Source: Nitrospira sp. LK70
Lineage (GTDB): Bacteria > Nitrospirota > Nitrospiria > Nitrospirales > Nitrospiraceae
Length of the DNA: 47,703 nucleotides
Direction: 5' to 3'
Assembly: GCA_011090425.1 (NCBI GenBank)
Contig: PHGD01000059.1
Span: 1-47,703, forward strand
The position numbers were made by a program, and so were the translations under genes. This document shows positions 1 to 47,703 of the stretch, one piece after another. Under the pieces are notes generated by a model. That model did no database searches and had not been told where the DNA came from. It saw nothing but the letters and a program-made list of their open reading frames with translations. Each line of letters opens with the position of its first letter. Positions within the stretch are counted from its first letter, which is position 1.

Positions 1-76
1 CGCGCAGCACCCGAAGCACGGCATCCATCTTTTTGTGCGAGGAGAAGCGGCCTCGTTCCGCCTTCGATTTCGCCAT
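1..76 (-). CDS. IS3-type transposase OrfA, N-terminal part (runs off window)
   Basis: Twenty-five codons are visible on the minus strand. The peptide starts MAKSKAERGRFSSHKKMDAV and continues LRVLR, which resembles the opening of helix-turn-helix transposase subunits (IS3-type OrfA) that bind the terminal repeats of an insertion sequence. A GGAGGT ribosome-binding sequence lies five bases before this ATG, which decides the start over an in-frame ATG four codons upstream. The rest of the gene lies beyond the left edge, so it cannot be said whether the element is intact. The call rests on a short stretch and could also fit an unrelated small HTH protein. Confidence 0.55.
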   Translation of the reverse strand, partial: MAKSKAERGRFSSHKKMDAVLRVLR

Positions 77-146
77 GAACACCTCCATCAATGAGGGGCA
101 GTATGCCCCAAATGTGTGTCCAAGGAAATCGTGGGGCGGAGGAGTA

Positions 147-164
147 GGGTGACCTTGCCCCTCA
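147..164 (-). repeat. possible terminal inverted repeat of the IS element
   Basis: Upstream of the transposase start, read on the minus strand, the sequence begins TGAGGGGCAAGGTCACCC. It opens with the TG dinucleotide usual for IS3-family ends and sits about 90 bases before the transposase ATG, a plausible distance. The matching right end lies outside the window, so this remains a guess. Confidence 0.25.
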
Positions 165-248
165 AACTGCTTGCCGATCTGCACATGATGAGCGCGATGG
201 GGTACCACGAAGCCTCCAGCGCCCCAGAGGTCCAAGAGTCAGCGGGTA

Positions 249-680
249 TCAGGCCAAGTCCGGAAGGAGGGTGAACCCTTCGCGCTGTGCGGCAGCACGA
301 AGTCTCTGATCCAGACAGACGAATTCATGCTCGGCTGGGTGTCCGTCCGCCCAGACAAGAGCGGCTGCCAACTGCAAGGAGTCTGCGGCCCTTAAAGGAT
401 GGAGGAGCAGAACCCTTCCTGCCTGCTCTCGGACCTTGTTGCTCGGTTCGATCTCCGTCCATTCGGCCAGCAACTGAACGGCAAACCGTCGCGCATGCTC
501 TTCCTCGGTTTGCGAGAAAATGCCCTCGCGGCGTAGCCGCGCAAAAGTTGAATAGCATTCAACGAGGGCCGTCCACCAAACGACGAGCGACCTATCCTCC
601 TCTGCCAGCCTCTTCAGGCGTGCGGTTCGAGGCTCGTTCAGGCAGAGCGGAACGATCACTGAAGAGTCCCAGAACCTCAT
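249..680 (-). CDS. vapC: PIN-domain ribonuclease toxin (VapC-like)
   Basis: This 143-residue protein is the size of a single PIN domain. It shows the acidic residues expected of the Mg-dependent nuclease site: Asp5 in FWDSS, a Glu near residue 41 in ALVECYS, Asp99 in AADSLQLAAAL and Asp123 in CLDQRL. VapC-type toxins cleave RNA, often tRNA, when freed from their antitoxin. Its ATG overlaps the stop of the antitoxin gene by four bases (ATGA), so the two are translationally coupled and transcribed together from the promoter upstream of the antitoxin. The target is unknown. The Phd-type partner makes this a hybrid VapC/Phd arrangement, which is common. Confidence 0.85.
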   Translation of the reverse strand: MRFWDSSVIVPLCLNEPRTARLKRLAEEDRSLVVWWTALVECYSTFARLRREGIFSQTEEEHARRFAVQLLAEWTEIEPSNKVREQAGRVLLLHPLRAADSLQLAAALVWADGHPAEHEFVCLDQRLRAAAQREGFTLLPDLA

Positions 681-970
681 CGCCCCTCTGCTCGCTCTTC
701 GAGCAGGGCTTGAAGGGCCAAGCCCTTGGGGTCTTTCGGTCTGGAGAGCTTCCAGAAATCACGAGGCAGTTTGCCGGATCCCAAGCGGACCAGGCCCGCA
801 CGGGCCAGTTCCTGGAGGTGTGAAGGGATGGCGGTCTCCTTGTGCGAGAGAGGGACGATTTTGGCGATGGGCTTGCCCCGCTCCGTGATAATGACCTCCT
901 CGCCGGTCTTCACTTTAGCCAGAAATTCACTCAGCGTGGCTTTGAGCTTCGACACGGAGGCGCTTTTCAT
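677..970 (-). CDS. Phd/YefM-type antitoxin
   Basis: The 97-residue protein has the conserved N-terminal half of the Phd/YefM antitoxin family: a KLKATLSEFLAKVKTGEEV helix region followed by IITERGKPIAKIVP. This fold binds DNA as a dimer and represses its own operon. The C-terminal tail (residues 55-97) differs from the family core and would be the part that wraps the toxin. It is the first gene of the pair and overlaps the PIN toxin by four bases. A strong promoter lies 30 bases upstream, and AT-rich dyads (CATATG, CCATGG) between promoter and start are possible operator sites. Confidence 0.85.
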   Translation of the reverse strand: MKSASVSKLKATLSEFLAKVKTGEEVIITERGKPIAKIVPLSHKETAIPSHLQELARAGLVRLGSGKLPRDFWKLSRPKDPKGLALQALLEERAEGR

Positions 971-999
971 GCGGTCTCCATGGTCATGTGCATATGGCT

Positions 1000-1027
1000 A
1001 TTATAGTCCGGTGCTTGCCTGTGTCAA
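1000..1027 (-). promoter_or_regulatory. sigma70-type promoter of the toxin-antitoxin operon
   Basis: On the minus strand a perfect TTGACA (1027-1022) is followed after 16 bases by a perfect TATAAT (1005-1000), about 30 bases before the antitoxin ATG. Both hexamers match consensus, so a strong promoter held down by autorepression is the natural reading. Confidence 0.75.
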
Positions 1028-1234
1028 TGGTACGTATCCATGCGCCGGCCAGGTCTGAAGCGGTCACCACCCTCCATCGCCTAGGCAGGAAGCCACGGCT
1101 GTCCGGCCTTCGCAGCCGAAGCTGCTTCGGGGAGCAGGCTCAAGCTGCGGATCTCCACTTGTGAAGGTCGCCAGGAAGCAAGGGCGTAACAAGCCGGTAA
1201 TGGACGTGCCTTCGGAAGTGGGTGTGTGCGATAA
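1028..1234. other. intergenic stretch with a short palindromic repeat
   Basis: No gene is recognised here. At 1116-1130 a 15-base near-palindrome (CCGAAGC, one base, GCTTCGG) lies in a stretch whose reverse complement shares motifs (CGCAGC, CCGAAGC, GCGAAGGC) with the inverted repeat at 47279-47314. It may be a diverged copy of the same dispersed repeat. The DNA probably marks the junction where the following glycosyltransferase lost its front part. Confidence 0.3.
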
Positions 1235-1573
1235 ATGACTGATGGCCAAAATGTGGGTTCGGCGACAACAGGTGGACAGCATAGTTATTTGTCCCTGTAC
1301 CACGGCCACCGTAATCTGGTGTGGACTTTTGTGAAAGCCGTGCCGGGTATCTTATTCTGGCTGTTGTTGCCGCTGCACGTAGGGATGAATCTGGCAAGCA
1401 TCCTCTGGTTTGCGTTGAAGGGACGGGGCGGCGTGATCTTGCGAGCCAAGCGCGATGCGCTGCTGAGGTTGCGGAAGATGTGGCGCAAGCGGCAGGCGAT
1501 CCAATCGACCCGCATTGCCACGGTGCGTGAGATTTGGCGGTTGATGGACAAGCATGTCGTTCGGGCAAGGTGA
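1235..1573 (+). pseudogene. C-terminal remnant of a GT2 glycosyltransferase
   Basis: The open frame encodes 112 residues. From about residue 7 it carries the typical tail of membrane-associated GT2 glycosyltransferases (VGSATTGGQHSYLSLYHGHR, then NLVW), a hydrophobic segment near residues 35-60 and a basic end rich in Arg. The catalytic GT-A domain with its DXD motif, some 200 residues, is missing; upstream sequence shows no homologous coding in any frame. The ATG at 1235 is therefore probably not a biological start. It lies directly before an intact GT2 gene, so this may be what is left of a neighbouring glycosyltransferase after a deletion or insertion. Confidence 0.65.
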
Positions 1574-1675
1574 GGCTAGCCCGGATTAGCGCCGATCTCA
1601 ATAATGGTGTTTTAGAAGAACAGGATTCCTCAGATCGGCCCACTGTCTTCCGCAGTTTGTGCGCCAATCGACTGA

Positions 1676-1705
1676 TTGACTTGCGCGGTAGGCTTGGCCT
1701 AAGTT
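1676..1705 (+). promoter_or_regulatory. possible promoter of the polysaccharide operon
   Basis: TTGACT at 1676-1681 is followed after 18 bases by TAAGTT (1700-1705), about 45 bases before the glycosyltransferase start. The -10 element is poor, so this is only a candidate. Confidence 0.3.
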
Positions 1706-1749
1706 TAAGGCTCAGCCAAAGCTTAGCGGGATTTCGCTAGGGAATACGA

Positions 1750-2724
1750 ATGCTGAGCACGACGAGCTCCGACCAACAATTCGCCTCATTACCACGTTGC
1801 GCAGACAATCTTGAGCTATGTTCGACCTTCGATGCAGTATCGCTGATTATCGTGAATTATAACGCAGGCGATCTTCTTGAGGTCTGCGTCTCATCCACCG
1901 CAAATCAGGCGGATGAAGTAATTGTGGTCGATAACGCCTCAAGCGACGACAGTTTGGCGCAACTTGCGGCCGCGTTTCCGGGCGACCGGAGGTTAAAGAT
2001 TGTTCGTAATCGAGAGAATCTTGGGTTTGCAGCGGCTTGCAATATCGGGGCTGAACTCTCCACCGGAAGTTACCTGTTTTTTCTTAACCCCGATTGCGTG
2101 CTGACGCCCAACTCAGTGAAGCAATTGCTCAAGACGCTGGAGCAGTATCCTGATGTAGGAATGGTGGGTGGTTTGTTGGTGAACCCCGATGGGACAGAAC
2201 AGCCTGGGGGGCGGCGGGCCATTCCAACGCCATGGCGGTCTTTTGTTCGAGCATTTGGTTTGTCACGATTTGCAGATCGATGGCCGCGGCTGTTTTTTGA
2301 TTTTCACTTACACAAGCAGCCGTTGCCGACTCACCCCATCGAGGTCGAGGCCATTTCAGGCGCGTGCATGCTGGTCCGCCGCGTTGCGATGCAATCCGTC
2401 GGGCATTGGGACGAGGGTTATTTTTTGCATTGTGAGGATCTGGATTTTTCCATGACCTTGCGAGGCAAGGGCTGGAAAATCATGTTTGTGCCTGACGCCA
2501 GGATCGTTCATGACAAAGGAGGCTGCAGCCGCTCTCGGCCGATATTTATCGAATGGCATAAGCACCATGGGATGATGCGGTTTTATCGTAAGTTTTTCCA
2601 GCATCAGTACCCAGGCCCTGTGATGTGGCTGGTAGCGCTCGGTATCTGGCTGCGATTCGGCTTGGTCGTCTCCTACCTTTCTGCCTTGCGGATGCTTCGT
2701 CGGCTCGGGATTCAGCGTGGATGA
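1750..2724 (+). CDS. GT2-family glycosyltransferase (rhamnosyltransferase-like)
   Basis: This is a 324-residue family 2 glycosyltransferase that would move a nucleotide-activated sugar onto a growing polysaccharide at the inner membrane face. The GT-A nucleotide-binding start is clear (VSLIIVNYNAGDLLEVCVSS near residue 30), with VIVVDNASSDDS, NLGFAAACN and a DXD-like FLNPDC motif near residue 115. HCEDLDFSMTLRGKGWK (near 225) gives the acceptor-site EDxD motif. A hydrophobic segment near the C-terminus (WLVALGIWLRFGLVVSYL) suggests membrane contact. It overlaps the next gene by eight bases, so the two are probably made together. The family is close to dTDP-rhamnosyl transferases, but donor and acceptor cannot be read from the sequence. 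Confidence 0.85.
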   Translation: MLSTTSSDQQFASLPRCADNLELCSTFDAVSLIIVNYNAGDLLEVCVSSTANQADEVIVVDNASSDDSLAQLAAAFPGDRRLKIVRNRENLGFAAACNIGAELSTGSYLFFLNPDCVLTPNSVKQLLKTLEQYPDVGMVGGLLVNPDGTEQPGGRRAIPTPWRSFVRAFGLSRFADRWPRLFFDFHLHKQPLPTHPIEVEAISGACMLVRRVAMQSVGHWDEGYFLHCEDLDFSMTLRGKGWKIMFVPDARIVHDKGGCSRSRPIFIEWHKHHGMMRFYRKFFQHQYPGPVMWLVALGIWLRFGLVVSYLSALRMLRRLGIQRG

Positions 2725-3595
2725 ATGGGTGCATACCGGTTTGCTCGGGGCAAACAGTCTGGTCGGCCGATGCGTGATCCGGCGCCTGAGTAACGATGGA
2801 CGGCACACGGTTGCATTTTCTAGGCGCCTACCTGCCAGCAAAGTTGAAGCGGGCGTGACGTGGCTCGGGCTTCCTCCGTCTCTGCCGACTTGTCCAGAAG
2901 TTTCCTCGATCAAGGATTGGTTGTGCATGGCTCCTATCTGGGTGTTGCCTCAGTATTTTGCGATGATCGAGACCTGCGGTGCCCGCCGAGTGGTGGCGCT
3001 TTCGTCAACCAGCCTGTTCGTCAAGAACGATTCGTCCGATCACGGTGAGAAGCATATTGCCTGCTGTCTGGCCGAGGGAGAGCGGGCCCTGCGTGCCTGG
3101 GCAGAGGCACAGGGGGTGGAGTGGGTCATTTTGCGTCCCACTCTGATCTATGGATGTGGACGAGATAGGAATCTCTCCGAAATTGTCCGCTTTGTACGAC
3201 GATGGGGTTTTTTCCCCCTGATGGGACAGGCAGGGGGCCTGCGTCAGCCTGTGCACGCGGAGGATGTCGCGGCAGCATGTGTGTCGGCACTGACTATGCC
3301 TGCTGCAGCAAACAGGGCGTACAACCTCTCAGGCGGGGAGACGTTGTCTTACCGGGAAATGGTGTGTCGCGTCTTTTCCACGGTCGGCAAATTGCCACAT
3401 CTGGTGACAATACCGCGGTGGTTGTTCCGGTTAGGAGTGACAGTATTGCATCTCTTGCCTCGGTACCGGCATTGGACAGTGGAGATGGCCGAACGTATGA
3501 ACCGCGACCTGGTGTTTGACCATGCCGATGCAGCCAGAGACCTAGGCTTTTCACCAAGGCCCTTTCGGCTTTCGCTTGAGGACTTGCCGACCTGA
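2717..3595 (+). CDS. atypical NAD(P)-binding SDR / NDP-sugar epimerase-like protein
   Basis: The 292-residue protein has an N-terminal Rossmann nucleotide-binding motif (GLLGANSLVGR, residues 8-18), VVALSSTSLF as the third strand and the RPTLIYGCGRDRNLSEIV substrate-loop region typical of extended SDR epimerase/dehydratase relatives. The YxxxK catalytic pair is not seen at its usual place, where EKHIACCLAEGE appears instead, so it may be an atypical SDR. The C-terminal part carries the usual YNLSGGETLSYREMV motif. Its ATG lies inside the end of the glycosyltransferase gene. A role in modifying the same glycan is inferred from that coupling. Confidence 0.8.
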   Translation: MDEWVHTGLLGANSLVGRCVIRRLSNDGRHTVAFSRRLPASKVEAGVTWLGLPPSLPTCPEVSSIKDWLCMAPIWVLPQYFAMIETCGARRVVALSSTSLFVKNDSSDHGEKHIACCLAEGERALRAWAEAQGVEWVILRPTLIYGCGRDRNLSEIVRFVRRWGFFPLMGQAGGLRQPVHAEDVAAACVSALTMPAAANRAYNLSGGETLSYREMVCRVFSTVGKLPHLVTIPRWLFRLGVTVLHLLPRYRHWTVEMAERMNRDLVFDHADAARDLGFSPRPFRLSLEDLPT

Positions 3596-3695
3596 ATATT
3601 CCGTTTGTGGTTGTGATGGAAGTGGTTTCATGGTTTGAGACCAAAGTTTACGGACGACTCCTGCACAATTTTTAATCGGCGGGGCATGTTTTTTC

Positions 3696-3723
3696 TTGCA
3701 ACGGCATACCCGTCGGGTATCAT
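3696..3723 (+). promoter_or_regulatory. putative promoter with embedded inverted repeat
   Basis: TTGCAA (3696-3701) and TATCAT (3718-3723) are separated by 16 bases, 33 bases before the TTG start of the HAD phosphatase gene. The spacer and -10 box contain the dyad ATACCC-GTC-GGGTAT (3706-3720), a possible operator for a repressor. Confidence 0.45.
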
Positions 3724-3755
3724 AGGTTTCGCTGGAGTTAATCTAGGTCAACCCC

Positions 3756-4316
3756 TTGGCATCAGCGGGCAAACCAGTAAAACGAAGTTCTGCAAGCAGG
3801 CGGTTATCCTTCACAGTACTTAAAGGGATCCGCCTGTTTGCGACTGATGTGGACGGCGTCCTGACCGATGCCGGCATGTACTATTCCGAAGCGGGTGATG
3901 AATGGAAGAAATTCAATACCCGCGACGGGATGGGGATCAAACTGCTGCAGAAAGCCGGCCTCATCACGGCAATTGTGACGCAAGAACGAACCAGGTTGGT
4001 CGCTCGCCGAGCGGAAAAGCTTGCCATTCCCGAGCTTCATCAGGGGGCGTTCGACAAGTTGTCCGTGATCCGCGACATGGCGATGCGACATGGCATTTCT
4101 CTCCATCAGGTTGCGTACATCGGTGATGATGTCAACGACATCGAGGCGTTGCAGGCAGTAGGATTCTCAGCAGCCCCTGCCGATGGTCTTTCTCAAGTAT
4201 TGGAAATCGTCGACTATATCTGCCGTCAGAAGGGTGGGGAGGGTGCGGTCAGGGAGCTTGCAGAAATGATTCTGCACTCTCGCAGCGAGACGAAAACCAA
4301 GAAGCAGCGGCGTTGA
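3756..4316 (+). CDS. KdsC-like HAD-superfamily sugar phosphatase
   Basis: The 186-residue protein is a cap-less HAD phosphatase of the KDO-8-phosphate phosphatase type. DVDGVLTDAG gives the nucleophile Asp31 and the acid/base Asp33. Thr75 (TAIVTQE) is motif II, Lys101 motif III, and GDDVND (123-128) motif IV with Mg ligands. Family members act as tetramers and remove phosphate from an eight- or nine-carbon sugar acid in lipopolysaccharide or capsule synthesis. The usual 'SGR' after motif II is TQE here, so the substrate may not be KDO-8-phosphate. The start is TTG; no ATG or GTG precedes the conserved domain. manC follows ten bases later, placing it in the polysaccharide set. Confidence 0.8.
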   Translation: MASAGKPVKRSSASRRLSFTVLKGIRLFATDVDGVLTDAGMYYSEAGDEWKKFNTRDGMGIKLLQKAGLITAIVTQERTRLVARRAEKLAIPELHQGAFDKLSVIRDMAMRHGISLHQVAYIGDDVNDIEALQAVGFSAAPADGLSQVLEIVDYICRQKGGEGAVRELAEMILHSRSETKTKKQRR

Positions 4317-4325
4317 GGTGAGATT

Positions 4326-5804
4326 ATGGCAAAGACGCATTCACTGTATCCGGTGATTATGGCGGGAGGGAGCGGAACCAGATTTTGGCCGTTGAGCCGC
4401 CATCTGTTCCCGAAGCAGCTCTTGAGAATCGGCGGAGAGCATACGTTGATTCAGCAGACCATGCGACGCGTCCTAATCTGCGCGCCGGCCGGTAATGTCC
4501 TGATCTCGACAAATGCGGCGCAAGCCGACCTCATCCGTGTGCAATTGGCCGATTGGAAAGATGATCTCACGAATGGATTCCTCCTTGAACCAGAAGGGCG
4601 TAACACGGCGCCCGCCATAGCATTGGCGGCGCTCGAGGTGTTGAGACGTGATCCTGATGGTCTTATGTTAGTGGTTCCCGCCGACCATGTGGTGACGGGT
4701 CAGCGTGACTTTGAAGCTGCGGTTCAATTGGCCTCGCAACTGGCCGAGGAGGGCTACTTGGTCACGTTTGGGATCAAGCCGGTCAGGCCTGAAACTGGTT
4801 ACGGCTATATCAAACCTAATAGCAAAGCTCCGCTCGGCAAACAGGGCAAGTTGCGAGGGTATCTCGTTCAAAAATTCGTGGAGAAGCCCAACGCCGCGAA
4901 GGCGGCTCAGTACGTGAAGGCAGGTGGCTATTTTTGGAACAGCGGCATGTTTGTCTGGCGTGCCGCAACGATCTTGGAAGAGATCGGCCTTCACCAGCCG
5001 GCGATCGCGGCTGCAATGGGACAGATCAGGAAGCTTAGAATCGACGGTGCGTCGAAGCAGGCGATCGACGAAGTGTACCGTCGAATCCTGTCGGTCTCTA
5101 TCGACACAGGGGTGATGGAACGGTCGTCGAAGGCCGCCGTGGTGCCGGTGACGTTTCGGTGGTCTGATGTCGGGAGTTGGGGCAGCTTGGATGAAGTGGC
5201 GGAGAAGGATAAGGCCGGCAATGTAGTCACCGGACGGGTGATCGACCTTGAGAGCAAACACTCGATTGTCTATGCGGATCGACGTGTCGTCGCGACGATC
5301 GGATTACAAAATATGGTGGTGGTGGACACTCCGGATGCCACGCTGGTCTGTCCGAAATCTCGAGCGCAGGATGTGAAAAAGATCGTCGACATCCTGAGAC
5401 AGCAACAGGCGCCCGAACATTTGGAACACTTGACAGTTCAGCGGCCTTGGGGGTCGTACACCGTGTTGGAAGAGGGGTCGGGATTCAAAGTGAAACGGGT
5501 CACGGTGAACTCCGGAGGTCGACTCTCCCTTCAAATGCATCACCAGCGCAGTGAACATTGGGTGGTGATCAGCGGTACCGCACGTGTGACAAGGGATCAG
5601 GAGGTCTTCGATTTAAAGGTTGGCGAGAGCACGGCCATTCCGGTAAAAACCAAGCATCGATTGGAAAACCCCGGGCAGGAGACGGTGCATATTATCGAGG
5701 TACAGAACGGGCCGTATCTTGGTGAAGACGATATTGTGCGATTCAAGGATGACTACGGAAGGGACGTTAATCGTGAAGCGTTAAACGGGAAACGCGAGAC
5801 GTGA
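4326..5804 (+). CDS. manC: bifunctional mannose-1-phosphate guanylyltransferase / mannose-6-phosphate isomerase
   Basis: The 492-residue enzyme makes GDP-mannose from mannose-1-phosphate and GTP, and interconverts fructose-6-phosphate and mannose-6-phosphate. The nucleotidyltransferase domain opens with GGSGTRFWPLSR (14-25) and FPKQLL, contains FVEKPN and ends near 350. A type II isomerase cupin follows from about 370 (RPWGSYTVLEEGSGFKVKR, then LQMHHQRSEHW with metal-binding His and Glu). The length matches AlgA/ManC/CpsB. The last few residues and the stop lie inside a run of six degenerate seven-base repeats (5764-5805), so the C-terminal tail seems to have been built from repeat DNA. It sits between the HAD phosphatase and manB. 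Confidence 0.93.
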   Translation: MAKTHSLYPVIMAGGSGTRFWPLSRHLFPKQLLRIGGEHTLIQQTMRRVLICAPAGNVLISTNAAQADLIRVQLADWKDDLTNGFLLEPEGRNTAPAIALAALEVLRRDPDGLMLVVPADHVVTGQRDFEAAVQLASQLAEEGYLVTFGIKPVRPETGYGYIKPNSKAPLGKQGKLRGYLVQKFVEKPNAAKAAQYVKAGGYFWNSGMFVWRAATILEEIGLHQPAIAAAMGQIRKLRIDGASKQAIDEVYRRILSVSIDTGVMERSSKAAVVPVTFRWSDVGSWGSLDEVAEKDKAGNVVTGRVIDLESKHSIVYADRRVVATIGLQNMVVVDTPDATLVCPKSRAQDVKKIVDILRQQQAPEHLEHLTVQRPWGSYTVLEEGSGFKVKRVTVNSGGRLSLQMHHQRSEHWVVISGTARVTRDQEVFDLKVGESTAIPVKTKHRLENPGQETVHIIEVQNGPYLGEDDIVRFKDDYGRDVNREALNGKRET

Positions 5805-5805
5805 A
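5764..5805. repeat. degenerate heptanucleotide tandem repeat (six units)
   Basis: Six consecutive seven-base units follow the pattern NCGNNAR (ACGTTAA, TCGTGAA, GCGTTAA, ACGGGAA, ACGCGAG, ACGTGAA). They span the end of manC and include its stop codon. A second array with the same period starts 88 bases further on. Confidence 0.6.
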
Positions 5806-5875
5806 CGCACGCGAGACTGTATTGAGGGTGAGCGCAGTTGTGAATGGATTCATTCGATATTTATCAACAGCAAGG

Positions 5876-5896
5876 ACGTCACCCACCAGGTGACGT
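5876..5896 (+). terminator. hairpin between manC and manB
   Basis: ACGTCACC and GGTGACGT form an eight-base-pair stem with a five-base loop (CACCA). Only TTT follows, so it is a weak terminator or an RNA-processing hairpin rather than a firm stop. Confidence 0.35.
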
Positions 5897-5927
5897 TTAA
5901 CGTCTAACGACTCACGAATAACGAGGC
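5893..5927. repeat. second heptanucleotide array (five units)
   Basis: Five seven-base units beginning ACG follow each other without gaps (ACGTTTA, ACGTCTA, ACGACTC, ACGAATA, ACGAGGC) and end three bases before the manB ATG. They occupy the place where a ribosome-binding site would be; the last unit (ACGAGGC) may supply it. Confidence 0.55.
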
Positions 5928-5929
5928 TC

Positions 5930-7330
5930 ATGGGACTTTTTCGAGAATATGATCTCCGGGGAATTGTCGGTACCGAATTGACCGAGGATCTGGCAGAACG
6001 GTTGGGTCGAGCCTATTCCACGTATGTGAGTGCGCGTGGAGTGAAGATGATCAGCGTGGGGCGGGATGGTCGGCTGAGTTCCCCGACCCTCCACAAAGCG
6101 CTTTTGAAGGGGTTGCTTGCCGGTGGGTTGGATATTATCGACATCGGAGTTTGTCCCACTCCCTTGGTGTACTTCTCATTGTTTACCCTGCCCGTCGGCG
6201 GCGGCATCATGATTACCGGGAGCCACAACGCGGCAGAATATAATGGGTTCAAGATCTGTGTCGGAAAAAGCGCCATCCATGGAGAAGAAATTCAGGAACT
6301 TCGAAGAGTGATGGAAAAAGGTGCATTCGTGTCGGGGAAGGGGCACCTCTCGGAGCATCCGATCATTCCTGACTACCTGGCTTGCATCAAGAAAAGCTTC
6401 TCTCATGTTCAAGCGAACCGGCTGCATGTCGTGATCGATAGCGGGAACGGGGCTGCCTCTCTTGTCGCCAAAGAGGCGCTTGAATTGTTGGGATGTAAAG
6501 TAACGGGGCTCTATTGCGATCTGGACGGACGCTTTCCCAATCACCATCCGGACCCCACGGTCATCGAGAACCTCTCCGACCTCATGCGGGCGGTGAAGGA
6601 GCATGAGGCCGATGTGGGAATCGGGTATGACGGGGATGCGGATCGAATCGGGGCTGTCGACGAGCAGGGCAATGTTCTCTGGGGAGACCGCCTCCTGGTT
6701 CTCTACGCGAGAGATATCCTGACTGTGAAGCCGGGCAGCACCATCATCTCGGAAGTCAAGGCATCGCAGAGTCTCTACGATGACATTGTCAAGCGCGGCG
6801 GACGCGCCATCATGTGGAAGACCGGCCATTCGCTGATGAAGGCGAAAATGAAGGAAGAGGCGGCGGTATTGGCCGGTGAAATGTCCGGACATATGTTTTT
6901 TGCAGATCGGTACTTCGGGTATGACGATGCAGTCTATGCATCGTGCCGGCTCGTAGAAATATTGGCGAAGGCCGGACAGCCGCTTTCCGCTTTAGTGTCG
7001 GATCTGCCCCGGTCGGTCGTCACACCGGAGATACGAGTGGACCTTCCCGATACCGTCAAGTTCGACGTCGTTGATCGGATTCGCCAGAGCTTCATCGAGT
7101 ACTTGAGGACCAAACAGGGCCTCGGGCCGAGGAAGCTAACGCTTCAGAACCTGATCACGATCGACGGAGTTCGTGCGATATTCGATGAAGGGTGGGGGCT
7201 GATCAGGGCTTCCAACACCCAACCAGCCTTAGTACTGAGATTTGAAGCAACCTCTTCTGTACAACTCGACACCATTCGAGCGCTCATAGAAAATGAACTC
7301 GCGTCGGCGAGACGAGCGCTCGGGTGCTAA
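5930..7330 (+). CDS. manB: phosphomannomutase / phosphoglucomutase
   Basis: This 466-residue alpha-D-phosphohexomutase converts mannose-6-phosphate to mannose-1-phosphate, the substrate of ManC, and family members often also act on glucose phosphates. All four domain motifs are visible: the phosphoserine loop ITGSHNAAEYNG with Ser98 (Ala replaces the usual Pro after Asn), the Mg loop DGDAD (234-238), the sugar-recognition loop GEMSGH near 319 and the phosphate-binding RASNTQP near the C-terminus. Length and order match AlgC/ManB. It follows manC and overlaps the DUF3108 gene by seven bases, so it is read in the same operon. ManC and ManB together complete the route from fructose-6-phosphate to GDP-mannose. 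Confidence 0.92.
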   Translation: MGLFREYDLRGIVGTELTEDLAERLGRAYSTYVSARGVKMISVGRDGRLSSPTLHKALLKGLLAGGLDIIDIGVCPTPLVYFSLFTLPVGGGIMITGSHNAAEYNGFKICVGKSAIHGEEIQELRRVMEKGAFVSGKGHLSEHPIIPDYLACIKKSFSHVQANRLHVVIDSGNGAASLVAKEALELLGCKVTGLYCDLDGRFPNHHPDPTVIENLSDLMRAVKEHEADVGIGYDGDADRIGAVDEQGNVLWGDRLLVLYARDILTVKPGSTIISEVKASQSLYDDIVKRGGRAIMWKTGHSLMKAKMKEEAAVLAGEMSGHMFFADRYFGYDDAVYASCRLVEILAKAGQPLSALVSDLPRSVVTPEIRVDLPDTVKFDVVDRIRQSFIEYLRTKQGLGPRKLTLQNLITIDGVRAIFDEGWGLIRASNTQPALVLRFEATSSVQLDTIRALIENELASARRALGC

Positions 7331-8145
7331 GACTATCCTCTTTCTGGCCTGCCCACATTCGTGTTCCTACCAGGATCTTCCATCCTGCCGTCGTTTCAGC
7401 CCTGGTACTCCTTGCCGGTTCAATCGATGCAGCAGCGCTGGGCGAAACGACACGGCCATTCCAGATCGGAGAACGACTGACGTACGAGGTCTCCTGGCTC
7501 GATTTGGCGGCTGTGATCGCCGTGATGGAGGTGGCCCCGACGGAGGGGGCGAGGGGTGAAGCAGGTGCCAGGTTGGTTGGGACGGCGCAATCAACACCGA
7601 TCATTACCAAGTTCTTCCCGATAGATAACCGCGTTGAATCTGAGCTGGATCTCGAGGCGCTCGCTCCAGACCATATGACCTTCCGCCGGCGCGAAGGCAA
7701 AAAGCAGGAAGACATCGAGTACCTGTTCCATCAAAAAGAGGGCATGGTAACGACGGTCGGAGAAGGAACGACGGAGTCGTTCCCCATTCCAGCCGGGACT
7801 CAGGATATCATGTCATGCTTGTATTATGCGCGTACGAGGTTGCCGCCGAACCCAGGCGCCTCATTGAAAATGAATGTGTATCATGACAAAAAAAATCGTC
7901 TGATTGAGGTTCGTGTTGAGGCTGTCGAGACCATTGAAGGAGCATGGGGAAAGACGGAGACCCTTCGGGTGCTCGTGATTCTGCCGTCCTATGGGTTGTT
8001 TATGAATCAGGGCAACATCCGTGTTTGGGTCACGAATGATGAACGGAGGACCCCTGTTCGGATGAAAGCGAAGATCGTGATCGGATCGATCATGGCCAAT
8101 CTGATCGATGGCCTTGAGAATCGGGACGCACTGCAAGGGTCTTGA
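7324..8145 (+). CDS. DUF3108 exported protein
   Basis: The 273-residue protein has an N-terminal hydrophobic segment (residues 20-38, ending IDAAALG) that looks like a signal peptide. The rest matches the DUF3108 family: FQIGERLTYEVSWLDL at the start of the mature part, IDNRVESELD in the middle, and a beta-rich C-terminal half with NRLIEVRVEAVETIEG. DUF3108 proteins are periplasmic or outer-membrane-associated and of unknown function, often next to cell-surface genes. It starts with GTG inside the end of manB, so it is translationally coupled to it; a role in surface polysaccharide handling is inferred from that only. Confidence 0.75.
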   Translation: MLRLSSFWPAHIRVPTRIFHPAVVSALVLLAGSIDAAALGETTRPFQIGERLTYEVSWLDLAAVIAVMEVAPTEGARGEAGARLVGTAQSTPIITKFFPIDNRVESELDLEALAPDHMTFRRREGKKQEDIEYLFHQKEGMVTTVGEGTTESFPIPAGTQDIMSCLYYARTRLPPNPGASLKMNVYHDKKNRLIEVRVEAVETIEGAWGKTETLRVLVILPSYGLFMNQGNIRVWVTNDERRTPVRMKAKIVIGSIMANLIDGLENRDALQGS

Positions 8146-8154
8146 GATAGGTTG

Positions 8155-8183
8155 TTGTTCGGACTGGTCAAACCCGTTATACT
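8155..8183 (+). promoter_or_regulatory. sigma70-type promoter of fbp
   Basis: TTGTTC (8155-8160) and TATACT (8178-8183) are spaced by exactly 17 bases. The -10 box ends ten bases before the fbp ATG, so the transcript would start only a few bases upstream of the start codon. Confidence 0.6.
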
Positions 8184-8193
8184 GGGCTCTAAC

Positions 8194-9198
8194 ATGAGAG
8201 AATTTCCGCTTACTTTAAGCCGCTTTATCATTCAAAGTCAGGCTTCGCATCCCGGCGCGACGGGGGAATTTTCCAACCTCCTGACCCAGATCGGTCTTGT
8301 CGGCAAGCTCATTTCGCAGGATCTTCGTCGAGCCGGACTGATCAACATCCTTGGAGCGACCGACGACACGAATGTGCAGGGAGAAACGGTCAAGAAGCTG
8401 GACGCCATCGCCAACGACGACTTCGTCAAAGTCTTTCAACACAGCGGGTATGTCTGCGCCTTGGCCTCTGAGGAAATGGAAAAACCGATCTCGATCCCGG
8501 ACAATTGGCCGCACGGCAAGTACATGTTGCTGTTCGATCCACTGGATGGCTCCTCTAACACGGATAACAATATGCCGCTCGGGGCCATCTTCTCCGTTCT
8601 GAAGTACGAACGGGACGATCGGTTGCCTACCGAGGGGGAGTTGATGCGTCGGGGGACCGAACAAATCGCTGCCGGGTATCTCCTGTACGGATCCAGTACC
8701 ATGCTGGTATATACCGTGGGGCAAGGAGTGTATGGGTTCACGCTCGAACCAAGCATCGGAGAATATCTCCTGTCCCACGAAAAGATCAGGATTCCGGAAA
8801 AGGGCAGGGTCTACGCCGTCAACGAAGGGAATTGCCGTAAGTGGTCGGAGGGAACGAAGAAGTACGTGGATTCACTCAAAGTCAACGATAAGGCGACAGG
8901 CCGCCCGTACAGCAGCCGGTATTCGGGTTGTCTGGTGGCCGACGTGCACCGCCTGTTGCTCGGCGGAGGAATTTATCTCTATCCGGGTGAAGTCGACAAA
9001 CCGGAGGGGAAACTCCGGCTGCTCTATGAAGCCAATCCGTTGGCGTTTGTCGTCGAGCAGGCCGGCGGAAAAGCCTCAACGGGGACATCGAGAGTCTTAG
9101 AAGTGGAGCCCAAGAAGTTGCACCAGCGCGTACCGTTGCTGATCGGAAGCCGACAAGATGTCGAGCAAGCTGAAATGTACATTCAGGGGAAAGACTAG
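8194..9198 (+). CDS. fbp: class I fructose-1,6-bisphosphatase
   Basis: The 334-residue enzyme hydrolyses fructose-1,6-bisphosphate to fructose-6-phosphate, the committed step of gluconeogenesis, and so feeds the mannose pathway just upstream. Metal-binding residues are clear: SEEM (Glu93, Glu94) and DPLDGSSN (115-122). The C-terminal half carries YSGCLVADVHRLLLGGGIYLYP and NPLAFVVEQAGGKAS, typical of class I. An in-frame TTG 42 bases earlier extends the frame, but the ATG at 8194 gives the family's normal MREFPLTLSRFI opening and was chosen. There is no Shine-Dalgarno sequence; the promoter lies immediately upstream, pointing to a nearly leaderless message. Confidence 0.93.
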   Translation: MREFPLTLSRFIIQSQASHPGATGEFSNLLTQIGLVGKLISQDLRRAGLINILGATDDTNVQGETVKKLDAIANDDFVKVFQHSGYVCALASEEMEKPISIPDNWPHGKYMLLFDPLDGSSNTDNNMPLGAIFSVLKYERDDRLPTEGELMRRGTEQIAAGYLLYGSSTMLVYTVGQGVYGFTLEPSIGEYLLSHEKIRIPEKGRVYAVNEGNCRKWSEGTKKYVDSLKVNDKATGRPYSSRYSGCLVADVHRLLLGGGIYLYPGEVDKPEGKLRLLYEANPLAFVVEQAGGKASTGTSRVLEVEPKKLHQRVPLLIGSRQDVEQAEMYIQGKD

Positions 9199-9432
9199 GT
9201 GCCCAGTCAAGACTAGATGCTTATGTATGTGGTACTGTGATGTTGTATATAGAGAATTATGGGAGACCGGGTTAAGAATTTCTGAATTGGTATGGCATCG
9301 ACAATGTCGGGACTAAAACCAATATCGCGCCTGTCCTACGGTCCGAAACAGTGGCTGGGACCGACAAGTCGGTCATTGTAGCGGCGAGGTTGAGTGAGCC
9401 TTGCGTAGCCTTGAGAAGAGTGCATCGACGCC
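9199..9432. other. intergenic region before the HtrA gene
   Basis: No gene is seen. It contains a short dyad at 9359-9374 (GACCGAC, AA, GTCGGTC) about 60 bases before the protease start, a possible operator or RNA hairpin. No clear sigma-E-type heat-stress promoter was recognised. Confidence 0.3.
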
Positions 9433-10986
9433 ATGAATCAAATAGATTCTGACCACAAACCGTCTCAGAGAACCAGAAGTTGGCTTGTTGCCGCAACCCT
9501 GTTGACGGCTGGGATCATCATTGGATTTGTGGTTGCCTCGGACCTTGGCTGGCTACCTACTGGGCATGCGGTTCCTGATGCTTCTTCTGTCGTTCAGCCC
9601 CCTCCTCCCATTGTCAGACCAGTCTCGACCGCCCCTCAGCCCCTGCTGGGCGGCAGCAATCAAACATTTGTCGACATTGCAAAGTCGGTAAAACCCGCAG
9701 TGGTGAATATCTACGCGACCAAAAGCGGACGTGGTGAAGGCTCCGGTACGGCGCCGTTTGATGACCCATTGTTCAGAAAATTTTTCGGCGACGAGTTTTT
9801 CAGGAAGTTCGAACAACCGAAAGAACGAAAAGAGCGAGGACTTGGGTCCGGGGCGATCGTCGATTCAAATGGATTGATTATCACCAACAACCATGTCGTC
9901 GGCAAGGCGGATGAAATCCGCGTCACCTTGTCGGACAAACGCGAATTCAAAGCGAAACTGATCGGCACCGATCCGAAGACCGATGTGGCCGTCGTGAAGA
10001 TCGACGCAACGGGGCTTCCGACCGTAGCCTGGGCCGATTCGGACAAACTGGAAGTCGGAGAGTTCGTTCTGGCCGTCGGGAATCCGTTCGGACTCACCCA
10101 AACCGTCACCTTGGGAATCGTCAGTGCCCTAGGGCGAGCCGCCGGTATTGCCGAGTACGAAGATTTCATCCAGACGGATGCGGCCATCAACCCGGGCAAC
10201 TCCGGTGGACCCTTGGTCAATGTGCGGGGCGAGCTGGTAGGGATCAATACAGCCATCTTCAGTCAGAGCGGCGGAAACATGGGGATCGGTTTTGCCGTGC
10301 CGAGCAATATGGCGATGTCCATCATGAACCAGCTCGTACAAACTGGAAAAGTTGTCCGTGGCTGGCTTGGTGTATCTATTCAGGAGTTGACGCCTGAATT
10401 GGCATCCCAATTCGGTATCACGGAGACGAAGGGTGTGCTCGTGAGTGATGTCATGGACGATAGCCCGGCGAAGAAGGCCGGATTCGAACGAGCCGACGTC
10501 ATCGTCGAGTATGACGGCAAACCTATGGATTCGCCGACTCACTTGCGCAATGCCGTGGCTCAAACGCCGGTTGGAAAAAAAGTTACGATCAAGTTCATTC
10601 GCGATAAGAAACCGAAGACGGTCGATCTCACCATCGCCGAGCAGCCCAAGTCGATGTCGCAAAACGGCGAAGCCGATGGAGGGGAATCGGCCACGCCGAC
10701 CGGTGTGCTCTCCAGCCTTGAGGTCCGAGACTTGACCCAAGAGTTGGCAAGTCGGTACGGGCTGAAGTCGAGTGAGCGGGGCGTGGTGATCGTTCGGGTC
10801 AAGCCCGGGAGTACGGCCGAAGAATTGGGAGTTCGCGAGGGCGATATCGTGTTGGAGGTGAATCGCCAAGCTGTGGCGTCTGTGAAAGTTTTTGAGCGGG
10901 TCGCCGGTAAGCTGCCGAAGGATCAGGCGGTTTTATTGCTGCTCAAACGGCAAGGAAGGACGATCTATCTCACCCTTCGCCCGTGA
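9433..10986 (+). CDS. degP: Do-family periplasmic serine protease (DegP/HtrA)
   Basis: The 517-residue protein degrades or refolds damaged envelope proteins. A signal-anchor helix covers residues 16-38. The trypsin-like domain has the complete triad: His154 (TNNHVV), Asp184 (KTDVAVV) and Ser257 (INPGNSGGPL). Two PDZ domains follow, the first near 310-390 (GWLGVSIQELTPELA, GVLVSDVMDDSPAKKAGF) and the second near 415-510 (GVVIVRVKPGSTAEELGV), as in DegP, DegQ and MucD. The family forms trimers that can assemble into cages. It is preceded by 234 bases of intergenic DNA and followed 70 bases later by ispD. Confidence 0.94.
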   Translation: MNQIDSDHKPSQRTRSWLVAATLLTAGIIIGFVVASDLGWLPTGHAVPDASSVVQPPPPIVRPVSTAPQPLLGGSNQTFVDIAKSVKPAVVNIYATKSGRGEGSGTAPFDDPLFRKFFGDEFFRKFEQPKERKERGLGSGAIVDSNGLIITNNHVVGKADEIRVTLSDKREFKAKLIGTDPKTDVAVVKIDATGLPTVAWADSDKLEVGEFVLAVGNPFGLTQTVTLGIVSALGRAAGIAEYEDFIQTDAAINPGNSGGPLVNVRGELVGINTAIFSQSGGNMGIGFAVPSNMAMSIMNQLVQTGKVVRGWLGVSIQELTPELASQFGITETKGVLVSDVMDDSPAKKAGFERADVIVEYDGKPMDSPTHLRNAVAQTPVGKKVTIKFIRDKKPKTVDLTIAEQPKSMSQNGEADGGESATPTGVLSSLEVRDLTQELASRYGLKSSERGVVIVRVKPGSTAEELGVREGDIVLEVNRQAVASVKVFERVAGKLPKDQAVLLLLKRQGRTIYLTLRP

Positions 10987-11056
10987 GGGTCTGCGGACCT
11001 GGGTAGAACTTGCGCGCTCGCTTCCCGAATAAAACCGAACAACTGAGTTTCACCTC

Positions 11057-11776
11057 GTGAGTAATCGCATTGTTGCCCTTGTCCCTGCCGCCGGGCGGGG
11101 GCTTCGCATGGGCGGCTCGGTACCCAAACAATTTCTCGTACTCGGCGGTCAACCGCTCGTCCTCCATTCGCTCCGTGTGCTTCAAGCTTCTTCCGTCATC
11201 GAGGAAATCATTCTGGCGGTTCCCCAGAACGAGATGGACTATTGCCTCAATGAAATCGTGACGAAGCATCGGTTTACCAAGGTGACGAAAGTAGTGCCGG
11301 GAGGGCACGAACGGCAGGACTCCGTCAGGCATGCGCTTGAGGCGGTCCATGATGATGTCGATGTGGTGTTGGTGCATGACGCAGTTCGCCCGTTCCTCAC
11401 AGAACATATGGTGGAAGGAGTCGTGAAGGCGGCTCAGACCATGGGAGCGGCAATTATGGCCCTTCCCATGAGGGATACCGTCAAGCAAGTGAGAGCCGAT
11501 CATATCATTGAACGCACGGTTGATCGGCGGTCCTTGTGGCTCGCTCAAACCCCGCAAGCCTTCCGTCGAGACTGGTTGGTGGCAGCCCATCGCAAGGCTC
11601 ATGCGGAAGGGGTCCGCGCAACCGATGATGCCTATCTGATGGAGTGGGCCGGACATCCCGTGTCTGTTGTCGAGGGAAGCGGCGAAAACATCAAAGTCAC
11701 GAGGCCGGAAGACATGGTGATCGGCGAGGCGATCTTGGCATCGCGCCGATTGAGCGGAACAAGAGGATCGACATGA
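11057..11776 (+). CDS. ispD: 2-C-methyl-D-erythritol 4-phosphate cytidylyltransferase
   Basis: IspD joins CTP and methylerythritol phosphate in the non-mevalonate isoprenoid pathway. The 239-residue protein shows the CTP-binding VPAAGRGLRMG motif followed by PKQF, then VPGGHERQDSVRHAL and VHDAVRPF, all diagnostic. ATDDAYLMEWAGHPVSVVEGS near residue 200 completes the fold, and the length is normal. The start is GTG; no earlier in-frame codon fits. The stop overlaps the ispF start by four bases (ATGA), giving the classic ispD-ispF coupling. Products of the pathway feed undecaprenyl and quinone synthesis. Confidence 0.95.
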   Translation: MSNRIVALVPAAGRGLRMGGSVPKQFLVLGGQPLVLHSLRVLQASSVIEEIILAVPQNEMDYCLNEIVTKHRFTKVTKVVPGGHERQDSVRHALEAVHDDVDVVLVHDAVRPFLTEHMVEGVVKAAQTMGAAIMALPMRDTVKQVRADHIIERTVDRRSLWLAQTPQAFRRDWLVAAHRKAHAEGVRATDDAYLMEWAGHPVSVVEGSGENIKVTRPEDMVIGEAILASRRLSGTRGST

Positions 11777-12258
11777 GGAAGGGATCTCGCATCGGCTATG
11801 GTTACGATGTCCACCCGCTCGGAGCGGATCGTCAATTGATCCTGGGAGGAATTGAGATTCCACACATAAAAGGATTGCTCGGCCATTCTGACTCCGACGT
11901 CCTCGTTCACGCGATTTGCGATGCCTTACTAGGAGCGATGGGGGAGGGGGATCTCGGCCGGCACTATCCAAGTTCCGATCCCACGTACAAGGGGATCTCC
12001 AGTTTGAAACTGCTGGAAGACGTCATGGTAAAGCTGAAGGCGAAGGGATATCGGATGGGAAACATCGACAGCGTGATTGTGGCCCAAGCCCCTCGGCTTG
12101 GTCCTTATCTTCCAGCGATGCAGAAGAAAATAGCGGAAACCGCCGGCATTGAGCCAGATCTCGTCAATGTCAAGGTGAAAAGTGGGGAAGGCTTAGATGC
12201 GGTCGGACGTGAAGAGGGGATGATCGCGCATGCCGTGTGTTTAATAGAACCGGTTTGA
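11773..12258 (+). CDS. ispF: 2-C-methyl-D-erythritol 2,4-cyclodiphosphate synthase
   Basis: IspF cyclises CDP-methylerythritol 2-phosphate, two steps after IspD. The 161-residue protein has the metal-binding YDVHPLG (Asp12, His14) and His46 (DVLVHAICDALLGA), the GLLGHSDSD loop and the C-terminal KVKSGEGLDAVGREEGMIAHAV signature. The open frame extends further upstream inside ispD, but the ATG at 11773 overlapping the ispD stop gives the family's normal N-terminus. The active enzyme is a trimer with sites between subunits. Confidence 0.95.
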   Translation: MRKGSRIGYGYDVHPLGADRQLILGGIEIPHIKGLLGHSDSDVLVHAICDALLGAMGEGDLGRHYPSSDPTYKGISSLKLLEDVMVKLKAKGYRMGNIDSVIVAQAPRLGPYLPAMQKKIAETAGIEPDLVNVKVKSGEGLDAVGREEGMIAHAVCLIEPV

Positions 12259-12281
12259 CGTCCTAAGAAGATCACCACGTG

Positions 12282-12932
12282 ATGTTAGCGAAAATTAAAC
12301 AAGATCTCCAAGCCGTTTTTGATCGGGATCCAGCTGCCACGAGCAAACTCGAAGTGATCCTCACCTATGCAGGCTTCCATGCACTGCTCGCCTATCGCAT
12401 CTCCCATTGGCTCAAGTCATACGATGTACCGATCCTGCCGCGCGTGATTTCGCAATTGGCCCGCTGGGTGACCGGCGTGGAGATCCATCCTTCCGCCAAG
12501 ATCGGGACCGGCTTTTTCATCGACCACGGGATGGGAGTGGTGATCGGGGAAACGGCGGAAATCGGGGATTATGTGACCCTCTTCCAAGACGTAACCTTGG
12601 GAGGAACGGGCAAAGAACGTGGCAAGCGGCATCCGACGCTCGGCAATCATGTGGTGGTGGGTGCCGGTGCGAAGATTCTTGGCGGCATCAAGATCGGCGA
12701 TAACGTCAAGATCGGCGCAAATTCGGTCGTGTTGAAGCACGTGCCTGCCAATTCGACGGTGATCGGTGTACCGGCCCGCGTCATCAAGTCCCAGGGCGAA
12801 CGACTGCCTGACGCGACGATGGATCAAGTCGATTTACCAGATCCGATCAGTGATCGGTTGATTGCTCTTGAACAGGAATTGATCGAACTCCGAAAAAGAC
12901 TCGAAAATCCTGACGGGCCATCCCATCCGTAA
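12282..12932 (+). CDS. cysE: serine O-acetyltransferase
   Basis: CysE transfers acetyl from acetyl-CoA to serine, the first step of cysteine synthesis. The 216-residue protein has the helical N-terminal domain ([11 protein letters not shown]) and the left-handed beta-helix built from hexapeptide repeats, with [19 protein letters not shown], the [16 protein letters not shown] loop and the catalytic His residues (FIDHG and GKRHPT). The C-terminal tail past the helix is long and charged and lacks the terminal Ile that anchors cysteine synthase in many CysE proteins. A GTG three bases upstream is an alternative start. It follows ispF by about 20 bases, so it may share a transcript without sharing a pathway. 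Confidence 0.92.
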
Positions 12933-13004
12933 CAGTCATCGATACGGAGAGGCTCCTGGACGAATCAACCCGGCGCGACATGATGCCGCGGCGGAATAAC
13001 AAGG

Positions 13005-13145
13005 CTATACAGGGCGACAGTCGCTCATAAATTTCTTTCGCTCCTCGCCCGTCAGCTTTTTCGCTCCCGTCTCTTCATTGTGCGCCTTCATCTTATTCTG
13101 CTGAGTCTCCTTGCCCCCTCCGGGTTTCTCCGGCTTGGCGGATAG
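13005..13145 (-). pseudogene. PsiF-repeat-like protein remnant
   Basis: On the minus strand a frame ending at TAG (13005-13007) reads QQNKMKAHNEETGAKKLTGE followed by ERKKFMSDCRPV. This resembles the repeat of PsiF-family small periplasmic proteins (KM..CN..A....L.G..R..FM..C). The first Cys is His here. No start codon or signal peptide is connected: an in-frame stop lies at 13146-13148, and beyond it the same frame reads EAKDEWKVLRKE before another stop. The gene therefore looks broken. It is too short for a normal ORF search and the family assignment is by eye. Confidence 0.45.
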
Positions 13146-13212
13146 CTACTCCTTCCGAAGTACCTTCCATTCGTCCTTCGCTTCTTCGCCCTATCGATCT
13201 TAAACGGAAACG

Positions 13213-13950
13213 TTACTCGTAATCGACCTGCACCAAAAAGAGTCCCTGTGGAGGAGCTGTTTTACCGGCAGTTGAACGATCGCGCGCATTGAGGATCCTC
13301 TTGAGGCTATCCGGGGTGCGCTTGTGCAAACCGACCTCCGCGAGTGTGCCGACGATCGAGCGCACCATCTGTTTCAAAAAGCGGTCGGCATAGGCTTCGA
13401 CCCGCAGGTGATCGCCTTGGCGGAAGACGGTGAATCGTTGCAGATGACAGATGGGATCATCGTTGTCGGTTGGCTGGGTCTGGAATGAAGAAAAATCGTG
13501 CGAGCCGATCAAGGTCATTGCCGCTTTGTTCATCGCGGCGTCGTCGAGCGGCTGATGAATGTGCCAGCAATAGTCGCGCTCAATCGCCGGTCGCTCCGGG
13601 CGATTTAGGATGCGATATTCGTACAATTTGCCCTGAGCCGAATGCCTCGCGTGGAATGTGTCCGGCATGAGTGCGGCTGCTCGCACCACGATGCTTTTTG
13701 GGAGATGAGCGTTCAGCGCCCTGGTCCATTCCCGGGGCGTCATATCACGGTCGATACGAAAACTCGCGACCTGACCAAGCGCGTGCACTCCCGCGTCAGT
13801 GCGCCCCGCGCCCATGACGGATACACCGGTTTGAGTAACGCCTAGAATAGCTGTTTCGAGAGCTTCTTGAATCGTCGGCTGGTCGGGCTGACGCTGCCAG
13901 CCAGCGTAGTCCGTGCCGTCATATTCGAGAATCAGCTTGATGATTGGCAT
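13213..13950 (-). CDS. truA: tRNA pseudouridine(38-40) synthase
   Basis: TruA turns uridines 38-40 of the tRNA anticodon arm into pseudouridine. The 245-residue protein opens with LILEYDGTDYAGWQRQP, has the catalytic Asp52 in GAGRTDAGVHALGQ, and ends with the family's RFLKQMVRSIVGTL and PPQGLFLVQVDYE motifs. Length and motif order are complete. It lies 30 bases downstream of the amidase gene on the same strand, suggesting a shared transcript. Confidence 0.95.
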   Translation of the reverse strand: MPIIKLILEYDGTDYAGWQRQPDQPTIQEALETAILGVTQTGVSVMGAGRTDAGVHALGQVASFRIDRDMTPREWTRALNAHLPKSIVVRAAALMPDTFHARHSAQGKLYEYRILNRPERPAIERDYCWHIHQPLDDAAMNKAAMTLIGSHDFSSFQTQPTDNDDPICHLQRFTVFRQGDHLRVEAYADRFLKQMVRSIVGTLAEVGLHKRTPDSLKRILNARDRSTAGKTAPPQGLFLVQVDYE

Positions 13951-13980
13951 GGAGCACGTGGATGGCGATGGGTGGCACGA

Positions 13981-15261
13981 TCATCGGATGTTCTGCCGAT
14001 TATTGGTGAGAAACGAAACAATACCATGGTAGAGGGACTGAGCGACATCCCGGACGAACGCCGGTGTTCTAAGGAGCGCTTCTTCGTCAGGGTTGGAAAT
14101 ATAGGCGATCTCGGCCAGGATGCTCGGCATACTCGTAAACCTCAAGACATAAAATGGTGCCGTCTTGACGCCATGATCGTTGACCATGTATTGCCCGTTC
14201 ATCTGAGAGACCATGGATTCCTTCGCGTTCCAAGCGAGTTCCAGAGATTCCTCGATCTTCTTCGCCGTTAAGAGATCCGCCACGAGGTATTCCCATCCGA
14301 CCCCGGTGTTGCTCATCGGAGTGCCGTTTTCCCGTGCCGCGACCTCGAGAGCCCGCTGATCCTTAGCCTCGCCGAAGTGATAAATTTCGATCCCTTTGAC
14401 CGCGCGTGAAGGATGAGAGTTGACATGGATGGAGACAAAGAGATCGGCTTCGTTGCTGTTTGCAAACCTGGCCCGATCTTCCAGGTCAATGAACAAATCA
14501 CGGTCCCGCGTCATCAACACGCGTACGCCGGGCCGTCGGCTTAGGAGATCACGAAGCCGGAGTCCTACCCCGAGGGTAATATCCTTCTCCTCGGTCTTTC
14601 TGAGACCTCGTGCGCCAGGATCTTTCCCCCCATGGCCGGGATCGATCACAATGGTTGTGTATCCCTTGGCGCGCGGCGTCATGGGTTGCGAGGTCGGAGA
14701 AGTTGACTGCTGCGAGACTCCGTGCGAGTCAGGGGTGTTAGGAGGGACTTGTGCAGGGGGCGGAGTCACGTCAATGACTAAGCGAGGCGGATGAGAAAGA
14801 ACGAAGTGCCTATAGGTCCGGAACGAGATGGTCGGAAGAGACACCGTGACAGCGTGGGAGGATGGTTGACTGATTATGAAGGGTGACGGGATGGTCCCAT
14901 TCGTGGCCTTCGTTCGAGCTCGTTGGCTGAGCTTTCCGTTGGGAAGGACAATCATCACGCGACTTGGATTGGTCTCCCGTTGTTCGATGACAGTGGCATG
15001 CCTATCAAGGTTCAAGACCAGTCTTGTTCTCTCTGGGCTCGTCATCACACGGAAATTGCGAACGGTCACGGGAGCAAGGGAAGCAGTCATTCCTGCGGCT
15101 CGGCTGTGTTCCGATGACATCACCGGCAGAGGATGATGATCAGAGGACGTCCAAGCCCAGGCCGCTTGGATGAGGATCCCGTATGCGGACAGGAAGATGG
15201 TACTGGACAAGAGAAGGGTGAGGGACTTGATTGAAAGCAGCCGAGGCCTTCGTACGCGCAT
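13981..15261 (-). CDS. N-acetylmuramoyl-L-alanine amidase with AMIN domain
   Basis: The 426-residue periplasmic enzyme cuts the bond between MurNAc and the stem peptide during cell separation or recycling. An N-terminal signal sequence (residues 11-36) is followed by an AMIN-type targeting domain (about 60-165: VRNFRVMTSPERTRLVLNLD), a Pro/Ser/Thr linker and the Amidase_3 catalytic domain from about 200. Zinc ligands are visible: His210 (VIDPGHGGKDPGA), Glu224 or Glu225 (KTEEKDITL) and His279 (SIHVNSHPS). The catalytic Glu is in ILAEIAYISNPDEE near the C-terminus. This is the AmiC layout. No LysM or SPOR module is attached. Confidence 0.93.
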   Translation of the reverse strand: MRVRRPRLLSIKSLTLLLSSTIFLSAYGILIQAAWAWTSSDHHPLPVMSSEHSRAAGMTASLAPVTVRNFRVMTSPERTRLVLNLDRHATVIEQRETNPSRVMIVLPNGKLSQRARTKATNGTIPSPFIISQPSSHAVTVSLPTISFRTYRHFVLSHPPRLVIDVTPPPAQVPPNTPDSHGVSQQSTSPTSQPMTPRAKGYTTIVIDPGHGGKDPGARGLRKTEEKDITLGVGLRLRDLLSRRPGVRVLMTRDRDLFIDLEDRARFANSNEADLFVSIHVNSHPSRAVKGIEIYHFGEAKDQRALEVAARENGTPMSNTGVGWEYLVADLLTAKKIEESLELAWNAKESMVSQMNGQYMVNDHGVKTAPFYVLRFTSMPSILAEIAYISNPDEEALLRTPAFVRDVAQSLYHGIVSFLTNNRQNIR

Positions 15262-15387
15262 GGGCCTTTATCAGGAGAAGGTAATGGGAAACTATTCTCA
15301 GATGTCTGCCGCCTTGTCAAGAATTACACCGGTTGGCCATGCGGAGTTCGGATTGACTGTTTGTTCATGACCACGATAGCCTGAGGT

Positions 15388-15909
15388 ATGCCGACGCATC
15401 TGATCGTCGATGGGTATAACTTGCTGGCTGGTGCCGGAAGCCTTTCCGGACACCTCGAATCGGCCCGCGAAACGTTGGTGCACGATCTTGCGGCCTATCG
15501 GCATCGAAAGAATTACTTCATCACCGTCGTATTCGACGGCTGGCAACAGGGCCAACTATCGGAGCAGCGGGAGCAACGTGCCGGAGTCCAGGTGATCTAT
15601 TCAAAACGAGGTGAGCGAGCGGATCAGGTCATCCAACGGTTGGCACGGGGGTATGGGGCGGATTGTGCAGTCGTCAGCTCCGATCACGAGATCGTGAATG
15701 CGGCCAAAGCCCATGGGGCCTTCACCATGGGTGCTCGGGAGTTTGCTGGTAAGCTCCGCATGTCATCGGGGGCGGTCGGCACTGTACCATACAAAGAACT
15801 AGACTCTGAGGATAACACTCGCCCGAGACGCGGACCGGAGAAGAAGGGAAATCCTCGCAAGCTTCCAAAGGCGCAAAGGCAACGAGACCGCCGACTCAGG
15901 CGATTTTGA
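15388..15909 (+). CDS. NYN-domain nuclease, YacP/Rae1-like
   Basis: The 173-residue protein begins PTHLIVDGYNLLAGAG, the hallmark of the YacP (DUF901) branch of NYN/PIN-like ribonucleases, with metal-binding Asp8. FITVVFDGWQQG and DCAVVSSDHEIVNAAKAHGA supply the remaining acidic residues. Bacillus YacP (Rae1) cuts mRNA in a ribosome-dependent way; whether this protein does the same is inference. The C-terminal 40 residues are very basic and probably bind RNA. It overlaps the tatD gene tail-to-tail by 14 bases. Confidence 0.8.
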   Translation: MPTHLIVDGYNLLAGAGSLSGHLESARETLVHDLAAYRHRKNYFITVVFDGWQQGQLSEQREQRAGVQVIYSKRGERADQVIQRLARGYGADCAVVSSDHEIVNAAKAHGAFTMGAREFAGKLRMSSGAVGTVPYKELDSEDNTRPRRGPEKKGNPRKLPKAQRQRDRRLRRF

Positions 15910-16672
15910 ACAGTCGCTTGGCGTTCACGGTGGTTATGCGCTGCACGTCGTCGAGAGAGAGTTCGGGATGGAGCCCGGCAAGCTGCTTGGCCACCTGGGA
16001 TACATAGGCTGGTTCGTTCCGTTTTCCTCGGTAGGGAACGGGCGTGAGATAGGGGCAATCGGTTTCGATGAGCACGCGATCCAACGGGGTCTGTCTGGCG
16101 ATCTCGCGCAGCGGAGTCGCGTTTTGAAACGTGAGGATTCCTGAAAACGATAGGTAGAATCCAAGCTCCAACGCTTCTTTTGCCAGCCGGCTATCTCCGG
16201 AAAAACAGTGAAACACTCCACCAACCTCTGATGCTCTCTCCTCCTTCAGAATCGCAAGCGTATCCTCCTGGGCCTCCCTCGTATGAATGATGACGGGCAA
16301 CGCGATCTCGCGTGCAAGCTGAACCTGTTCGCGGAACCGATCGCGTTGTTCTTTTGGCGAAGAGTGATTGTAATGGTAGTCCAGCCCGATTTCCCCATAA
16401 GCCACCACGTTTTTGTTTTTCGCCAGGCGTCGGAATTCATCGTACCAGCCGTCCCGGACATGTTTGACCTCGTGTGGGTGGACGCCGACCGACGCGTACA
16501 CGAAGGGATATCGCTCAGAGAGCGCGACGGCCGCTTGGCTGGTCGGTAGATCACAGCCGATGGTGACGAATGCCTCGACCCCGGTCTCCTGGGCGTGGGT
16601 AATGACAGCCTCTCTGTCTTCGTTGTAGCGAGCATCATCGAGGTGTGTGTGTGTGTCGATCATCGAGCGCAT
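15896..16672 (-). CDS. tatD: TatD-family metal-dependent deoxyribonuclease
   Basis: The 258-residue protein is a TIM-barrel hydrolase of the TatD/YcfH family, 3'-5' nucleases involved in DNA repair and turnover. DTHTHLDD (His8, His10) starts the metal site, GEIGLDYHYN gives the Glu, VIIHTREA and GVFHCFSG the next His residues, and LIETDCPYLTP the final Asp. An ATG three codons further in would give MIDTHTHLDD and is also possible; neither start has a strong ribosome-binding site. It converges on the NYN nuclease gene with a 14-base overlap. Confidence 0.9.
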   Translation of the reverse strand: MRSMIDTHTHLDDARYNEDREAVITHAQETGVEAFVTIGCDLPTSQAAVALSERYPFVYASVGVHPHEVKHVRDGWYDEFRRLAKNKNVVAYGEIGLDYHYNHSSPKEQRDRFREQVQLAREIALPVIIHTREAQEDTLAILKEERASEVGGVFHCFSGDSRLAKEALELGFYLSFSGILTFQNATPLREIARQTPLDRVLIETDCPYLTPVPYRGKRNEPAYVSQVAKQLAGLHPELSLDDVQRITTVNAKRLFKIA

Positions 16673-17092
16673 CGTAACATGGGCGATTGCTCAGGAGATA
16701 GTCGAACAGGGCGCTGAATGGCGGAAGCCATCGAATCGGTCGGTCGTGGAACTGTCGAAGCTAAGGAGAAGGATCGACAGAACGGAACGTGTGATACACG
16801 GACCGCAATCATCACAATCAATGTCGAAGCCCCGATGAAATAGACCATCGGTCAGAGCCCAGAGTACTTTCCCTCCTGAGCCCAAGATCGCCATGCGGCG
16901 GTCTTGGGCTTTTTATTGTCGGCCGATATGGAATGGATAGGTCAATGTCGCCGATGTTCGAGTGATTCGGGAGTCATAGAGGAGAGGAATTTGATCACTT
17001 GATGGTGAGGGTTTTGTACGCTCAATCGTCTTCTATATGCAGTGGTGCCGTTGGGGATGTTCAGCGTCGACTCAGAAACAAGGAATCGCAAC
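16673..17092. other. 420-base gene-free region with a strong terminator
   Basis: No protein gene is supported. A small hairpin at about 16834-16853 (CCGATG/CATCGG) precedes the strong plus-strand terminator at 16879-16915. No plus-strand gene lies upstream, so an undetected short RNA may end here, but I found no convincing promoter for it. The right part (16920-17092) must hold the exbB promoter; I saw no clear boxes or Fur site. Confidence 0.35.
16879..16915 (+). terminator. strong intrinsic terminator
   Basis: A 14-base-pair stem (AGCCCAAGATCGCC with GGCGGTCTTGGGCT, one G-U pair) with an ATGC loop is followed by TTTTTA. Only the plus strand has a T-run. It lies before the exbB operon and would insulate it from upstream transcription. 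Confidence 0.75.
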
Positions 17093-17518
17093 ATGGATGT
17101 GCTTAGAGAAGTGGTGGATTACGGAATCATCGGACTACTCGTGATGCTCAGCCTCTGGGCCGTGGCCGTGGCGGTAGAACGGTGGCTCTATTATCGACGC
17201 GTGAGCCTCAATCAGTTCGAGAATATTCAGATCATGGAAATAGACCTGACAAAACGGCTGGTCGTGATCGGAACGGTGGCCGCTAATGCGCCGTACATTG
17301 GTCTCTTGAGGACCGTGTTGGGGATTATGTTGACGTTCCATACGATGGGCACGTCGCGAACGATGGCGGTCAGTGCCATTATGGTCGGGTTAAGCCTGGC
17401 GCTCAAGGCGACGGCCATTGGGCTGTTGGTCGCGATCCCGTGCGTCGTGCTGAACAACATCCTCCGGCGTCGTGTCTCTGAACTGCTGACATTGTACAAG
17501 GTGCAGCATGGAGCGTGA
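17093..17518 (+). CDS. exbB: ExbB, TonB-system proton channel subunit (copy 1)
   Basis: ExbB forms the pentameric inner-membrane channel that, with ExbD, uses the proton gradient to energise TonB. The 141-residue protein is the short ExbB type with three membrane helices (about 9-27, 57-82, 98-122) and the conserved GTVAANAPYIGLL stretch. Compared with copy 2 at 42226-42657, two glycines in the conserved core are Arg here: residue 73 (GLLRTVLG for GLLGTVLG) and residue 89 (GTSRTM for GTSGTM). The ATG at 17093 follows AAGGA and gives the same N-terminus as copy 2; an upstream GTG extends the frame without homology. It overlaps exbD by 11 bases. Confidence 0.9.
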   Translation: MDVLREVVDYGIIGLLVMLSLWAVAVAVERWLYYRRVSLNQFENIQIMEIDLTKRLVVIGTVAANAPYIGLLRTVLGIMLTFHTMGTSRTMAVSAIMVGLSLALKATAIGLLVAIPCVVLNNILRRRVSELLTLYKVQHGA

Positions 17519-17882
17519 GCTGAATCAGATCAATGTTATTCCCCTCGTGGACGTGATGCTGGTCCTTTTGGTCATTGTCTTGACCACGGCGACGTTCATA
17601 TCGACGGGACAAGTGCCGGTCGAGCTGGCGAAGGCAAAAGAAGTCAGCGATCGCCAGGACGTGCCTCTGATGATTACCTTGACGTCCGATGGCCGACTGT
17701 TTCTGAACGATCAACCAGTTCCGGACGATGGGCTGGCGATTGTCTTGAACGATCATCCTCGCGAGTCGGCGGTTGTATTGCGGGCTGATCGAGTGACCGT
17801 CTTGGAGCGGTTCGTGAGAGTGATCGACGAAGTGAGGGGACTTGGATTTAAGCAGGTGAGTCTTGAGGTCTTGCGATCATGA
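17508..17882 (+). CDS. exbD: ExbD, TonB-system accessory protein (copy 1)
   Basis: The 124-residue protein has one membrane helix near residues 10-30 (INVIPLVDVMLVLLVIVL) that contains the essential membrane Asp of ExbD (Asp13, in PLVD), then a periplasmic domain ending GLGFKQVSLEV. It pairs with ExbB for proton-driven energisation of TonB. The gene overlaps exbB by 11 bases and tonB by 4 (ATGA), so the three are a tight operon. It is clearly similar to the second ExbD at 41868-42242. Confidence 0.92.
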   Translation: MERELNQINVIPLVDVMLVLLVIVLTTATFISTGQVPVELAKAKEVSDRQDVPLMITLTSDGRLFLNDQPVPDDGLAIVLNDHPRESAVVLRADRVTVLERFVRVIDEVRGLGFKQVSLEVLRS

Positions 17883-18709
17883 CGACCATTGAGCTCAGTC
17901 AGGTCGGCGTGAGTGCCGTCGTCGACACGAGCGCGGTCGGCGAGCAGGCCCGGGGGTGGATGGTCTCCGTGCTGCTTCACGGCGTGGCTGTGGCGGGTGC
18001 GCTCTTCCTCATGACGGAAATCGACAAGCCGATTCTGCCGGAGTCGTTTCACTGGGACGTCTCGATGGTAGAAGCACCGACGCAATCTGAAACGCCTCCG
18101 GCCGAACCGGTGGTTCCCCCTCCTCCTTCGCCCGTCACGCCGAAGCCACCCGTCAGACCGACACCCAAACCGATCGCTCAACAACCTCAAACAATGACAC
18201 AACAGGAGTCTGTGGTCACCAACGCAGAGCCGGTGATGGAATATGCTCCCGTAGAGACGGCTGAAAATCAGGTCGTCACATCGGAAGCCGCCGTCGCACA
18301 AACGGTCGAATCATCAACCCCGCAGACTGTTGAACAGGCATATCCGGTCGAATCCCAAGGACCTGCTGTGGAGCATCGAACGGTTCAATATCGGCAGGTT
18401 CAGTATCGTCGAACCCAAACGGACTACGGCTGGCTCCGCGACATGCTTTGGGAACGGATCGAAGAACTAAAGCGCTATCCGGCGTTGGCAAGAACCAGCC
18501 ATTGGGAAGGCAGAGTCGTCGTCCAGGCAGTCATTAAGGCGGACGGGACAGTGGGAGATCTCAGCGTCGCTGAAAGCTCAGGCCACGCGTTGCTGGATGA
18601 GGAGGCGTTGGTGGTCATGAAGAAAGCATCCCCGTTGACGCTCAAACATCAATTGGAGAGGTCGCAGCTTACCATTCTGGTTCCGATCAGTTATCGATTG
18701 GACGAGTAA
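17879..18709 (+). CDS. tonB: TonB energy-transducing protein
   Basis: TonB links the ExbB/ExbD motor in the inner membrane to outer-membrane receptors. The 276-residue protein has an N-terminal anchor helix (about 27-46, with the conserved SVLLH motif whose His matters for coupling), a Pro-rich periplasm-spanning segment (about 72-115), a Val/Thr/Gln-rich linker and the C-terminal receptor-binding domain from about 190 (LKRYPALARTSHWEGRVVV, then SSGHALLDEEAL). It is the only tonB in the window and probably serves both ExbBD pairs and the receptor at 24.6-27.2 kb. Confidence 0.92.
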   Translation: MTTIELSQVGVSAVVDTSAVGEQARGWMVSVLLHGVAVAGALFLMTEIDKPILPESFHWDVSMVEAPTQSETPPAEPVVPPPPSPVTPKPPVRPTPKPIAQQPQTMTQQESVVTNAEPVMEYAPVETAENQVVTSEAAVAQTVESSTPQTVEQAYPVESQGPAVEHRTVQYRQVQYRRTQTDYGWLRDMLWERIEELKRYPALARTSHWEGRVVVQAVIKADGTVGDLSVAESSGHALLDEEALVVMKKASPLTLKHQLERSQLTILVPISYRLDE

Positions 18710-18760
18710 CGAGCGGAGCAAGAGACTTTCGTCGAGTGGAACCCATACACAAGGAGAATC

Positions 18761-19222
18761 ATGATGAATCGCCGGACGATCAGACGCTCAATCATCCGCA
18801 CCACCTCATTCATATCCGTAATTGGGACGCTTTGTCTATTTGGAGATCTAGCCTGGGCCCAGAACAAGAGCGAGAAAGCCTTCCATGCCGTGGCGGTCGA
18901 TGCGAAGAGCGTTGAAACAGACGTCAAGAACGTCTCCTTCTATTACGAAGAAAAGATCAGCGAAACCGCGTTTGTGCCGCACGAGATGCGTGAGCTACCC
19001 GTGAAGCGTGGTACTGCCACCGTCAAAATCAAGTTCGACGGTATCAAACATATCGACCTCAAGCCGTCAGGTAACGGCACAGCGTCGAATGTGACCATTA
19101 CACTCAACGATGGCAAGACGGGGGAGTTTATCTTGGCCGTCGCAGGCAGTTTCAAAGGGCAATCCGAATTCGGGGAAGTCGAATTGCCGGCTGCGGAACT
19201 GAGAAAGCTCACATTCAAGTAG
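18761..19222 (+). CDS. secreted protein of unknown function
   Basis: The 153-residue protein starts with a basic stretch and a hydrophobic signal sequence ending LAWAQ (about residue 34). The mature part is about 120 residues, likely all beta, with a YYEEKISETAFVPHEM region and LNDGKTGEFILAVAG near the end, and no Cys. I do not recognise the family. AAGGAG lies seven bases before a double ATG. It follows tonB by 50 bases with no terminator between them, so it may belong to the tonB operon and act in the periplasm in metal uptake; that is inference from position. Confidence 0.6.
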   Translation: MMNRRTIRRSIIRTTSFISVIGTLCLFGDLAWAQNKSEKAFHAVAVDAKSVETDVKNVSFYYEEKISETAFVPHEMRELPVKRGTATVKIKFDGIKHIDLKPSGNGTASNVTITLNDGKTGEFILAVAGSFKGQSEFGEVELPAAELRKLTFK

Positions 19223-19373
19223 TGGTTGTTTCACCCAGGCTACGGCGTCCTGGTGGAGCCCCACGCTTGGCGGCAGTGGTTCCTGTTGACTCTTCGGCGA
19301 CTCCTTGTCGCAGTGTGCTGTCCTCCGCCAAGGTTCTGAAGATATTCGTTGCGTACTCCTCCACGGTCTCATC

Positions 19374-19396
19374 CTCCGCAGCAGACTACTGCGGAG
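19374..19396 (+). other. hairpin upstream of Com-like gene
   Basis: CTCCGCAG and CTGCGGAG pair perfectly around a seven-base loop, 50 bases before the Com-like start codon. There is no T-run, so it is not a terminator. It could be a leader structure. Confidence 0.35.
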
Positions 19397-19445
19397 AGAC
19401 AGGCAACCGTTGCTTCCTGTGCAGACGGGTGAACGAGGTGAGACC

Positions 19446-19631
19446 ATGAATGAGTCTCGAGCGCCGGCCGAATCGGGAGTGGACGTCCGGTGCCACTGCG
19501 GGAAGCTGGTGGCTCGCTGGCAAGGTGAAGGCCTGGTTATCAAGTGTACGCGTTGCAGACGGTTCGTCCGAATTCATGCGTCCGCCATCGGCGGCTTGCC
19601 GCCTCACGGCCTCATGTCGCGTCCACGGTAA
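19446..19631 (+). CDS. Com-like small zinc-ribbon protein (copy 1)
   Basis: The 61-residue protein has the spacing CxC-X15-CxxC (Cys16, Cys18, Cys34, Cys37) in RCHCGKLVARWQGEGLVIKC followed by TRCRRFVRI. This is the pattern of Com, the small zinc-finger protein of phage Mu that binds the mom mRNA leader and switches on its translation. Similar orphan genes are known outside phages. No other phage gene is near, so a cellular RNA- or protein-binding role is possible but unproven. GAGGTGAG precedes the ATG. It stands between the tonB operon and the PepSY gene. A second copy with the same spacing is at 39998-40174. Confidence 0.7.
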   Translation: MNESRAPAESGVDVRCHCGKLVARWQGEGLVIKCTRCRRFVRIHASAIGGLPPHGLMSRPR

Positions 19632-19734
19632 CCTGCCTGTCTACACATACACCCTCCCCTGCAAGGCCAAGGGATCGTGAGTCTGGACGACCGGCTACAC
19701 GCCATACGGTTCTTGTTCTGATAGGCGCAGCAAC

Positions 19735-20991
19735 ATGATTACCGACCAGTTCAGGTCTGACATCACACAAGCGAAGTTGATCGACCCCATTGATGCTTCT
19801 GCAGATCTTTCTTCACCAGCGTCGGCGCAGCCTCATTTTAGATCAAAAAAAAAGTTTTGGCTGAAGATTCACCTGTATTTGGGACTGTTCGGCGGCGGGC
19901 TGTTCGTATTGATGAGCCTCACCGGCAGCTTCTTGGTCTTCTATAAGGCCATCGACGAATGGTTGAATCCTGCTTTGGTGACGACGAACGGAGCGGGCAT
20001 CGTTCGACCGTTGAACGAAATTGTGTCAGCGGCGCAGGCAGCTGGTCCACCCGGCAGTCTGTTGGATAGTATCGAATGGCCGTCTTACCCACGGGGTGTC
20101 TTTCTCACCTGGCACAAGATGCCGGCCGATACAGTCGGTGGCTTCCGCTGGTTTCAAGTGGCCGTCGATCCGTGTACGGCAGCCGTGCTGACCAAAGACC
20201 GTGAATGGGGCGGATACCTGGTCTCGTTCATCTACAAGCTGCATGCATCACTCCTGATGGACGACGTTGGTGCGGCGATATTAGGGTTTGTCGCTATTGC
20301 CCTGCTCGTCTCGATTAGTACCGGTGTGTATCTTTGGTGGCCGCGCCCCGGCCGTCTCCGTCAGGCACTCAGCTTCACATCGACCATGAGTCCTATCCGT
20401 CGGCACTTCGAATGGCACAAACTCAGCGGATTCTACAGCGCGATCATCTTGGGGATGCTCGCCTTTACCGGTCTCTACCTGGAATTTAGCGACTATGTGG
20501 TTCCGATCGTTCGACTCTTTTCACCGGTTCAAGAATTTCCTGAAGAAGAAACGCTGGAATCCATTCCAATGACGGGCACTCCGCCATTGGCTGTCGAGGA
20601 GGTAATCGCGCTCGCGTGGCAGGTATTTCCCGAAGGAGAGTTGCGGTACCTTGGCCTGCCGCACGAAGCCCATGAGGTCTATCAGGTAGCGGTGCGTCAG
20701 GTGGGAGAAGTGCGGACATCGGGCGGTGAAAGCCAGATCTGGCTGGATCAATACAGCGGTAAGATCCTTCGCGTCCACGATTGGCGGCAGTTTACCGGAG
20801 GCGAAACGTTTTTGGCTTGGCTCTTCCCCCTGCACAACGGCGAAGCATTCGGCCTCGCCGGTCGATGGATCGTGTTCTTCATCGGATTTGTCCCCCTCGC
20901 GCTTTACGTCACCGCGCTGCGCATGTGGTGGCTCAAGCGACAGGCGCATCGCCGGCGATCGGCATATGATCCGAAGCATTCTGCGAAGTAG
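19735..20991 (+). CDS. PepSY-associated TM-helix membrane protein
   Basis: The 418-residue inner-membrane protein has the PepSY_TM layout: a first helix at about 43-70 (FWLKIHLYLGLFGGGLFVLM), a periplasmic part, helices near 185-207 and 232-250 (HKLSGFYSAIILGMLAFTG), a second periplasmic part with a PepSY-like segment, and a last helix at about 380-402 followed by a basic tail. Family members (PiuB, FsrB types) are often iron-regulated and some are ferric-siderophore reductases; conserved His in WLKIHLY, YKLHASLL, FEWHKLSG and FPLHNG are potential heme ligands. Its position after the TonB operon supports an iron role. A run of nine A (19845-19853) inside the gene is a possible slippage site. 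Confidence 0.82.
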   Translation: MITDQFRSDITQAKLIDPIDASADLSSPASAQPHFRSKKKFWLKIHLYLGLFGGGLFVLMSLTGSFLVFYKAIDEWLNPALVTTNGAGIVRPLNEIVSAAQAAGPPGSLLDSIEWPSYPRGVFLTWHKMPADTVGGFRWFQVAVDPCTAAVLTKDREWGGYLVSFIYKLHASLLMDDVGAAILGFVAIALLVSISTGVYLWWPRPGRLRQALSFTSTMSPIRRHFEWHKLSGFYSAIILGMLAFTGLYLEFSDYVVPIVRLFSPVQEFPEEETLESIPMTGTPPLAVEEVIALAWQVFPEGELRYLGLPHEAHEVYQVAVRQVGEVRTSGGESQIWLDQYSGKILRVHDWRQFTGGETFLAWLFPLHNGEAFGLAGRWIVFFIGFVPLALYVTALRMWWLKRQAHRRRSAYDPKHSAK

Positions 20992-21571
20992 ACTTGGACT
21001 TTCCTGCCACTGCAACCCTGGACCCTCTTCCCCTGAAACCGTTTGGCGAGTAGCGAAACCAGGAGGCTACCGTTCTTCACGAACAAAGCCCACGGAATCG
21101 CGATGCCCAAGGGCTTTATCTTCAGCGGAGGCGGATCGTTTACGACGGATCGGTTTGAACCGCGACGGCAAACACCAGTACCAATGACTCTCACCGAGAC
21201 GGTCTATATGAGTGCAAGGCTTGGAGTCTGACATTCATCATTTCCCGTAGCGTATCGTGTCACGCGCCATCGTTCCTCCTGTTTCGCTCGTTCCCATTGT
21301 GAAGAACTCTAGCTTGCGCCAGATAACTGGTCAGCACCAAGTTGCCGAATCCTGCGTTGGATGTACGGAACCCGACCACCTGCTGCTTCTTCGGCGAGCC
21401 TCGCACCCGCTTGGTCACGGTGGGGCCGCAGTTCTGATGGGATGCTCAATGTCGAATAGCTGGACTGTTAGAAGCAAGGTACGGTTTTCACTTGAGACAG
21501 AAATACGTTCAGACTCGCGAGCGAAATCTGCTATCAGAGTCCTGCAACAACTCAAGCTCGAGTCTGAGGGG

Positions 21572-21600
21572 TTGACAACGTATCGTAACTATGATATTGA
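21572..21600 (+). promoter_or_regulatory. promoter of candidate small RNA
   Basis: A perfect TTGACA (21572-21577) is followed after 17 bases by TATTGA (21595-21600). Transcription would begin near 21607, and a strong terminator ends at about 21727. Confidence 0.5.
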
Positions 21601-21606
21601 GAACTC

Positions 21607-21727
21607 ATATCAAGGAGTTGAGTGCCGGGGGACGAACCCCTATCCCTGATTAGCAGTCGCGGAAACCGAGAGGCCAGAGGTCGCATTGACCGGAGCCCAA
21701 GGCGTCATGAGATGCTTTGGGCTTTTT
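21607..21727 (+). ncRNA. candidate 120-nt small RNA
   Basis: This short transcript is inferred from a promoter directly upstream and an intrinsic terminator at its end, with no reading frame of note. It can fold into a GGGG/CCCC hairpin (about 21626-21639), a GGTC/GACC hairpin (about 21679-21691) and the terminator stem. I compared it by eye with the consensus of common riboswitches (TPP, SAM, cobalamin, cyclic-di-GMP) and 6S RNA and saw no match. It may act as a trans-acting RNA or as a leader that attenuates the small genes starting at 21914. Transcription is unproven. Confidence 0.45.
21694..21727 (+). terminator. intrinsic terminator of the candidate small RNA
   Basis: A 13-base-pair stem (AGCCCAAGGCGTC with GATGCTTTGGGCT, two G-U pairs) with an ATGA loop is followed by TTTTTGTTTT. 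The outer arm is nearly the same as that of the terminator at 16879-16915. Confidence 0.75.
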
Positions 21728-21913
21728 GTTTTGGGGCATAGATCCGAAAGCAGTGCTCCGCACTGTCGCTGTAGGGTGTTGTTGGTTGGGTTGGATGGAG
21801 AGTCGCCATCGGGTCGAGGACAAAAATCATCCAGGCCGGAATCTCGGTAAGGGGATTGGCCCTGGCAAGGCAGGGACAAGAACCGGTTCATACAAGCCAG
21901 AGGAGAAGCAATC

Positions 21914-22081
21914 ATGACATCAATCTGTAAACGATGCGGAGGTTTTCTGGTAGGGGAGCAAGCGGTTGATTACTACCAAACGCGATGTTGGAAATGTGTC
22001 AACTGCGGTTGGTACCGCAGGGAGACTCAAATGCGTTCAAGCCGACCCATCACATTGATGAATCGTCGGGTCGGCAAATAG
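21914..22081 (+). CDS. 55-residue double-CxxC zinc-ribbon protein
   Basis: The peptide reads MTSICKRCGGFLVGEQAVDY and continues YQTRCWKCVNCGWYRRETQM, with Cys5, Cys8, Cys25, Cys28 and Cys31. Two CxxC knuckles 16 residues apart form a zinc-ribbon fold as seen in small DNA-, RNA- or protein-binding factors. GAGGAG stands eight bases before the ATG. The tail is basic. I know no named family for it. It opens a set of three tiny genes (this one, 22115 and 22463) leading to the ECF sigma-factor gene. Confidence 0.6.
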   Translation: MTSICKRCGGFLVGEQAVDYYQTRCWKCVNCGWYRRETQMRSSRPITLMNRRVGK

Positions 22082-22114
22082 GCCAAACATTGATCGACGA
22101 AAGGTGAAGACACC

Positions 22115-22333
22115 GTGAAAAATACGTTACAAGCCAATGGAGCGATGAAGTTGGTCCTGTGCGATTGCGGCAAACTGCACGTGACGTTAGGTTCCGTGAC
22201 CTTGCATTTCACGCGCAACGAGTTTCAGAAGTTTGCCGAATCGATAGGACGCCTTGCAGCGATCGTGGGACAATCCGCACCCTTTCGGGCGTCGGCGGGA
22301 GCAGGGTCCTCCCTATCCGAAGGATGTCACTGA
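22115..22333 (+). CDS. small conserved protein with CxCGKLH motif
   Basis: The 72-residue protein starts with GTG, with AAAGGTGA nine bases before it. Residues 11-48 (MKLVLCDCGKLHVTLGSVTL, then HFTRNEFQKFAESIGRL) form a compact domain, probably a short beta hairpin followed by a helix. The LCDCGKLH piece resembles the first half of the Com-like zinc ribbons in this window, but the second Cys pair is missing, so a complete zinc site would need a partner. I cannot name its function. The Ser/Ala-rich tail after residue 55 looks disordered. Confidence 0.55.
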   Translation: MKNTLQANGAMKLVLCDCGKLHVTLGSVTLHFTRNEFQKFAESIGRLAAIVGQSAPFRASAGAGSSLSEGCH

Positions 22334-22462
22334 AACCAGGGTCACGAGTCTCCGACCGGAGTCGTGAGGGGAAATTGCTTGAGGGCGCGGGGCGCACGCA
22401 TGGGCGGCGTACAGGTCAGGCGTAGTGTGCTGCCTTCGCGCAAGACCGTTGAAGGATCGGCT

Positions 22463-22627
22463 GTGAAGAGGCATCGCATCGCATCTCGTGACGATCTTGC
22501 CGTGTTTCTTAGCTTGGCGGCGGCGATCAGCATTCTCATGTCGGCTGCGGCAGCCATGTGGATATGGTCGAATGTTTTGGAGAGCAGGGCGACAGTCGCA
22601 GCCGAGGGAGGCTTGGAAGTGCCGTAG
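22463..22627 (+). CDS. small single-helix membrane protein
   Basis: Starting from GTG at 22463 (GAAGGA six bases upstream) the product is 54 residues: a basic N-terminus (MKRHRIASRDD), one hydrophobic helix at about 12-35 (LAVFLSLAAAISILMSAAAA), then a short acidic tail. The open frame runs further upstream, but that part is Arg-rich and lacks a better ribosome-binding site. Orientation by the positive-inside rule is N-in. It is close to the ECF sigma gene, and proteins of this size can act as regulators, but nothing in the sequence shows that. Confidence 0.45.
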   Translation: MKRHRIASRDDLAVFLSLAAAISILMSAAAAMWIWSNVLESRATVAAEGGLEVP

Positions 22628-22830
22628 AGGAACCATGGACCTTGGGACCTTGCCGTATTGATGGCCGTGACCTCGGGGCTTTCATGTCTGTGTTCGGGTC
22701 TAGTTGAAAGCACTCGGTATCTAGCAATCAGCACTAGCCGAGGACCGTGCTCGTTGCAGACCGGACCTCGATGTATCAAGGGACACCGTGGGGTTTTTAT
22801 TTTACACAAAGGATTTTGAGGAGATACACG

Positions 22831-23427
22831 ATGGGGACCCAGGGACTGAATCTTGTTGGAATAGAGTCCATGGTATCGCGCGATGCTTGCGGGTCGTCGG
22901 GTACCTCTCTAACGCTCACGTATGAGCAGATCGCAGGTTTGTTTCATCAGTACCGCGAGGAACTCATCCGCCGTCTTGTCGGTATGGTGAGATCGCACGA
23001 GACAGCTGCCGATCTTGTGCAGGATACGTATGTGCGGCTGTTGCGGCTGGGCGGTCGGCAGGCCGTCGAGCAACCGCGCGCCCTGCTTCACCGGATTGCG
23101 GCCAACTTGGCGATCGACCATTTACGAAAAGAAAAGCATCCGGTCCATGCCGCCGATGGTTTGGATGCCGCGATGGCGGTGCCCAGTCATGTGCCGTCTC
23201 CGGAACGCGAGTTGCTCGGCAAACAGCGGTTTCGAATCGTCCTTCAAGCGATTGAACGTTTGCCCTCCCGAACCCGCGAAGCCTTCCTGCTTTGCCGAGT
23301 GTATGGGTACTCCTATCAAGAGATCGCGACCCGCATGAATATCTCTGAAAGCGCTGTGGAGAAGTTGCTGATGCGCGCACTGGATCGGAGCTGTGAAGCG
23401 CTCGACGTGTTGAACAACGCTGAGTGA
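22831..23427 (+). CDS. ECF RNA polymerase sigma factor, FecI-like
   Basis: The 198-residue protein has the sigma2 region (residues about 30-100: LFHQYREELIRRLVGMVRSH, LVQDTYVRLL, LHRIAANLAIDHLRKEKH) and sigma4 (about 130-190: IERLPSRTREAFLLCRVYGY, then YQEIATRMNISESAVEKLL, the -35 recognition helix-turn-helix). FecI-type sigma factors direct transcription of iron-transport genes after a signal from receptor and FecR. GAGGAG eight bases before the ATG decides this start over a longer upstream frame. The next genes are fecR and the transducer-type receptor, the classic surface-signalling set. Confidence 0.9.
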   Translation: MGTQGLNLVGIESMVSRDACGSSGTSLTLTYEQIAGLFHQYREELIRRLVGMVRSHETAADLVQDTYVRLLRLGGRQAVEQPRALLHRIAANLAIDHLRKEKHPVHAADGLDAAMAVPSHVPSPERELLGKQRFRIVLQAIERLPSRTREAFLLCRVYGYSYQEIATRMNISESAVEKLLMRALDRSCEALDVLNNAE

Positions 23428-23465
23428 GGAAGGTGGTCCCCCGATTCGTCACACTGTATACTAGT

Positions 23466-23499
23466 GGGCCTCGTCGAGTATCAGCCGACGAGGCCCGTT
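23466..23499 (+). terminator. hairpin between sigma factor and fecR
   Basis: GGGCCTCGTCG and CGACGAGGCCC form a perfect 11-base-pair stem with a nine-base loop, followed by GTTTATA. The short T-run makes it a partial terminator or attenuator that could set the ratio of sigma factor to FecR. Confidence 0.5.
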
Positions 23500-23527
23500 T
23501 ATACAGCGAACAAACGAATCAGGCGAC

Positions 23528-24493
23528 ATGCGTCCATGTGAAGAAGAAGCCAGGCTTCGGAAGGAAGCCGTAGCGTGGGTTGTTCGGTTGCAGAACGAGG
23601 GCCTGTCGCCGGAAGAGCGACGGGCATTCAATGCGTGGCACGAGCGGAGTCCAGCGCATGCGCTGATGTTTCGTAAGGTTTCGAGCGTTTGGGACGGTCC
23701 CGATTTGCGCGCGGCTGCGGAAGCGGCTGTGCAGGCCGATCCTTCCTCGTTCAAGAGAAGAACTACGGTGCGTCGATGGTGGCCGATTCCAGTCGCCGCT
23801 TGTGTCATCCTAGCCATTGTCGTCGCGGTACATCTCGATGTTATTACGCGATGGCGGGCCGATTATCGGACCGAAGTCGGCGAGCGCCGCACCATCGAAT
23901 TGCCGGACCGGTCGATTGTCACCCTCAACACTCTATCAGCGATCGAGCTTTTGTTTGACGCCTCGACACGACGAATCCGTTTGCTCAAAGGGGAAGCGCT
24001 CTTCAACGTCCGGCATGATCCGGCTCATCCGTTCATCGTAGAAAGCGCCGACACCGTTACGCAAGCTATCGGAACGGCTTTTGTCGTGAGAGCGGAGCCG
24101 GATGGTGATCAGGTTATCGTCATCGAAGGCGCGGTCGAAGTCGATGCAATCAGTGCTGGACGAGAGGCTCATCCACCGGCGATCGCGACTTCCGGATCGC
24201 GGATCGATATGGTGCAAGGCCGGATGGGGGAACCGTACCAGGTCGATGTCTCAGCGGCTTCAGCGTGGGCGCGAGGGCGGCTCGTGGTCAACGGCGTCCC
24301 ATTTACCCAGGTGATCGACGAATTACGTCGGTACTATCCTGGCACGATCGTCTTGTGGACCCATGCCATCGACGAGATGCGGGTGACCGGGACCTATAAC
24401 CTTGATGACCCTGCAAGAGTCTTGTCTCTTCTGACCCAGACCCTTCCGATCCGACAGGTCAGCTTGACCGATCGCCTTGTGATTCTTTTCTAA
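23528..24493 (+). CDS. fecR: FecR-family transmembrane sigma regulator
   Basis: The 321-residue protein carries the N-terminal cytoplasmic FecR_N domain (about 5-55: LRKEAVAWVVRLQNEGLSPE, AFNAWHERSPAHALMF) that holds the sigma factor, one membrane helix at about 84-105 (WWPIPVAACVILAIVVAVHL), the FecR periplasmic domain (TEVGERRTIELPDRSIVTLN, ALFNVRHDPAHPFIVES) and a C-terminal STN-like domain from about 250 that contacts the receptor's signalling domain. It lies 100 bases after the sigma gene and before the receptor. The receptor is frameshifted, so the circuit may be silent in this strain. Confidence 0.9.
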   Translation: MRPCEEEARLRKEAVAWVVRLQNEGLSPEERRAFNAWHERSPAHALMFRKVSSVWDGPDLRAAAEAAVQADPSSFKRRTTVRRWWPIPVAACVILAIVVAVHLDVITRWRADYRTEVGERRTIELPDRSIVTLNTLSAIELLFDASTRRIRLLKGEALFNVRHDPAHPFIVESADTVTQAIGTAFVVRAEPDGDQVIVIEGAVEVDAISAGREAHPPAIATSGSRIDMVQGRMGEPYQVDVSAASAWARGRLVVNGVPFTQVIDELRRYYPGTIVLWTHAIDEMRVTGTYNLDDPARVLSLLTQTLPIRQVSLTDRLVILF

Positions 24494-24590
24494 ATTCGTT
24501 TTCACTCTCTTTCAGCTTCGATCAGGTGAGGAGAATTCTCTCGCGCTCCGTCTACAGGAGGATGGGCGAGCACAGGAGGCTCCGAGCTGA

Positions 24591-25028
24591 ATGAAGAGGG
24601 AGGAGCGAGATAACGGGCCTGTTTCGCGAGGCGACGATCGAGACCGCCGATGGTTTCGCGCGTGGTTGCGGGATTTGTGTCGGCGCCTATTGATTCTCGC
24701 ACTCATCGTGACGGTCGCCGACGACCTATTCGCGCAACAGAGCGTTCCGCCTGGGACAAAAAGCGCTCCGATTGAGTTCAACATTTCTGCGCAACCGCTC
24801 GGCTCCGCGCTGAACGCCTTCGCCGAAACGACTGGCTGGCAGGTCAGTGTGCCGACCGAGCTGGTCGCCGGTCGGACCTCATCCGGGATCAGTGGAGCCC
24901 ACCAGCCTGAAGCTGCGCTGCAGGCGCTGTTGGCCGGGACAGGACTCACCTATCGTTTGACCGAGCAATGCCGTCACGCTCGTGCCGGGAGCCACAATCC
25001 CGACTGTGGCCTCGCCGGCGATCGGTGA
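24591..25028 (+). CDS. TonB-dependent transducer, N-terminal STN part (frameshifted fragment)
   Basis: The 145-residue frame encodes a signal-like hydrophobic segment (about 32-48) and an STN signalling domain (FNISAQPLGSALNAFAETTG, ELVAGRTSSGISGAHQPEAA, LLAGTGLTYRLTE). STN domains of FecA-type receptors reach into the periplasm to FecR. After LTYRLTE the frame loses homology (QCRHARAGSHNP). The expected continuation NAVTLVPGATIPTVASPA is present one base out of step, beginning near 24967. The rest of the receptor follows in that other frame, so this is the front part of one split gene, 24591-27198. Confidence 0.8.
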   Translation: MKREERDNGPVSRGDDRDRRWFRAWLRDLCRRLLILALIVTVADDLFAQQSVPPGTKSAPIEFNISAQPLGSALNAFAETTGWQVSVPTELVAGRTSSGISGAHQPEAALQALLAGTGLTYRLTEQCRHARAGSHNPDCGLAGDR

Positions 25029-27198
25029 AAGTCAGGCCATAACGTCTGGATCGCAGGCTGGGTCGATGGATACCACCATGGCGAAGCCCATCAAGGTTTC
25101 GGAAATCGTAGTGAAAGAAAAACGTGAGCGGAGAGACCCCTATACCGTCGATGAAGTCTCGAGTGCGACCAGGATTCCCGTGCCGGTGCACGACACCCCT
25201 CGATCGGTCGAGGTCGTCACCAAGCAGGTCATAGAGGATCAACGGGTCATCCGCATGAACGATGCGCTTCGAAATGTGAGCGGAACATTTCAGTCCAGCA
25301 CGCAAGGTGGTCAAGGCGGCAGTTTCATGATTCGTGGGTTTGTGTCGGATTTGAATATCTTTAAGAACGGGTTCCGTGACGATAGTACGTTCAGCTCACG
25401 AGCCCAACGCGATATCCTCAACCTTGAGAGTATCGAGGTGATAAAAGGCCCGCCGTCCTATTTATTCGGTCGATCCGATCCAGGCGGGGTCATCAATCAA
25501 ATCACAAAGGCGCCGTTGAGAAATCGGTACTACTCGGCGGAACTGATTTTCGGCAATTACGATCTGTATCGCCCCACCATCGACATCGGGGGGCCGTTGA
25601 ACGAGAGCAAGACCCTCACCTACCGGTTCAATGGCTTATATGAAGCGGCGGGCAGCTATCGAGACGGTGTGCGCTCGGAACGGATCTTTCTCGCACCGAC
25701 CTTTGGATGGGAACTTGGACCGCGGACGACGTTTCGTTTTGAGGGTGAATATCTGTATAACAGCACACCCATCGATCGTGGCTTAGTAGCCGTTGGTAAT
25801 GGGGTTGCATCGATTCCCGTCAGTAGTTTCTTGGGCGATCCGACAAGAAAGGATGTGGTGAATCAAGGTAAGGCTACGCTGACGTTATTGCACGACTTCA
25901 ACGATCTGTTCAGATGGCGTACCGCGTTCAGAGGAGCGGTGGCCGGTGACAACTATTTCAGTCGGGAATCCAATGTCCTGGTCGGAGACGAAGTAGATGG
26001 CATCCTGAACCTGGCACAATACAGAATTCCAACCCTCGCGCAGAGTTACTACTTGCAAAATGAGGTGCACGGTAGCTTCTCAACCGGACCGTTCAAACAC
26101 AAATCGATTGTCGGTGTAGAGTTAGGGCGCGAAGTCGCTACCGCCTCGGTGTCTAGTGATTTTGGCGGCGATATATCCATTCCAGGGGCCTTTAGCTACA
26201 TCAATATCTACAACACTGCTGATCGGTTGTTCTTGGATACGCCCCTGACCAAATTCAGCGATACGAAGAATGTCAACGATATTCTGGGTTTCTATTTTGG
26301 AGATCATGTGAGTCTTCTGGATAATCTCCATCTCCACGCAGGCGGCCGGTTTGATTACTTTAAGCAAAAGCTCGTCAATTATCCGAACGACCTTGATCCG
26401 AATCAAACTGAGGACAGCCAAACCGATCTCGCGTTCAGCCCATCGGTTGGTTTGACCTATCAGCCATGGAAGCCCATCGCACTGTTCGCCAACTATACGG
26501 AATCCTTCGCGCCGCAGGCCTCGGGGTCTAGAAGCATTACCGGAACCTTGTTTGAACCGGAGCGCGGCAAGGCCGTTGAAGGAGGCGTCAAGTTCCAGTT
26601 CTTCGAAAGTCGGTTGCGTGGGAGCATCGCCGCCTTCAACATCAAGAAGACGAATGTGTTGACAGCCGACCCTCTGAACGGATTCGCGTTTTCAGTGGCG
26701 ACCGGTGAACAGCGCAGCCAAGGCGTTGAATTCGACGTGGCGGGACGATTAGCGCCGGGTTGGGATATCATCGCCAACTATGCCTATATCGACGCACGGA
26801 TCACGCAAGATCTCTTGTTTCTCGTAGGCAGCCGAGTCCCCAATTCCGCCCTGAACCAGGGCAGCCTCTGGACGACTTATTATATCCAGAACGGTCCGTT
26901 GAAAGGCCTTGGCGCGGGAATCGGGATGCAAGCGCAAGGCAAGCGCAACGGAGTATTCCAATGCACGGATCCGGCCAATTGCCAGGCGCCATTCGAACTT
27001 CCTGGGTATGTCCGCATGGACGGTGCCCTGTACTACCGAAAACCGGAACTATTCAGCAGAACGAACTTGCTCGCTGCCGTGAACTTTACCAACCTCTTGG
27101 ATCAGCGGTACTTTACGGGTACCCAAAACTTCAGGGAGATCATTTATACGGGCGCGCCCTTCACGGTGATCGGCTCCGTGAAGCTGGAGTTTTTCTAG
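24982..27198 (+). CDS. TonB-dependent siderophore receptor, plug and barrel
   Basis: The frame encodes 738 residues: a plug domain (about 60-180: VPVHDTPRSVEVVTKQVIED, GGQGGSFMIRGF, LESIEVIKGPPSYLFGRSDP, GGVINQITK) and a 22-strand beta-barrel ending in the outer-membrane signature FTVIGSVKLEFF. It belongs to the ferric-siderophore receptors of the FpvA/FhuE/FecA kind; the ligand is unknown. The GTG at 24982 is not a natural start: no ribosome-binding site or signal peptide precedes it and the true N-terminus is in the upstream STN frame. Without correction the barrel could not be exported, so the gene is broken or the sequence has a one-base error near 24966. Confidence 0.88.
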   Translation: MPGATIPTVASPAIGESQAITSGSQAGSMDTTMAKPIKVSEIVVKEKRERRDPYTVDEVSSATRIPVPVHDTPRSVEVVTKQVIEDQRVIRMNDALRNVSGTFQSSTQGGQGGSFMIRGFVSDLNIFKNGFRDDSTFSSRAQRDILNLESIEVIKGPPSYLFGRSDPGGVINQITKAPLRNRYYSAELIFGNYDLYRPTIDIGGPLNESKTLTYRFNGLYEAAGSYRDGVRSERIFLAPTFGWELGPRTTFRFEGEYLYNSTPIDRGLVAVGNGVASIPVSSFLGDPTRKDVVNQGKATLTLLHDFNDLFRWRTAFRGAVAGDNYFSRESNVLVGDEVDGILNLAQYRIPTLAQSYYLQNEVHGSFSTGPFKHKSIVGVELGREVATASVSSDFGGDISIPGAFSYINIYNTADRLFLDTPLTKFSDTKNVNDILGFYFGDHVSLLDNLHLHAGGRFDYFKQKLVNYPNDLDPNQTEDSQTDLAFSPSVGLTYQPWKPIALFANYTESFAPQASGSRSITGTLFEPERGKAVEGGVKFQFFESRLRGSIAAFNIKKTNVLTADPLNGFAFSVATGEQRSQGVEFDVAGRLAPGWDIIANYAYIDARITQDLLFLVGSRVPNSALNQGSLWTTYYIQNGPLKGLGAGIGMQAQGKRNGVFQCTDPANCQAPFELPGYVRMDGALYYRKPELFSRTNLLAAVNFTNLLDQRYFTGTQNFREIIYTGAPFTVIGSVKLEFF

Positions 27199-27597
27199 CC
27201 GGCTCCTCATCCGCTCATCGGAAGAGAGACTCAGAAGAAAGCTGCAATATCTAAGGTCAGATGGAGAGGACAGGACGGCCCGTTCGCGCTGATCTTCCGG
27301 CGACTGAACCCAAGCCGCAATGGCATCTGCTTGGCAATCCCGATTCACCATCAGTTGCCGTATAGGTTTCTGAATCCCCGTTTGTCAGGAATATGTAAGC
27401 CAATTCCACAGCCGAGCCATTGGGCTGAAGCCTATGGCCATAGGCTTCCTGCCGCCTCTAGACACCGTCTGCTTCGAGAGGAATAAACCAACAGGTGAGG
27501 TTTCAGTCCGGTTTCTTCGTCTCCTATACGACCGGGGCTAGTGTGTTCATTTGACCAGCAGGAGACCAGATCCTACGGCTAGAACTGACTGACCTTT
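27199..27597. other. 400-base intergenic region with a perfect palindrome
   Basis: No gene is seen. The notable element is a perfect 22-base palindrome at 27427-27448, each half GAAGCCTATGG. No clear -35/-10 pair was found ahead of the efflux operon. Confidence 0.4.
27427..27448. promoter_or_regulatory. perfect 22-base palindrome, possible operator
   Basis: Two 11-base halves (GAAGCCTATGG and its reverse complement) meet without a spacer, about 150 bases before the efflux operon. The size fits a dimeric repressor of TetR or MarR type. No T-run follows, so it is not a terminator. No regulator gene lies beside it. Confidence 0.4.
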
Positions 27598-28668
27598 ATG
27601 AAGTCGAGAAGTTTCACCGTCGCCATGGGGGTCGCTTTGCTGGTCGTCCTCTTCATCGCAATCAGGCCGGGTGGCCGGTCAACCAGCGAGTCATCGACTC
27701 TCGCCCCTGCGTCTGATCAGCTCACTTTGGTGGACGTTGCACCCGTCATCGTCGGTTCCGTTACGGAATCGATCCAGGCCGTGGGGACGCTGGAGGCAAT
27801 CGCCTCGATCACGGTGAGGCCCGAGATTGCCGGTGTGATTTGCCGGATCCATTTTCAAGACGGACATGTTGTCGAGCGGTCGGCTCCGCTGTTGGAATTG
27901 GAGCCGGAAGAGCTCCAGTCACAGGTCAATCAGGCAACGGCGCAGGAAAAAATGGCGCTGCTGACGTACGAGCGACTGAAGCGGCTGAACGATCAGCAAG
28001 ACGTCATTGTGCCGACCCAACAGATCGATGAAGCGAGAATGGCCTGGCATGCGGCGGCCGCGAACAGCCTTCTCTATACGACCCGGCTGAAGAAAACCGT
28101 CATCCGCGCGCCGTTCGGCGGAACGGTGGGGCTTCGTCGCGTCTCGGTCGGGGATTACGTGCAGCCCGGGCAAGATATCGTTAATTTGGAGGATTTGAGT
28201 ACGCTGCATGTGGATGTCAAGGTGGCGGAAGTATGGTTGAGTCGCCTCCATGTCGGCCAAAAACTGATCGTGACGACCGATGCGTTCCCTCACACGACCT
28301 TTGACGGCCAGGTGACGGCGATCGATCCGAGGGTCGATGCGACCAACCGGACGGTCGCGGTTCGCGCCGCGATTCCGAATCCGGCCGGCACGCTGCGTCC
28401 CGGTCTCTTTGTCACCGTGCGGTTGAACCTGGGCGAGAATACGCAGGCGCTCCTGATCCCGGAAGAGGCGGGGTTTCTTCGTCAAGACAAGGCGATGGTG
28501 TTTCGGCTGGAGGAACGAACCGCCCGACTCACTGAAGTCATCCTAGGTCTGCGTGAGCGAGGGCTGGTCCAGGTTCGATCCGGATTGAAGGAGGGCGATC
28601 ATGTGGTCCGAACCGGCACCCACAAGTTGCATGACGGCGAACGTGTTTCGATCAAATCATCTCAGTAG
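27598..28668 (+). CDS. RND efflux periplasmic adaptor (membrane fusion protein)
   Basis: The 356-residue adaptor bridges the RND pump and the outer-membrane TolC channel. It has an N-terminal signal-anchor (residues 8-24), a lipoyl-like half (AIASITVRPEIAGVICRIHF, QDGHVVERSAPLLEL), a short alpha hairpin (about 103-150), the second lipoyl half (IRAPFGGTVGLRRVSVGDYV), a beta-barrel domain and a membrane-proximal domain (LRERGLVQVRSGLKEGDHVV). No lipobox Cys is present, so it is anchored by the N-terminal helix. The hairpin is of the short type. The RND pump gene begins 50 bases downstream. The substrate cannot be inferred. Confidence 0.9.
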   Translation: MKSRSFTVAMGVALLVVLFIAIRPGGRSTSESSTLAPASDQLTLVDVAPVIVGSVTESIQAVGTLEAIASITVRPEIAGVICRIHFQDGHVVERSAPLLELEPEELQSQVNQATAQEKMALLTYERLKRLNDQQDVIVPTQQIDEARMAWHAAAANSLLYTTRLKKTVIRAPFGGTVGLRRVSVGDYVQPGQDIVNLEDLSTLHVDVKVAEVWLSRLHVGQKLIVTTDAFPHTTFDGQVTAIDPRVDATNRTVAVRAAIPNPAGTLRPGLFVTVRLNLGENTQALLIPEEAGFLRQDKAMVFRLEERTARLTEVILGLRERGLVQVRSGLKEGDHVVRTGTHKLHDGERVSIKSSQ

Positions 28669-28718
28669 CAAGGGACCGTCTTTCCCTCTATGAACGTCAC
28701 CTGCCGCTCCCATCGAGT

Positions 28719-31700
28719 GTGGGCGTGAGTTTTTCCGAGACCTGTCTCCATCGGCCGGTGTTCGCTGTCGTCATGACGCTCTTGCTGATGTTATTCGGCC
28801 TCTTGAGTTTTTTTCGGTTGCCGGTTCGTGAGTACCCCGACATCAAGCCGCCGATCGTCTCGGTCCAAACAGTGTATCCGGGGGCCGGCGCATCCGTGAT
28901 CGAGTCGGACGTGACGACACCGTTCGAGGACTCGCTCAGCGGCATTCAGGGGCTCAGGACGATCACGTCGTCCAGCCGCGAAGAAGTGTCATTGATCACG
29001 CTCGAATTTGAAGTGGGGCGTGACCTGGATGGAGCGACCAACGACGTCCGCGATCGGGTTTCTCAGACCCGTCCATTGCTGCCGCTGGGCATTCTTGAGC
29101 CGTATGTCGAAAAGGCCGCGGCAGAGAACACCGAAATTCTATGGATAGCCGTATCCAGCGACCGTCATTCTGAATTGGAGCTCACCGACGTCGCCGATCG
29201 CTTTATCAGGGCGCGGTTGGCGATGATCCCCGGAGTATCCGCGACATATCTCGACGGCGAACGCCGCTATGCCATGCGGATCTGGTTGGACCCGGACCGA
29301 CTCGCTGCTCGCCGCTTGACCGTTGAGGACGTGGAAGACGCGCTCCGAAATCAGAACGCCTCGATCCCGGCCGGCCGGATCGAGAGCAATCAAATGGAAT
29401 TCGGCGTCTCGCTGAAGGGCACCTTGGAGACGTCGAAGCAATTCGAATCGCTCATCGTGACCTACCGCGACGGCTATCCGGTGCGCCTGGAGGATATTGC
29501 TCGTGTCGAACTCGGCGCGGAGGATACCCGAAAGCTTGGACGTTTCGACGGCAAGCCGTCCTTGGGCGTTTCCGTGTCCCGGCAGTCCAGAGCCAATACG
29601 TTGGCGGTGGCGCGCGCGGTGAAGGAACAGCTTCCGATCATTGCGGCGAGGCTGCCCGACGGCATGCAGATGGCGCTCGCGTGGGACAGTTCGACGCCGA
29701 TCGAACAGTCGCTGCACGAAGTGTATGTGGCCTTGGGGCTTTCGTTGATCCTCGTCGTGCTGGTGGTTTTCTGTTTCTTGGGGAACGTACGCGCGACGCT
29801 CGTGCCAGCTGTCGCCATCCCGGCATCGATCATCGGGACCTTCACGGTCATGGCAGTGACCGGGTGCTCGCTGAACGTGCTGACCTTGCTCGGGCTCGTG
29901 CTCGCCATGGGGCTTGTGGTAGATGACGCGATCATCGTGCTGGAGAACATTCATCGCCGGATCGTCGCCGGCATGCCGCCCATACAGGCGGCGATCGAGG
30001 GCACGAACGAAATCGCTTTTGCCGTCATCGCAACGACCATCTCGCTGGTGGCGGTCTTCGTTCCGATCGCCTTTCTGACCGGAATCGTGGGCCAACTGTT
30101 CGCTGAATTGGCCATCGCCGTCACCTCAGCCGTGCTGCTGTCCGGTTTCGTGGCGCTGACGTTGACACCGGTCATGTGCGGGCGATTGCTGCCCCAAGAA
30201 ATCAGGTCCACCCGATTTCGATCAGCCGTATCATTAGCTGAACGTGTAGTCCAACGCTATCGCCATGGGCTCGTATGGGCGCTCCATGCCAGGACGGCGG
30301 TCGTCGTCGTGGCGATCGGAGCTAGCCTGGCCAGCCTCTTCATCCTGACCCGGCTCCCGTCCGAATTGGCTCCCCTCGAAGACGCTGGGTGGTTCTCCGG
30401 GTTCCTCACCGCGCCTCAGGGCGCCACTCTTCGCTATACCGATACCTACGCCAAAGAATTGGAATCGCTGTTCAAGACGGTCCCCGAAATTACACACATC
30501 TATACGACGGTGGCGAGCGGAGAGCGTCCGACGAGAGTCAATCGTGCCGAGAGTTGGGTCACGTTGAAGGATTGGAACGATCGCGCCAGGAGTCAGCAGG
30601 AAATCGTGGACGGCTTGAATCAAGAACTCGGCAAGCTGACCGGCGTGAAGGCCTATTTGTTGAATCCTCCTTCTATTGGAGACTGGTCGGATAAGACACC
30701 CGTACAGTTCGTCCTCGGAGGATTCGACTATCAAGAGTTGCAGCAGGCCGCTGAAAGGTTGAGGGGACGACTGGCCGACCATCCCGGCTTCGTCACACCT
30801 GACATCGATTTAGCGTTGAATACGCCGCATCTTGTCGTCGAAACACATCGCGACAAGGTCGCGGATCTCGGCCTGTCCGTCACCACCATCGGGCGAACGC
30901 TGGAGACGTTGTTCAGCGGAAGGCCGGTCGGCGCGTTCGTACAGAACGGGCGTCAATATAAAGTGATCGTGAAAGTGGACGATCGGCATCGCGAAAAACC
31001 CTCGGATATCAGTCGGCTCTATGTGCGTGGGAATGAACGCGAATTCGTGCAACTCAACAATGTCGTGACGGTCAAGGAAGTGCCGGCCCCTGAAGCGTTG
31101 AACCATTTCGATCGCATGCGCGCAGTCACTGTCAGCGCGGGGCTGGCCGACGGGTTCACGCTGGGGCAAGCCTTGACCTATTTGGACGAGACGGCAAGAG
31201 ACCTGATCAAGCCCGGCATGCGGACGGCCTATGCGGGAGAAACCAAGACCTTCGCCGAAGGCAATCGAAACCTCTATATGACGTTCGGGTTGGCTTTGGC
31301 GGTGATCTTCTTGGTGCTCGCGGCCCAGTTCGAGAGTTTTCGGCATCCCTGGACGATCCTACTCACAGTGCCTCCGGCTCTGTCGGGATCATTGTTGTCC
31401 CTGGTCGTGATCGATGGAACCCTCACCATCTATAGCCAAATCGGTTTGGTGATTTTGATCGGGCTGGTGACAAAGAACGCCATTCTGATCGTGGAATTTG
31501 CCAATCGGCTTCGTGAACGGGGGCTCGACCTGTCCCAGGCGGTGACTGAAGCGGCGACGTTACGACTTCGCCCAATACTGATGACGACCTGCGCGACGAT
31601 CCTCGGGGCCTTGCCGCTCGCGCTGGCCACTGGAGCAGGAGCAGCCGGCCGCCGTCAGATCGGCGTCGTGTTCATCGGAGGGCTGCTGGTTTCCACGCTC

Positions 31701-31841
31701 GTGACGCTCGTATTGGTGCCAGCCGGCTATGCCATCCTATCGAGACGGGTGAGGATTTCCGATCCTCATGGAGCGAAACAGCCGCATGGCCTTCCTGGCA
31801 TAGACCTCATGATGGGCTCGCCGCCCGCTGATCACAACTGA
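28719..31841 (+). CDS. RND efflux pump inner-membrane subunit (HAE1 type)
   Basis: The 1040-residue proton-driven antiporter has the duplicated 12-helix RND architecture. The N-terminal helix with SFSETCLHRPVFAVVMTLLL is followed by the porter domain (REYPDIKPPIVSVQTVYPGA), the helix-4 proton-relay Asp pair in GLVVDDAIIVLENIHRR, and the helix-10 Lys in GLVTKNAILIVEFANRLRER. These are the AcrB Asp407/408/Lys940 equivalents, so the pump should be active. The sequence fits the HAE1 (drug/amphiphile) branch rather than metal pumps. The start is uncertain: GTG at 28719 or GTG at 28725; neither has a good ribosome-binding site. Confidence 0.93.
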   Translation: MGVSFSETCLHRPVFAVVMTLLLMLFGLLSFFRLPVREYPDIKPPIVSVQTVYPGAGASVIESDVTTPFEDSLSGIQGLRTITSSSREEVSLITLEFEVGRDLDGATNDVRDRVSQTRPLLPLGILEPYVEKAAAENTEILWIAVSSDRHSELELTDVADRFIRARLAMIPGVSATYLDGERRYAMRIWLDPDRLAARRLTVEDVEDALRNQNASIPAGRIESNQMEFGVSLKGTLETSKQFESLIVTYRDGYPVRLEDIARVELGAEDTRKLGRFDGKPSLGVSVSRQSRANTLAVARAVKEQLPIIAARLPDGMQMALAWDSSTPIEQSLHEVYVALGLSLILVVLVVFCFLGNVRATLVPAVAIPASIIGTFTVMAVTGCSLNVLTLLGLVLAMGLVVDDAIIVLENIHRRIVAGMPPIQAAIEGTNEIAFAVIATTISLVAVFVPIAFLTGIVGQLFAELAIAVTSAVLLSGFVALTLTPVMCGRLLPQEIRSTRFRSAVSLAERVVQRYRHGLVWALHARTAVVVVAIGASLASLFILTRLPSELAPLEDAGWFSGFLTAPQGATLRYTDTYAKELESLFKTVPEITHIYTTVASGERPTRVNRAESWVTLKDWNDRARSQQEIVDGLNQELGKLTGVKAYLLNPPSIGDWSDKTPVQFVLGGFDYQELQQAAERLRGRLADHPGFVTPDIDLALNTPHLVVETHRDKVADLGLSVTTIGRTLETLFSGRPVGAFVQNGRQYKVIVKVDDRHREKPSDISRLYVRGNEREFVQLNNVVTVKEVPAPEALNHFDRMRAVTVSAGLADGFTLGQALTYLDETARDLIKPGMRTAYAGETKTFAEGNRNLYMTFGLALAVIFLVLAAQFESFRHPWTILLTVPPALSGSLLSLVVIDGTLTIYSQIGLVILIGLVTKNAILIVEFANRLRERGLDLSQAVTEAATLRLRPILMTTCATILGALPLALATGAGAAGRRQIGVVFIGGLLVSTLVTLVLVPAGYAILSRRVRISDPHGAKQPHGLPGIDLMMGSPPADHN

Positions 31842-32035
31842 CGATCTGCTGAAGACGATCAGCAATCAGAATCGAGCAGGTCATGGCCGGCGCACAGCTG
31901 CATGTGAGGAACAAGTGGGGTTGCCTCGTCACAATAACTGGATGATCTCTATCTGGAGAGCGCGGTTTCTCGGTCCTCGTTCGCTCGATAGCCTGTCGGT
32001 TCTTGTCGGAGACTCTGTGTATGGTGAGGAATATT

Positions 32036-33598
32036 ATGGATTGCAGGCATCAGCCTCACTACAGAGTCGTGGCTACGGTGCTCATCGGCTTGTGGTGCCT
32101 CTCGTCATCGGCTGAGGGTTGGAGCCTTGATGCGACGCAACCGATCTCTGGGGAGCGACGAGAGGCCATCTCGCTGGCGGACGCGGCGATTCGAGCGCTG
32201 CAGAATAATCTCGACATCACTATCAGCCGCTATGCCAAAGAGGGCAGGTTAGCGGACATCGTCGTCGAACAAGCCAAGTTCGATCCGACCGTGAGCGTGA
32301 ACGGTCGATATAATCGGACCGTGGATCCGCTCAATCAACCCCTGTTCGGCGGAACGGGACCGAATCTTAATCAGATCACGATCTTCGACCAGCGACATCA
32401 TTCCTTGGCGATCGACGCGACCAAAAACTTGCTCACCGGGGGCATGCTCGACGTAAGGTACAACCCTGTAAGGAACAATTACAATCAGGAAGTCGCCCAA
32501 GGATTTCTCTTCAATCCCGAGTGGGCCGGCGGCCTGACCTTCACCCTGACCCAGCCGTTGCTCAAGAACGCGGGGATCGCCCTCAACAAGACCTTCATCA
32601 AGGTGGCTCAAAACAATGCCGACGTCGAACAGCATGTCTTCCGAGACCGGGTCATGACCGTCATCGCCACGGTCGAACAAACCTATTGGGAATTGGTATT
32701 TACGATTGAGAACCTGACGGTGGCACAAGCCGCCTTGAAGGCAGCCGAAGAGCTCTTGGCGAGCAATCGCGCCAAGGCCAAAGCCGGTGTGATGTCCACC
32801 GTCGATGTGCTCCAAGCCGAGGCCGCCGTTGCATCGAGGGTCGAGCAGATCTTGGTGGCCGAGAAGGCCATTCGCGACCAGGAAGATCAACTGCGACGTC
32901 TGTTGAATCCTGGTGAAGCGGCCCTGAGGAAGGATATGCGTCTCACACCCCTCGATGCTCCTGTTACGGCCCTTGAACCCATCAGCCTGGAGGCAGCGAT
33001 CGATACCGCGATCGACTTGCGTCCTGAAATCGTCCAGGCGAAAAAGCATGTCGAGTCCGGTGAGCTGAACACACAATTTGCCCGCAACCAATTGCTTCCC
33101 ACCCTGTCGTTTCAAGGGACCATGGGGCTCACCGGGATAGGAAGCGATTTTGGCAGCTCTTTCAACAGAAACTTCAGCGGCGATTTCTACAATTATGGGG
33201 CGGGCCTGCTGTTCAGCTATCCGATCGGGAACCGCTCTGCCATCAGCACGTACAACAAGCGTCGACTCGAGGCCAGAAGTGCGGAAGCGGCACTCGCCAG
33301 CGTCCGCCACGAGATTATTGTCGGTATCCGTGAAGCGGTGCGCCGCGTCCAGACAGACTTTAAACGTATCGAGACCACGCAGTCGGCGCGCATTTTGGCG
33401 GAAAAACAGTTGAAGACGGAGCAGGAACGGTTGAAGGTGGGACTCAGCACGACTCGTTTTGTGCTCGATTTTCAGCGCGACCTCGCAACCGCGCAGGGAA
33501 ACGAGTTACGGGCCATTATTGATTACAACAAGTCGCTGTCGAACTTTTCGCGTCATAAAGCTACGACGTTGGACCGCTATCATCTCGAACTGTCGTAG
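32036..33598 (+). CDS. TolC-family outer-membrane efflux protein
   Basis: The 520-residue protein forms the outer-membrane exit duct. A signal sequence (about residues 9-28, ending SSAEG) precedes two outer-membrane efflux repeats of long coiled helices (LADAAIRALQNNLDITISRY, then AAEELLASNRAKAKAGVMST; the second half with IDTAIDLRPEIVQAKKHVES and LKTEQERLKVGLSTTRFVLD). The open frame starts 33 bases earlier with TTG, but GAGGA five bases before the ATG at 32036 favours this start. It follows the pump gene by about 190 bases without a terminator and completes the tripartite system. Confidence 0.9.
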   Translation: MDCRHQPHYRVVATVLIGLWCLSSSAEGWSLDATQPISGERREAISLADAAIRALQNNLDITISRYAKEGRLADIVVEQAKFDPTVSVNGRYNRTVDPLNQPLFGGTGPNLNQITIFDQRHHSLAIDATKNLLTGGMLDVRYNPVRNNYNQEVAQGFLFNPEWAGGLTFTLTQPLLKNAGIALNKTFIKVAQNNADVEQHVFRDRVMTVIATVEQTYWELVFTIENLTVAQAALKAAEELLASNRAKAKAGVMSTVDVLQAEAAVASRVEQILVAEKAIRDQEDQLRRLLNPGEAALRKDMRLTPLDAPVTALEPISLEAAIDTAIDLRPEIVQAKKHVESGELNTQFARNQLLPTLSFQGTMGLTGIGSDFGSSFNRNFSGDFYNYGAGLLFSYPIGNRSAISTYNKRRLEARSAEAALASVRHEIIVGIREAVRRVQTDFKRIETTQSARILAEKQLKTEQERLKVGLSTTRFVLDFQRDLATAQGNELRAIIDYNKSLSNFSRHKATTLDRYHLELS

Positions 33599-33726
33599 AT
33601 CTTGTCTGATCCAGGACCGCTCGCTCTATAGGCAATGTTGGGCCTGTCGGTGGTCGACTGATGTTCGCATCGTGACGGTTCGATGGGGCGTAGCCGTGCA
33701 CCGTCAGACGGACCTGTTGAGATGGC
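33599..33726. other. short gap after the efflux operon
   Basis: No gene and no convincing terminator between the end of tolC (plus strand) and the small minus-strand CxxC gene. Confidence 0.3.
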
Positions 33727-33957
33727 TCAGGAGGGAAAGCGTTTCAGCCAAGCCTTGAGTCGTCGCGTACGAAGCGATCGCACCAGCCCCCTGGCCTGCC
33801 CTCGTTGACGCTGGAACCGCAGACACTTTGGGCACCAAAGCAGGGGACTCTGGTGCCCTGTAGGTCGGTTGCAGCGCATGCAGGTCGTCACACGCGTTTC
33901 GGAAGGTGCGCATGAGACCTGAGACTCTGTCTGCTGCATGGGTACACGGTTTCTCAT
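33727..33957 (-). CDS. small two-CxxC protein, possible zinc ribbon
   Basis: Starting at the ATG at 33957 the product is 76 residues. Its core TTCMRCNRPTGHQSPLLWCP, followed by KCLRFQRQRG, has two CxxC knuckles 15 residues apart, as in minimal zinc ribbons. The C-terminal third is very basic (RGLVRSLRTRRLKAWLKRFP), suggesting nucleic-acid binding. Neither this start nor an upstream one at 33993, which overlaps the peroxidase gene, has a clear ribosome-binding site, so the gene is tentative. It directly follows the di-heme peroxidase gene on the same strand. Confidence 0.42.
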   Translation of the reverse strand: MRNRVPMQQTESQVSCAPSETRVTTCMRCNRPTGHQSPLLWCPKCLRFQRQRGQARGLVRSLRTRRLKAWLKRFPS

Positions 33958-33976
33958 CTCGGTACCGGACGGTCGG

Positions 33977-35713
33977 CTATTGATAGTCCTCATTGAGCGA
34001 CCGGAGGAATGCCACCAGGGAGACGATGTCGTTGGTTAGGAGGGCGATGCCCTGAAGCTGGGCGGCTCCATTGCGCAGAGTTCCAGCGCGGGATTGATCC
34101 GAGACGTCACGGTAAAAAACGATGATGTCGTCCAACGTATCAAATTGCCCATTGTGCATGTAGGGTGCCGAATGTCCGAGGTCACGGAGGCCGGGCGTCT
34201 TGAATCGCGCGATGGCACGGTCGAGTAGGATCGAATCGGATAAGAGGCATGGGACCTGGTCGTCGCACAAGATGGCTCTGATTTTTGCTTGCGGGTTCGG
34301 CATATCAAGGTTGGCGAAGATGTTCCATACACCCAGATCGGTCAAGGTAGGGTCGGCAAGCAGGGGGATGGCTCGGAAGCGTCCTGAGGCGTTGGGATGG
34401 TTTTCCGTGCCAGGGAGGTAGGCATCGTAGTTTCCATCGCGAACGGTGAGGTTTGGGATCACGAGAGCGCCGAATGCATTGGCACCGTGAATACCGTCGT
34501 ATGCCTGTTGTGTCGTACCGGTATTATGCAACTTGAAATCGGTAAAGTTGGGTGCGGCATGGCAGGCAATGCAATTGCCGACCTTGCCAGCGGCGAGCTC
34601 GGCGGGTGACGCCACAGGCGTGGCAGGTTCTGTCAGGAACATCTTCAAGCCGGCCAGCTCTGTCGCACCGAACGCGAACGGCTGAGAGTGGAACTGAAAC
34701 TGTCCATTCGATCGGTTGGGATTGGAAGTCACAAATTGGGGAGAGAAACCCGGCGCGTTGATCAGGGCCCGAAGCCGTCGGCTATAGGAGAGTGGAGGCT
34801 CGTTCGGATTTGGTTGCTGAGGTAGGCCGTTGATCGCCAAGAACACATCAAACGGCGAGCGAATCGGCACTCCATTGTCGTCGGACTTGGAAAACCGAAG
34901 GCCGTTCACGTACGCCGTGACGACCTTCACGACCGCGTCAAAGACCTCTTGGTCGGTGCCTGAACCGATAAGGGCGCGAAATTGAGGAGGCAAGCGCAGT
35001 TCGTCGGGAATATTCGGGCTGGTGCCGGTAAATAACTCTCTGTAAGCCAAGCCGGTGTCGGTCAGATCGAAGGAACCATCGTCTTCTCGAACCACTTTTA
35101 CGATATGTGAAATCGCCTGAGCCTTTTCGCCGGGAAGCCAGCCAAAGTTTCGACCGGTAAAGGTCCCAACGACCAGGTCCTCCATGGAATTGAACTCGGC
35201 GTCGAAGTGGAGCAAGACGCCGCCTGGCCGGTTCAGGGAGGAGTTGACCAGCGGAGGAGAATTTCTTGGTGTGTTGGTATTCCCGTCGGCTCTTGCTGGA
35301 ATAGGACTGCGGCGCGCGAAGTCGGCATAGGACCTCATGCCGCCGCCGAGAGATGAGAGGACATCATCCACCAAGTGACAGGTCCGACAGTTCATTGCCA
35401 TGCCTTTGAACGGTCCCGGGTTGATCGGAGCTCCCAAGGTTTCGAGGGTAGCGACAACCGTATCGCCGGATTTGGGATCGTTGACCTTGCCGCCGTTGTC
35501 CATGAACACCTTGAACGACTGGGAAAATCTGGTGTCAAGGAACAGCCGTTCGCCGACGTCTTCCTCCGCGCCTGGCGTACCAGTCGAGACGGGAGATGGG
35601 GGAGGAGGCGAGCTCTCACCGCCAGAACAGGCAAGGAGGCCAACGAGGAAAAGGATGGAGCCTAGAAGGGCTAGGCATGTGGGTGTTTGATGAGGCTCAT
35701 AGGCATGACTCAT
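33977..35713 (-). CDS. di-heme cytochrome c peroxidase-like lipoprotein
   Basis: The 578-residue exported protein has a lipobox (LLAC, Cys29), so it should be lipid-anchored and periplasmic. Two heme-c sites, CRTCH (109-113) and CIACH (381-385), and the C-terminal TPGLRDLGHSAPYMHNGQF place it in the MauG/cytochrome c peroxidase superfamily. Usual CcpA enzymes are about 330 residues; this one is longer, with an insert between the hemes. Family members reduce H2O2 or carry out oxidative modification of a partner protein. It lies downstream of the HD-GYP gene and the FMN-protein operon, so it could take part in the same periplasmic electron transfer, which is inference. Confidence 0.85.
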   Translation of the reverse strand: MSHAYEPHQTPTCLALLGSILFLVGLLACSGGESSPPPPSPVSTGTPGAEEDVGERLFLDTRFSQSFKVFMDNGGKVNDPKSGDTVVATLETLGAPINPGPFKGMAMNCRTCHLVDDVLSSLGGGMRSYADFARRSPIPARADGNTNTPRNSPPLVNSSLNRPGGVLLHFDAEFNSMEDLVVGTFTGRNFGWLPGEKAQAISHIVKVVREDDGSFDLTDTGLAYRELFTGTSPNIPDELRLPPQFRALIGSGTDQEVFDAVVKVVTAYVNGLRFSKSDDNGVPIRSPFDVFLAINGLPQQPNPNEPPLSYSRRLRALINAPGFSPQFVTSNPNRSNGQFQFHSQPFAFGATELAGLKMFLTEPATPVASPAELAAGKVGNCIACHAAPNFTDFKLHNTGTTQQAYDGIHGANAFGALVIPNLTVRDGNYDAYLPGTENHPNASGRFRAIPLLADPTLTDLGVWNIFANLDMPNPQAKIRAILCDDQVPCLLSDSILLDRAIARFKTPGLRDLGHSAPYMHNGQFDTLDDIIVFYRDVSDQSRAGTLRNGAAQLQGIALLTNDIVSLVAFLRSLNEDYQ

Positions 35714-35842
35714 GTTGCATCTTTCCTTCCGTTAATCGAACCTCCGGGGGAGGCGAGGGTCCCCGGGAGGTGAGGGCCCTCGCCTGCAAAGTGGGAGAGG
35801 TGAGCCCTCACTTCACGGGCCGGTGTAAGCCGTACACCGGCC
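35714..35842 (-). other. GC-rich hairpin cluster between HD-GYP and peroxidase genes
   Basis: Directly after the HD-GYP stop, a perfect ten-base-pair stem with a five-base loop (35818-35842, GGCCGGTGTA/TACACCGGCC) is followed by a second inverted repeat (GGCGAGGG and CCCTCGCC, about 35755-35784). Neither has a T-run. They may be mRNA-stabilising or attenuating structures ahead of the peroxidase gene, whose start is preceded by GGAAGGA. Confidence 0.4.
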
Positions 35843-35845
35843 TTG

Positions 35846-36538
35846 TCACCGCTGAGGTGTTCCTTCTACATAGGTGGTTGCTGTTTCTCCCATCAGTTCG
35901 ACCAAGAGATCAACGACAAAGGGATCGAATTGGGTTCCGGAGGCCACTCGCAGGATTCGGAGCGCGATACGATCGCGCAAAGATCGGTCGTGGACATGGG
36001 GAATCCGAATAGCCTCGAACGCGTCCGCGACGGCGAGAATCCTCGCGCCCAGTGGGATGAATTGTCCCCTCAGGCCGTAGGGATAGCCTGATCCATCCCA
36101 CCGCTCATGGTGATGGGCGATCAGGATGGTCGCGTCACGAAGGAATGAAAAAGGCTCGAGCAAGGTCGCTCCGAGTCGCGGATGATTTTGAATGACCACG
36201 TAGGAGTCCGGATCTTTGGCCTCTCGCCCGGTTTGGAGGTGAGACGGAAGCATCAGGAGACCGATGTCGTGGAGCAAAGCGGCCAGTTTCAATTGATGCA
36301 AGAGCTCGTCGCAGAGGTTCGCAGCAAGCCCCATACGAACCGCAACAGCCGCCGTTTCTTGACCATGCCCTGCTTGCCACGGCAGAAGCCGATCCAGTTC
36401 CTTCGTCACTTGTCGAACCAGAATACTCTCCAGATCGCGTCGCGATGTTGCCGGAATATGAAGGCGGTCGACCTTCTGCAGCATGCCTTGAATCTTCAGC
36501 ACGGCCGGTTCAACCGAATCCGCTATGTGGACCTGCAT
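35846..36538 (-). CDS. HD-GYP domain protein (cyclic-di-GMP phosphodiesterase-like)
   Basis: The 230-residue protein is nearly all HD-GYP domain. HDIG (90-93) supplies the first metal ligands and HHERWDGSGYP (143-153) the second His pair plus the GYP-loop equivalent, here GSGYPYGL. It has the residues expected for hydrolysing cyclic-di-GMP, but no receiver or sensor domain, so control must come from the N-terminal 50 residues or from expression. The ATG at 36538 is chosen because GGAGGTGAT, a near-perfect anti-16S match, lies just before it; a longer frame begins at 36574. A terminator stands immediately upstream, so it has its own promoter or relies on read-through. Confidence 0.85.
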   Translation of the reverse strand: MQVHIADSVEPAVLKIQGMLQKVDRLHIPATSRRDLESILVRQVTKELDRLLPWQAGHGQETAAVAVRMGLAANLCDELLHQLKLAALLHDIGLLMLPSHLQTGREAKDPDSYVVIQNHPRLGATLLEPFSFLRDATILIAHHHERWDGSGYPYGLRGQFIPLGARILAVADAFEAIRIPHVHDRSLRDRIALRILRVASGTQFDPFVVDLLVELMGETATTYVEGTPQR

Positions 36539-36560
36539 CGTATCACCTCCGTAAAAATGA

Positions 36561-36592
36561 AGAGCCCAAGACACTGTCGTGACCTGGGCTCT
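36561..36592 (-). terminator. terminator of the FMN-protein operon
   Basis: Read on the minus strand, AGAGCCCAGGTCAC pairs with GTGTCTTGGGCTCT (two mismatches, four-base loop) and is followed by TCATTTTT. It lies 50 bases after the stop of the membrane-protein gene. Its outer arm is shared with the terminators at 16.9 and 21.7 kb. Confidence 0.65.
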
Positions 36593-36641
36593 GGGTGAAT
36601 AACCGCTGGCCGCTGGAACAGTTGTGTGGACGATCTGAAGC

Positions 36642-37196
36642 CTACGATTCTTGCGGTCCTTTCCCTCCCATCAGCGGTTGTCCGAGCACCCACATCTCAT
36701 ACAATGGGACAATCAGCATCACGAGAAAACTGATGGTCATCAGCGTATCACCGATCAACATCGAGAGGGCGAAAATAGGGGAGACGTAGCTGATCAACCA
36801 TGGCGACAGAAGGTCGAGAATCACACCGCCGAAGCCCGCCCATGTCAGGATCGTTTTCAGCCTGTGGCTCGCACTGGTCAGATACATCACGTGGATCAAA
36901 ATCATGAACACGACCGGCATCGTAAACAGATGAAAATGGGTGATCTCCGCCAGTTCTCGAAACGACATCGGTTCTCCGAACGTTGCATCAGACCCTCGAT
37001 AGTGATCGGCGACCCCTTGCGGTGACAGTCCCGTCATGCTATGTGCCCAAAAAAACGAGAAGCAAAAACCGGCAAACATCAACAGCAGGAAGAACGTATA
37101 CAACGACCGGATATGGCGATCGGAGTCACGGAGCCTGAATTTCTGATTGAAGTTACGCATGCCGGGACGCTGGGTCCGCCCGAAGTTAGTTTCCAA
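36642..37196 (-). CDS. four-helix His-containing membrane protein, partner of FMN-binding protein
   Basis: The 184-residue protein has four predicted membrane helices: about 31-51 (LYTFFLLLMFAGFCFSFFWA), 88-107, 113-137 and 141-168. His87, His89, His102 and His111 cluster around the second helix (THFHLFTMPVVFMILIHVMY) and could bind heme b or quinone. I do not know a characterised member; similar proteins are found beside FMN-binding domain proteins. It overlaps the FMN-binding gene by 11 bases, so the two are translated together. The simplest hypothesis is an electron path from the quinone pool through this protein to the periplasmic flavin. That function is inferred from context. Confidence 0.65.
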   Translation of the reverse strand: METNFGRTQRPGMRNFNQKFRLRDSDRHIRSLYTFFLLLMFAGFCFSFFWAHSMTGLSPQGVADHYRGSDATFGEPMSFRELAEITHFHLFTMPVVFMILIHVMYLTSASHRLKTILTWAGFGGVILDLLSPWLISYVSPIFALSMLIGDTLMTISFLVMLIVPLYEMWVLGQPLMGGKGPQES

Positions 37197-37854
37197 ATAT
37201 GGAGGAGAAGAACCCTTTATTTTTTTTCGCCATTGTGTCGCTGCCGTTTCCGGCCGGTTTCAAGTAATACTCGTCGATCAATACCAAGACTCGTTTGACT
37301 CCGGCGCTCATCGAGCGAACGGACATCGTGGCGCCGGTGATGTTGGTGATGTCGCGTTTGATCTGGATCGGATCGAGAACAGTCTTGCCTTCGTACTGGG
37401 CGTTAAACCGTTTTTTCCCGACGTCGCTCCCGCGCGATTCGCGGAACACAAGGAGTTCGACGTCCGAAACGGAACCTTCGTTATCGACGCCGACCAGGTA
37501 GGTCATCGGCTTGTGCTTGCCGATCGTATTTTGGACGACCGCATAGCCGTCAACCTGGCTATCGGACTCTCCGATATACACTTCGAACGATTCTTCCGGG
37601 AATTTCCAGCCGATCCGTTCCTCAATGTGGGCTTTCTTCTCCTGGGTGAGTTTGATCACCTCCTTGCGAATCTGTTGGGATTTCGGGAGCATGATCTTGA
37701 TCCCATCTTCCTCAGTCATGAACTCTTCAGCGGCGGTCATTTCCTGCTGCGTCAGATAACGCTTGAGGTCGTTATCCCAAATTCGCTCAGCTCTCGCTTG
37801 GGAGAGTGGCATCATGAGGATGGCGATGAGCACAACAGCTAGACGCGTGATCAT
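37186..37854 (-). CDS. periplasmic FMN-binding domain protein (covalent flavin)
   Basis: The 222-residue protein has a signal peptide ending QARA (residue 22) and an FMN_bind domain (about 95-198: VDGYAVVQNTIGKHKPMTYL, then VGVDNEGSVSDVELL). Residues 173-178 read TGATMS, the (S/T)GA(S/T)xS motif in which ApbE attaches FMN by a phosphoester to threonine, here probably Thr176. The required enzyme, ApbE, is encoded 2.8 kb away at 40614. Related domains occur in NqrC, RnfG and bacterial flavin-based reductases. The gene overlaps its neighbours on both sides (4 and 11 bases). The Lys-rich C-terminal tail is unusual. Its redox partner is presumably the adjacent membrane protein. Confidence 0.85.
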   Translation of the reverse strand: MITRLAVVLIAILMMPLSQARAERIWDNDLKRYLTQQEMTAAEEFMTEEDGIKIMLPKSQQIRKEVIKLTQEKKAHIEERIGWKFPEESFEVYIGESDSQVDGYAVVQNTIGKHKPMTYLVGVDNEGSVSDVELLVFRESRGSDVGKKRFNAQYEGKTVLDPIQIKRDITNITGATMSVRSMSAGVKRVLVLIDEYYLKPAGNGSDTMAKKNKGFFSSIFGN

Positions 37855-38324
37855 GACGAGGCCTCACAACCTTTCTCTTTGAGTCGAAGATGGAGTTTTT
37901 CCGTAACCGCGTTCGTTATTTGCTCTGATGGTTCGACAGCCCACCATTTCGTGGCCAGCTGGGACGCACCGCCCCTGTCATGCCAACGTTGGCGCGTTTC
38001 CAACACGTTGACCGACGTGACGTCGTCCATTTTCTTGACGGCCACCGTCAAGCGGGCCCGCTCGATGTTGCCGAACCCCTCGCGCCGAAACACCCCATAG
38101 GGCCGCTTCTGACCTTCCATTTCAATCCATGCGGTTTCAATGGTCCCGTCGGTCTTGTTGAGTGCCGTGATGGAGTAGCCCTTCGTCGATTCCACCGCTG
38201 CCTCCCAGACAGTGTCATAGGAGCAAACGAAGTAGGAATTTCGTCCGCCGGCGAGGCCGGCGCAGGCGGTCAACGACAACAGCCCAACGAGCATAAGATC
38301 CATAAGTCGTGTTCCGTACATCAA
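37851..38324 (-). CDS. lipoprotein of unknown function in the FMN operon
   Basis: The 157-residue protein has a signal sequence with lipobox LTAC (Cys21), followed by a soluble domain of mixed alpha/beta character (YDTVWEAAVESTKGYSITAL, KTDGTIETAWIEMEGQKRPY, ERARLTVAVKKMDDVTSVNV). The pattern of a conserved Trp in a first helix and a 'dG.I.t.w' strand is like that of several small outer-membrane-linked lipoproteins, but I cannot name the family. It overlaps the FMN-binding gene by four bases (ATGA) and follows the porin gene after 53 bases, so it probably tethers or links components of this system. Confidence 0.65.
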   Translation of the reverse strand: MMYGTRLMDLMLVGLLSLTACAGLAGGRNSYFVCSYDTVWEAAVESTKGYSITALNKTDGTIETAWIEMEGQKRPYGVFRREGFGNIERARLTVAVKKMDDVTSVNVLETRQRWHDRGGASQLATKWWAVEPSEQITNAVTEKLHLRLKEKGCEASS

Positions 38325-38336
38325 ATCATCATCTTG

Positions 38337-38369
38337 CGGGGAGGCTTCCCCTAGGAGAAAGCCTCCCCG
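38337..38369 (-). other. strong hairpin between porin and lipoprotein genes
   Basis: CGGGGAGGCTT and AAGCCTCCCCG form a perfect 11-base-pair stem with an 11-base loop directly after the porin stop. No T-run follows on the minus strand. It could cut off or stabilise part of the transcript so that the porin is made in excess over downstream proteins. Confidence 0.5.
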
Positions 38370-38377
38370 TCAACTCC

Positions 38378-39865
38378 CTAGAAATAGGTGGCAGCCGAAA
38401 TCACGAAGGCACTATCGTGAATCCGTTGTTCCGTATTGGGATTAAATGCCATCGGCTGATATTGATAGCTCATTTTGAAGACTGTGTCCTGGATGGGCCG
38501 ATAGTTCAAACCGAAGGAAAACTGCTGCAGATTGCCCCAGCCCCCTGTGCCATTAAGGTTATCCAGATCGGTGTTCACCCTGTCGTACCGGAATACAGCT
38601 GTGAAGGTGGAACCCTCACCAAACCGCTTCGGGGAAAGTTTCGTCAAGAACGCCGGCATGAAGTGATAGTTGCCCTGGATATAGAAGCCGCTTCCGCGCT
38701 GCGGCGGGATTCCAGGGCCACTATTGCCTGGTATCCCAGTCAGGAGTGAGCCTGGGGCAAATCCAATCGTGTTGCCGTTAATGGCTCGCGAGTTTCCCCT
38801 TGCATAGGACCAGGCGGCTTCGCCGATCAGTTCAAATGGTCCCCGCTGGAGCGTCCAGTCGACGGCGAAAATGCTGAGAGGGTTGTAACTTGAGTTGGGT
38901 GCTCCATTGCCATAATAGCCAGACCCAGCCACTTCGACTCCGAGCATAGGACTGAATGCCACGCGCCCGACCACGGACTTACCGTTGTTGAGATCCAGCC
39001 CATCGTCCGCCGGGCATTTCCGCTGCCGTGATCCTCTCGTGCCGTCTGCCTCGTTGATCCTAGGAGTTCCGTTGGGGTCGTATGAGCATGGTCCAGTCGT
39101 GAAATAGAATTCGTAGTCCAGTTTGCCTGTTCTTCCTGGATACATGGTTCCATAGAATCCTGCTCCTGTTTCAGTCATGGTACTAGGAATAACCAGCCGA
39201 CTGACCAAGGGACGATCGGTGAGGTCATTGAGCGGAGAATCATGCAGCAGGTTAAACTTGCCGACCGGAAGCAGCAAACTTCCGACGCGGATGTTGATAG
39301 GTTCCTTGATGAGGTAATCGATAAAAGCAAATTCTATCCCGACTTCGATTCCTTGCGTGGAATCCTCGCGAATGCCGTGCTCAAACTCAATTTCAGACGC
39401 GAACTTCACGTGCTCTGTGATGTCCGCATAGATGAAGGGGACGAACCTCTGCTGATCGAAACTGTTCGTTGTGCCGCCATAGCCGTTCTCGATGCTTGCT
39501 TGGCGTTGGGAGCGAAATTGAATGTCCATATAACCGCCAACAATCGCCTTCGGCGACGATACGAAGGGCTTGGCATACACCAAGCGGCCGGACCCGGTCG
39601 ATCCGAAGGAAAGAGGTGCTTGCTGCTGACTTCGGCGCTCTTTTGCGACTTCCGGCAGTGAGCCGATCCCTGGCTGGATCTCTTCACCCGGGGGACCTTC
39701 TTTCTGTTCGCCGAGTCCTTCGTGGCGGTCGCGTTCTTGCAGGCGTTTTTCCACTGCTTCATCGACCATCTTCTTGATTTCCTCCGGGGTCATCTCTGCA
39801 GCCCACACAGGCATGACTACCAGGCCGGCGATGACGAGAGCCCCGAGGATTGACCGCATCTTCAT
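38378..39865 (-). CDS. outer-membrane porin (phosphate-selective-porin-like)
   Basis: The 495-residue protein has a signal peptide ending VWA (about residue 22), a charged N-terminal helix that may form a trimer coiled coil (TPEEIKKMVDEAVEKRLQER), then a long beta-rich region with alternating aromatic strands and a C-terminal SAFVISAATYF ending in Phe, as outer-membrane barrels do. IVGGYMDIQFRSQRQ and EIEFEHGIREDS fit the OprO/OprP-like porin group. The real substrate is unknown. GGGAGG lies seven bases before the ATG. It is the first large gene of the FMN operon and would supply the system with substrate or metal. Confidence 0.8.
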   Translation of the reverse strand: MKMRSILGALVIAGLVVMPVWAAEMTPEEIKKMVDEAVEKRLQERDRHEGLGEQKEGPPGEEIQPGIGSLPEVAKERRSQQQAPLSFGSTGSGRLVYAKPFVSSPKAIVGGYMDIQFRSQRQASIENGYGGTTNSFDQQRFVPFIYADITEHVKFASEIEFEHGIREDSTQGIEVGIEFAFIDYLIKEPINIRVGSLLLPVGKFNLLHDSPLNDLTDRPLVSRLVIPSTMTETGAGFYGTMYPGRTGKLDYEFYFTTGPCSYDPNGTPRINEADGTRGSRQRKCPADDGLDLNNGKSVVGRVAFSPMLGVEVAGSGYYGNGAPNSSYNPLSIFAVDWTLQRGPFELIGEAAWSYARGNSRAINGNTIGFAPGSLLTGIPGNSGPGIPPQRGSGFYIQGNYHFMPAFLTKLSPKRFGEGSTFTAVFRYDRVNTDLDNLNGTGGWGNLQQFSFGLNYRPIQDTVFKMSYQYQPMAFNPNTEQRIHDSAFVISAATYF

Positions 39866-39997
39866 CGGTATCCTCCCTTATGAATAAGGTTGTGGTCTGA
39901 CTCGGGACTCGGTGGTCTCTGGCCTTTAAGCAAACAAAAGAGCTGTACTCGTGTAATGGAGGTGTGGTCGCTGCGCTTCCGTTCGCACAGTGGAGCA

Positions 39998-40174
39998 TCA
40001 TGTTCCGGTCCCCCAACCTTCAATCGAGGAAAAGGGAATCACGACGATGCGCTTGCACCGTTTGCACTTCAGCTCCAGTCCTTGCTCGCACACCTTGGCG
40101 ATCAATTGTCCGCATTCACAGCGAGTTTCCTGGCTCTTGACCCGATGGCGTTCGGGCACGTGCGTCATAATCAT
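39998..40174 (-). CDS. Com-like small zinc-ribbon protein (copy 2)
   Basis: The 58-residue product, too short for many gene finders, reads MIMTHVPERHRVKSQETRCE and continues CGQLIAKVCEQGLELKCKRC. Cys19, Cys21, Cys37 and Cys40 give the same CxC-X15-CxxC spacing as the copy at 19446, the pattern of the phage Mu translational activator Com. A second ATG two codons in is possible. It is the first gene after a good promoter (40227-40255) and is followed 130 bases later by the porin, so it is well placed to act on its own operon's mRNA; that idea is untested. Confidence 0.7.
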   Translation of the reverse strand: MIMTHVPERHRVKSQETRCECGQLIAKVCEQGLELKCKRCKRIVVIPFSSIEGWGTGT

Positions 40175-40200
40175 GGTGGTAGTTGATCAGTTTTGGAATT

Positions 40201-40219
40201 GAGAACAGTTATTAATATC
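40201..40219. promoter_or_regulatory. partial Fur-box match at the start of the FMN operon
   Basis: On the minus strand the 19 bases GATATTAATAACTGTTCTC match 13 of 19 positions of the classical Fur box. The site covers about +1 to +20 of the transcript from the promoter at 40227-40255, where binding would block transcription. A Fur-family gene is in the same window. The match is moderate and needs testing. Confidence 0.4.
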
Positions 40220-40226
40220 GGGCGCG

Positions 40227-40255
40227 AATCTATCCTACTCAGTGTTTGCTGTCAA
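40227..40255 (-). promoter_or_regulatory. promoter of the Com-porin-FMN operon
   Basis: On the minus strand a perfect TTGACA (40255-40250) is followed after 17 bases by TAGATT (40232-40227). Transcription would begin near 40220, about 46 bases before the Com-like start codon. Confidence 0.65.
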
Positions 40256-40316
40256 GGGGCGGGCCATCGGTCACATGCACGCCGAATGAGCGGAAAGTGC
40301 TGCTCAGCGGATAGCG

Positions 40317-40322
40317 TATAAT
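40317..40322 (+). promoter_or_regulatory. perfect -10 box at the start of the small gene before apbE
   Basis: TATAAT ends seven bases before the ATG at 40329, so transcription would begin at or next to the start codon. I see no good -35 box (the hexamer at the expected place is AAAGTG), so an activator may be needed. Confidence 0.5.
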
Positions 40323-40328
40323 GACGTC

Positions 40329-40598
40329 ATGTCGGTGGGATGGAATTCGTTCACCTACGTCGGGTTTTGGCGGTTTGGGGCGGATTCCCCCAAATATGGG
40401 CGCATGCTCAGCCTGTCAATGGAAGATGTAGAGGATGACCGCACCCATGCGACCGAATTCTTGATGCAGACCTACCCATCGTTGGACACACAAACGGTCG
40501 TGAGTGTCCTGCCAAATCCTCCCATTCTTCAAGCGCGCCTGTTCGAAGTCATGCCGTACCGGCGCTATCCCACATATTTTCGCCGGCAGTGGTGGTAA
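40329..40598 (+). CDS. small protein of unknown function upstream of apbE
   Basis: The 89-residue protein is rich in aromatic residues (SVGWNSFTYVGFWRFGADSP at the start, PYRRYPTYFRRQWW at the end) and has no signal peptide or Cys. The middle (DRTHATEFLMQTYPSLDTQT) looks like one helix and a turn. I do not recognise a family. It lies 15 bases before apbE on the same strand and divergent from the Com-porin-FMN operon, so it probably shares the apbE transcript. There is no ribosome-binding site, in line with a leaderless message. Confidence 0.5.
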   Translation: MSVGWNSFTYVGFWRFGADSPKYGRMLSLSMEDVEDDRTHATEFLMQTYPSLDTQTVVSVLPNPPILQARLFEVMPYRRYPTYFRRQWW

Positions 40599-40613
40599 GG
40601 ACATTCTGCCATT

Positions 40614-41639
40614 ATGAGGTTGCCTGGTGGAGATGATCTCAGAAAAACGATGGTCATCCTTGTACTAACCGGTTTGGTCGGCTGTGTGGAGGTGTCACCC
40701 GTTCCCGAGTCGGTCGTTGTCAAGCGGACTCAGATGCACATGGGGACGTTGGTTTCGATCACCGCAGTGGCGTCCCAGAAGAAGGTGGCGCAAGGGGCGA
40801 TTCAGGCTGGGTTCGATGAGATCAAGCGTCTCGAACGGTTGTTGAGTACCTGGATTCCCGCAAGCGAACTATCCCACGTCAATGCTGCAGCCGGTCGTCA
40901 TCCTGTCGAAGTCAGCCGGGAGACCTTGGACATCGTGGCGCGGTCCATCGAGATAGCTCGTCTGACGCAAGGGGGGTTCAATATCGCCGTCGGTCCTGCC
41001 GTCGACCTGTGGAGTGTTACCGAGCGACAGTACATTCCGAGCGATGTCGAATTGGATCAGCTGAAGACTCTGGTCGATTGGACGAACATTCAGCTCAATC
41101 GGGATGCCCGGACGATCTTCCTACCTCGCGAGGGAATGCGGATCGATGTCGGCGGAATCGGAAAGGGCTATGCCGCAGACCATGCGGTCATCGAAATGAA
41201 ACGGGCCGGCGCACAGGGAGGAGTTGTTGCCTTGTCGGGCGACATCAAGACGTTCGGCACGCTCCCCGATGCAAAAGGATTCCCGGTAGGCATCAATCAC
41301 CCTCGTGAAGAAGGGGCGTTGATTGCCGTCATCGACCTGAAGGATGAGGCCATTTCAACGGCCGGTGATTACGAACGGTTCTTCGAGCGGGATGGAGTCC
41401 GGTATCATCACATTTTGGACCCTCAAACCTTGCGACCAGCCCGTGGTTGTCAGAGCGTGACGGTCGTCGCCAAGGAAGGCACGATGGCGGATGGTTTGGA
41501 CACGGGGATTTTTGTGTTGGGACCTGAGCGCGGGATGGCCTTGGTGGAACGCTTGCCGCATGTTGAGGCGATCATCATCGACGATGAAGGACAGATGACC
41601 GTTTCATCCGGGCTCCGTGATCGGCTGCGTGTGCCATGA
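40614..41639 (+). CDS. apbE: FAD:protein FMN transferase
   Basis: ApbE cuts FAD and attaches the FMN half to a threonine of exported target proteins. The 341-residue protein has an N-terminal hydrophobic segment with lipobox LVGC (Cys24), so it is a periplasmic lipoprotein, as usual. Family motifs follow in order: HMGTLVSITA, SELSHVNAAAGRHPVEVS, GGFNIAVGPAVDLW, IDVGGIGKGYAADHAV and ISTAGDYERFF with HHILDPQTLRPA near the metal site. The probable substrate is the FMN-binding protein at 37186-37854, part of the divergent operon; no other TGAT-type target was seen in the window. Confidence 0.92.
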   Translation: MRLPGGDDLRKTMVILVLTGLVGCVEVSPVPESVVVKRTQMHMGTLVSITAVASQKKVAQGAIQAGFDEIKRLERLLSTWIPASELSHVNAAAGRHPVEVSRETLDIVARSIEIARLTQGGFNIAVGPAVDLWSVTERQYIPSDVELDQLKTLVDWTNIQLNRDARTIFLPREGMRIDVGGIGKGYAADHAVIEMKRAGAQGGVVALSGDIKTFGTLPDAKGFPVGINHPREEGALIAVIDLKDEAISTAGDYERFFERDGVRYHHILDPQTLRPARGCQSVTVVAKEGTMADGLDTGIFVLGPERGMALVERLPHVEAIIIDDEGQMTVSSGLRDRLRVP

Positions 41640-41867
41640 GGCGATTGCCTTCCACGCGCTCATCATGATGAGCGAAACCAAGAAAGTTCTGCAGCGGTAA
41701 AGATGATTCTGGAAGGTTCGAGATCTCTATCGGTTAACCGACTACCGAGTCTTCTTCAAACTATCACGGATTAAAAACCGCACCGGCATGTGGGGCGTTC
41801 CAGTGGACACCACCTATCCAGCGTCATTGGGCCGGTACGACGGGTCTGTGGGAGTATCGAACGTTCA
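41640..41867. other. convergent gap between apbE and exbD
   Basis: A perfect 18-base palindrome, CGCTCATCATGATGAGCG (41657-41674), lies 18 bases after the apbE stop and may act as a weak transcription stop for either strand, though no T-run follows. A short stretch near 41710-41770 reads WKVRDLYRLTDYRVFFKLSR, vaguely like a RelE/ParE toxin, but stops lie just before it. I do not call it a gene. Confidence 0.4.
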
Positions 41868-42242
41868 TCACAGCCGAACGACCTCCAAGCTGACCTGCTG
41901 AAAGCCTAAGCCACGAATCTCATCGACCAGCGCGACGAATTTTTCGAGCAATGTGACCTTGTCCGCCCGCACGACCACGGCCGATTCGCGAGCCTTGGTG
42001 CCCAAGACCGATGGGAGGCCGCCGGAGGGAACCGGAGCATCATTTAAGAACAGGTTTCCATCCGCAGTCAATGAAATCACGATGGGAACGTCCTTGTGGT
42101 CGCTTACCTCTTTGGCCTTGGCCAAGTTGACGGGAATCTGTCCCGTGCTGATGAAGGTGGCGGTCGTCAGCACGATGACGAGAAGGACCAACATGACATC
42201 CACGAGCGGGATGACGTTGATTTGATCAATGTTCCGTTCCAT
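41868..42242 (-). CDS. exbD: ExbD, TonB-system accessory protein (copy 2)
   Basis: The 124-residue protein has the single membrane helix with the essential Asp (INVIPLVDVMLVLLVIVL) and a periplasmic domain ending GLGFQQVSLEVVRL. It is closely similar to copy 1 at 17508-17882, so the two ExbBD pairs arose by duplication. The ATG at 42242 gives MERNIDQINVIPL, matching the first copy; a start 12 bases earlier is also open. It overlaps exbB by 17 bases. No tonB follows; the only tonB is beside copy 1. Confidence 0.9.
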   Translation of the reverse strand: MERNIDQINVIPLVDVMLVLLVIVLTTATFISTGQIPVNLAKAKEVSDHKDVPIVISLTADGNLFLNDAPVPSGGLPSVLGTKARESAVVVRADKVTLLEKFVALVDEIRGLGFQQVSLEVVRL

Positions 42243-42657
42243 GTTGCACTCCATACTCAGTCAGAAGTTCGGTGACCCGACGACGAAGCACATTGTTCAT
42301 CACGACGCAGGGAATGGCGACTAATAGCCCGATGGCGGTCGCCTTCAATGCCAGGCTCAAGCCGATCATGATGGTGTTGACCGCCATCGTTCCTGACGTT
42401 CCCATCGTGTGGAAGGTCAACATGATCCCCAGGACAGTTCCGAGCAGGCCGATATACGGAGCGTTGGCGGCCACGGTGCCGATAATCACGAGTCGCTTGG
42501 TCAACGTGATTTCCAGCAGCCGGGCATTTGAAAACTGTGAGAAATTGACCCGCCGGTAGAAGAGCCAGCGTTCGACGGCGACCGCGACAGACCAGAGGCT
42601 CAGGGCCAGCAAGAGCCCGATGATCCCATAATCAATGGTATTTTTCAGCGCATCCAT
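42226..42657 (-). CDS. exbB: ExbB, TonB-system proton channel subunit (copy 2)
   Basis: The 143-residue protein has three membrane helices and keeps the conserved glycines (GLLGTVLGIMLTF, GTSGTMAVNT) that are Arg in copy 1. AAGGAG lies five bases before the ATG at 42657; an ATG three bases earlier would be too close to it. With ExbD it converts the proton gradient into movement of TonB. Since copy 1 is altered in its core, this pair may be the working motor. It follows the ferric ABC transporter genes on the same strand after about 100 bases. Confidence 0.92.
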   Translation of the reverse strand: MDALKNTIDYGIIGLLLALSLWSVAVAVERWLFYRRVNFSQFSNARLLEITLTKRLVIIGTVAANAPYIGLLGTVLGIMLTFHTMGTSGTMAVNTIMIGLSLALKATAIGLLVAIPCVVMNNVLRRRVTELLTEYGVQHGTEH

Positions 42658-42758
42658 CATAACTCCTTACTAATGTGAAAATATGGTTCGATCCGGTAGG
42701 CTGGGAGCCAACGCATCCTTTCATGAATGCCAGACCCGAGGGGAAACTGTCAATCCAC

Positions 42759-43910
42759 TCACGTATCGCTTTTATCCCGTTGCTGCGAGCGAGGAGGCTG
42801 TTCGGCAGGAAACACCACGGTGTGCGTGGCAGAGACGCGGAGTTCCACGGCGGTCCCTTCCTCGTAGACGTTGGTTGAGCTTTCGCTGCTGTGGACCATC
42901 TGTCCGGAGGGCAGGCGGATCGTATAGAGGTTCTCCGAACCTCGGAACAGGCGAGCCGCAACCCGCGGTTTCGCCGATTTGTTGGGCACCAGCTGGATGT
43001 CGTCAGGGCGAATCATCACGACGACTTCGCTTTCCTCGGGACGATTGAGGGTATTGGGAAACTCTCCGAGTTCAGTATGGACCAGGCCCTGGCGGACCTG
43101 TCCGGTGATAAAATCGGCTTGACCCACAAAATCGGCCACGAATCGTGTAGCCGGAAGGTGGTAAATGAGCTCCGGCGAATCCAGCTGTTCGAGCATTCCC
43201 TGATTCAGTACGGCGATGCGGTCGGCCATGGCAAAGGCTTCGTCGTGATCGTGCGTCACTAGAATCGTCGTGGTTTTCATCCGATGCAGCAGGGCATGGA
43301 GCTCTTGCCGCATGCGGCCGGCCATATCGGGATCCAGGTTGCTGAACGGCTCATCCAGGAGGAGCAAGACGGGATGCTGCACGAGTGCGCGTGACAGGGC
43401 CACTCGTTGCTGTTGCCCTCCCGATAACTCATGCGGGTAACGTCGGTCGAGTCCTTCGAGGCCGGTCAGCCGAAGCATGTCTTGGACACGACATCTCCGC
43501 TCCGCTCGCGACAGGTGGCGGAGCCCGAAGGCGATGTTGTCGGCGACGCGCAAATGTGGAAAGAGCGCGTACTCTTGAAAGACCATGCCCACACGGCGTG
43601 CTTCGGTTGGAAGGGTTTCCGAGGAGGAGGAGACTAACCGGCCTGATAGAAAAATCTGTCCGGCCTGCACCGGTTCGAGACCCGCGATCGCCCGCAAAAT
43701 GGTCGTCTTGCCGCAGCCTGATGGACCGAGCAGGCAGAGAATTTCACCTTCCCGGGCGGAAAATGAAATATCGTGGATCGCAGGCCTGCTGAGATCATAG
43801 GCACAGGACACAGAACGAAGCTCCAAGATGGAAGAGGCCGGCTGGTAGAGATTCACTTGGCCGTCGAGCTGCTCGATATCCACCTGTGTGCTGTGCGATG
43901 GTGTGTTCAT
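42759..43910 (-). CDS. fbpC: ferric-type ABC transporter ATP-binding protein
   Basis: The 383-residue ATPase powers import of a periplasmic ligand, most likely Fe(III). Walker A (GPSGCGKTT near residue 67), Q-loop (VFQEYALFPHLRV), signature LSGGQQQR, Walker B (LLLLDEPFSNLD) and the switch His (VTHDHDEA) are all present. A C-terminal TOBE-like regulatory region (MIRPDDIQLVPNKSAKPRVA) follows, as in FbpC, PotA and MalK. The open frame starts nine codons earlier with GTG inside the permease gene; the ATG at 43910 lies after the permease stop. Gene order fbpA-fbpB-fbpC matches ferric ABC operons. Confidence 0.9.
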   Translation of the reverse strand: MNTPSHSTQVDIEQLDGQVNLYQPASSILELRSVSCAYDLSRPAIHDISFSAREGEILCLLGPSGCGKTTILRAIAGLEPVQAGQIFLSGRLVSSSSETLPTEARRVGMVFQEYALFPHLRVADNIAFGLRHLSRAERRCRVQDMLRLTGLEGLDRRYPHELSGGQQQRVALSRALVQHPVLLLLDEPFSNLDPDMAGRMRQELHALLHRMKTTTILVTHDHDEAFAMADRIAVLNQGMLEQLDSPELIYHLPATRFVADFVGQADFITGQVRQGLVHTELGEFPNTLNRPEESEVVVMIRPDDIQLVPNKSAKPRVAARLFRGSENLYTIRLPSGQMVHSSESSTNVYEEGTAVELRVSATHTVVFPAEQPPRSQQRDKSDT

Positions 43911-43917
43911 GGTCGTT

Positions 43918-45501
43918 TTATGCTGCCCGCCAATCACGGGAGAGCAATAAGACCAGCGCCGGCAAACCTACGAGCACGATCAACAGGGCGGATGGAGCCG
44001 CCAGCTGATAGTACTCTTCACTTGCCTCCAGCCAGACACGAATTGCCAAGGTGTCGAATCCCACCGGTCGCAGCAGCAACGTTGCCGGGAGTTCCTTCAT
44101 CGTCTGCAAAAAGATCAAGACCCAGGCCACGATGACCCCGTTGCGGATGAGGGGTAACGTCACGCGACGCCAGGTATCTCGGACGGTAAGACCCAGGGTG
44201 CGGGCGACTTCCTCCAGATTAGGGGTGATTTGTTGAATCGATGGTTCGAGCGACTGGAGGCCGACTGGGAGAAAATGAAGGACATAGGCGACGATTAATA
44301 CGATCACCGTACCATACAGGAATGGGAGGACTTTCAGAAAGAGGACCAACACCGCGAGCGCCGCGACTGGTCCTGGTAGGACGTAGCCGGCATAGGCGGT
44401 TTGCAAACAGCCGACATTAAGCCAGGTCGGTTTGCGGCTGGCCAGGTAGGCGAGGGGCAGTCCGACGAACACTCCTGCCGTGGCAGCCAGGGTCGACAGC
44501 AAGGCGCTGTTCCACACAAAACCGAAGAAGCGGGCGTCGAGGATTGCCTGGGCTTCCGCCGACAGGCTCCAGGTCACCAGTAGATAAGCTGGGATTCCAA
44601 AAGCCAAGCCGATGACGGTGGCCAAGCATGCCGTCAAAGCGGTCGCGTGCAACCATCCGCACCGGACTCGTTGTGGTGTCTGAAAGCGTCCGGAGGTCTG
44701 GTAAAACCGGCTCTTTCGACGAAACCATCGTTCGGTCAATAAGAACAGGAGCGCCAGGATGACCAGTAAGATGCTCAGGATGCTCGCGGCCTGATTGTCG
44801 GACCGGCCGGTCATTTGCTGAAACACGGCGTAGGTCAGTGTTTGGTAGCGCAGTAGGGAGACGGCACCGAAGTCTGAGACGACGTACAGGATGACAAGGG
44901 CGAGACCGGCGACGATGGACGGGCGCAGCAATGGGAGCGTGACGAACAGCATTCTGTGAAGTGGTGAAGCGCCGCAGGTACGGGCCACTTCCTCAAACGA
45001 CAGGTTAAAACTCAGGAGCGCGCTGCGTGTGAGCAAGTAGACGAAGGGAAACGTGTCGAGCGCCATCACGACGGTGACGCCCCAAAAACTTTGCGGTGAA
45101 ATGATTCTGGCTTGAGAACCTGCGATCGTCTGCCAGAGCTGTTCTACCGGGCCGCCGAATCCCAAGAGATAGTTGTACACGTAGGCCAAGACGTACGTCG
45201 GCATGGCCAGCGGCAGCACGAGGCCAATTTCCCACAGGCGACGGCCAGGGAATTCGAAGCGCGTGACCATCCAGGCGGTTGATACGCCGAGCACGAATGT
45301 GAGCAAGGCCACGGCACCGGCCAGAGAAACCGTATTCAACAACAGCTCAGGGATACGGGTGGTCCAGAGACGATGCCAAATCGCAGCATCGGCCGACAGG
45401 GCTAGGGCAGTGACATAGCCCAATGGCAGGAGGACCAAAGTCGCGCCGGCGAGGACCGCGAGTTGTAGGGGAGAGACAGATGGTCGGTGTATGGCAATCA
45501 C
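43918..45501 (-). CDS. fbpB: ferric-type ABC transporter permease (fused, 12 helices)
   Basis: The 527-residue inner-membrane protein carries two homologous permease halves in one chain, as in FbpB/SfuB. Each half has a cytoplasmic EAA loop that docks on the ATPase: EEVARTCGASPLHRMLFVTL near 190 and EEVARTLGLTVRDTWRRVTL near 455. About twelve hydrophobic helices are visible. It is 15 bases downstream of fbpA and precedes fbpC, all on the minus strand, as one operon. Confidence 0.92.
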   Translation of the reverse strand: MIAIHRPSVSPLQLAVLAGATLVLLPLGYVTALALSADAAIWHRLWTTRIPELLLNTVSLAGAVALLTFVLGVSTAWMVTRFEFPGRRLWEIGLVLPLAMPTYVLAYVYNYLLGFGGPVEQLWQTIAGSQARIISPQSFWGVTVVMALDTFPFVYLLTRSALLSFNLSFEEVARTCGASPLHRMLFVTLPLLRPSIVAGLALVILYVVSDFGAVSLLRYQTLTYAVFQQMTGRSDNQAASILSILLVILALLFLLTERWFRRKSRFYQTSGRFQTPQRVRCGWLHATALTACLATVIGLAFGIPAYLLVTWSLSAEAQAILDARFFGFVWNSALLSTLAATAGVFVGLPLAYLASRKPTWLNVGCLQTAYAGYVLPGPVAALAVLVLFLKVLPFLYGTVIVLIVAYVLHFLPVGLQSLEPSIQQITPNLEEVARTLGLTVRDTWRRVTLPLIRNGVIVAWVLIFLQTMKELPATLLLRPVGFDTLAIRVWLEASEEYYQLAAPSALLIVLVGLPALVLLLSRDWRAA

Positions 45502-45516
45502 TGGGAGCTCGGGGAG

Positions 45517-46584
45517 TTACCGCATCCCCACCTGCTCGATGAGAAGCAATGTGGGTTCTCGCAGTTCGGCCAACTTGCTCAAAGGCACCAGGGCCGCTCG
45601 AAAGCTCTTGCGTTCGATCAGCGCTGGGTCTGCCTTGACCTCAGGATGGAGTGGGTACTCCTTGTCGAGGTCGGCGAACAGCTTCTGCCCGGCCTGCGCA
45701 ATGAGAAACTCCACGAGCAATTTGGCGTTTTCCAATCGGGGAGTGTGTTTTAGGATGCCGATGCCCGCCACATTCATGATGGCACCCATGCCTCCTTCCT
45801 GTTGATCGGGCATTACAACCGCCAGCGGAGCAGCCGGTTGTGTGGCCAGATGCCGATAGACGTAATAGTGATTGACGATACCCACGGCGACCTGACCTTT
45901 GGCGACGGCGTCGACGATCTGCGAGCTCTTCTGATACACCTGGGTGCCGGCATTATCCCGAAGGCCTTCGAGAAACTTCCTGGTTTGATCGTCACCGACG
46001 CTCGCGCGGATGACCGACACACCTGCTTGCAGATATTCGCTGCCGGCGTTGGGAATGGCGATCTTGTTCTTCCATTTCGGGTCGGCCAAGTCCAGCAACG
46101 ACGTGATCTGATCGGGTTTCACCATCGTCGTGTTGTACACAACGATCCAAAATCGTCCTGACAAACCGATCCAACTGTTGTCCACCGCGCGAAACTGGGG
46201 AGGAATGGCCCGTTCGACCTCCCGCATATTCAACGGGCGAAGGAGGCCCGCAGCGCGAGCCATTTCCAGACTGCCGGCATCGTTGGTAATAAAGACATCG
46301 GCAGGGCTGCGGTTCCCTTCTGCCTTCATTCGATTCACCAACTCCATGGTGCCGGAGGAGAGCAACTCGATTTGAATACCGGTCTTCGCGGTAAACTCAT
46401 CGAGTACCGGCTTAATCAGCCGTTCAGCTCGACCGGAATAGACGGTCAGCTTGTCCGCAGCCGATGCGAGGGGTGGCATGATCAGCCAAAAGGACATGAG
46501 GATGCCGGCAACTGAAACAGCGAGGAGCTTGAGTTGAGAGGCAATAGTCGTGGCGCGAGGGGAACGTCGGCAAAATAAGTGCAT
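45517..46584 (-). CDS. fbpA: periplasmic ferric-ion-binding protein of ABC transporter
   Basis: The 355-residue protein has a signal peptide ending ASAA (about residue 43) and the fold of class II periplasmic iron-binding proteins: KLTVYSGRAERLIKPVLDEF at the mature start, SPADVFITNDAGSLEMARAA, GRFWIVVYNTT and VGIVNHYYVYRHL, whose paired Tyr residues are the usual ferric-iron ligands. It binds Fe(III) after release in the periplasm and hands it to FbpB. The start ATG at 46584 follows AGAAGGG; a TTG two codons earlier is open. The fur gene lies just upstream on the same strand, 80 bases away. Confidence 0.92.
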   Translation of the reverse strand: MHLFCRRSPRATTIASQLKLLAVSVAGILMSFWLIMPPLASAADKLTVYSGRAERLIKPVLDEFTAKTGIQIELLSSGTMELVNRMKAEGNRSPADVFITNDAGSLEMARAAGLLRPLNMREVERAIPPQFRAVDNSWIGLSGRFWIVVYNTTMVKPDQITSLLDLADPKWKNKIAIPNAGSEYLQAGVSVIRASVGDDQTRKFLEGLRDNAGTQVYQKSSQIVDAVAKGQVAVGIVNHYYVYRHLATQPAAPLAVVMPDQQEGGMGAIMNVAGIGILKHTPRLENAKLLVEFLIAQAGQKLFADLDKEYPLHPEVKADPALIERKSFRAALVPLSKLAELREPTLLLIEQVGMR

Positions 46585-46666
46585 AGTCAACCCTTCTGTC
46601 TACGTGGAGGAGAGTGGAATCAGGCAAGCCGCCTTAAAAAACGAATACCAGAAACAGCAGCAGGGG

Positions 46667-47101
46667 TCAATGACGGCAGCGAGAGCAGAGCCCGTAGAGC
46701 TCGAGGCGGTGAGTTTGGATGGCAAAGCCGTTCCGCGAAGCCACTTCTTCCTGAAGACGCTCAATGTCGCAGTTCTCGAATTCCACTATTTTCCCACAGC
46801 CTGTGCAAATAAGATGATCATGATGGCCCTTATGCGACACATTGTCGTACTGGGTTTGTGTACCGAAGTGCCTGGCCTGGGCCAGACCCGCTTCGCAGAA
46901 GAGATTGAGCGTGCGGTAAATGGTCGCGAGGCCCAGGTGTGGATCCTTACGCGCCAGCTGGTGGTACATCGCTTCGGCCGTGATGTGTTCCTGCTTCAGA
47001 AAGGCATCGAGGATCAATTCACGCTGCCGCGTAAATTTGAGCTGGTGCTTCCCAAGATGCTCCTTCAGGACCCCCATTTCTTTGGCATGTTTCGTCATCA
47101 T
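46667..47101 (-). CDS. fur: Fur-family metal-responsive repressor
   Basis: The 144-residue regulator has the N-terminal winged helix (LKEHLGKHQLKFTRQRELIL, GLATIYRTLNLFCEAGL, the recognition helix) and the C-terminal dimer/metal domain with HHDHLICTGC (93-102) and CSRC (139-142). These give the His-rich regulatory site and two CxxC structural-zinc pairs. With Fe(II) bound, Fur represses iron-uptake genes; Zur or PerR roles cannot be excluded, but the neighbouring ferric transporter favours Fur. The open frame reaches 47236, beyond its own promoter. TAGGAGG before the double ATG at 47101 and the promoter position fix the start. Confidence 0.92.
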   Translation of the reverse strand: MMTKHAKEMGVLKEHLGKHQLKFTRQRELILDAFLKQEHITAEAMYHQLARKDPHLGLATIYRTLNLFCEAGLAQARHFGTQTQYDNVSHKGHHDHLICTGCGKIVEFENCDIERLQEEVASRNGFAIQTHRLELYGLCSRCRH

Positions 47102-47128
47102 GATCAGACCGAGCCTCCTAGATGGAGA

Positions 47129-47157
47129 ATTAAAGACGAAACTGAGCAGCCGGTCAA
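47129..47157 (-). promoter_or_regulatory. promoter of the fur-fbpABC region
   Basis: On the minus strand TTGACC (47157-47152) and TTTAAT (47134-47129) are 17 bases apart. Transcription would begin near 47122, 20 bases before the fur ATG. No clear Fur box overlaps it. Confidence 0.65.
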
Positions 47158-47278
47158 GAGTGTCTTCGTCGAATGGATAGCCATCTCCAATTCCCTTTGA
47201 CGATCGCTTTCCCGGCTGTCTATAGTGGAGCCCCACGGCTTTACGACCGTGATTCCTGATGGTGCTTTGACGACACCT

Positions 47279-47314
47279 CGCCGAAGCCTGTTCGCCTTCG
47301 CTAAGGCTTCGGCG
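47279..47314. repeat. inverted repeat, possible dispersed palindromic element
   Basis: CGCCGAAGCC and GGCTTCGGCG form a perfect ten-base stem around a 16-base spacer that itself holds TTCGCCTTCGC. It looks like an extragenic palindromic repeat. A diverged relative may lie near 1098-1140. Confidence 0.4.
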
Positions 47315-47393
47315 GACACTCGCTGCGGATTAGATAACAGCCGTGGTTTCTTGCGCGGGCGGGTGAGGCGCTCACGCATATCGCGAGGAGACC

Positions 47394-47703
47394 TTGAGAA
47401 CACCCAACCAGATCACAGTTGATCGTGCGCTTCTCCTGTATGTCCTGCAGCTCGCAGAGCCCTACGACGGGATGAGCGATGTGAAGTTGCAACAGCTGTG
47501 TTTTCTGTGCGAACTCCAAACCTTTGCCAAGGGCTTGAAAGCCTTTCATTTCGAATTCTTTCGCTTCGCATACGGAGCCTTCCTCTCCGTCGGAAAGGGC
47601 GGATCGAAAATTTCACGGTCTCGGATCAGGTGAAGGAGGAGACCATACCGTTACTCCTGAACGCAATCGAAGGGGTGGCGGCCAACGAGAAGGCCAAAGA
47701 CAT
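47394..47703 (+). pseudogene. SocA/Panacea-like protein, frameshifted and cut by window end
   Basis: From TTG at 47394 (GAGGAG upstream) the first 60 residues (ITVDRALLLYVLQLAEPYDG, then VKLQQLCFLCELQTFAKGLK, FHFEFFRFAYGAF) resemble the Panacea/SocA-like antitoxin or phage-type domain, an adaptor fold often found in toxin-antitoxin pairs. After AYGAF, near 47585, the frame runs into a stop at 47631. A different frame continues plausibly as LRRKGRIENFTVSDQVKEET and PLLLNAIEGVAANEKAKD to the window edge. Several residues seem lost at the junction, so a deletion plus frameshift is likely. Both family and state are by eye. Confidence 0.5.

What the first reader, a model, noticed from the sequence alone, without database searches (positions are those of the whole stretch)
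21572..21727. Candidate 120-nt small RNA with promoter and strong terminator
In a 920-base gene-free region a TTGACA-17-TATTGA promoter sits about 120 bases before a T-rich terminator. The interval has no reading frame but several stable hairpins. It matches no riboswitch consensus I could recall. It precedes a string of tiny genes and the ECF sigma operon.
Basis: partly seen in the sequence, partly recalled or inferred. Interest (0 to 1): 0.55.

Follow-up and report, generated by a model that had tools for sequence, protein, structure and literature searches.

The report
Iron-gene RNA switch, probably Com-controlled
The stretch is not a lone small RNA but one copy of a widespread, apparently undescribed RNA off-switch (a small hairpin fused to a transcription terminator) in front of iron-uptake genes of Nitrospira and relatives, and a tiny zinc protein related to a phage RNA-binding regulator is its likely partner.

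Summary
The unit is not a stand-alone sRNA. It is a 5' leader: a Fur-like promoter box, a small hairpin P1 (GGC-CAGA-variable stem-(C)AGA-GCC), and an intrinsic terminator that reuses P1's 3' strand. Related elements stand just upstream of ECF sigma, ExbB, TonB, TonB-receptor, Bfd-like, AraC and HD-domain genes (204 distinct cores; 38 of 148 Nitrospirota genomes). All four copies in the own genome lie in this 47.7-kb iron island. Helices covary; no Rfam family matches; Hfq was not found.

The same genomes encode a Com-family zinc ribbon, related to phage Mu's RNA-binding activator of mom: both in 37 genomes, element only in 1, Com only in 2, neither in 108. P1 also occurs, without a terminator, between com and the next gene (15 of 21 gaps). 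The rest mostly hold sites close to Mu Com's published SELEX motif.

Best reading: a Com-like protein binds P1 and lets RNA polymerase pass the terminator. Shown: family, structure, context, co-occurrence. Inferred: binding, antitermination, Fur control. Nothing was measured.

The parts
21572..21600 (+). promoter TTGACA-17-TATTGA
   Evidence: read; conserved in homologues; not reported by the consensus scan
21592..21612 (+). Fur-like inverted-repeat box TGATATTGAGAACTCATATCA overlapping the -10 region
   Evidence: that Fur binds it is inference
21607..21732 (+). leader RNA (start inferred from the promoter)
   Evidence: inference
21670..21699 (+). hairpin P1: GGC-CAGA-GGUC/GACC-GGA-GCC
21692..21732 (+). 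intrinsic terminator whose 5' arm reuses GCC of P1
21914..22081 (+). 55-aa ORF with two CxxC motifs, first gene after the leader; the same type follows 17 of 204 cores
   Evidence: no Pfam family
22738..22808 (+). degenerate second copy of the element, directly upstream of the ECF sigma gene
   Evidence: R1 37.8 bits, E 7.5e-6; not found by R2 or R3
22831..23427 (+). ECF sigma factor
   Evidence: Pfam
23528..24493 (+). FecR-like anti-sigma regulator
   Evidence: Pfam
24982..27198 (+). TonB-dependent receptor
   Evidence: Pfam
16853..16924 (+). element copy upstream of ExbB
   Evidence: R1 60.3 bits, E 1.9e-11
17093..17518 (+). ExbB
   Evidence: Pfam
17879..18709 (+). TonB
   Evidence: Pfam
19446..19631 (+). 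Com-like zinc ribbon 1, in the ExbB-TonB cluster
36549..36615 (-). element copy between two genes, upstream of an HD-domain gene
   Evidence: R1 46.4 bits, E 5.6e-8
35846..36538 (-). HD_5 domain protein, ATG 10 nt after the element
   Evidence: Pfam; distance
39897..39926 (-). P1 hairpin without terminator, between Com-like 2 and a porin-like gene
39998..40174 (-). Com-like zinc ribbon 2
46667..47236 (-). Fur-family regulator
   Evidence: Pfam FUR, E 1.8e-34

Best explanation
The stretch is a transcription attenuator in the 5' leader of a Fur-associated iron operon. RNA polymerase first makes hairpin P1. If nothing holds P1, its 3' strand (AGAGCCC) refolds into the intrinsic terminator and transcription stops after about 120 nt. 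A Com-family zinc-ribbon protein, encoded in the same island (19446-19631 and 39998-40174), binds the purine internal loop of P1, blocks the base of the terminator and lets transcription run on into the iron genes. The P1 copy between com and the porin-like gene is a second site, laid out like the Com site upstream of mom in phage Mu. Shown: the conserved family, both folds with compensatory changes, the gene context, Com-family membership of the protein at profile level, and co-occurrence and adjacency of com and P1. Inferred: that Com-like binds P1, that binding prevents termination rather than promoting it, and that Fur binds the box.
For: Family and context: R1 finds four copies in the 4.7-Mb own genome, all in this window. 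In the phylum sample 43 of 148 genomes have a hit at E<=0.01, 38 after removal of five (see Tried and rejected). 204 distinct cores, in order of downstream gene: HD 62, ECF 20, small zinc ORF 17, DUF5122/CCP 17, AraC 14, ExbB 12, TonB 9, Bfd-like 8, TonB receptor 8, others 17, unassigned 20; HD start codons lie a median of 13 nt after the element. Fur-like boxes within 200 nt upstream of 66 of 201 elements, against 5 of 4020 shuffles. Structure: terminator and upper stem covary; the lower helix covaries once com-porin sites without a terminator are added (GC 23, AU 6, GU 4). RNA cut at GAGCCC forms the lower helix with P>0.5 in 99 of 183, against 24 of 183 with shuffled inner stems; at full length the terminator wins in 182 of 183. 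Com: both in 37, element only 1, Com only 2, neither 108 of 148; 51 of 70 com genes have a same-strand element within 6 kb. All 15 A4 members match PHROG families named 'translational regulator' and gpCom; profile comparison with Mu Com E 2.9e-5, probability 74%. P1 sits in 15 of 21 com-porin gaps; a SELEX-like Com motif in 6 of 21 against 0.04 expected (PMC6483171, abstract and passages). A Chloroflexi MAG and a Deltaproteobacteria MAG with elements also have a com gene beside them.
Against: No binding or transcription data. Com could co-occur only as a member of the same operons; other members were not tested the same way. Single Com-like proteins score below Pfam's Com cut-off (best E 0.0057, 7 of 15), and no NCBIfam Com model matched. 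P1 has CC-N1-GAG, whereas Mu Com's SELEX motif is CC-N2-3-GAG in a hairpin loop. Elements without a detected com: G162, G200, G289 (weak hit), G399. 19 of 70 com genes have no same-strand element within 6 kb in the list used. HD-type elements (60) show no Fur-like box and lie between genes. P1's lower helix in the ExbB copy of this window is broken.
Confidence: 0.55

Rival explanations
1. A ligand-sensing riboswitch: P1 is a tiny aptamer for iron, haem or another small molecule, its base competes with the terminator, and com is just a fellow gene of the same operons.
For: Conserved internal loop next to an expression platform, paralogues upstream of genes of one theme, mutually exclusive folds. 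The Fur-like boxes fit an iron signal.
Against: About 25 nt with a variable apical loop is very small for an aptamer. P1 also occurs without any expression platform right after com genes. Presence tracks com.
Confidence: 0.2
2. A Fur-repressed trans-acting small RNA like RyhB or PrrF, ending at the terminator, that spares iron by pairing with other mRNAs.
For: Promoter under a Fur-like box and a terminator about 120 nt later; copies in clusters.
Against: Elements lie directly upstream of genes in conserved spacing; the part between promoter box and P1 varies from about 8 to 138 nt and is not conserved; no Hfq in the own genome; the HD and com-porin copies are between genes. Targets were not searched for.
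Confidence: 0.1
3. A Com-controlled element, but acting in the other direction or at another step: Com-like binding frees the terminator, or acts on translation or RNA stability as in com-mom, with the terminator a plain insulator between genes.
For: Mu Com acts on translation by remodelling mRNA (PMC6483171). The com-porin copies have no terminator. HD-type elements lie about 25 nt after a stop codon.
Against: P1 and the terminator share a strand in the elements parsed, which is hard to explain if the terminator is only an insulator. Many copies are far from the ribosome-binding site.
Confidence: 0.15

Closest known systems
Phage Mu com-mom regulation (Com zinc-finger protein and the mom mRNA hairpin)
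   Same: Com-family zinc ribbon; com gene next to its candidate target; GA-containing motif on both sides of a short variable stem
   Different: Chromosomal, with several target operons of iron uptake; target fused to a terminator; motif spacing differs; role in translation not shown here
Protein-controlled antiterminators overlapping a terminator (BglG/LicT RAT, PyrR, NasR/ANTAR; recalled)
   Same: A small hairpin overlaps the 5' arm of an intrinsic terminator
   Different: Other hairpin sequence and other protein family; no Rfam family of this kind matched
RyhB/PrrF-type Fur-regulated sRNAs (recalled; the search listing shows such papers)
   Same: Fur-like box over the promoter, short terminated transcript
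   Different: Paralogous leaders in front of different genes; no Hfq found

Membership tests
Com protein family (phage Mu Com) | Sequence similarity to Com profiles | tested here: met
   phrog_6417 15 of 15 (best 3.5e-6), phrog_13819 gpCom 15 of 15 (best 6.3e-4); hhalign to Mu Com E 2.9e-5; but Pfam PF10122 only 7 of 15 and below its cut-off
Com protein family (phage Mu Com) | Four zinc-binding cysteines in two knuckles | tested here: met
   CxC..CxxC columns conserved and aligned with Mu Com
Com protein family (phage Mu Com) | Sequence-specific RNA binding and activation | not testable with these tools
   needs protein and RNA
Com target RNA (SELEX motif of PMC6483171) | Bipartite GAGNNCC N2-3 GAGNNCC / CC N2-3 GAG around a 3-4 nt variable stem | tested here: inconclusive
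   motif with spacer 2-5 in 6 of 21 com-porin gaps against 0.04 by shuffles; the main P1 has CC-N1-GAG instead
RyhB/PrrF-like trans sRNA | Stand-alone gene, not a leader of the next gene | tested here: not met
   paralogues upstream of start codons
RyhB/PrrF-like trans sRNA | Fur-regulated promoter | tested here: inconclusive
   Fur-like box conserved; the classical 19-mer scan is not discriminating in the window
RyhB/PrrF-like trans sRNA | Hfq dependence (recalled for RyhB, PrrF) | tested here: not met
   no PF17209 in the own genome, controls ring
Known riboswitch or RNA family in Rfam 15 | Covariance model match above gathering score | tested here: not met
   none on the element in the window or in the loci scanned
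Riboswitch (as a mechanism) | Direct ligand binding | not testable with these tools
   needs in-line probing
Transcription attenuator | Two mutually exclusive folds, one an intrinsic terminator, in a 5' leader | tested here: met
   by prediction and covariation; termination itself not measured

The most novel reading that the evidence does not exclude
A phage-type RNA-binding regulator (Com) has become the master of a chromosomal iron regulon in Nitrospirota, controlling many operons by antitermination at a common hairpin, stacked on Fur control of the promoter and carried with its hairpin into other phyla.
Probability: 0.4. Interest if true: 0.85.

Novelty: new variant of a known kind. Interest (0 to 1): 0.7.

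Why it matters
If true, it adds an RNA-level layer to iron control in the main nitrite- and complete ammonia-oxidising bacteria, gives the Com family a role outside phage DNA modification, and would be a compact protein-controlled antiterminator with many natural variants. It also turns small ORFs with no Pfam hit into candidates with a testable function. Even if Com is not the partner, a terminator-linked hairpin family in 38 of 148 sampled Nitrospirota genomes with no Rfam entry is worth annotating.

Tried and rejected
Trans sRNA as the main function: not favoured (leader context, no Hfq). Leader-peptide attenuation: not favoured, since in L025 the promoter box is about 8 nt from the element, leaving no room for a reading frame. 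K-turn: considered for the GA-rich loop and dropped by inspection; the register does not fit. c-di-GMP-I and 5S rRNA: weak R1 hits in L135 and L145 are 3' parts of c-di-GMP-I riboswitches and L143, L144, L146 are 5S rRNA (Rfam).

Rows dropped: five genomes with weak hits were removed before the co-occurrence count: G117 and G100 (c-di-GMP-I), G091 and G125 (5S) and G063 (score only, not identified). The E<=2e-4 line was drawn after seeing the table. With all 43 the table is 37 both, 6 element only, 2 Com only, 103 neither. One search also left out the 5S row of G039, the row G118:C8:32226 and two reverse-strand partial rows. Pattern hits L148, L184, L226 were dropped as chance; L202 was kept in the counts but is doubtful. 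L168/L261 (Oscillospiraceae): the match overlaps the end of a small cysteine-rich coding frame and is probably coincidence. Of the 35 rows of A5, 13 are com-porin sites; L293 and L296 were left out. In one search two picks (L297, L302) are spurious and four gaps gave none. Many loci come from the pattern, which itself imposes GGCC, AGAGCCC and GGGCT, so only the stem changes there are evidence. Some genomes occur in both collections; duplicates were removed only when the core was identical.

The Fur PWM was trained on 10 boxes of the small-ORF, Bfd and ECF classes, so counts in those classes are partly circular; in the classes not used for training (ExbB, TonB, AraC, multicopper oxidase, imelysin) 24 of 36 have a box. 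The 600 random-stretch controls were contaminated by true boxes, hence the shuffles.

Literature: searches and 114 of the open PMC library showed no description of this element or of a chromosomal Com regulon. PMC11109978 and PMC8632094 (term search of the text only) contain no 'Nitrospira'; PMC12342949 (passages) treats only guanidine riboswitches.

Full report
Check of the observation. The promoter hexamers (21572-21577 and 21595-21600, spacer 17) and the terminator (21692-21725 plus U tract) are in the sequence. The single sequence is not striking: five terminator-like sites against 3.5 expected, no promoter by the consensus rule, folding z -2.2. Homologues decide. A DNA search of 59 genomes from the genus and order finds the stretch at 86% identity in two genomes and separately conserved promoter and terminator blocks in nine more, often in several copies close together. 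The promoter block carries an inverted repeat, TGATATTGAGAAnnnnTATCA.

The element. Aligning copies showed a core GGCC-A-GAG ... CC-A-GAG-CCC followed by a terminator. A covariance model, R1, finds four copies in the 4.7-Mb own genome, all in this window: 21668+, 16853+, 36549-36615- and a degenerate one at 22738+. In a phylum sample 43 of 148 genomes have a hit at E<=0.01; after removal of 5S rRNA and c-di-GMP-I cross-hits and one unidentified weak hit, 38. A pattern scan of one genome per species returned almost only Nitrospira and Nitrospirales records, among them 'Candidatus Nitrospira defluvii' and N. moscoviensis. Rfam has no family for it.

Structure. In the 26-sequence alignment, terminator and upper stem give 94.8% standard pairs, against 83.7% in column shuffles and at most 46.6% when slid. 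The diverse 27-sequence set gives 82 cells with changes on both sides, against 25 shuffled. Parsing 206 distinct elements shows a hairpin with a purine internal loop, GGC-CAGA-stem-(C)AGA-GCC; 100 fit a 4x3 and 106 a 4x4 loop, and the stem varies widely. The lower helix does not covary among leaders, because its GCC is also the terminator's. It does covary when hairpins without terminator, described below, are added: pair 4-29 is GC in 23, AU in 6, GU in 4. RNA ending at GAGCCC is predicted to form this helix in 99 of 183 cases, against 24 of 183 with shuffled inner stems; at full length the terminator wins in 182 of 183. The two folds exclude each other.

Context. 204 distinct cores precede, in order, HD-domain (62), ECF sigma (20), small zinc-motif ORF (17), DUF5122/CCP (17), AraC (14), ExbB (12), TonB (9), Bfd-like (8), TonB-receptor (8), a protein with the motif YEVIEV (7), porin-like (6), Com-like (2), multicopper oxidase (1) and imelysin (1) genes; 20 are unassigned (names). 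A Fur-like box lies within 200 nt upstream of 66 of 201 elements, against 5 of 4020 shuffles: small ORF 17 of 17, TonB 8 of 9, Bfd-like 7 of 8, ExbB 9 of 12, ECF 14 of 20, AraC 5 of 13, HD 0 of 60, DUF5122/CCP 0 of 17, TonB receptor 0 of 8. HD-type elements mostly lie about 25 nt after an upstream gene (41 of 62 were printed), so they are intercistronic. The window is an iron island: Fur family protein, an ABC transporter (solute-binding, permease and ATPase families; iron as substrate is my inference), ExbB, TonB, ECF/FecR/receptor and ApbE.

The partner. Small zinc ribbons recur beside the element. Fifteen were aligned (A4). Each of the 15 matches PHROG families annotated translational regulator (best 3.5e-6) and gpCom (best 6.3e-4); comparison with Mu Com from its public record gives E 2.9e-5, probability 74%, with the cysteines aligned. 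Pfam's Com model is reached only below its cut-off by 7 of 15, and NCBIfam gives none. In the same 148 genomes Com-like occurs in 39: both in 37, element only in 1 (G162), Com only in 2 (G045, G171), neither in 108; Fisher p 2.6e-31, and outside the own family 6, 0, 2, 108 with p 9e-9. Relatedness makes these p values too small. G064 has both, and G074 of the same genus has neither. Of 70 com genes 51 have a same-strand element within 6 kb, most at about 3.4 kb (the HD operon) or under 110 nt. The own genome has two com genes, both in this window.

Sites without terminator. Between com and the following porin-like gene 15 of 21 gaps hold P1 without a terminator, with the lower helix GAC/GUC in 9, GGC/GUC in 4, GGU/GCC in 1 and AGC/GCU in 1. 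In five genomes of another family the gap holds one or two sites of the form GAG-NN-CC-N3-5-GAG-NN-CC. That is close to the bipartite motif NGAGNNCC(N)2-3GAGNNCC selected for Mu Com in vitro, where the two cores sit in loops on both sides of a variable 3-4 nt stem and the GA dinucleotide is crucial (PMC6483171, abstract and passages). The motif with spacer 2-5 is in 6 of 21 gaps against 0.04 in shuffles. A hairpin-only model, R3, finds in the whole own genome four window sites and one new one, C180:793-823, about 40 nt before the start of a signal-peptide-bearing ORF; three of the window sites were training rows. Outside the phylum, a Chloroflexi MAG has com ending a few bases before an element, and a Deltaproteobacteria MAG has one com 1.1 kb before two elements; both contigs are short, so binning error is possible. 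Four further genomes with an element or weak hit (G162, G200, G289, G399) gave no Com-like match.

Mechanism and standing. The best-supported reading is a transcription attenuator whose antiterminator hairpin is the target of a Com-like protein. What is shown is sequence, structure by covariation, context and co-occurrence. Binding, direction of the effect and Fur occupancy are inferred. A riboswitch with com as a bystander, a Com effect on translation, and a trans sRNA remain possible, in that order. I found no description in the open literature searched.

Noticed in passing
window 21061-21128 +: Weak R1 match (21 bits, E 0.1), perhaps a decayed element, shortly after the PepSY_TM gene.
   Followed up: no
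L306 793-823 (own genome contig C180): P1 hairpin without terminator about 40 nt before the start of a secreted or outer-membrane-like ORF, a possible further target outside the island.
   Followed up: partly
window 21914-22081 +: 55-aa ORF with two CxxC motifs and no Pfam family, conserved after the leader in many genomes.
   Followed up: partly
window 36645-37196 -: Membrane-type ORF without Pfam family just upstream of the HD element; an open frame of similar length precedes most HD-type elements.
   Followed up: no
L047 1271-1450 -, L069 136-405 -: Very small Bfd-like [2Fe-2S] ORFs follow the element in several genomes.
   Followed up: partly
L168 7571-7629 and L261: Oscillospiraceae contigs with a look-alike at the end of a small cysteine-rich coding frame that runs into a terminator; probably coincidence.
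   Followed up: partly
L135, L145: c-di-GMP-I and cobalamin riboswitches close together in other Nitrospirota genomes.
   Followed up: no
L136, L138, L142 (genome G188): Low-scoring divergent hairpin-terminators; in L142 a Com-like gene lies directly upstream, so these may be true distant members.
   Followed up: partly

Follow-up and report, generated by a model that had tools for sequence, protein, structure and literature searches.

In Nitrospira sp. LK70, a set of neighbouring genes seems to move inner-membrane electrons to a protein-bound flavin and on to an acceptor, most likely oxidised iron, beside an outer-membrane porin of its own. On balance, we regard it as probable that the set works as a periplasmic flavin electron-transfer module, coupled to a porin and induced by iron starvation, that serves iron assimilation. 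What is new here is a variant of flavinylated extracytosolic electron transfer that has a porin in its core together with a membrane-protein family, which we call MEM, lying outside Pfam and NCBIfam. The DNA analysed, referred to as the window, comprises 47,703 nucleotides (positions 1-47,703 of the forward strand of contig PHGD01000059.1, assembly GCA_011090425.1).

Every gene named in an earlier note on this DNA is present in the window (Table 1). The minus-strand genes are transcribed in the order COM, porin, lipoprotein, FMN_bind, MEM, and apbE is divergent from them as that note had described, with an intervening gap of about 440 bp. The last three genes of the operon had also been said to overlap. 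This holds for the lipoprotein and FMN_bind genes, which share 4 bp, but not for FMN_bind and MEM, the ATG of MEM at 37160 being 25 bp past the FMN_bind stop. A TTG start that would restore the second overlap is unlikely because the conserved N-terminus of MEM (MRNFN) begins at this ATG.

Table 1. Features of the module and its surroundings in the window
Feature	Position	Strand	Basis or remark
MauG/MbnH-like di-heme protein, downstream	33977..35713	-	accessory, membership uncertain
HD-domain protein downstream of MEM	35846..36574	-	accessory, membership uncertain
MEM, four-helix inner-membrane protein, 172 aa	36642..37160	-	predicted model, homologue alignment
FMN_bind protein, exported, covalent FMN predicted on Thr176	37186..37854	-	PF04205
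Lipoprotein, small, LSLTAC lipobox	37851..38321	-	weakly DUF3576-like
Porin, predicted 16-stranded beta-barrel	38378..39865	-	structure model
COM, 58 aa, zinc-ribbon-like, CxC...CxxC	39998..40174	-	sequence
Fur-like box GATATTAATAACTGTTCTC, upstream of COM	40201..40219	-	13/19
ApbE, FAD:protein FMN transferase	40614..41639	+	PF02424
ExbD and ExbB	41868..42660	-	profile search
ABC transporter ATPase, Fe(III)-type	42759-43937	-	profile search
ABC transporter permease, Fe(III)-type	43918-45501	-	profile search
ABC binding protein, FutA/FbpA-type	45517-46590	-	match to 7li0
Fur-family regulator	46667..47236	-	PF01475, E 1.8e-34

The proposal that these genes form one functional unit is supported by their conservation as a unit, and co-occurrence extends beyond close relatives: MEM, the FMN protein and the porin are found together in several phyla. 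The porin–FMN_bind–MEM order is retained in Nitrospirota, Methylococcales, Rokubacteria, Binatota, Calditrichota/KSB1 and deltaproteobacterial/myxococcal metagenome-assembled genomes, and gene order is retained in four Nitrospirales families. Among 98 Nitrospirales genomes, 77 have MEM, with clear orthologues in 76; MEM and a module-type FMN_bind gene occur together in 76 of 76 genomes versus 1 of 22 (kinship ignored), and are adjacent in 75 of the 76. By our script criterion, 106 of 112 loci have the FMN gene immediately ahead of MEM. Nearly every complete locus includes the porin as part of the core; each gene family other than the porin, FMN and MEM families is present in at most 18 of 80 loci. 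The conserved core is porin-FMN-MEM, and the gene arrangement of the module is far beyond chance.

The FMN_bind protein matches PF04205 (E 2.5e-8; 34.9 bits against a curated cut-off of 22) and ApbE matches PF02424 (E 1.3e-83). The TGATMS motif with Thr176 was correctly read in the former, and [ST]GA[ST] is present in 93 of 106 FMN_bind homologues, the remainder nearly all having xGAT or xGST. Pairing of ApbE with this FMN protein, as the note had proposed, agrees with the gene content of the genome, which has one ApbE and one FMN_bind gene in all, both at this locus. We predict from sequence that Thr176 is covalently flavinylated by ApbE. A check of all module proteins for the c-heme motif CxxCH found none. 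The closest solved relatives of the FMN_bind protein are NqrC and RnfG (RnfG chain 9eri_G, E 1e-8); unlike these, it stands alone, as the module contains no further subunit of Nqr or Rnf.

MEM has no match in Pfam or NCBIfam at E values up to 1, and thus none to PepSY, MsrQ, NapH, DsbD, NqrB/RnfD or DUF4405; with family models, its homologues from other phyla likewise gave no meaningful match to known flavinylation membrane partners. Foldseek searches of the PDB and of viral proteins turned up no significant relative of MEM. VIA structural neighbours (Z 8.5) suggested membership of the heme-copper oxidases, but a profile comparison with subunit I gave no support (hhalign probability 0.4%, E 0.17). 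Across 112 homologues, Y54, G56, E72, H75, H77, H90 and W121 are invariant, and most invariant residues fall on the periplasmic side in the predicted topology. In the structure model (pLDDT 90) and the alignment, the three invariant histidines (HxH...H) are all on helix 2, an arrangement that offers no obvious bis-His pair for heme in a single subunit. A profile comparison does connect MEM to a c-heme branch of its superfamily (probability 97.9%, E 3.5e-13), which is found inside an MtrA-MtrB locus and also adjoins heme-porin-like proteins. Given the place of this branch in the MtrA–MtrB cluster, MEM probably serves outer-membrane porin systems as their electron partner at the inner membrane, here with a covalent flavin replacing the hemes. 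A plasmid search with MEM as the query returned nothing. The same search with the FMN protein led to porin-FMN-ApbE variants on alpha/betaproteobacterial plasmids, in which the small membrane protein is another one, multi-helix and His-containing, that matches b561/DUF4405 weakly (weakly DUF4405-like in variant L102); this exchange suggests that MEM carries electrons.

The product called a porin is modelled as a barrel of 16 strands that matches trimeric porins, but it falls below the Pfam cut-off (Porin_O_P, PF07396: E 0.002, 17.9 bits, gathering cut-off 20.9). Structural matches of this model are PorB, OprP, OprO and OmpM1 (E about 1e-11); its mean pLDDT is 72, higher in the barrel strands, and it has an N-terminal periplasmic helix. 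DUF3570, a large flavinylated protein (PMC8238504), was also considered for the porin and set aside, because [ST]GA[ST] is absent from the porin of the window. For the Com-like protein, weak matches to PHROG Com families (E 0.002-0.004) agree with the name given before, but there is no Pfam match. In Nitrospirota and at some deltaproteobacterial loci, COM is kept ahead of the porin; it is absent from methanotroph loci. The lipoprotein matches DUF3576 below the cut-off (E 0.034) and, among the loci compared, was seen only in Nitrospirales. Lipoprotein, Com-like protein and apbE have been gained or lost between lineages.

The link to iron comes from the promoter and from the neighbouring genes. 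The element described earlier as a partial Fur box is conserved in position in relatives, and a Fur-like element is kept in all 17 of the 17 Nitrospirales loci examined. With the standard Fur consensus at a threshold of at least 14/19, matches were found in 37 of 62 porin promoters versus 31 of 506 other promoters (Fisher 4e-23, kinship ignored). Phyla beyond Nitrospirota also have clear Fur-like boxes ahead of the porin, and boxes of 16-18/19 are present in loci L089, L093, L094, L095 and L052; the alpha/betaproteobacterial variants have no detectable Fur box. A genome-wide search with the module box returned the window site and otherwise background-level matches, while a narrower pattern gave a single extra match, inside dnaE. 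From the conserved boxes, the module is predicted to be under iron-starvation (Fur) control, in line with the regulation that had been suggested. The iron genes said to lie all around are also in place, with ExbBD-TonB, PepSY_TM, FecR and a TonB receptor at 17-27 kb, plus ExbD/ExbB, the Fe(III)-type ABC transporter and a Fur-family gene. ExbD/ExbB stay beside the module in most examined loci of the genus. The transporter genes are directly ahead of the porin, on one strand with the module, in L050 and L051, and beside the module in L088, L089, L092 and L184; in loci outside Nitrospirota, no iron transporter regularly adjoins it. The ABC binding protein matches the Fe3+ binding protein 7li0 (E 1.4e-52), and three Tyr ligand positions (a Tyr-Tyr pair and an upstream Tyr) are kept in an alignment with solved Fe(III)-binding proteins. 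In having such a binding protein, the transporter adjoining the module is like the FbpABC/FutABC importers, and we know of no requirement in those importers for a flavinylated reductase or a dedicated porin.

In the iron-assimilation module as we propose it, ApbE, going by its family, would put FMN on Thr176 of the exported FMN_bind protein, and MEM would pass membrane electrons, most likely from quinol, to this flavin. The flavin would then reduce ferric iron or a ferric chelate, at least some of which would have come into the periplasm by way of the dedicated porin, and in Nitrospirota the released iron may be imported by the adjoining FutA/FbpA-type ABC transporter, as their linkage suggests. 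An Fe(III)-binding transporter does not of itself need a reductase, which counts against the ferric-reductase reading, as do the placing of all three invariant MEM histidines on one helix, the irregular presence of iron transporters beside the module outside Nitrospirota and the alpha/betaproteobacterial variants in which no Fur box was detected. More tentatively, and as a possibility that we hold with considerable doubt, the c-heme/MtrAB-linked membrane family may have been re-paired in several phyla with a flavinylated carrier and a 16-stranded porin, giving a second kind of porin electron system, free of iron, that would be induced by iron starvation and would let cells reduce ferric iron, either at the outer membrane or through it, while sparing them the iron cost of multiheme cytochromes.

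Several ApbE-dependent flavinylated systems have been linked to iron assimilation (PMC8238504). The systems of Meheust 2021 (PMC8238504) share with the window module ApbE, an exported FMN_bind protein with [ST]GA[ST] and a membrane electron-transfer protein, but MEM is not NapH-, MsrQ-, PepSY-, DsbD- or Nqr/Rnf-like by sequence, and the window module has a dedicated porin in its core. Porins go unmentioned in the main texts of both flavinylation papers (PMC8238504, PMC11334425). The DUF4405 cytochromes (Huang 2024, PMC11334425) are also small His-containing membrane proteins clustered with apbE, whereas MEM lacks a DUF4405 match, has four helices with HxH...H, and any heme in it is putative. 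MtrAB-type systems and the Methylobacter cluster 02045-02048 (PMC13322032) likewise combine a porin, a periplasmic carrier and a four-helix inner-membrane protein, and the L269 cluster has the same order as the Methylobacter cluster, the last slot being a c-heme relative of MEM. Unlike MtrAB, the window module has no c-type heme motif, and in place of MtrB and MtrA it has a porin of the 16-stranded diffusion type and a single FMN protein. In outline, the module resembles a porin-cytochrome electron system built on flavin. We found no description of a porin-FMN_bind-apbE cluster, or of its role in Nitrospira or methanotrophs, in the open-access literature, to which the search was confined (subscription papers and supplements lay outside it).

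One alternative is an extracellular conduit, in which electrons from MEM would cross the outer membrane by way of the FMN protein and porin to reach external acceptors, serving respiration or redox balance in the manner of MtrAB. We consider it unlikely. Homology of MEM to the four-helix c-heme protein that adjoins MtrA-MtrB (PMC13322032) and heme-porin-like proteins speaks for it, as does the place of the porin in the core, but the barrel is of the 16-stranded diffusion-porin type and not MtrB-like, a single FMN per protein cannot bridge the outer membrane, and Fur-type control, as predicted here, suits assimilation better than respiration and so favours the former. Less likely again is an iron-sparing swap, with the flavin protein replacing a cytochrome c under iron starvation in a job unrelated to iron uptake, such as quinol-electron disposal or peroxide defence. 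One membrane family is indeed common to the flavin and c-heme versions, and a MauG/peroxidase-like gene lies near the module in Nitrospirales and in six methanotroph loci; the dedicated porin and the linkage to Fe(III) ABC import would nevertheless be unexplained.

Electrons could also flow the other way, if the porin admitted Fe(II) or Cu(I) and the flavin oxidised it, with electrons passing to quinone and Fe(III) to the binding protein. The Fe(III) class of the adjoining binding protein and the multicopper oxidases beside one plasmid version of the module would fit this direction, but FMN_bind proteins in characterised systems have low potentials. The iron-linked flavinylated systems described to date have, moreover, been interpreted as reductases (PMC8238504), and we regard the reverse direction as quite improbable. 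That the genes are coincidental neighbours with separate jobs is barely credible: the variation of the lipoprotein, Com-like protein and apbE between lineages would allow it, but the porin-FMN-MEM order is kept in several phyla with little else conserved nearby, and the near-constant position of FMN directly upstream of MEM disfavours it.

If the iron-assimilation module is as we propose, it would be a reductase system for iron assimilation shared by relatives of nitrite-oxidising Nitrospira and many Methylococcales methanotrophs, two groups of great importance in the cycling of nitrogen and methane, and a direct test is feasible in culturable Methylobacter or Methylovulum. It would also give a function to a membrane-protein family that has no Pfam entry, and, by way of a membrane component common to both, flavinylation biology would be joined to electron transfer of the porin-cytochrome kind.

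The minus-strand operon described in the earlier note was recovered in full, with genes for COM, a porin, a lipoprotein, an exported FMN_bind protein and a four-helix inner-membrane protein (MEM), and with apbE divergent from them. The overlap of its last three genes stood only in part: the lipoprotein and FMN_bind genes overlap, but the MEM and FMN_bind genes do not, since the conserved N-terminus of MEM begins at the ATG at 37160, which is therefore its start. By Pfam the FMN_bind and ApbE assignments are clear-cut, and each protein is encoded once in the 4.7 Mb genome, leaving this ApbE a single obvious client. No Pfam or NCBIfam family matches MEM.

Among 98 related genomes of one order, apparently Nitrospirales, 77 have MEM matches, comprising 76 clear orthologues and one distant homologue only. 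Module-type FMN_bind is found in all 76 genomes with MEM versus 1 of 22 without it (Fisher 1.7e-20, relatedness uncorrected), and is adjacent to MEM in 75 of the 76 genomes having both. This count excludes an extra ApbE/FMN_bind pair of some genomes, with higher Pfam scores and longer frames, that we infer to be Nqr-type. The porin, lipoprotein, FMN_bind and MEM genes stay together in all 20 loci retrieved from Nitrospirales relatives; in locus L035 the lipoprotein is placed before the porin, unlike the usual arrangement. The order COM–porin–FMN_bind–MEM persists in further orders and classes of the phylum.

A divergent MEM alignment, used to scan 84,980 species genomes, yielded 80 loci in Nitrospirota, Rokubacteria, Calditrichota/KSB1, Binatota, deltaproteobacterial and myxococcal MAGs and many Methylococcales, nearly all retaining the order porin–FMN_bind–MEM. 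The co-occurrence search proposed earlier for MEM, FMN_bind and porin genes thus finds the unit in several phyla, far beyond Nitrospirales. By a strict script, FMN_bind is directly upstream of MEM in 106 of 112 loci (four of the other six show an FMN_bind frame beside MEM on inspection), and the porin is upstream of FMN_bind in 94 of 112, with several of the remaining loci ending at contig ends. Because this order is kept and, in a neighbour comparison, every further gene family is limited to at most 18 of the 80 loci, we consider porin–FMN_bind–MEM the core unit.

ApbE and FMN_bind are joined as a single reading frame in five loci from these further orders and classes of Nitrospirota (L086, L087, L089, L090 and L092), with Pfam confirmation for one of the five. 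The fusion starts with an ApbE domain lacking a signal peptide, and a Tat-like signal ([SNK]RRxFLA and a hydrophobic stretch) lies between this domain and FMN_bind, a layout that suggests either cytosolic flavinylation preceding export or an unusual topology. On alpha- and betaproteobacterial plasmids, the gene after porin, FMN_bind and ApbE encodes, in place of MEM, a small multi-helix His protein of another kind that weakly matches b561/DUF4405, a replacement expected if MEM performs electron transfer. The Methylocystis plasmid cassette adjoins multicopper oxidases. The gene row in L098 may be a degenerate or non-covalent version of the module.

Coordinates of features in the window and in loci from other genomes and plasmids
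Feature	Locus	Coordinates	Strand	Source or remark
PepSY_TM protein	window	19735-20991		
MauG/MbnH-like di-heme protein	window	33977-35713		poor Pfam score
COM	window	39998-40174	-	
Fused ApbE–FMN_bind frame	L086	7127-8668	-	
Monoheme c – decaheme c – MtrB/PioB – 4-helix c	L269	6750-11432	-	Methylococcales genome; c-heme MEM relative is last gene
4-helix c-heme protein, monoheme cytochrome c, N-terminal-CxxCH heme-porin-like (Cyc2-like) protein	L054	4628-7110	-	Nitrospira relative
Same gene set	L055	5817-8304	+	Nitrospira relative
MEM-like, FMN_bind-like without [ST]GA[ST] motif, c-heme MEM-like	L098	3928-5849	+	
Porin-FMN_bind-ApbE-small membrane protein cassette	L102, L103, L104			Ideonella, Methylocystis, Bradyrhizobium plasmids

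The iron genes noticed earlier around the module are borne out by Fe(III)-type ABC genes, a Fur-family gene after them, and two ExbBD pairs, TonB, PepSY_TM, FecR and a TonB receptor in the same window. Solved Fe(III)-binding proteins match the ABC binding protein beside the module at a best E of 1.4e-52, and the alignments retain a Tyr-Tyr pair and a third Tyr. In one Nitrospirales family (L050, L051) a single strand carries the ABC genes followed by porin–lipoprotein–FMN_bind–MEM, and ABC genes also adjoin the module in L088, L089, L092 and L184. The PepSY_TM protein lies near ExbBD-TonB, FecR and the TonB receptor; its family includes ferric-reductase members, and it is possibly a second reductase for iron within this island of iron genes. 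The di-heme protein is conserved beside the module in several Nitrospirales genera, and six methanotroph loci likewise have a di-heme peroxidase-like gene nearby.

The partial Fur box of the earlier note is present, scoring only 13/19, and a related element precedes COM at a similar distance in 17 of 17 Nitrospirales loci examined (15-16/19 in eleven). Clear Fur-like boxes precede the porin in a Nitrospirota genome (TATAATGATAATCATTATCATA), in Binatia (GATAATGATTCTCAATTTC) and in many Methylococcales (AAATAAGAATCATTTGCAT). At least 14/19 positions match the standard consensus in 37 of 62 porin promoters, whereas among 506 other promoters from these loci, some of them belonging to divergent neighbours that share the porin's box, 31 reach this score (Fisher 4e-23, with non-independent loci). 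The cross-phylum search used three patterns; one was picked with the sites already known, a choice that does not affect the standard-consensus count. Predicted Fur control argues for assimilation and against respiration.

Residues Y54, G56, E72, H75, H77, H90 and W121 are invariant across 112 MEM sequences, and AlphaFold predicts four long helices plus a short one at the surface (pLDDT 90). By the positive-inside rule H90 would face the cytoplasm and the other six the periplasm. All three invariant His sit on helix 2 of the model, so heme in MEM would require dimerisation or further ligands; MEM might equally bind a quinone or a metal. The predicted porin is 16-stranded and structurally matches PorB, OprP, OprO and OmpM1; mean pLDDT is 72, and prediction is poor in the N-terminal region and in several loops. 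COM and its homologues, tiny zinc-ribbon proteins, lie upstream of the porin in most Nitrospirota loci. COM weakly resembles Com of phage Mu, which activates translation by binding mRNA, and could regulate porin translation.

In a profile comparison MEM matches a four-helix family of about 250 aa whose periplasmic loop bears a single CxxCH (prob 97.9%, E 3.5e-13). The L269 cluster, which includes one of these, has the same gene order as an electrogenic Methylobacter cluster whose last protein is a four-helix inner-membrane monoheme cytochrome (PMC13322032), the two being equated by gene order and content. Elsewhere the c-heme branch adjoins proteins with an N-terminal CxxCH and a heme-porin-like appearance, and the L054/L055 gene set is possibly an outer-membrane electron system. 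Given the kinship of MEM with the c-heme branch in MtrB-type clusters, the window module looks like a flavin-based counterpart of porin-cytochrome systems.

The computational results show a conserved unit with its motif, Fur-like boxes, linkage to the transporter genes in Nitrospirota, and a superfamily shared by MEM and the c-heme branch. In the mechanism that we propose, ApbE would attach FMN to the FMN_bind protein, quinol would be the electron donor, the substrate would enter via the porin, and the module would reduce Fe(III), with this direction of electron flow part of the proposal. Five uncharacterised membrane partners have been listed for flavinylated systems (PMC8238504), and DUF4405 was added as a further one (PMC11334425). 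By sequence MEM is none of them, and the main texts of both papers leave porins unmentioned; we therefore regard the module as a further form of such systems.
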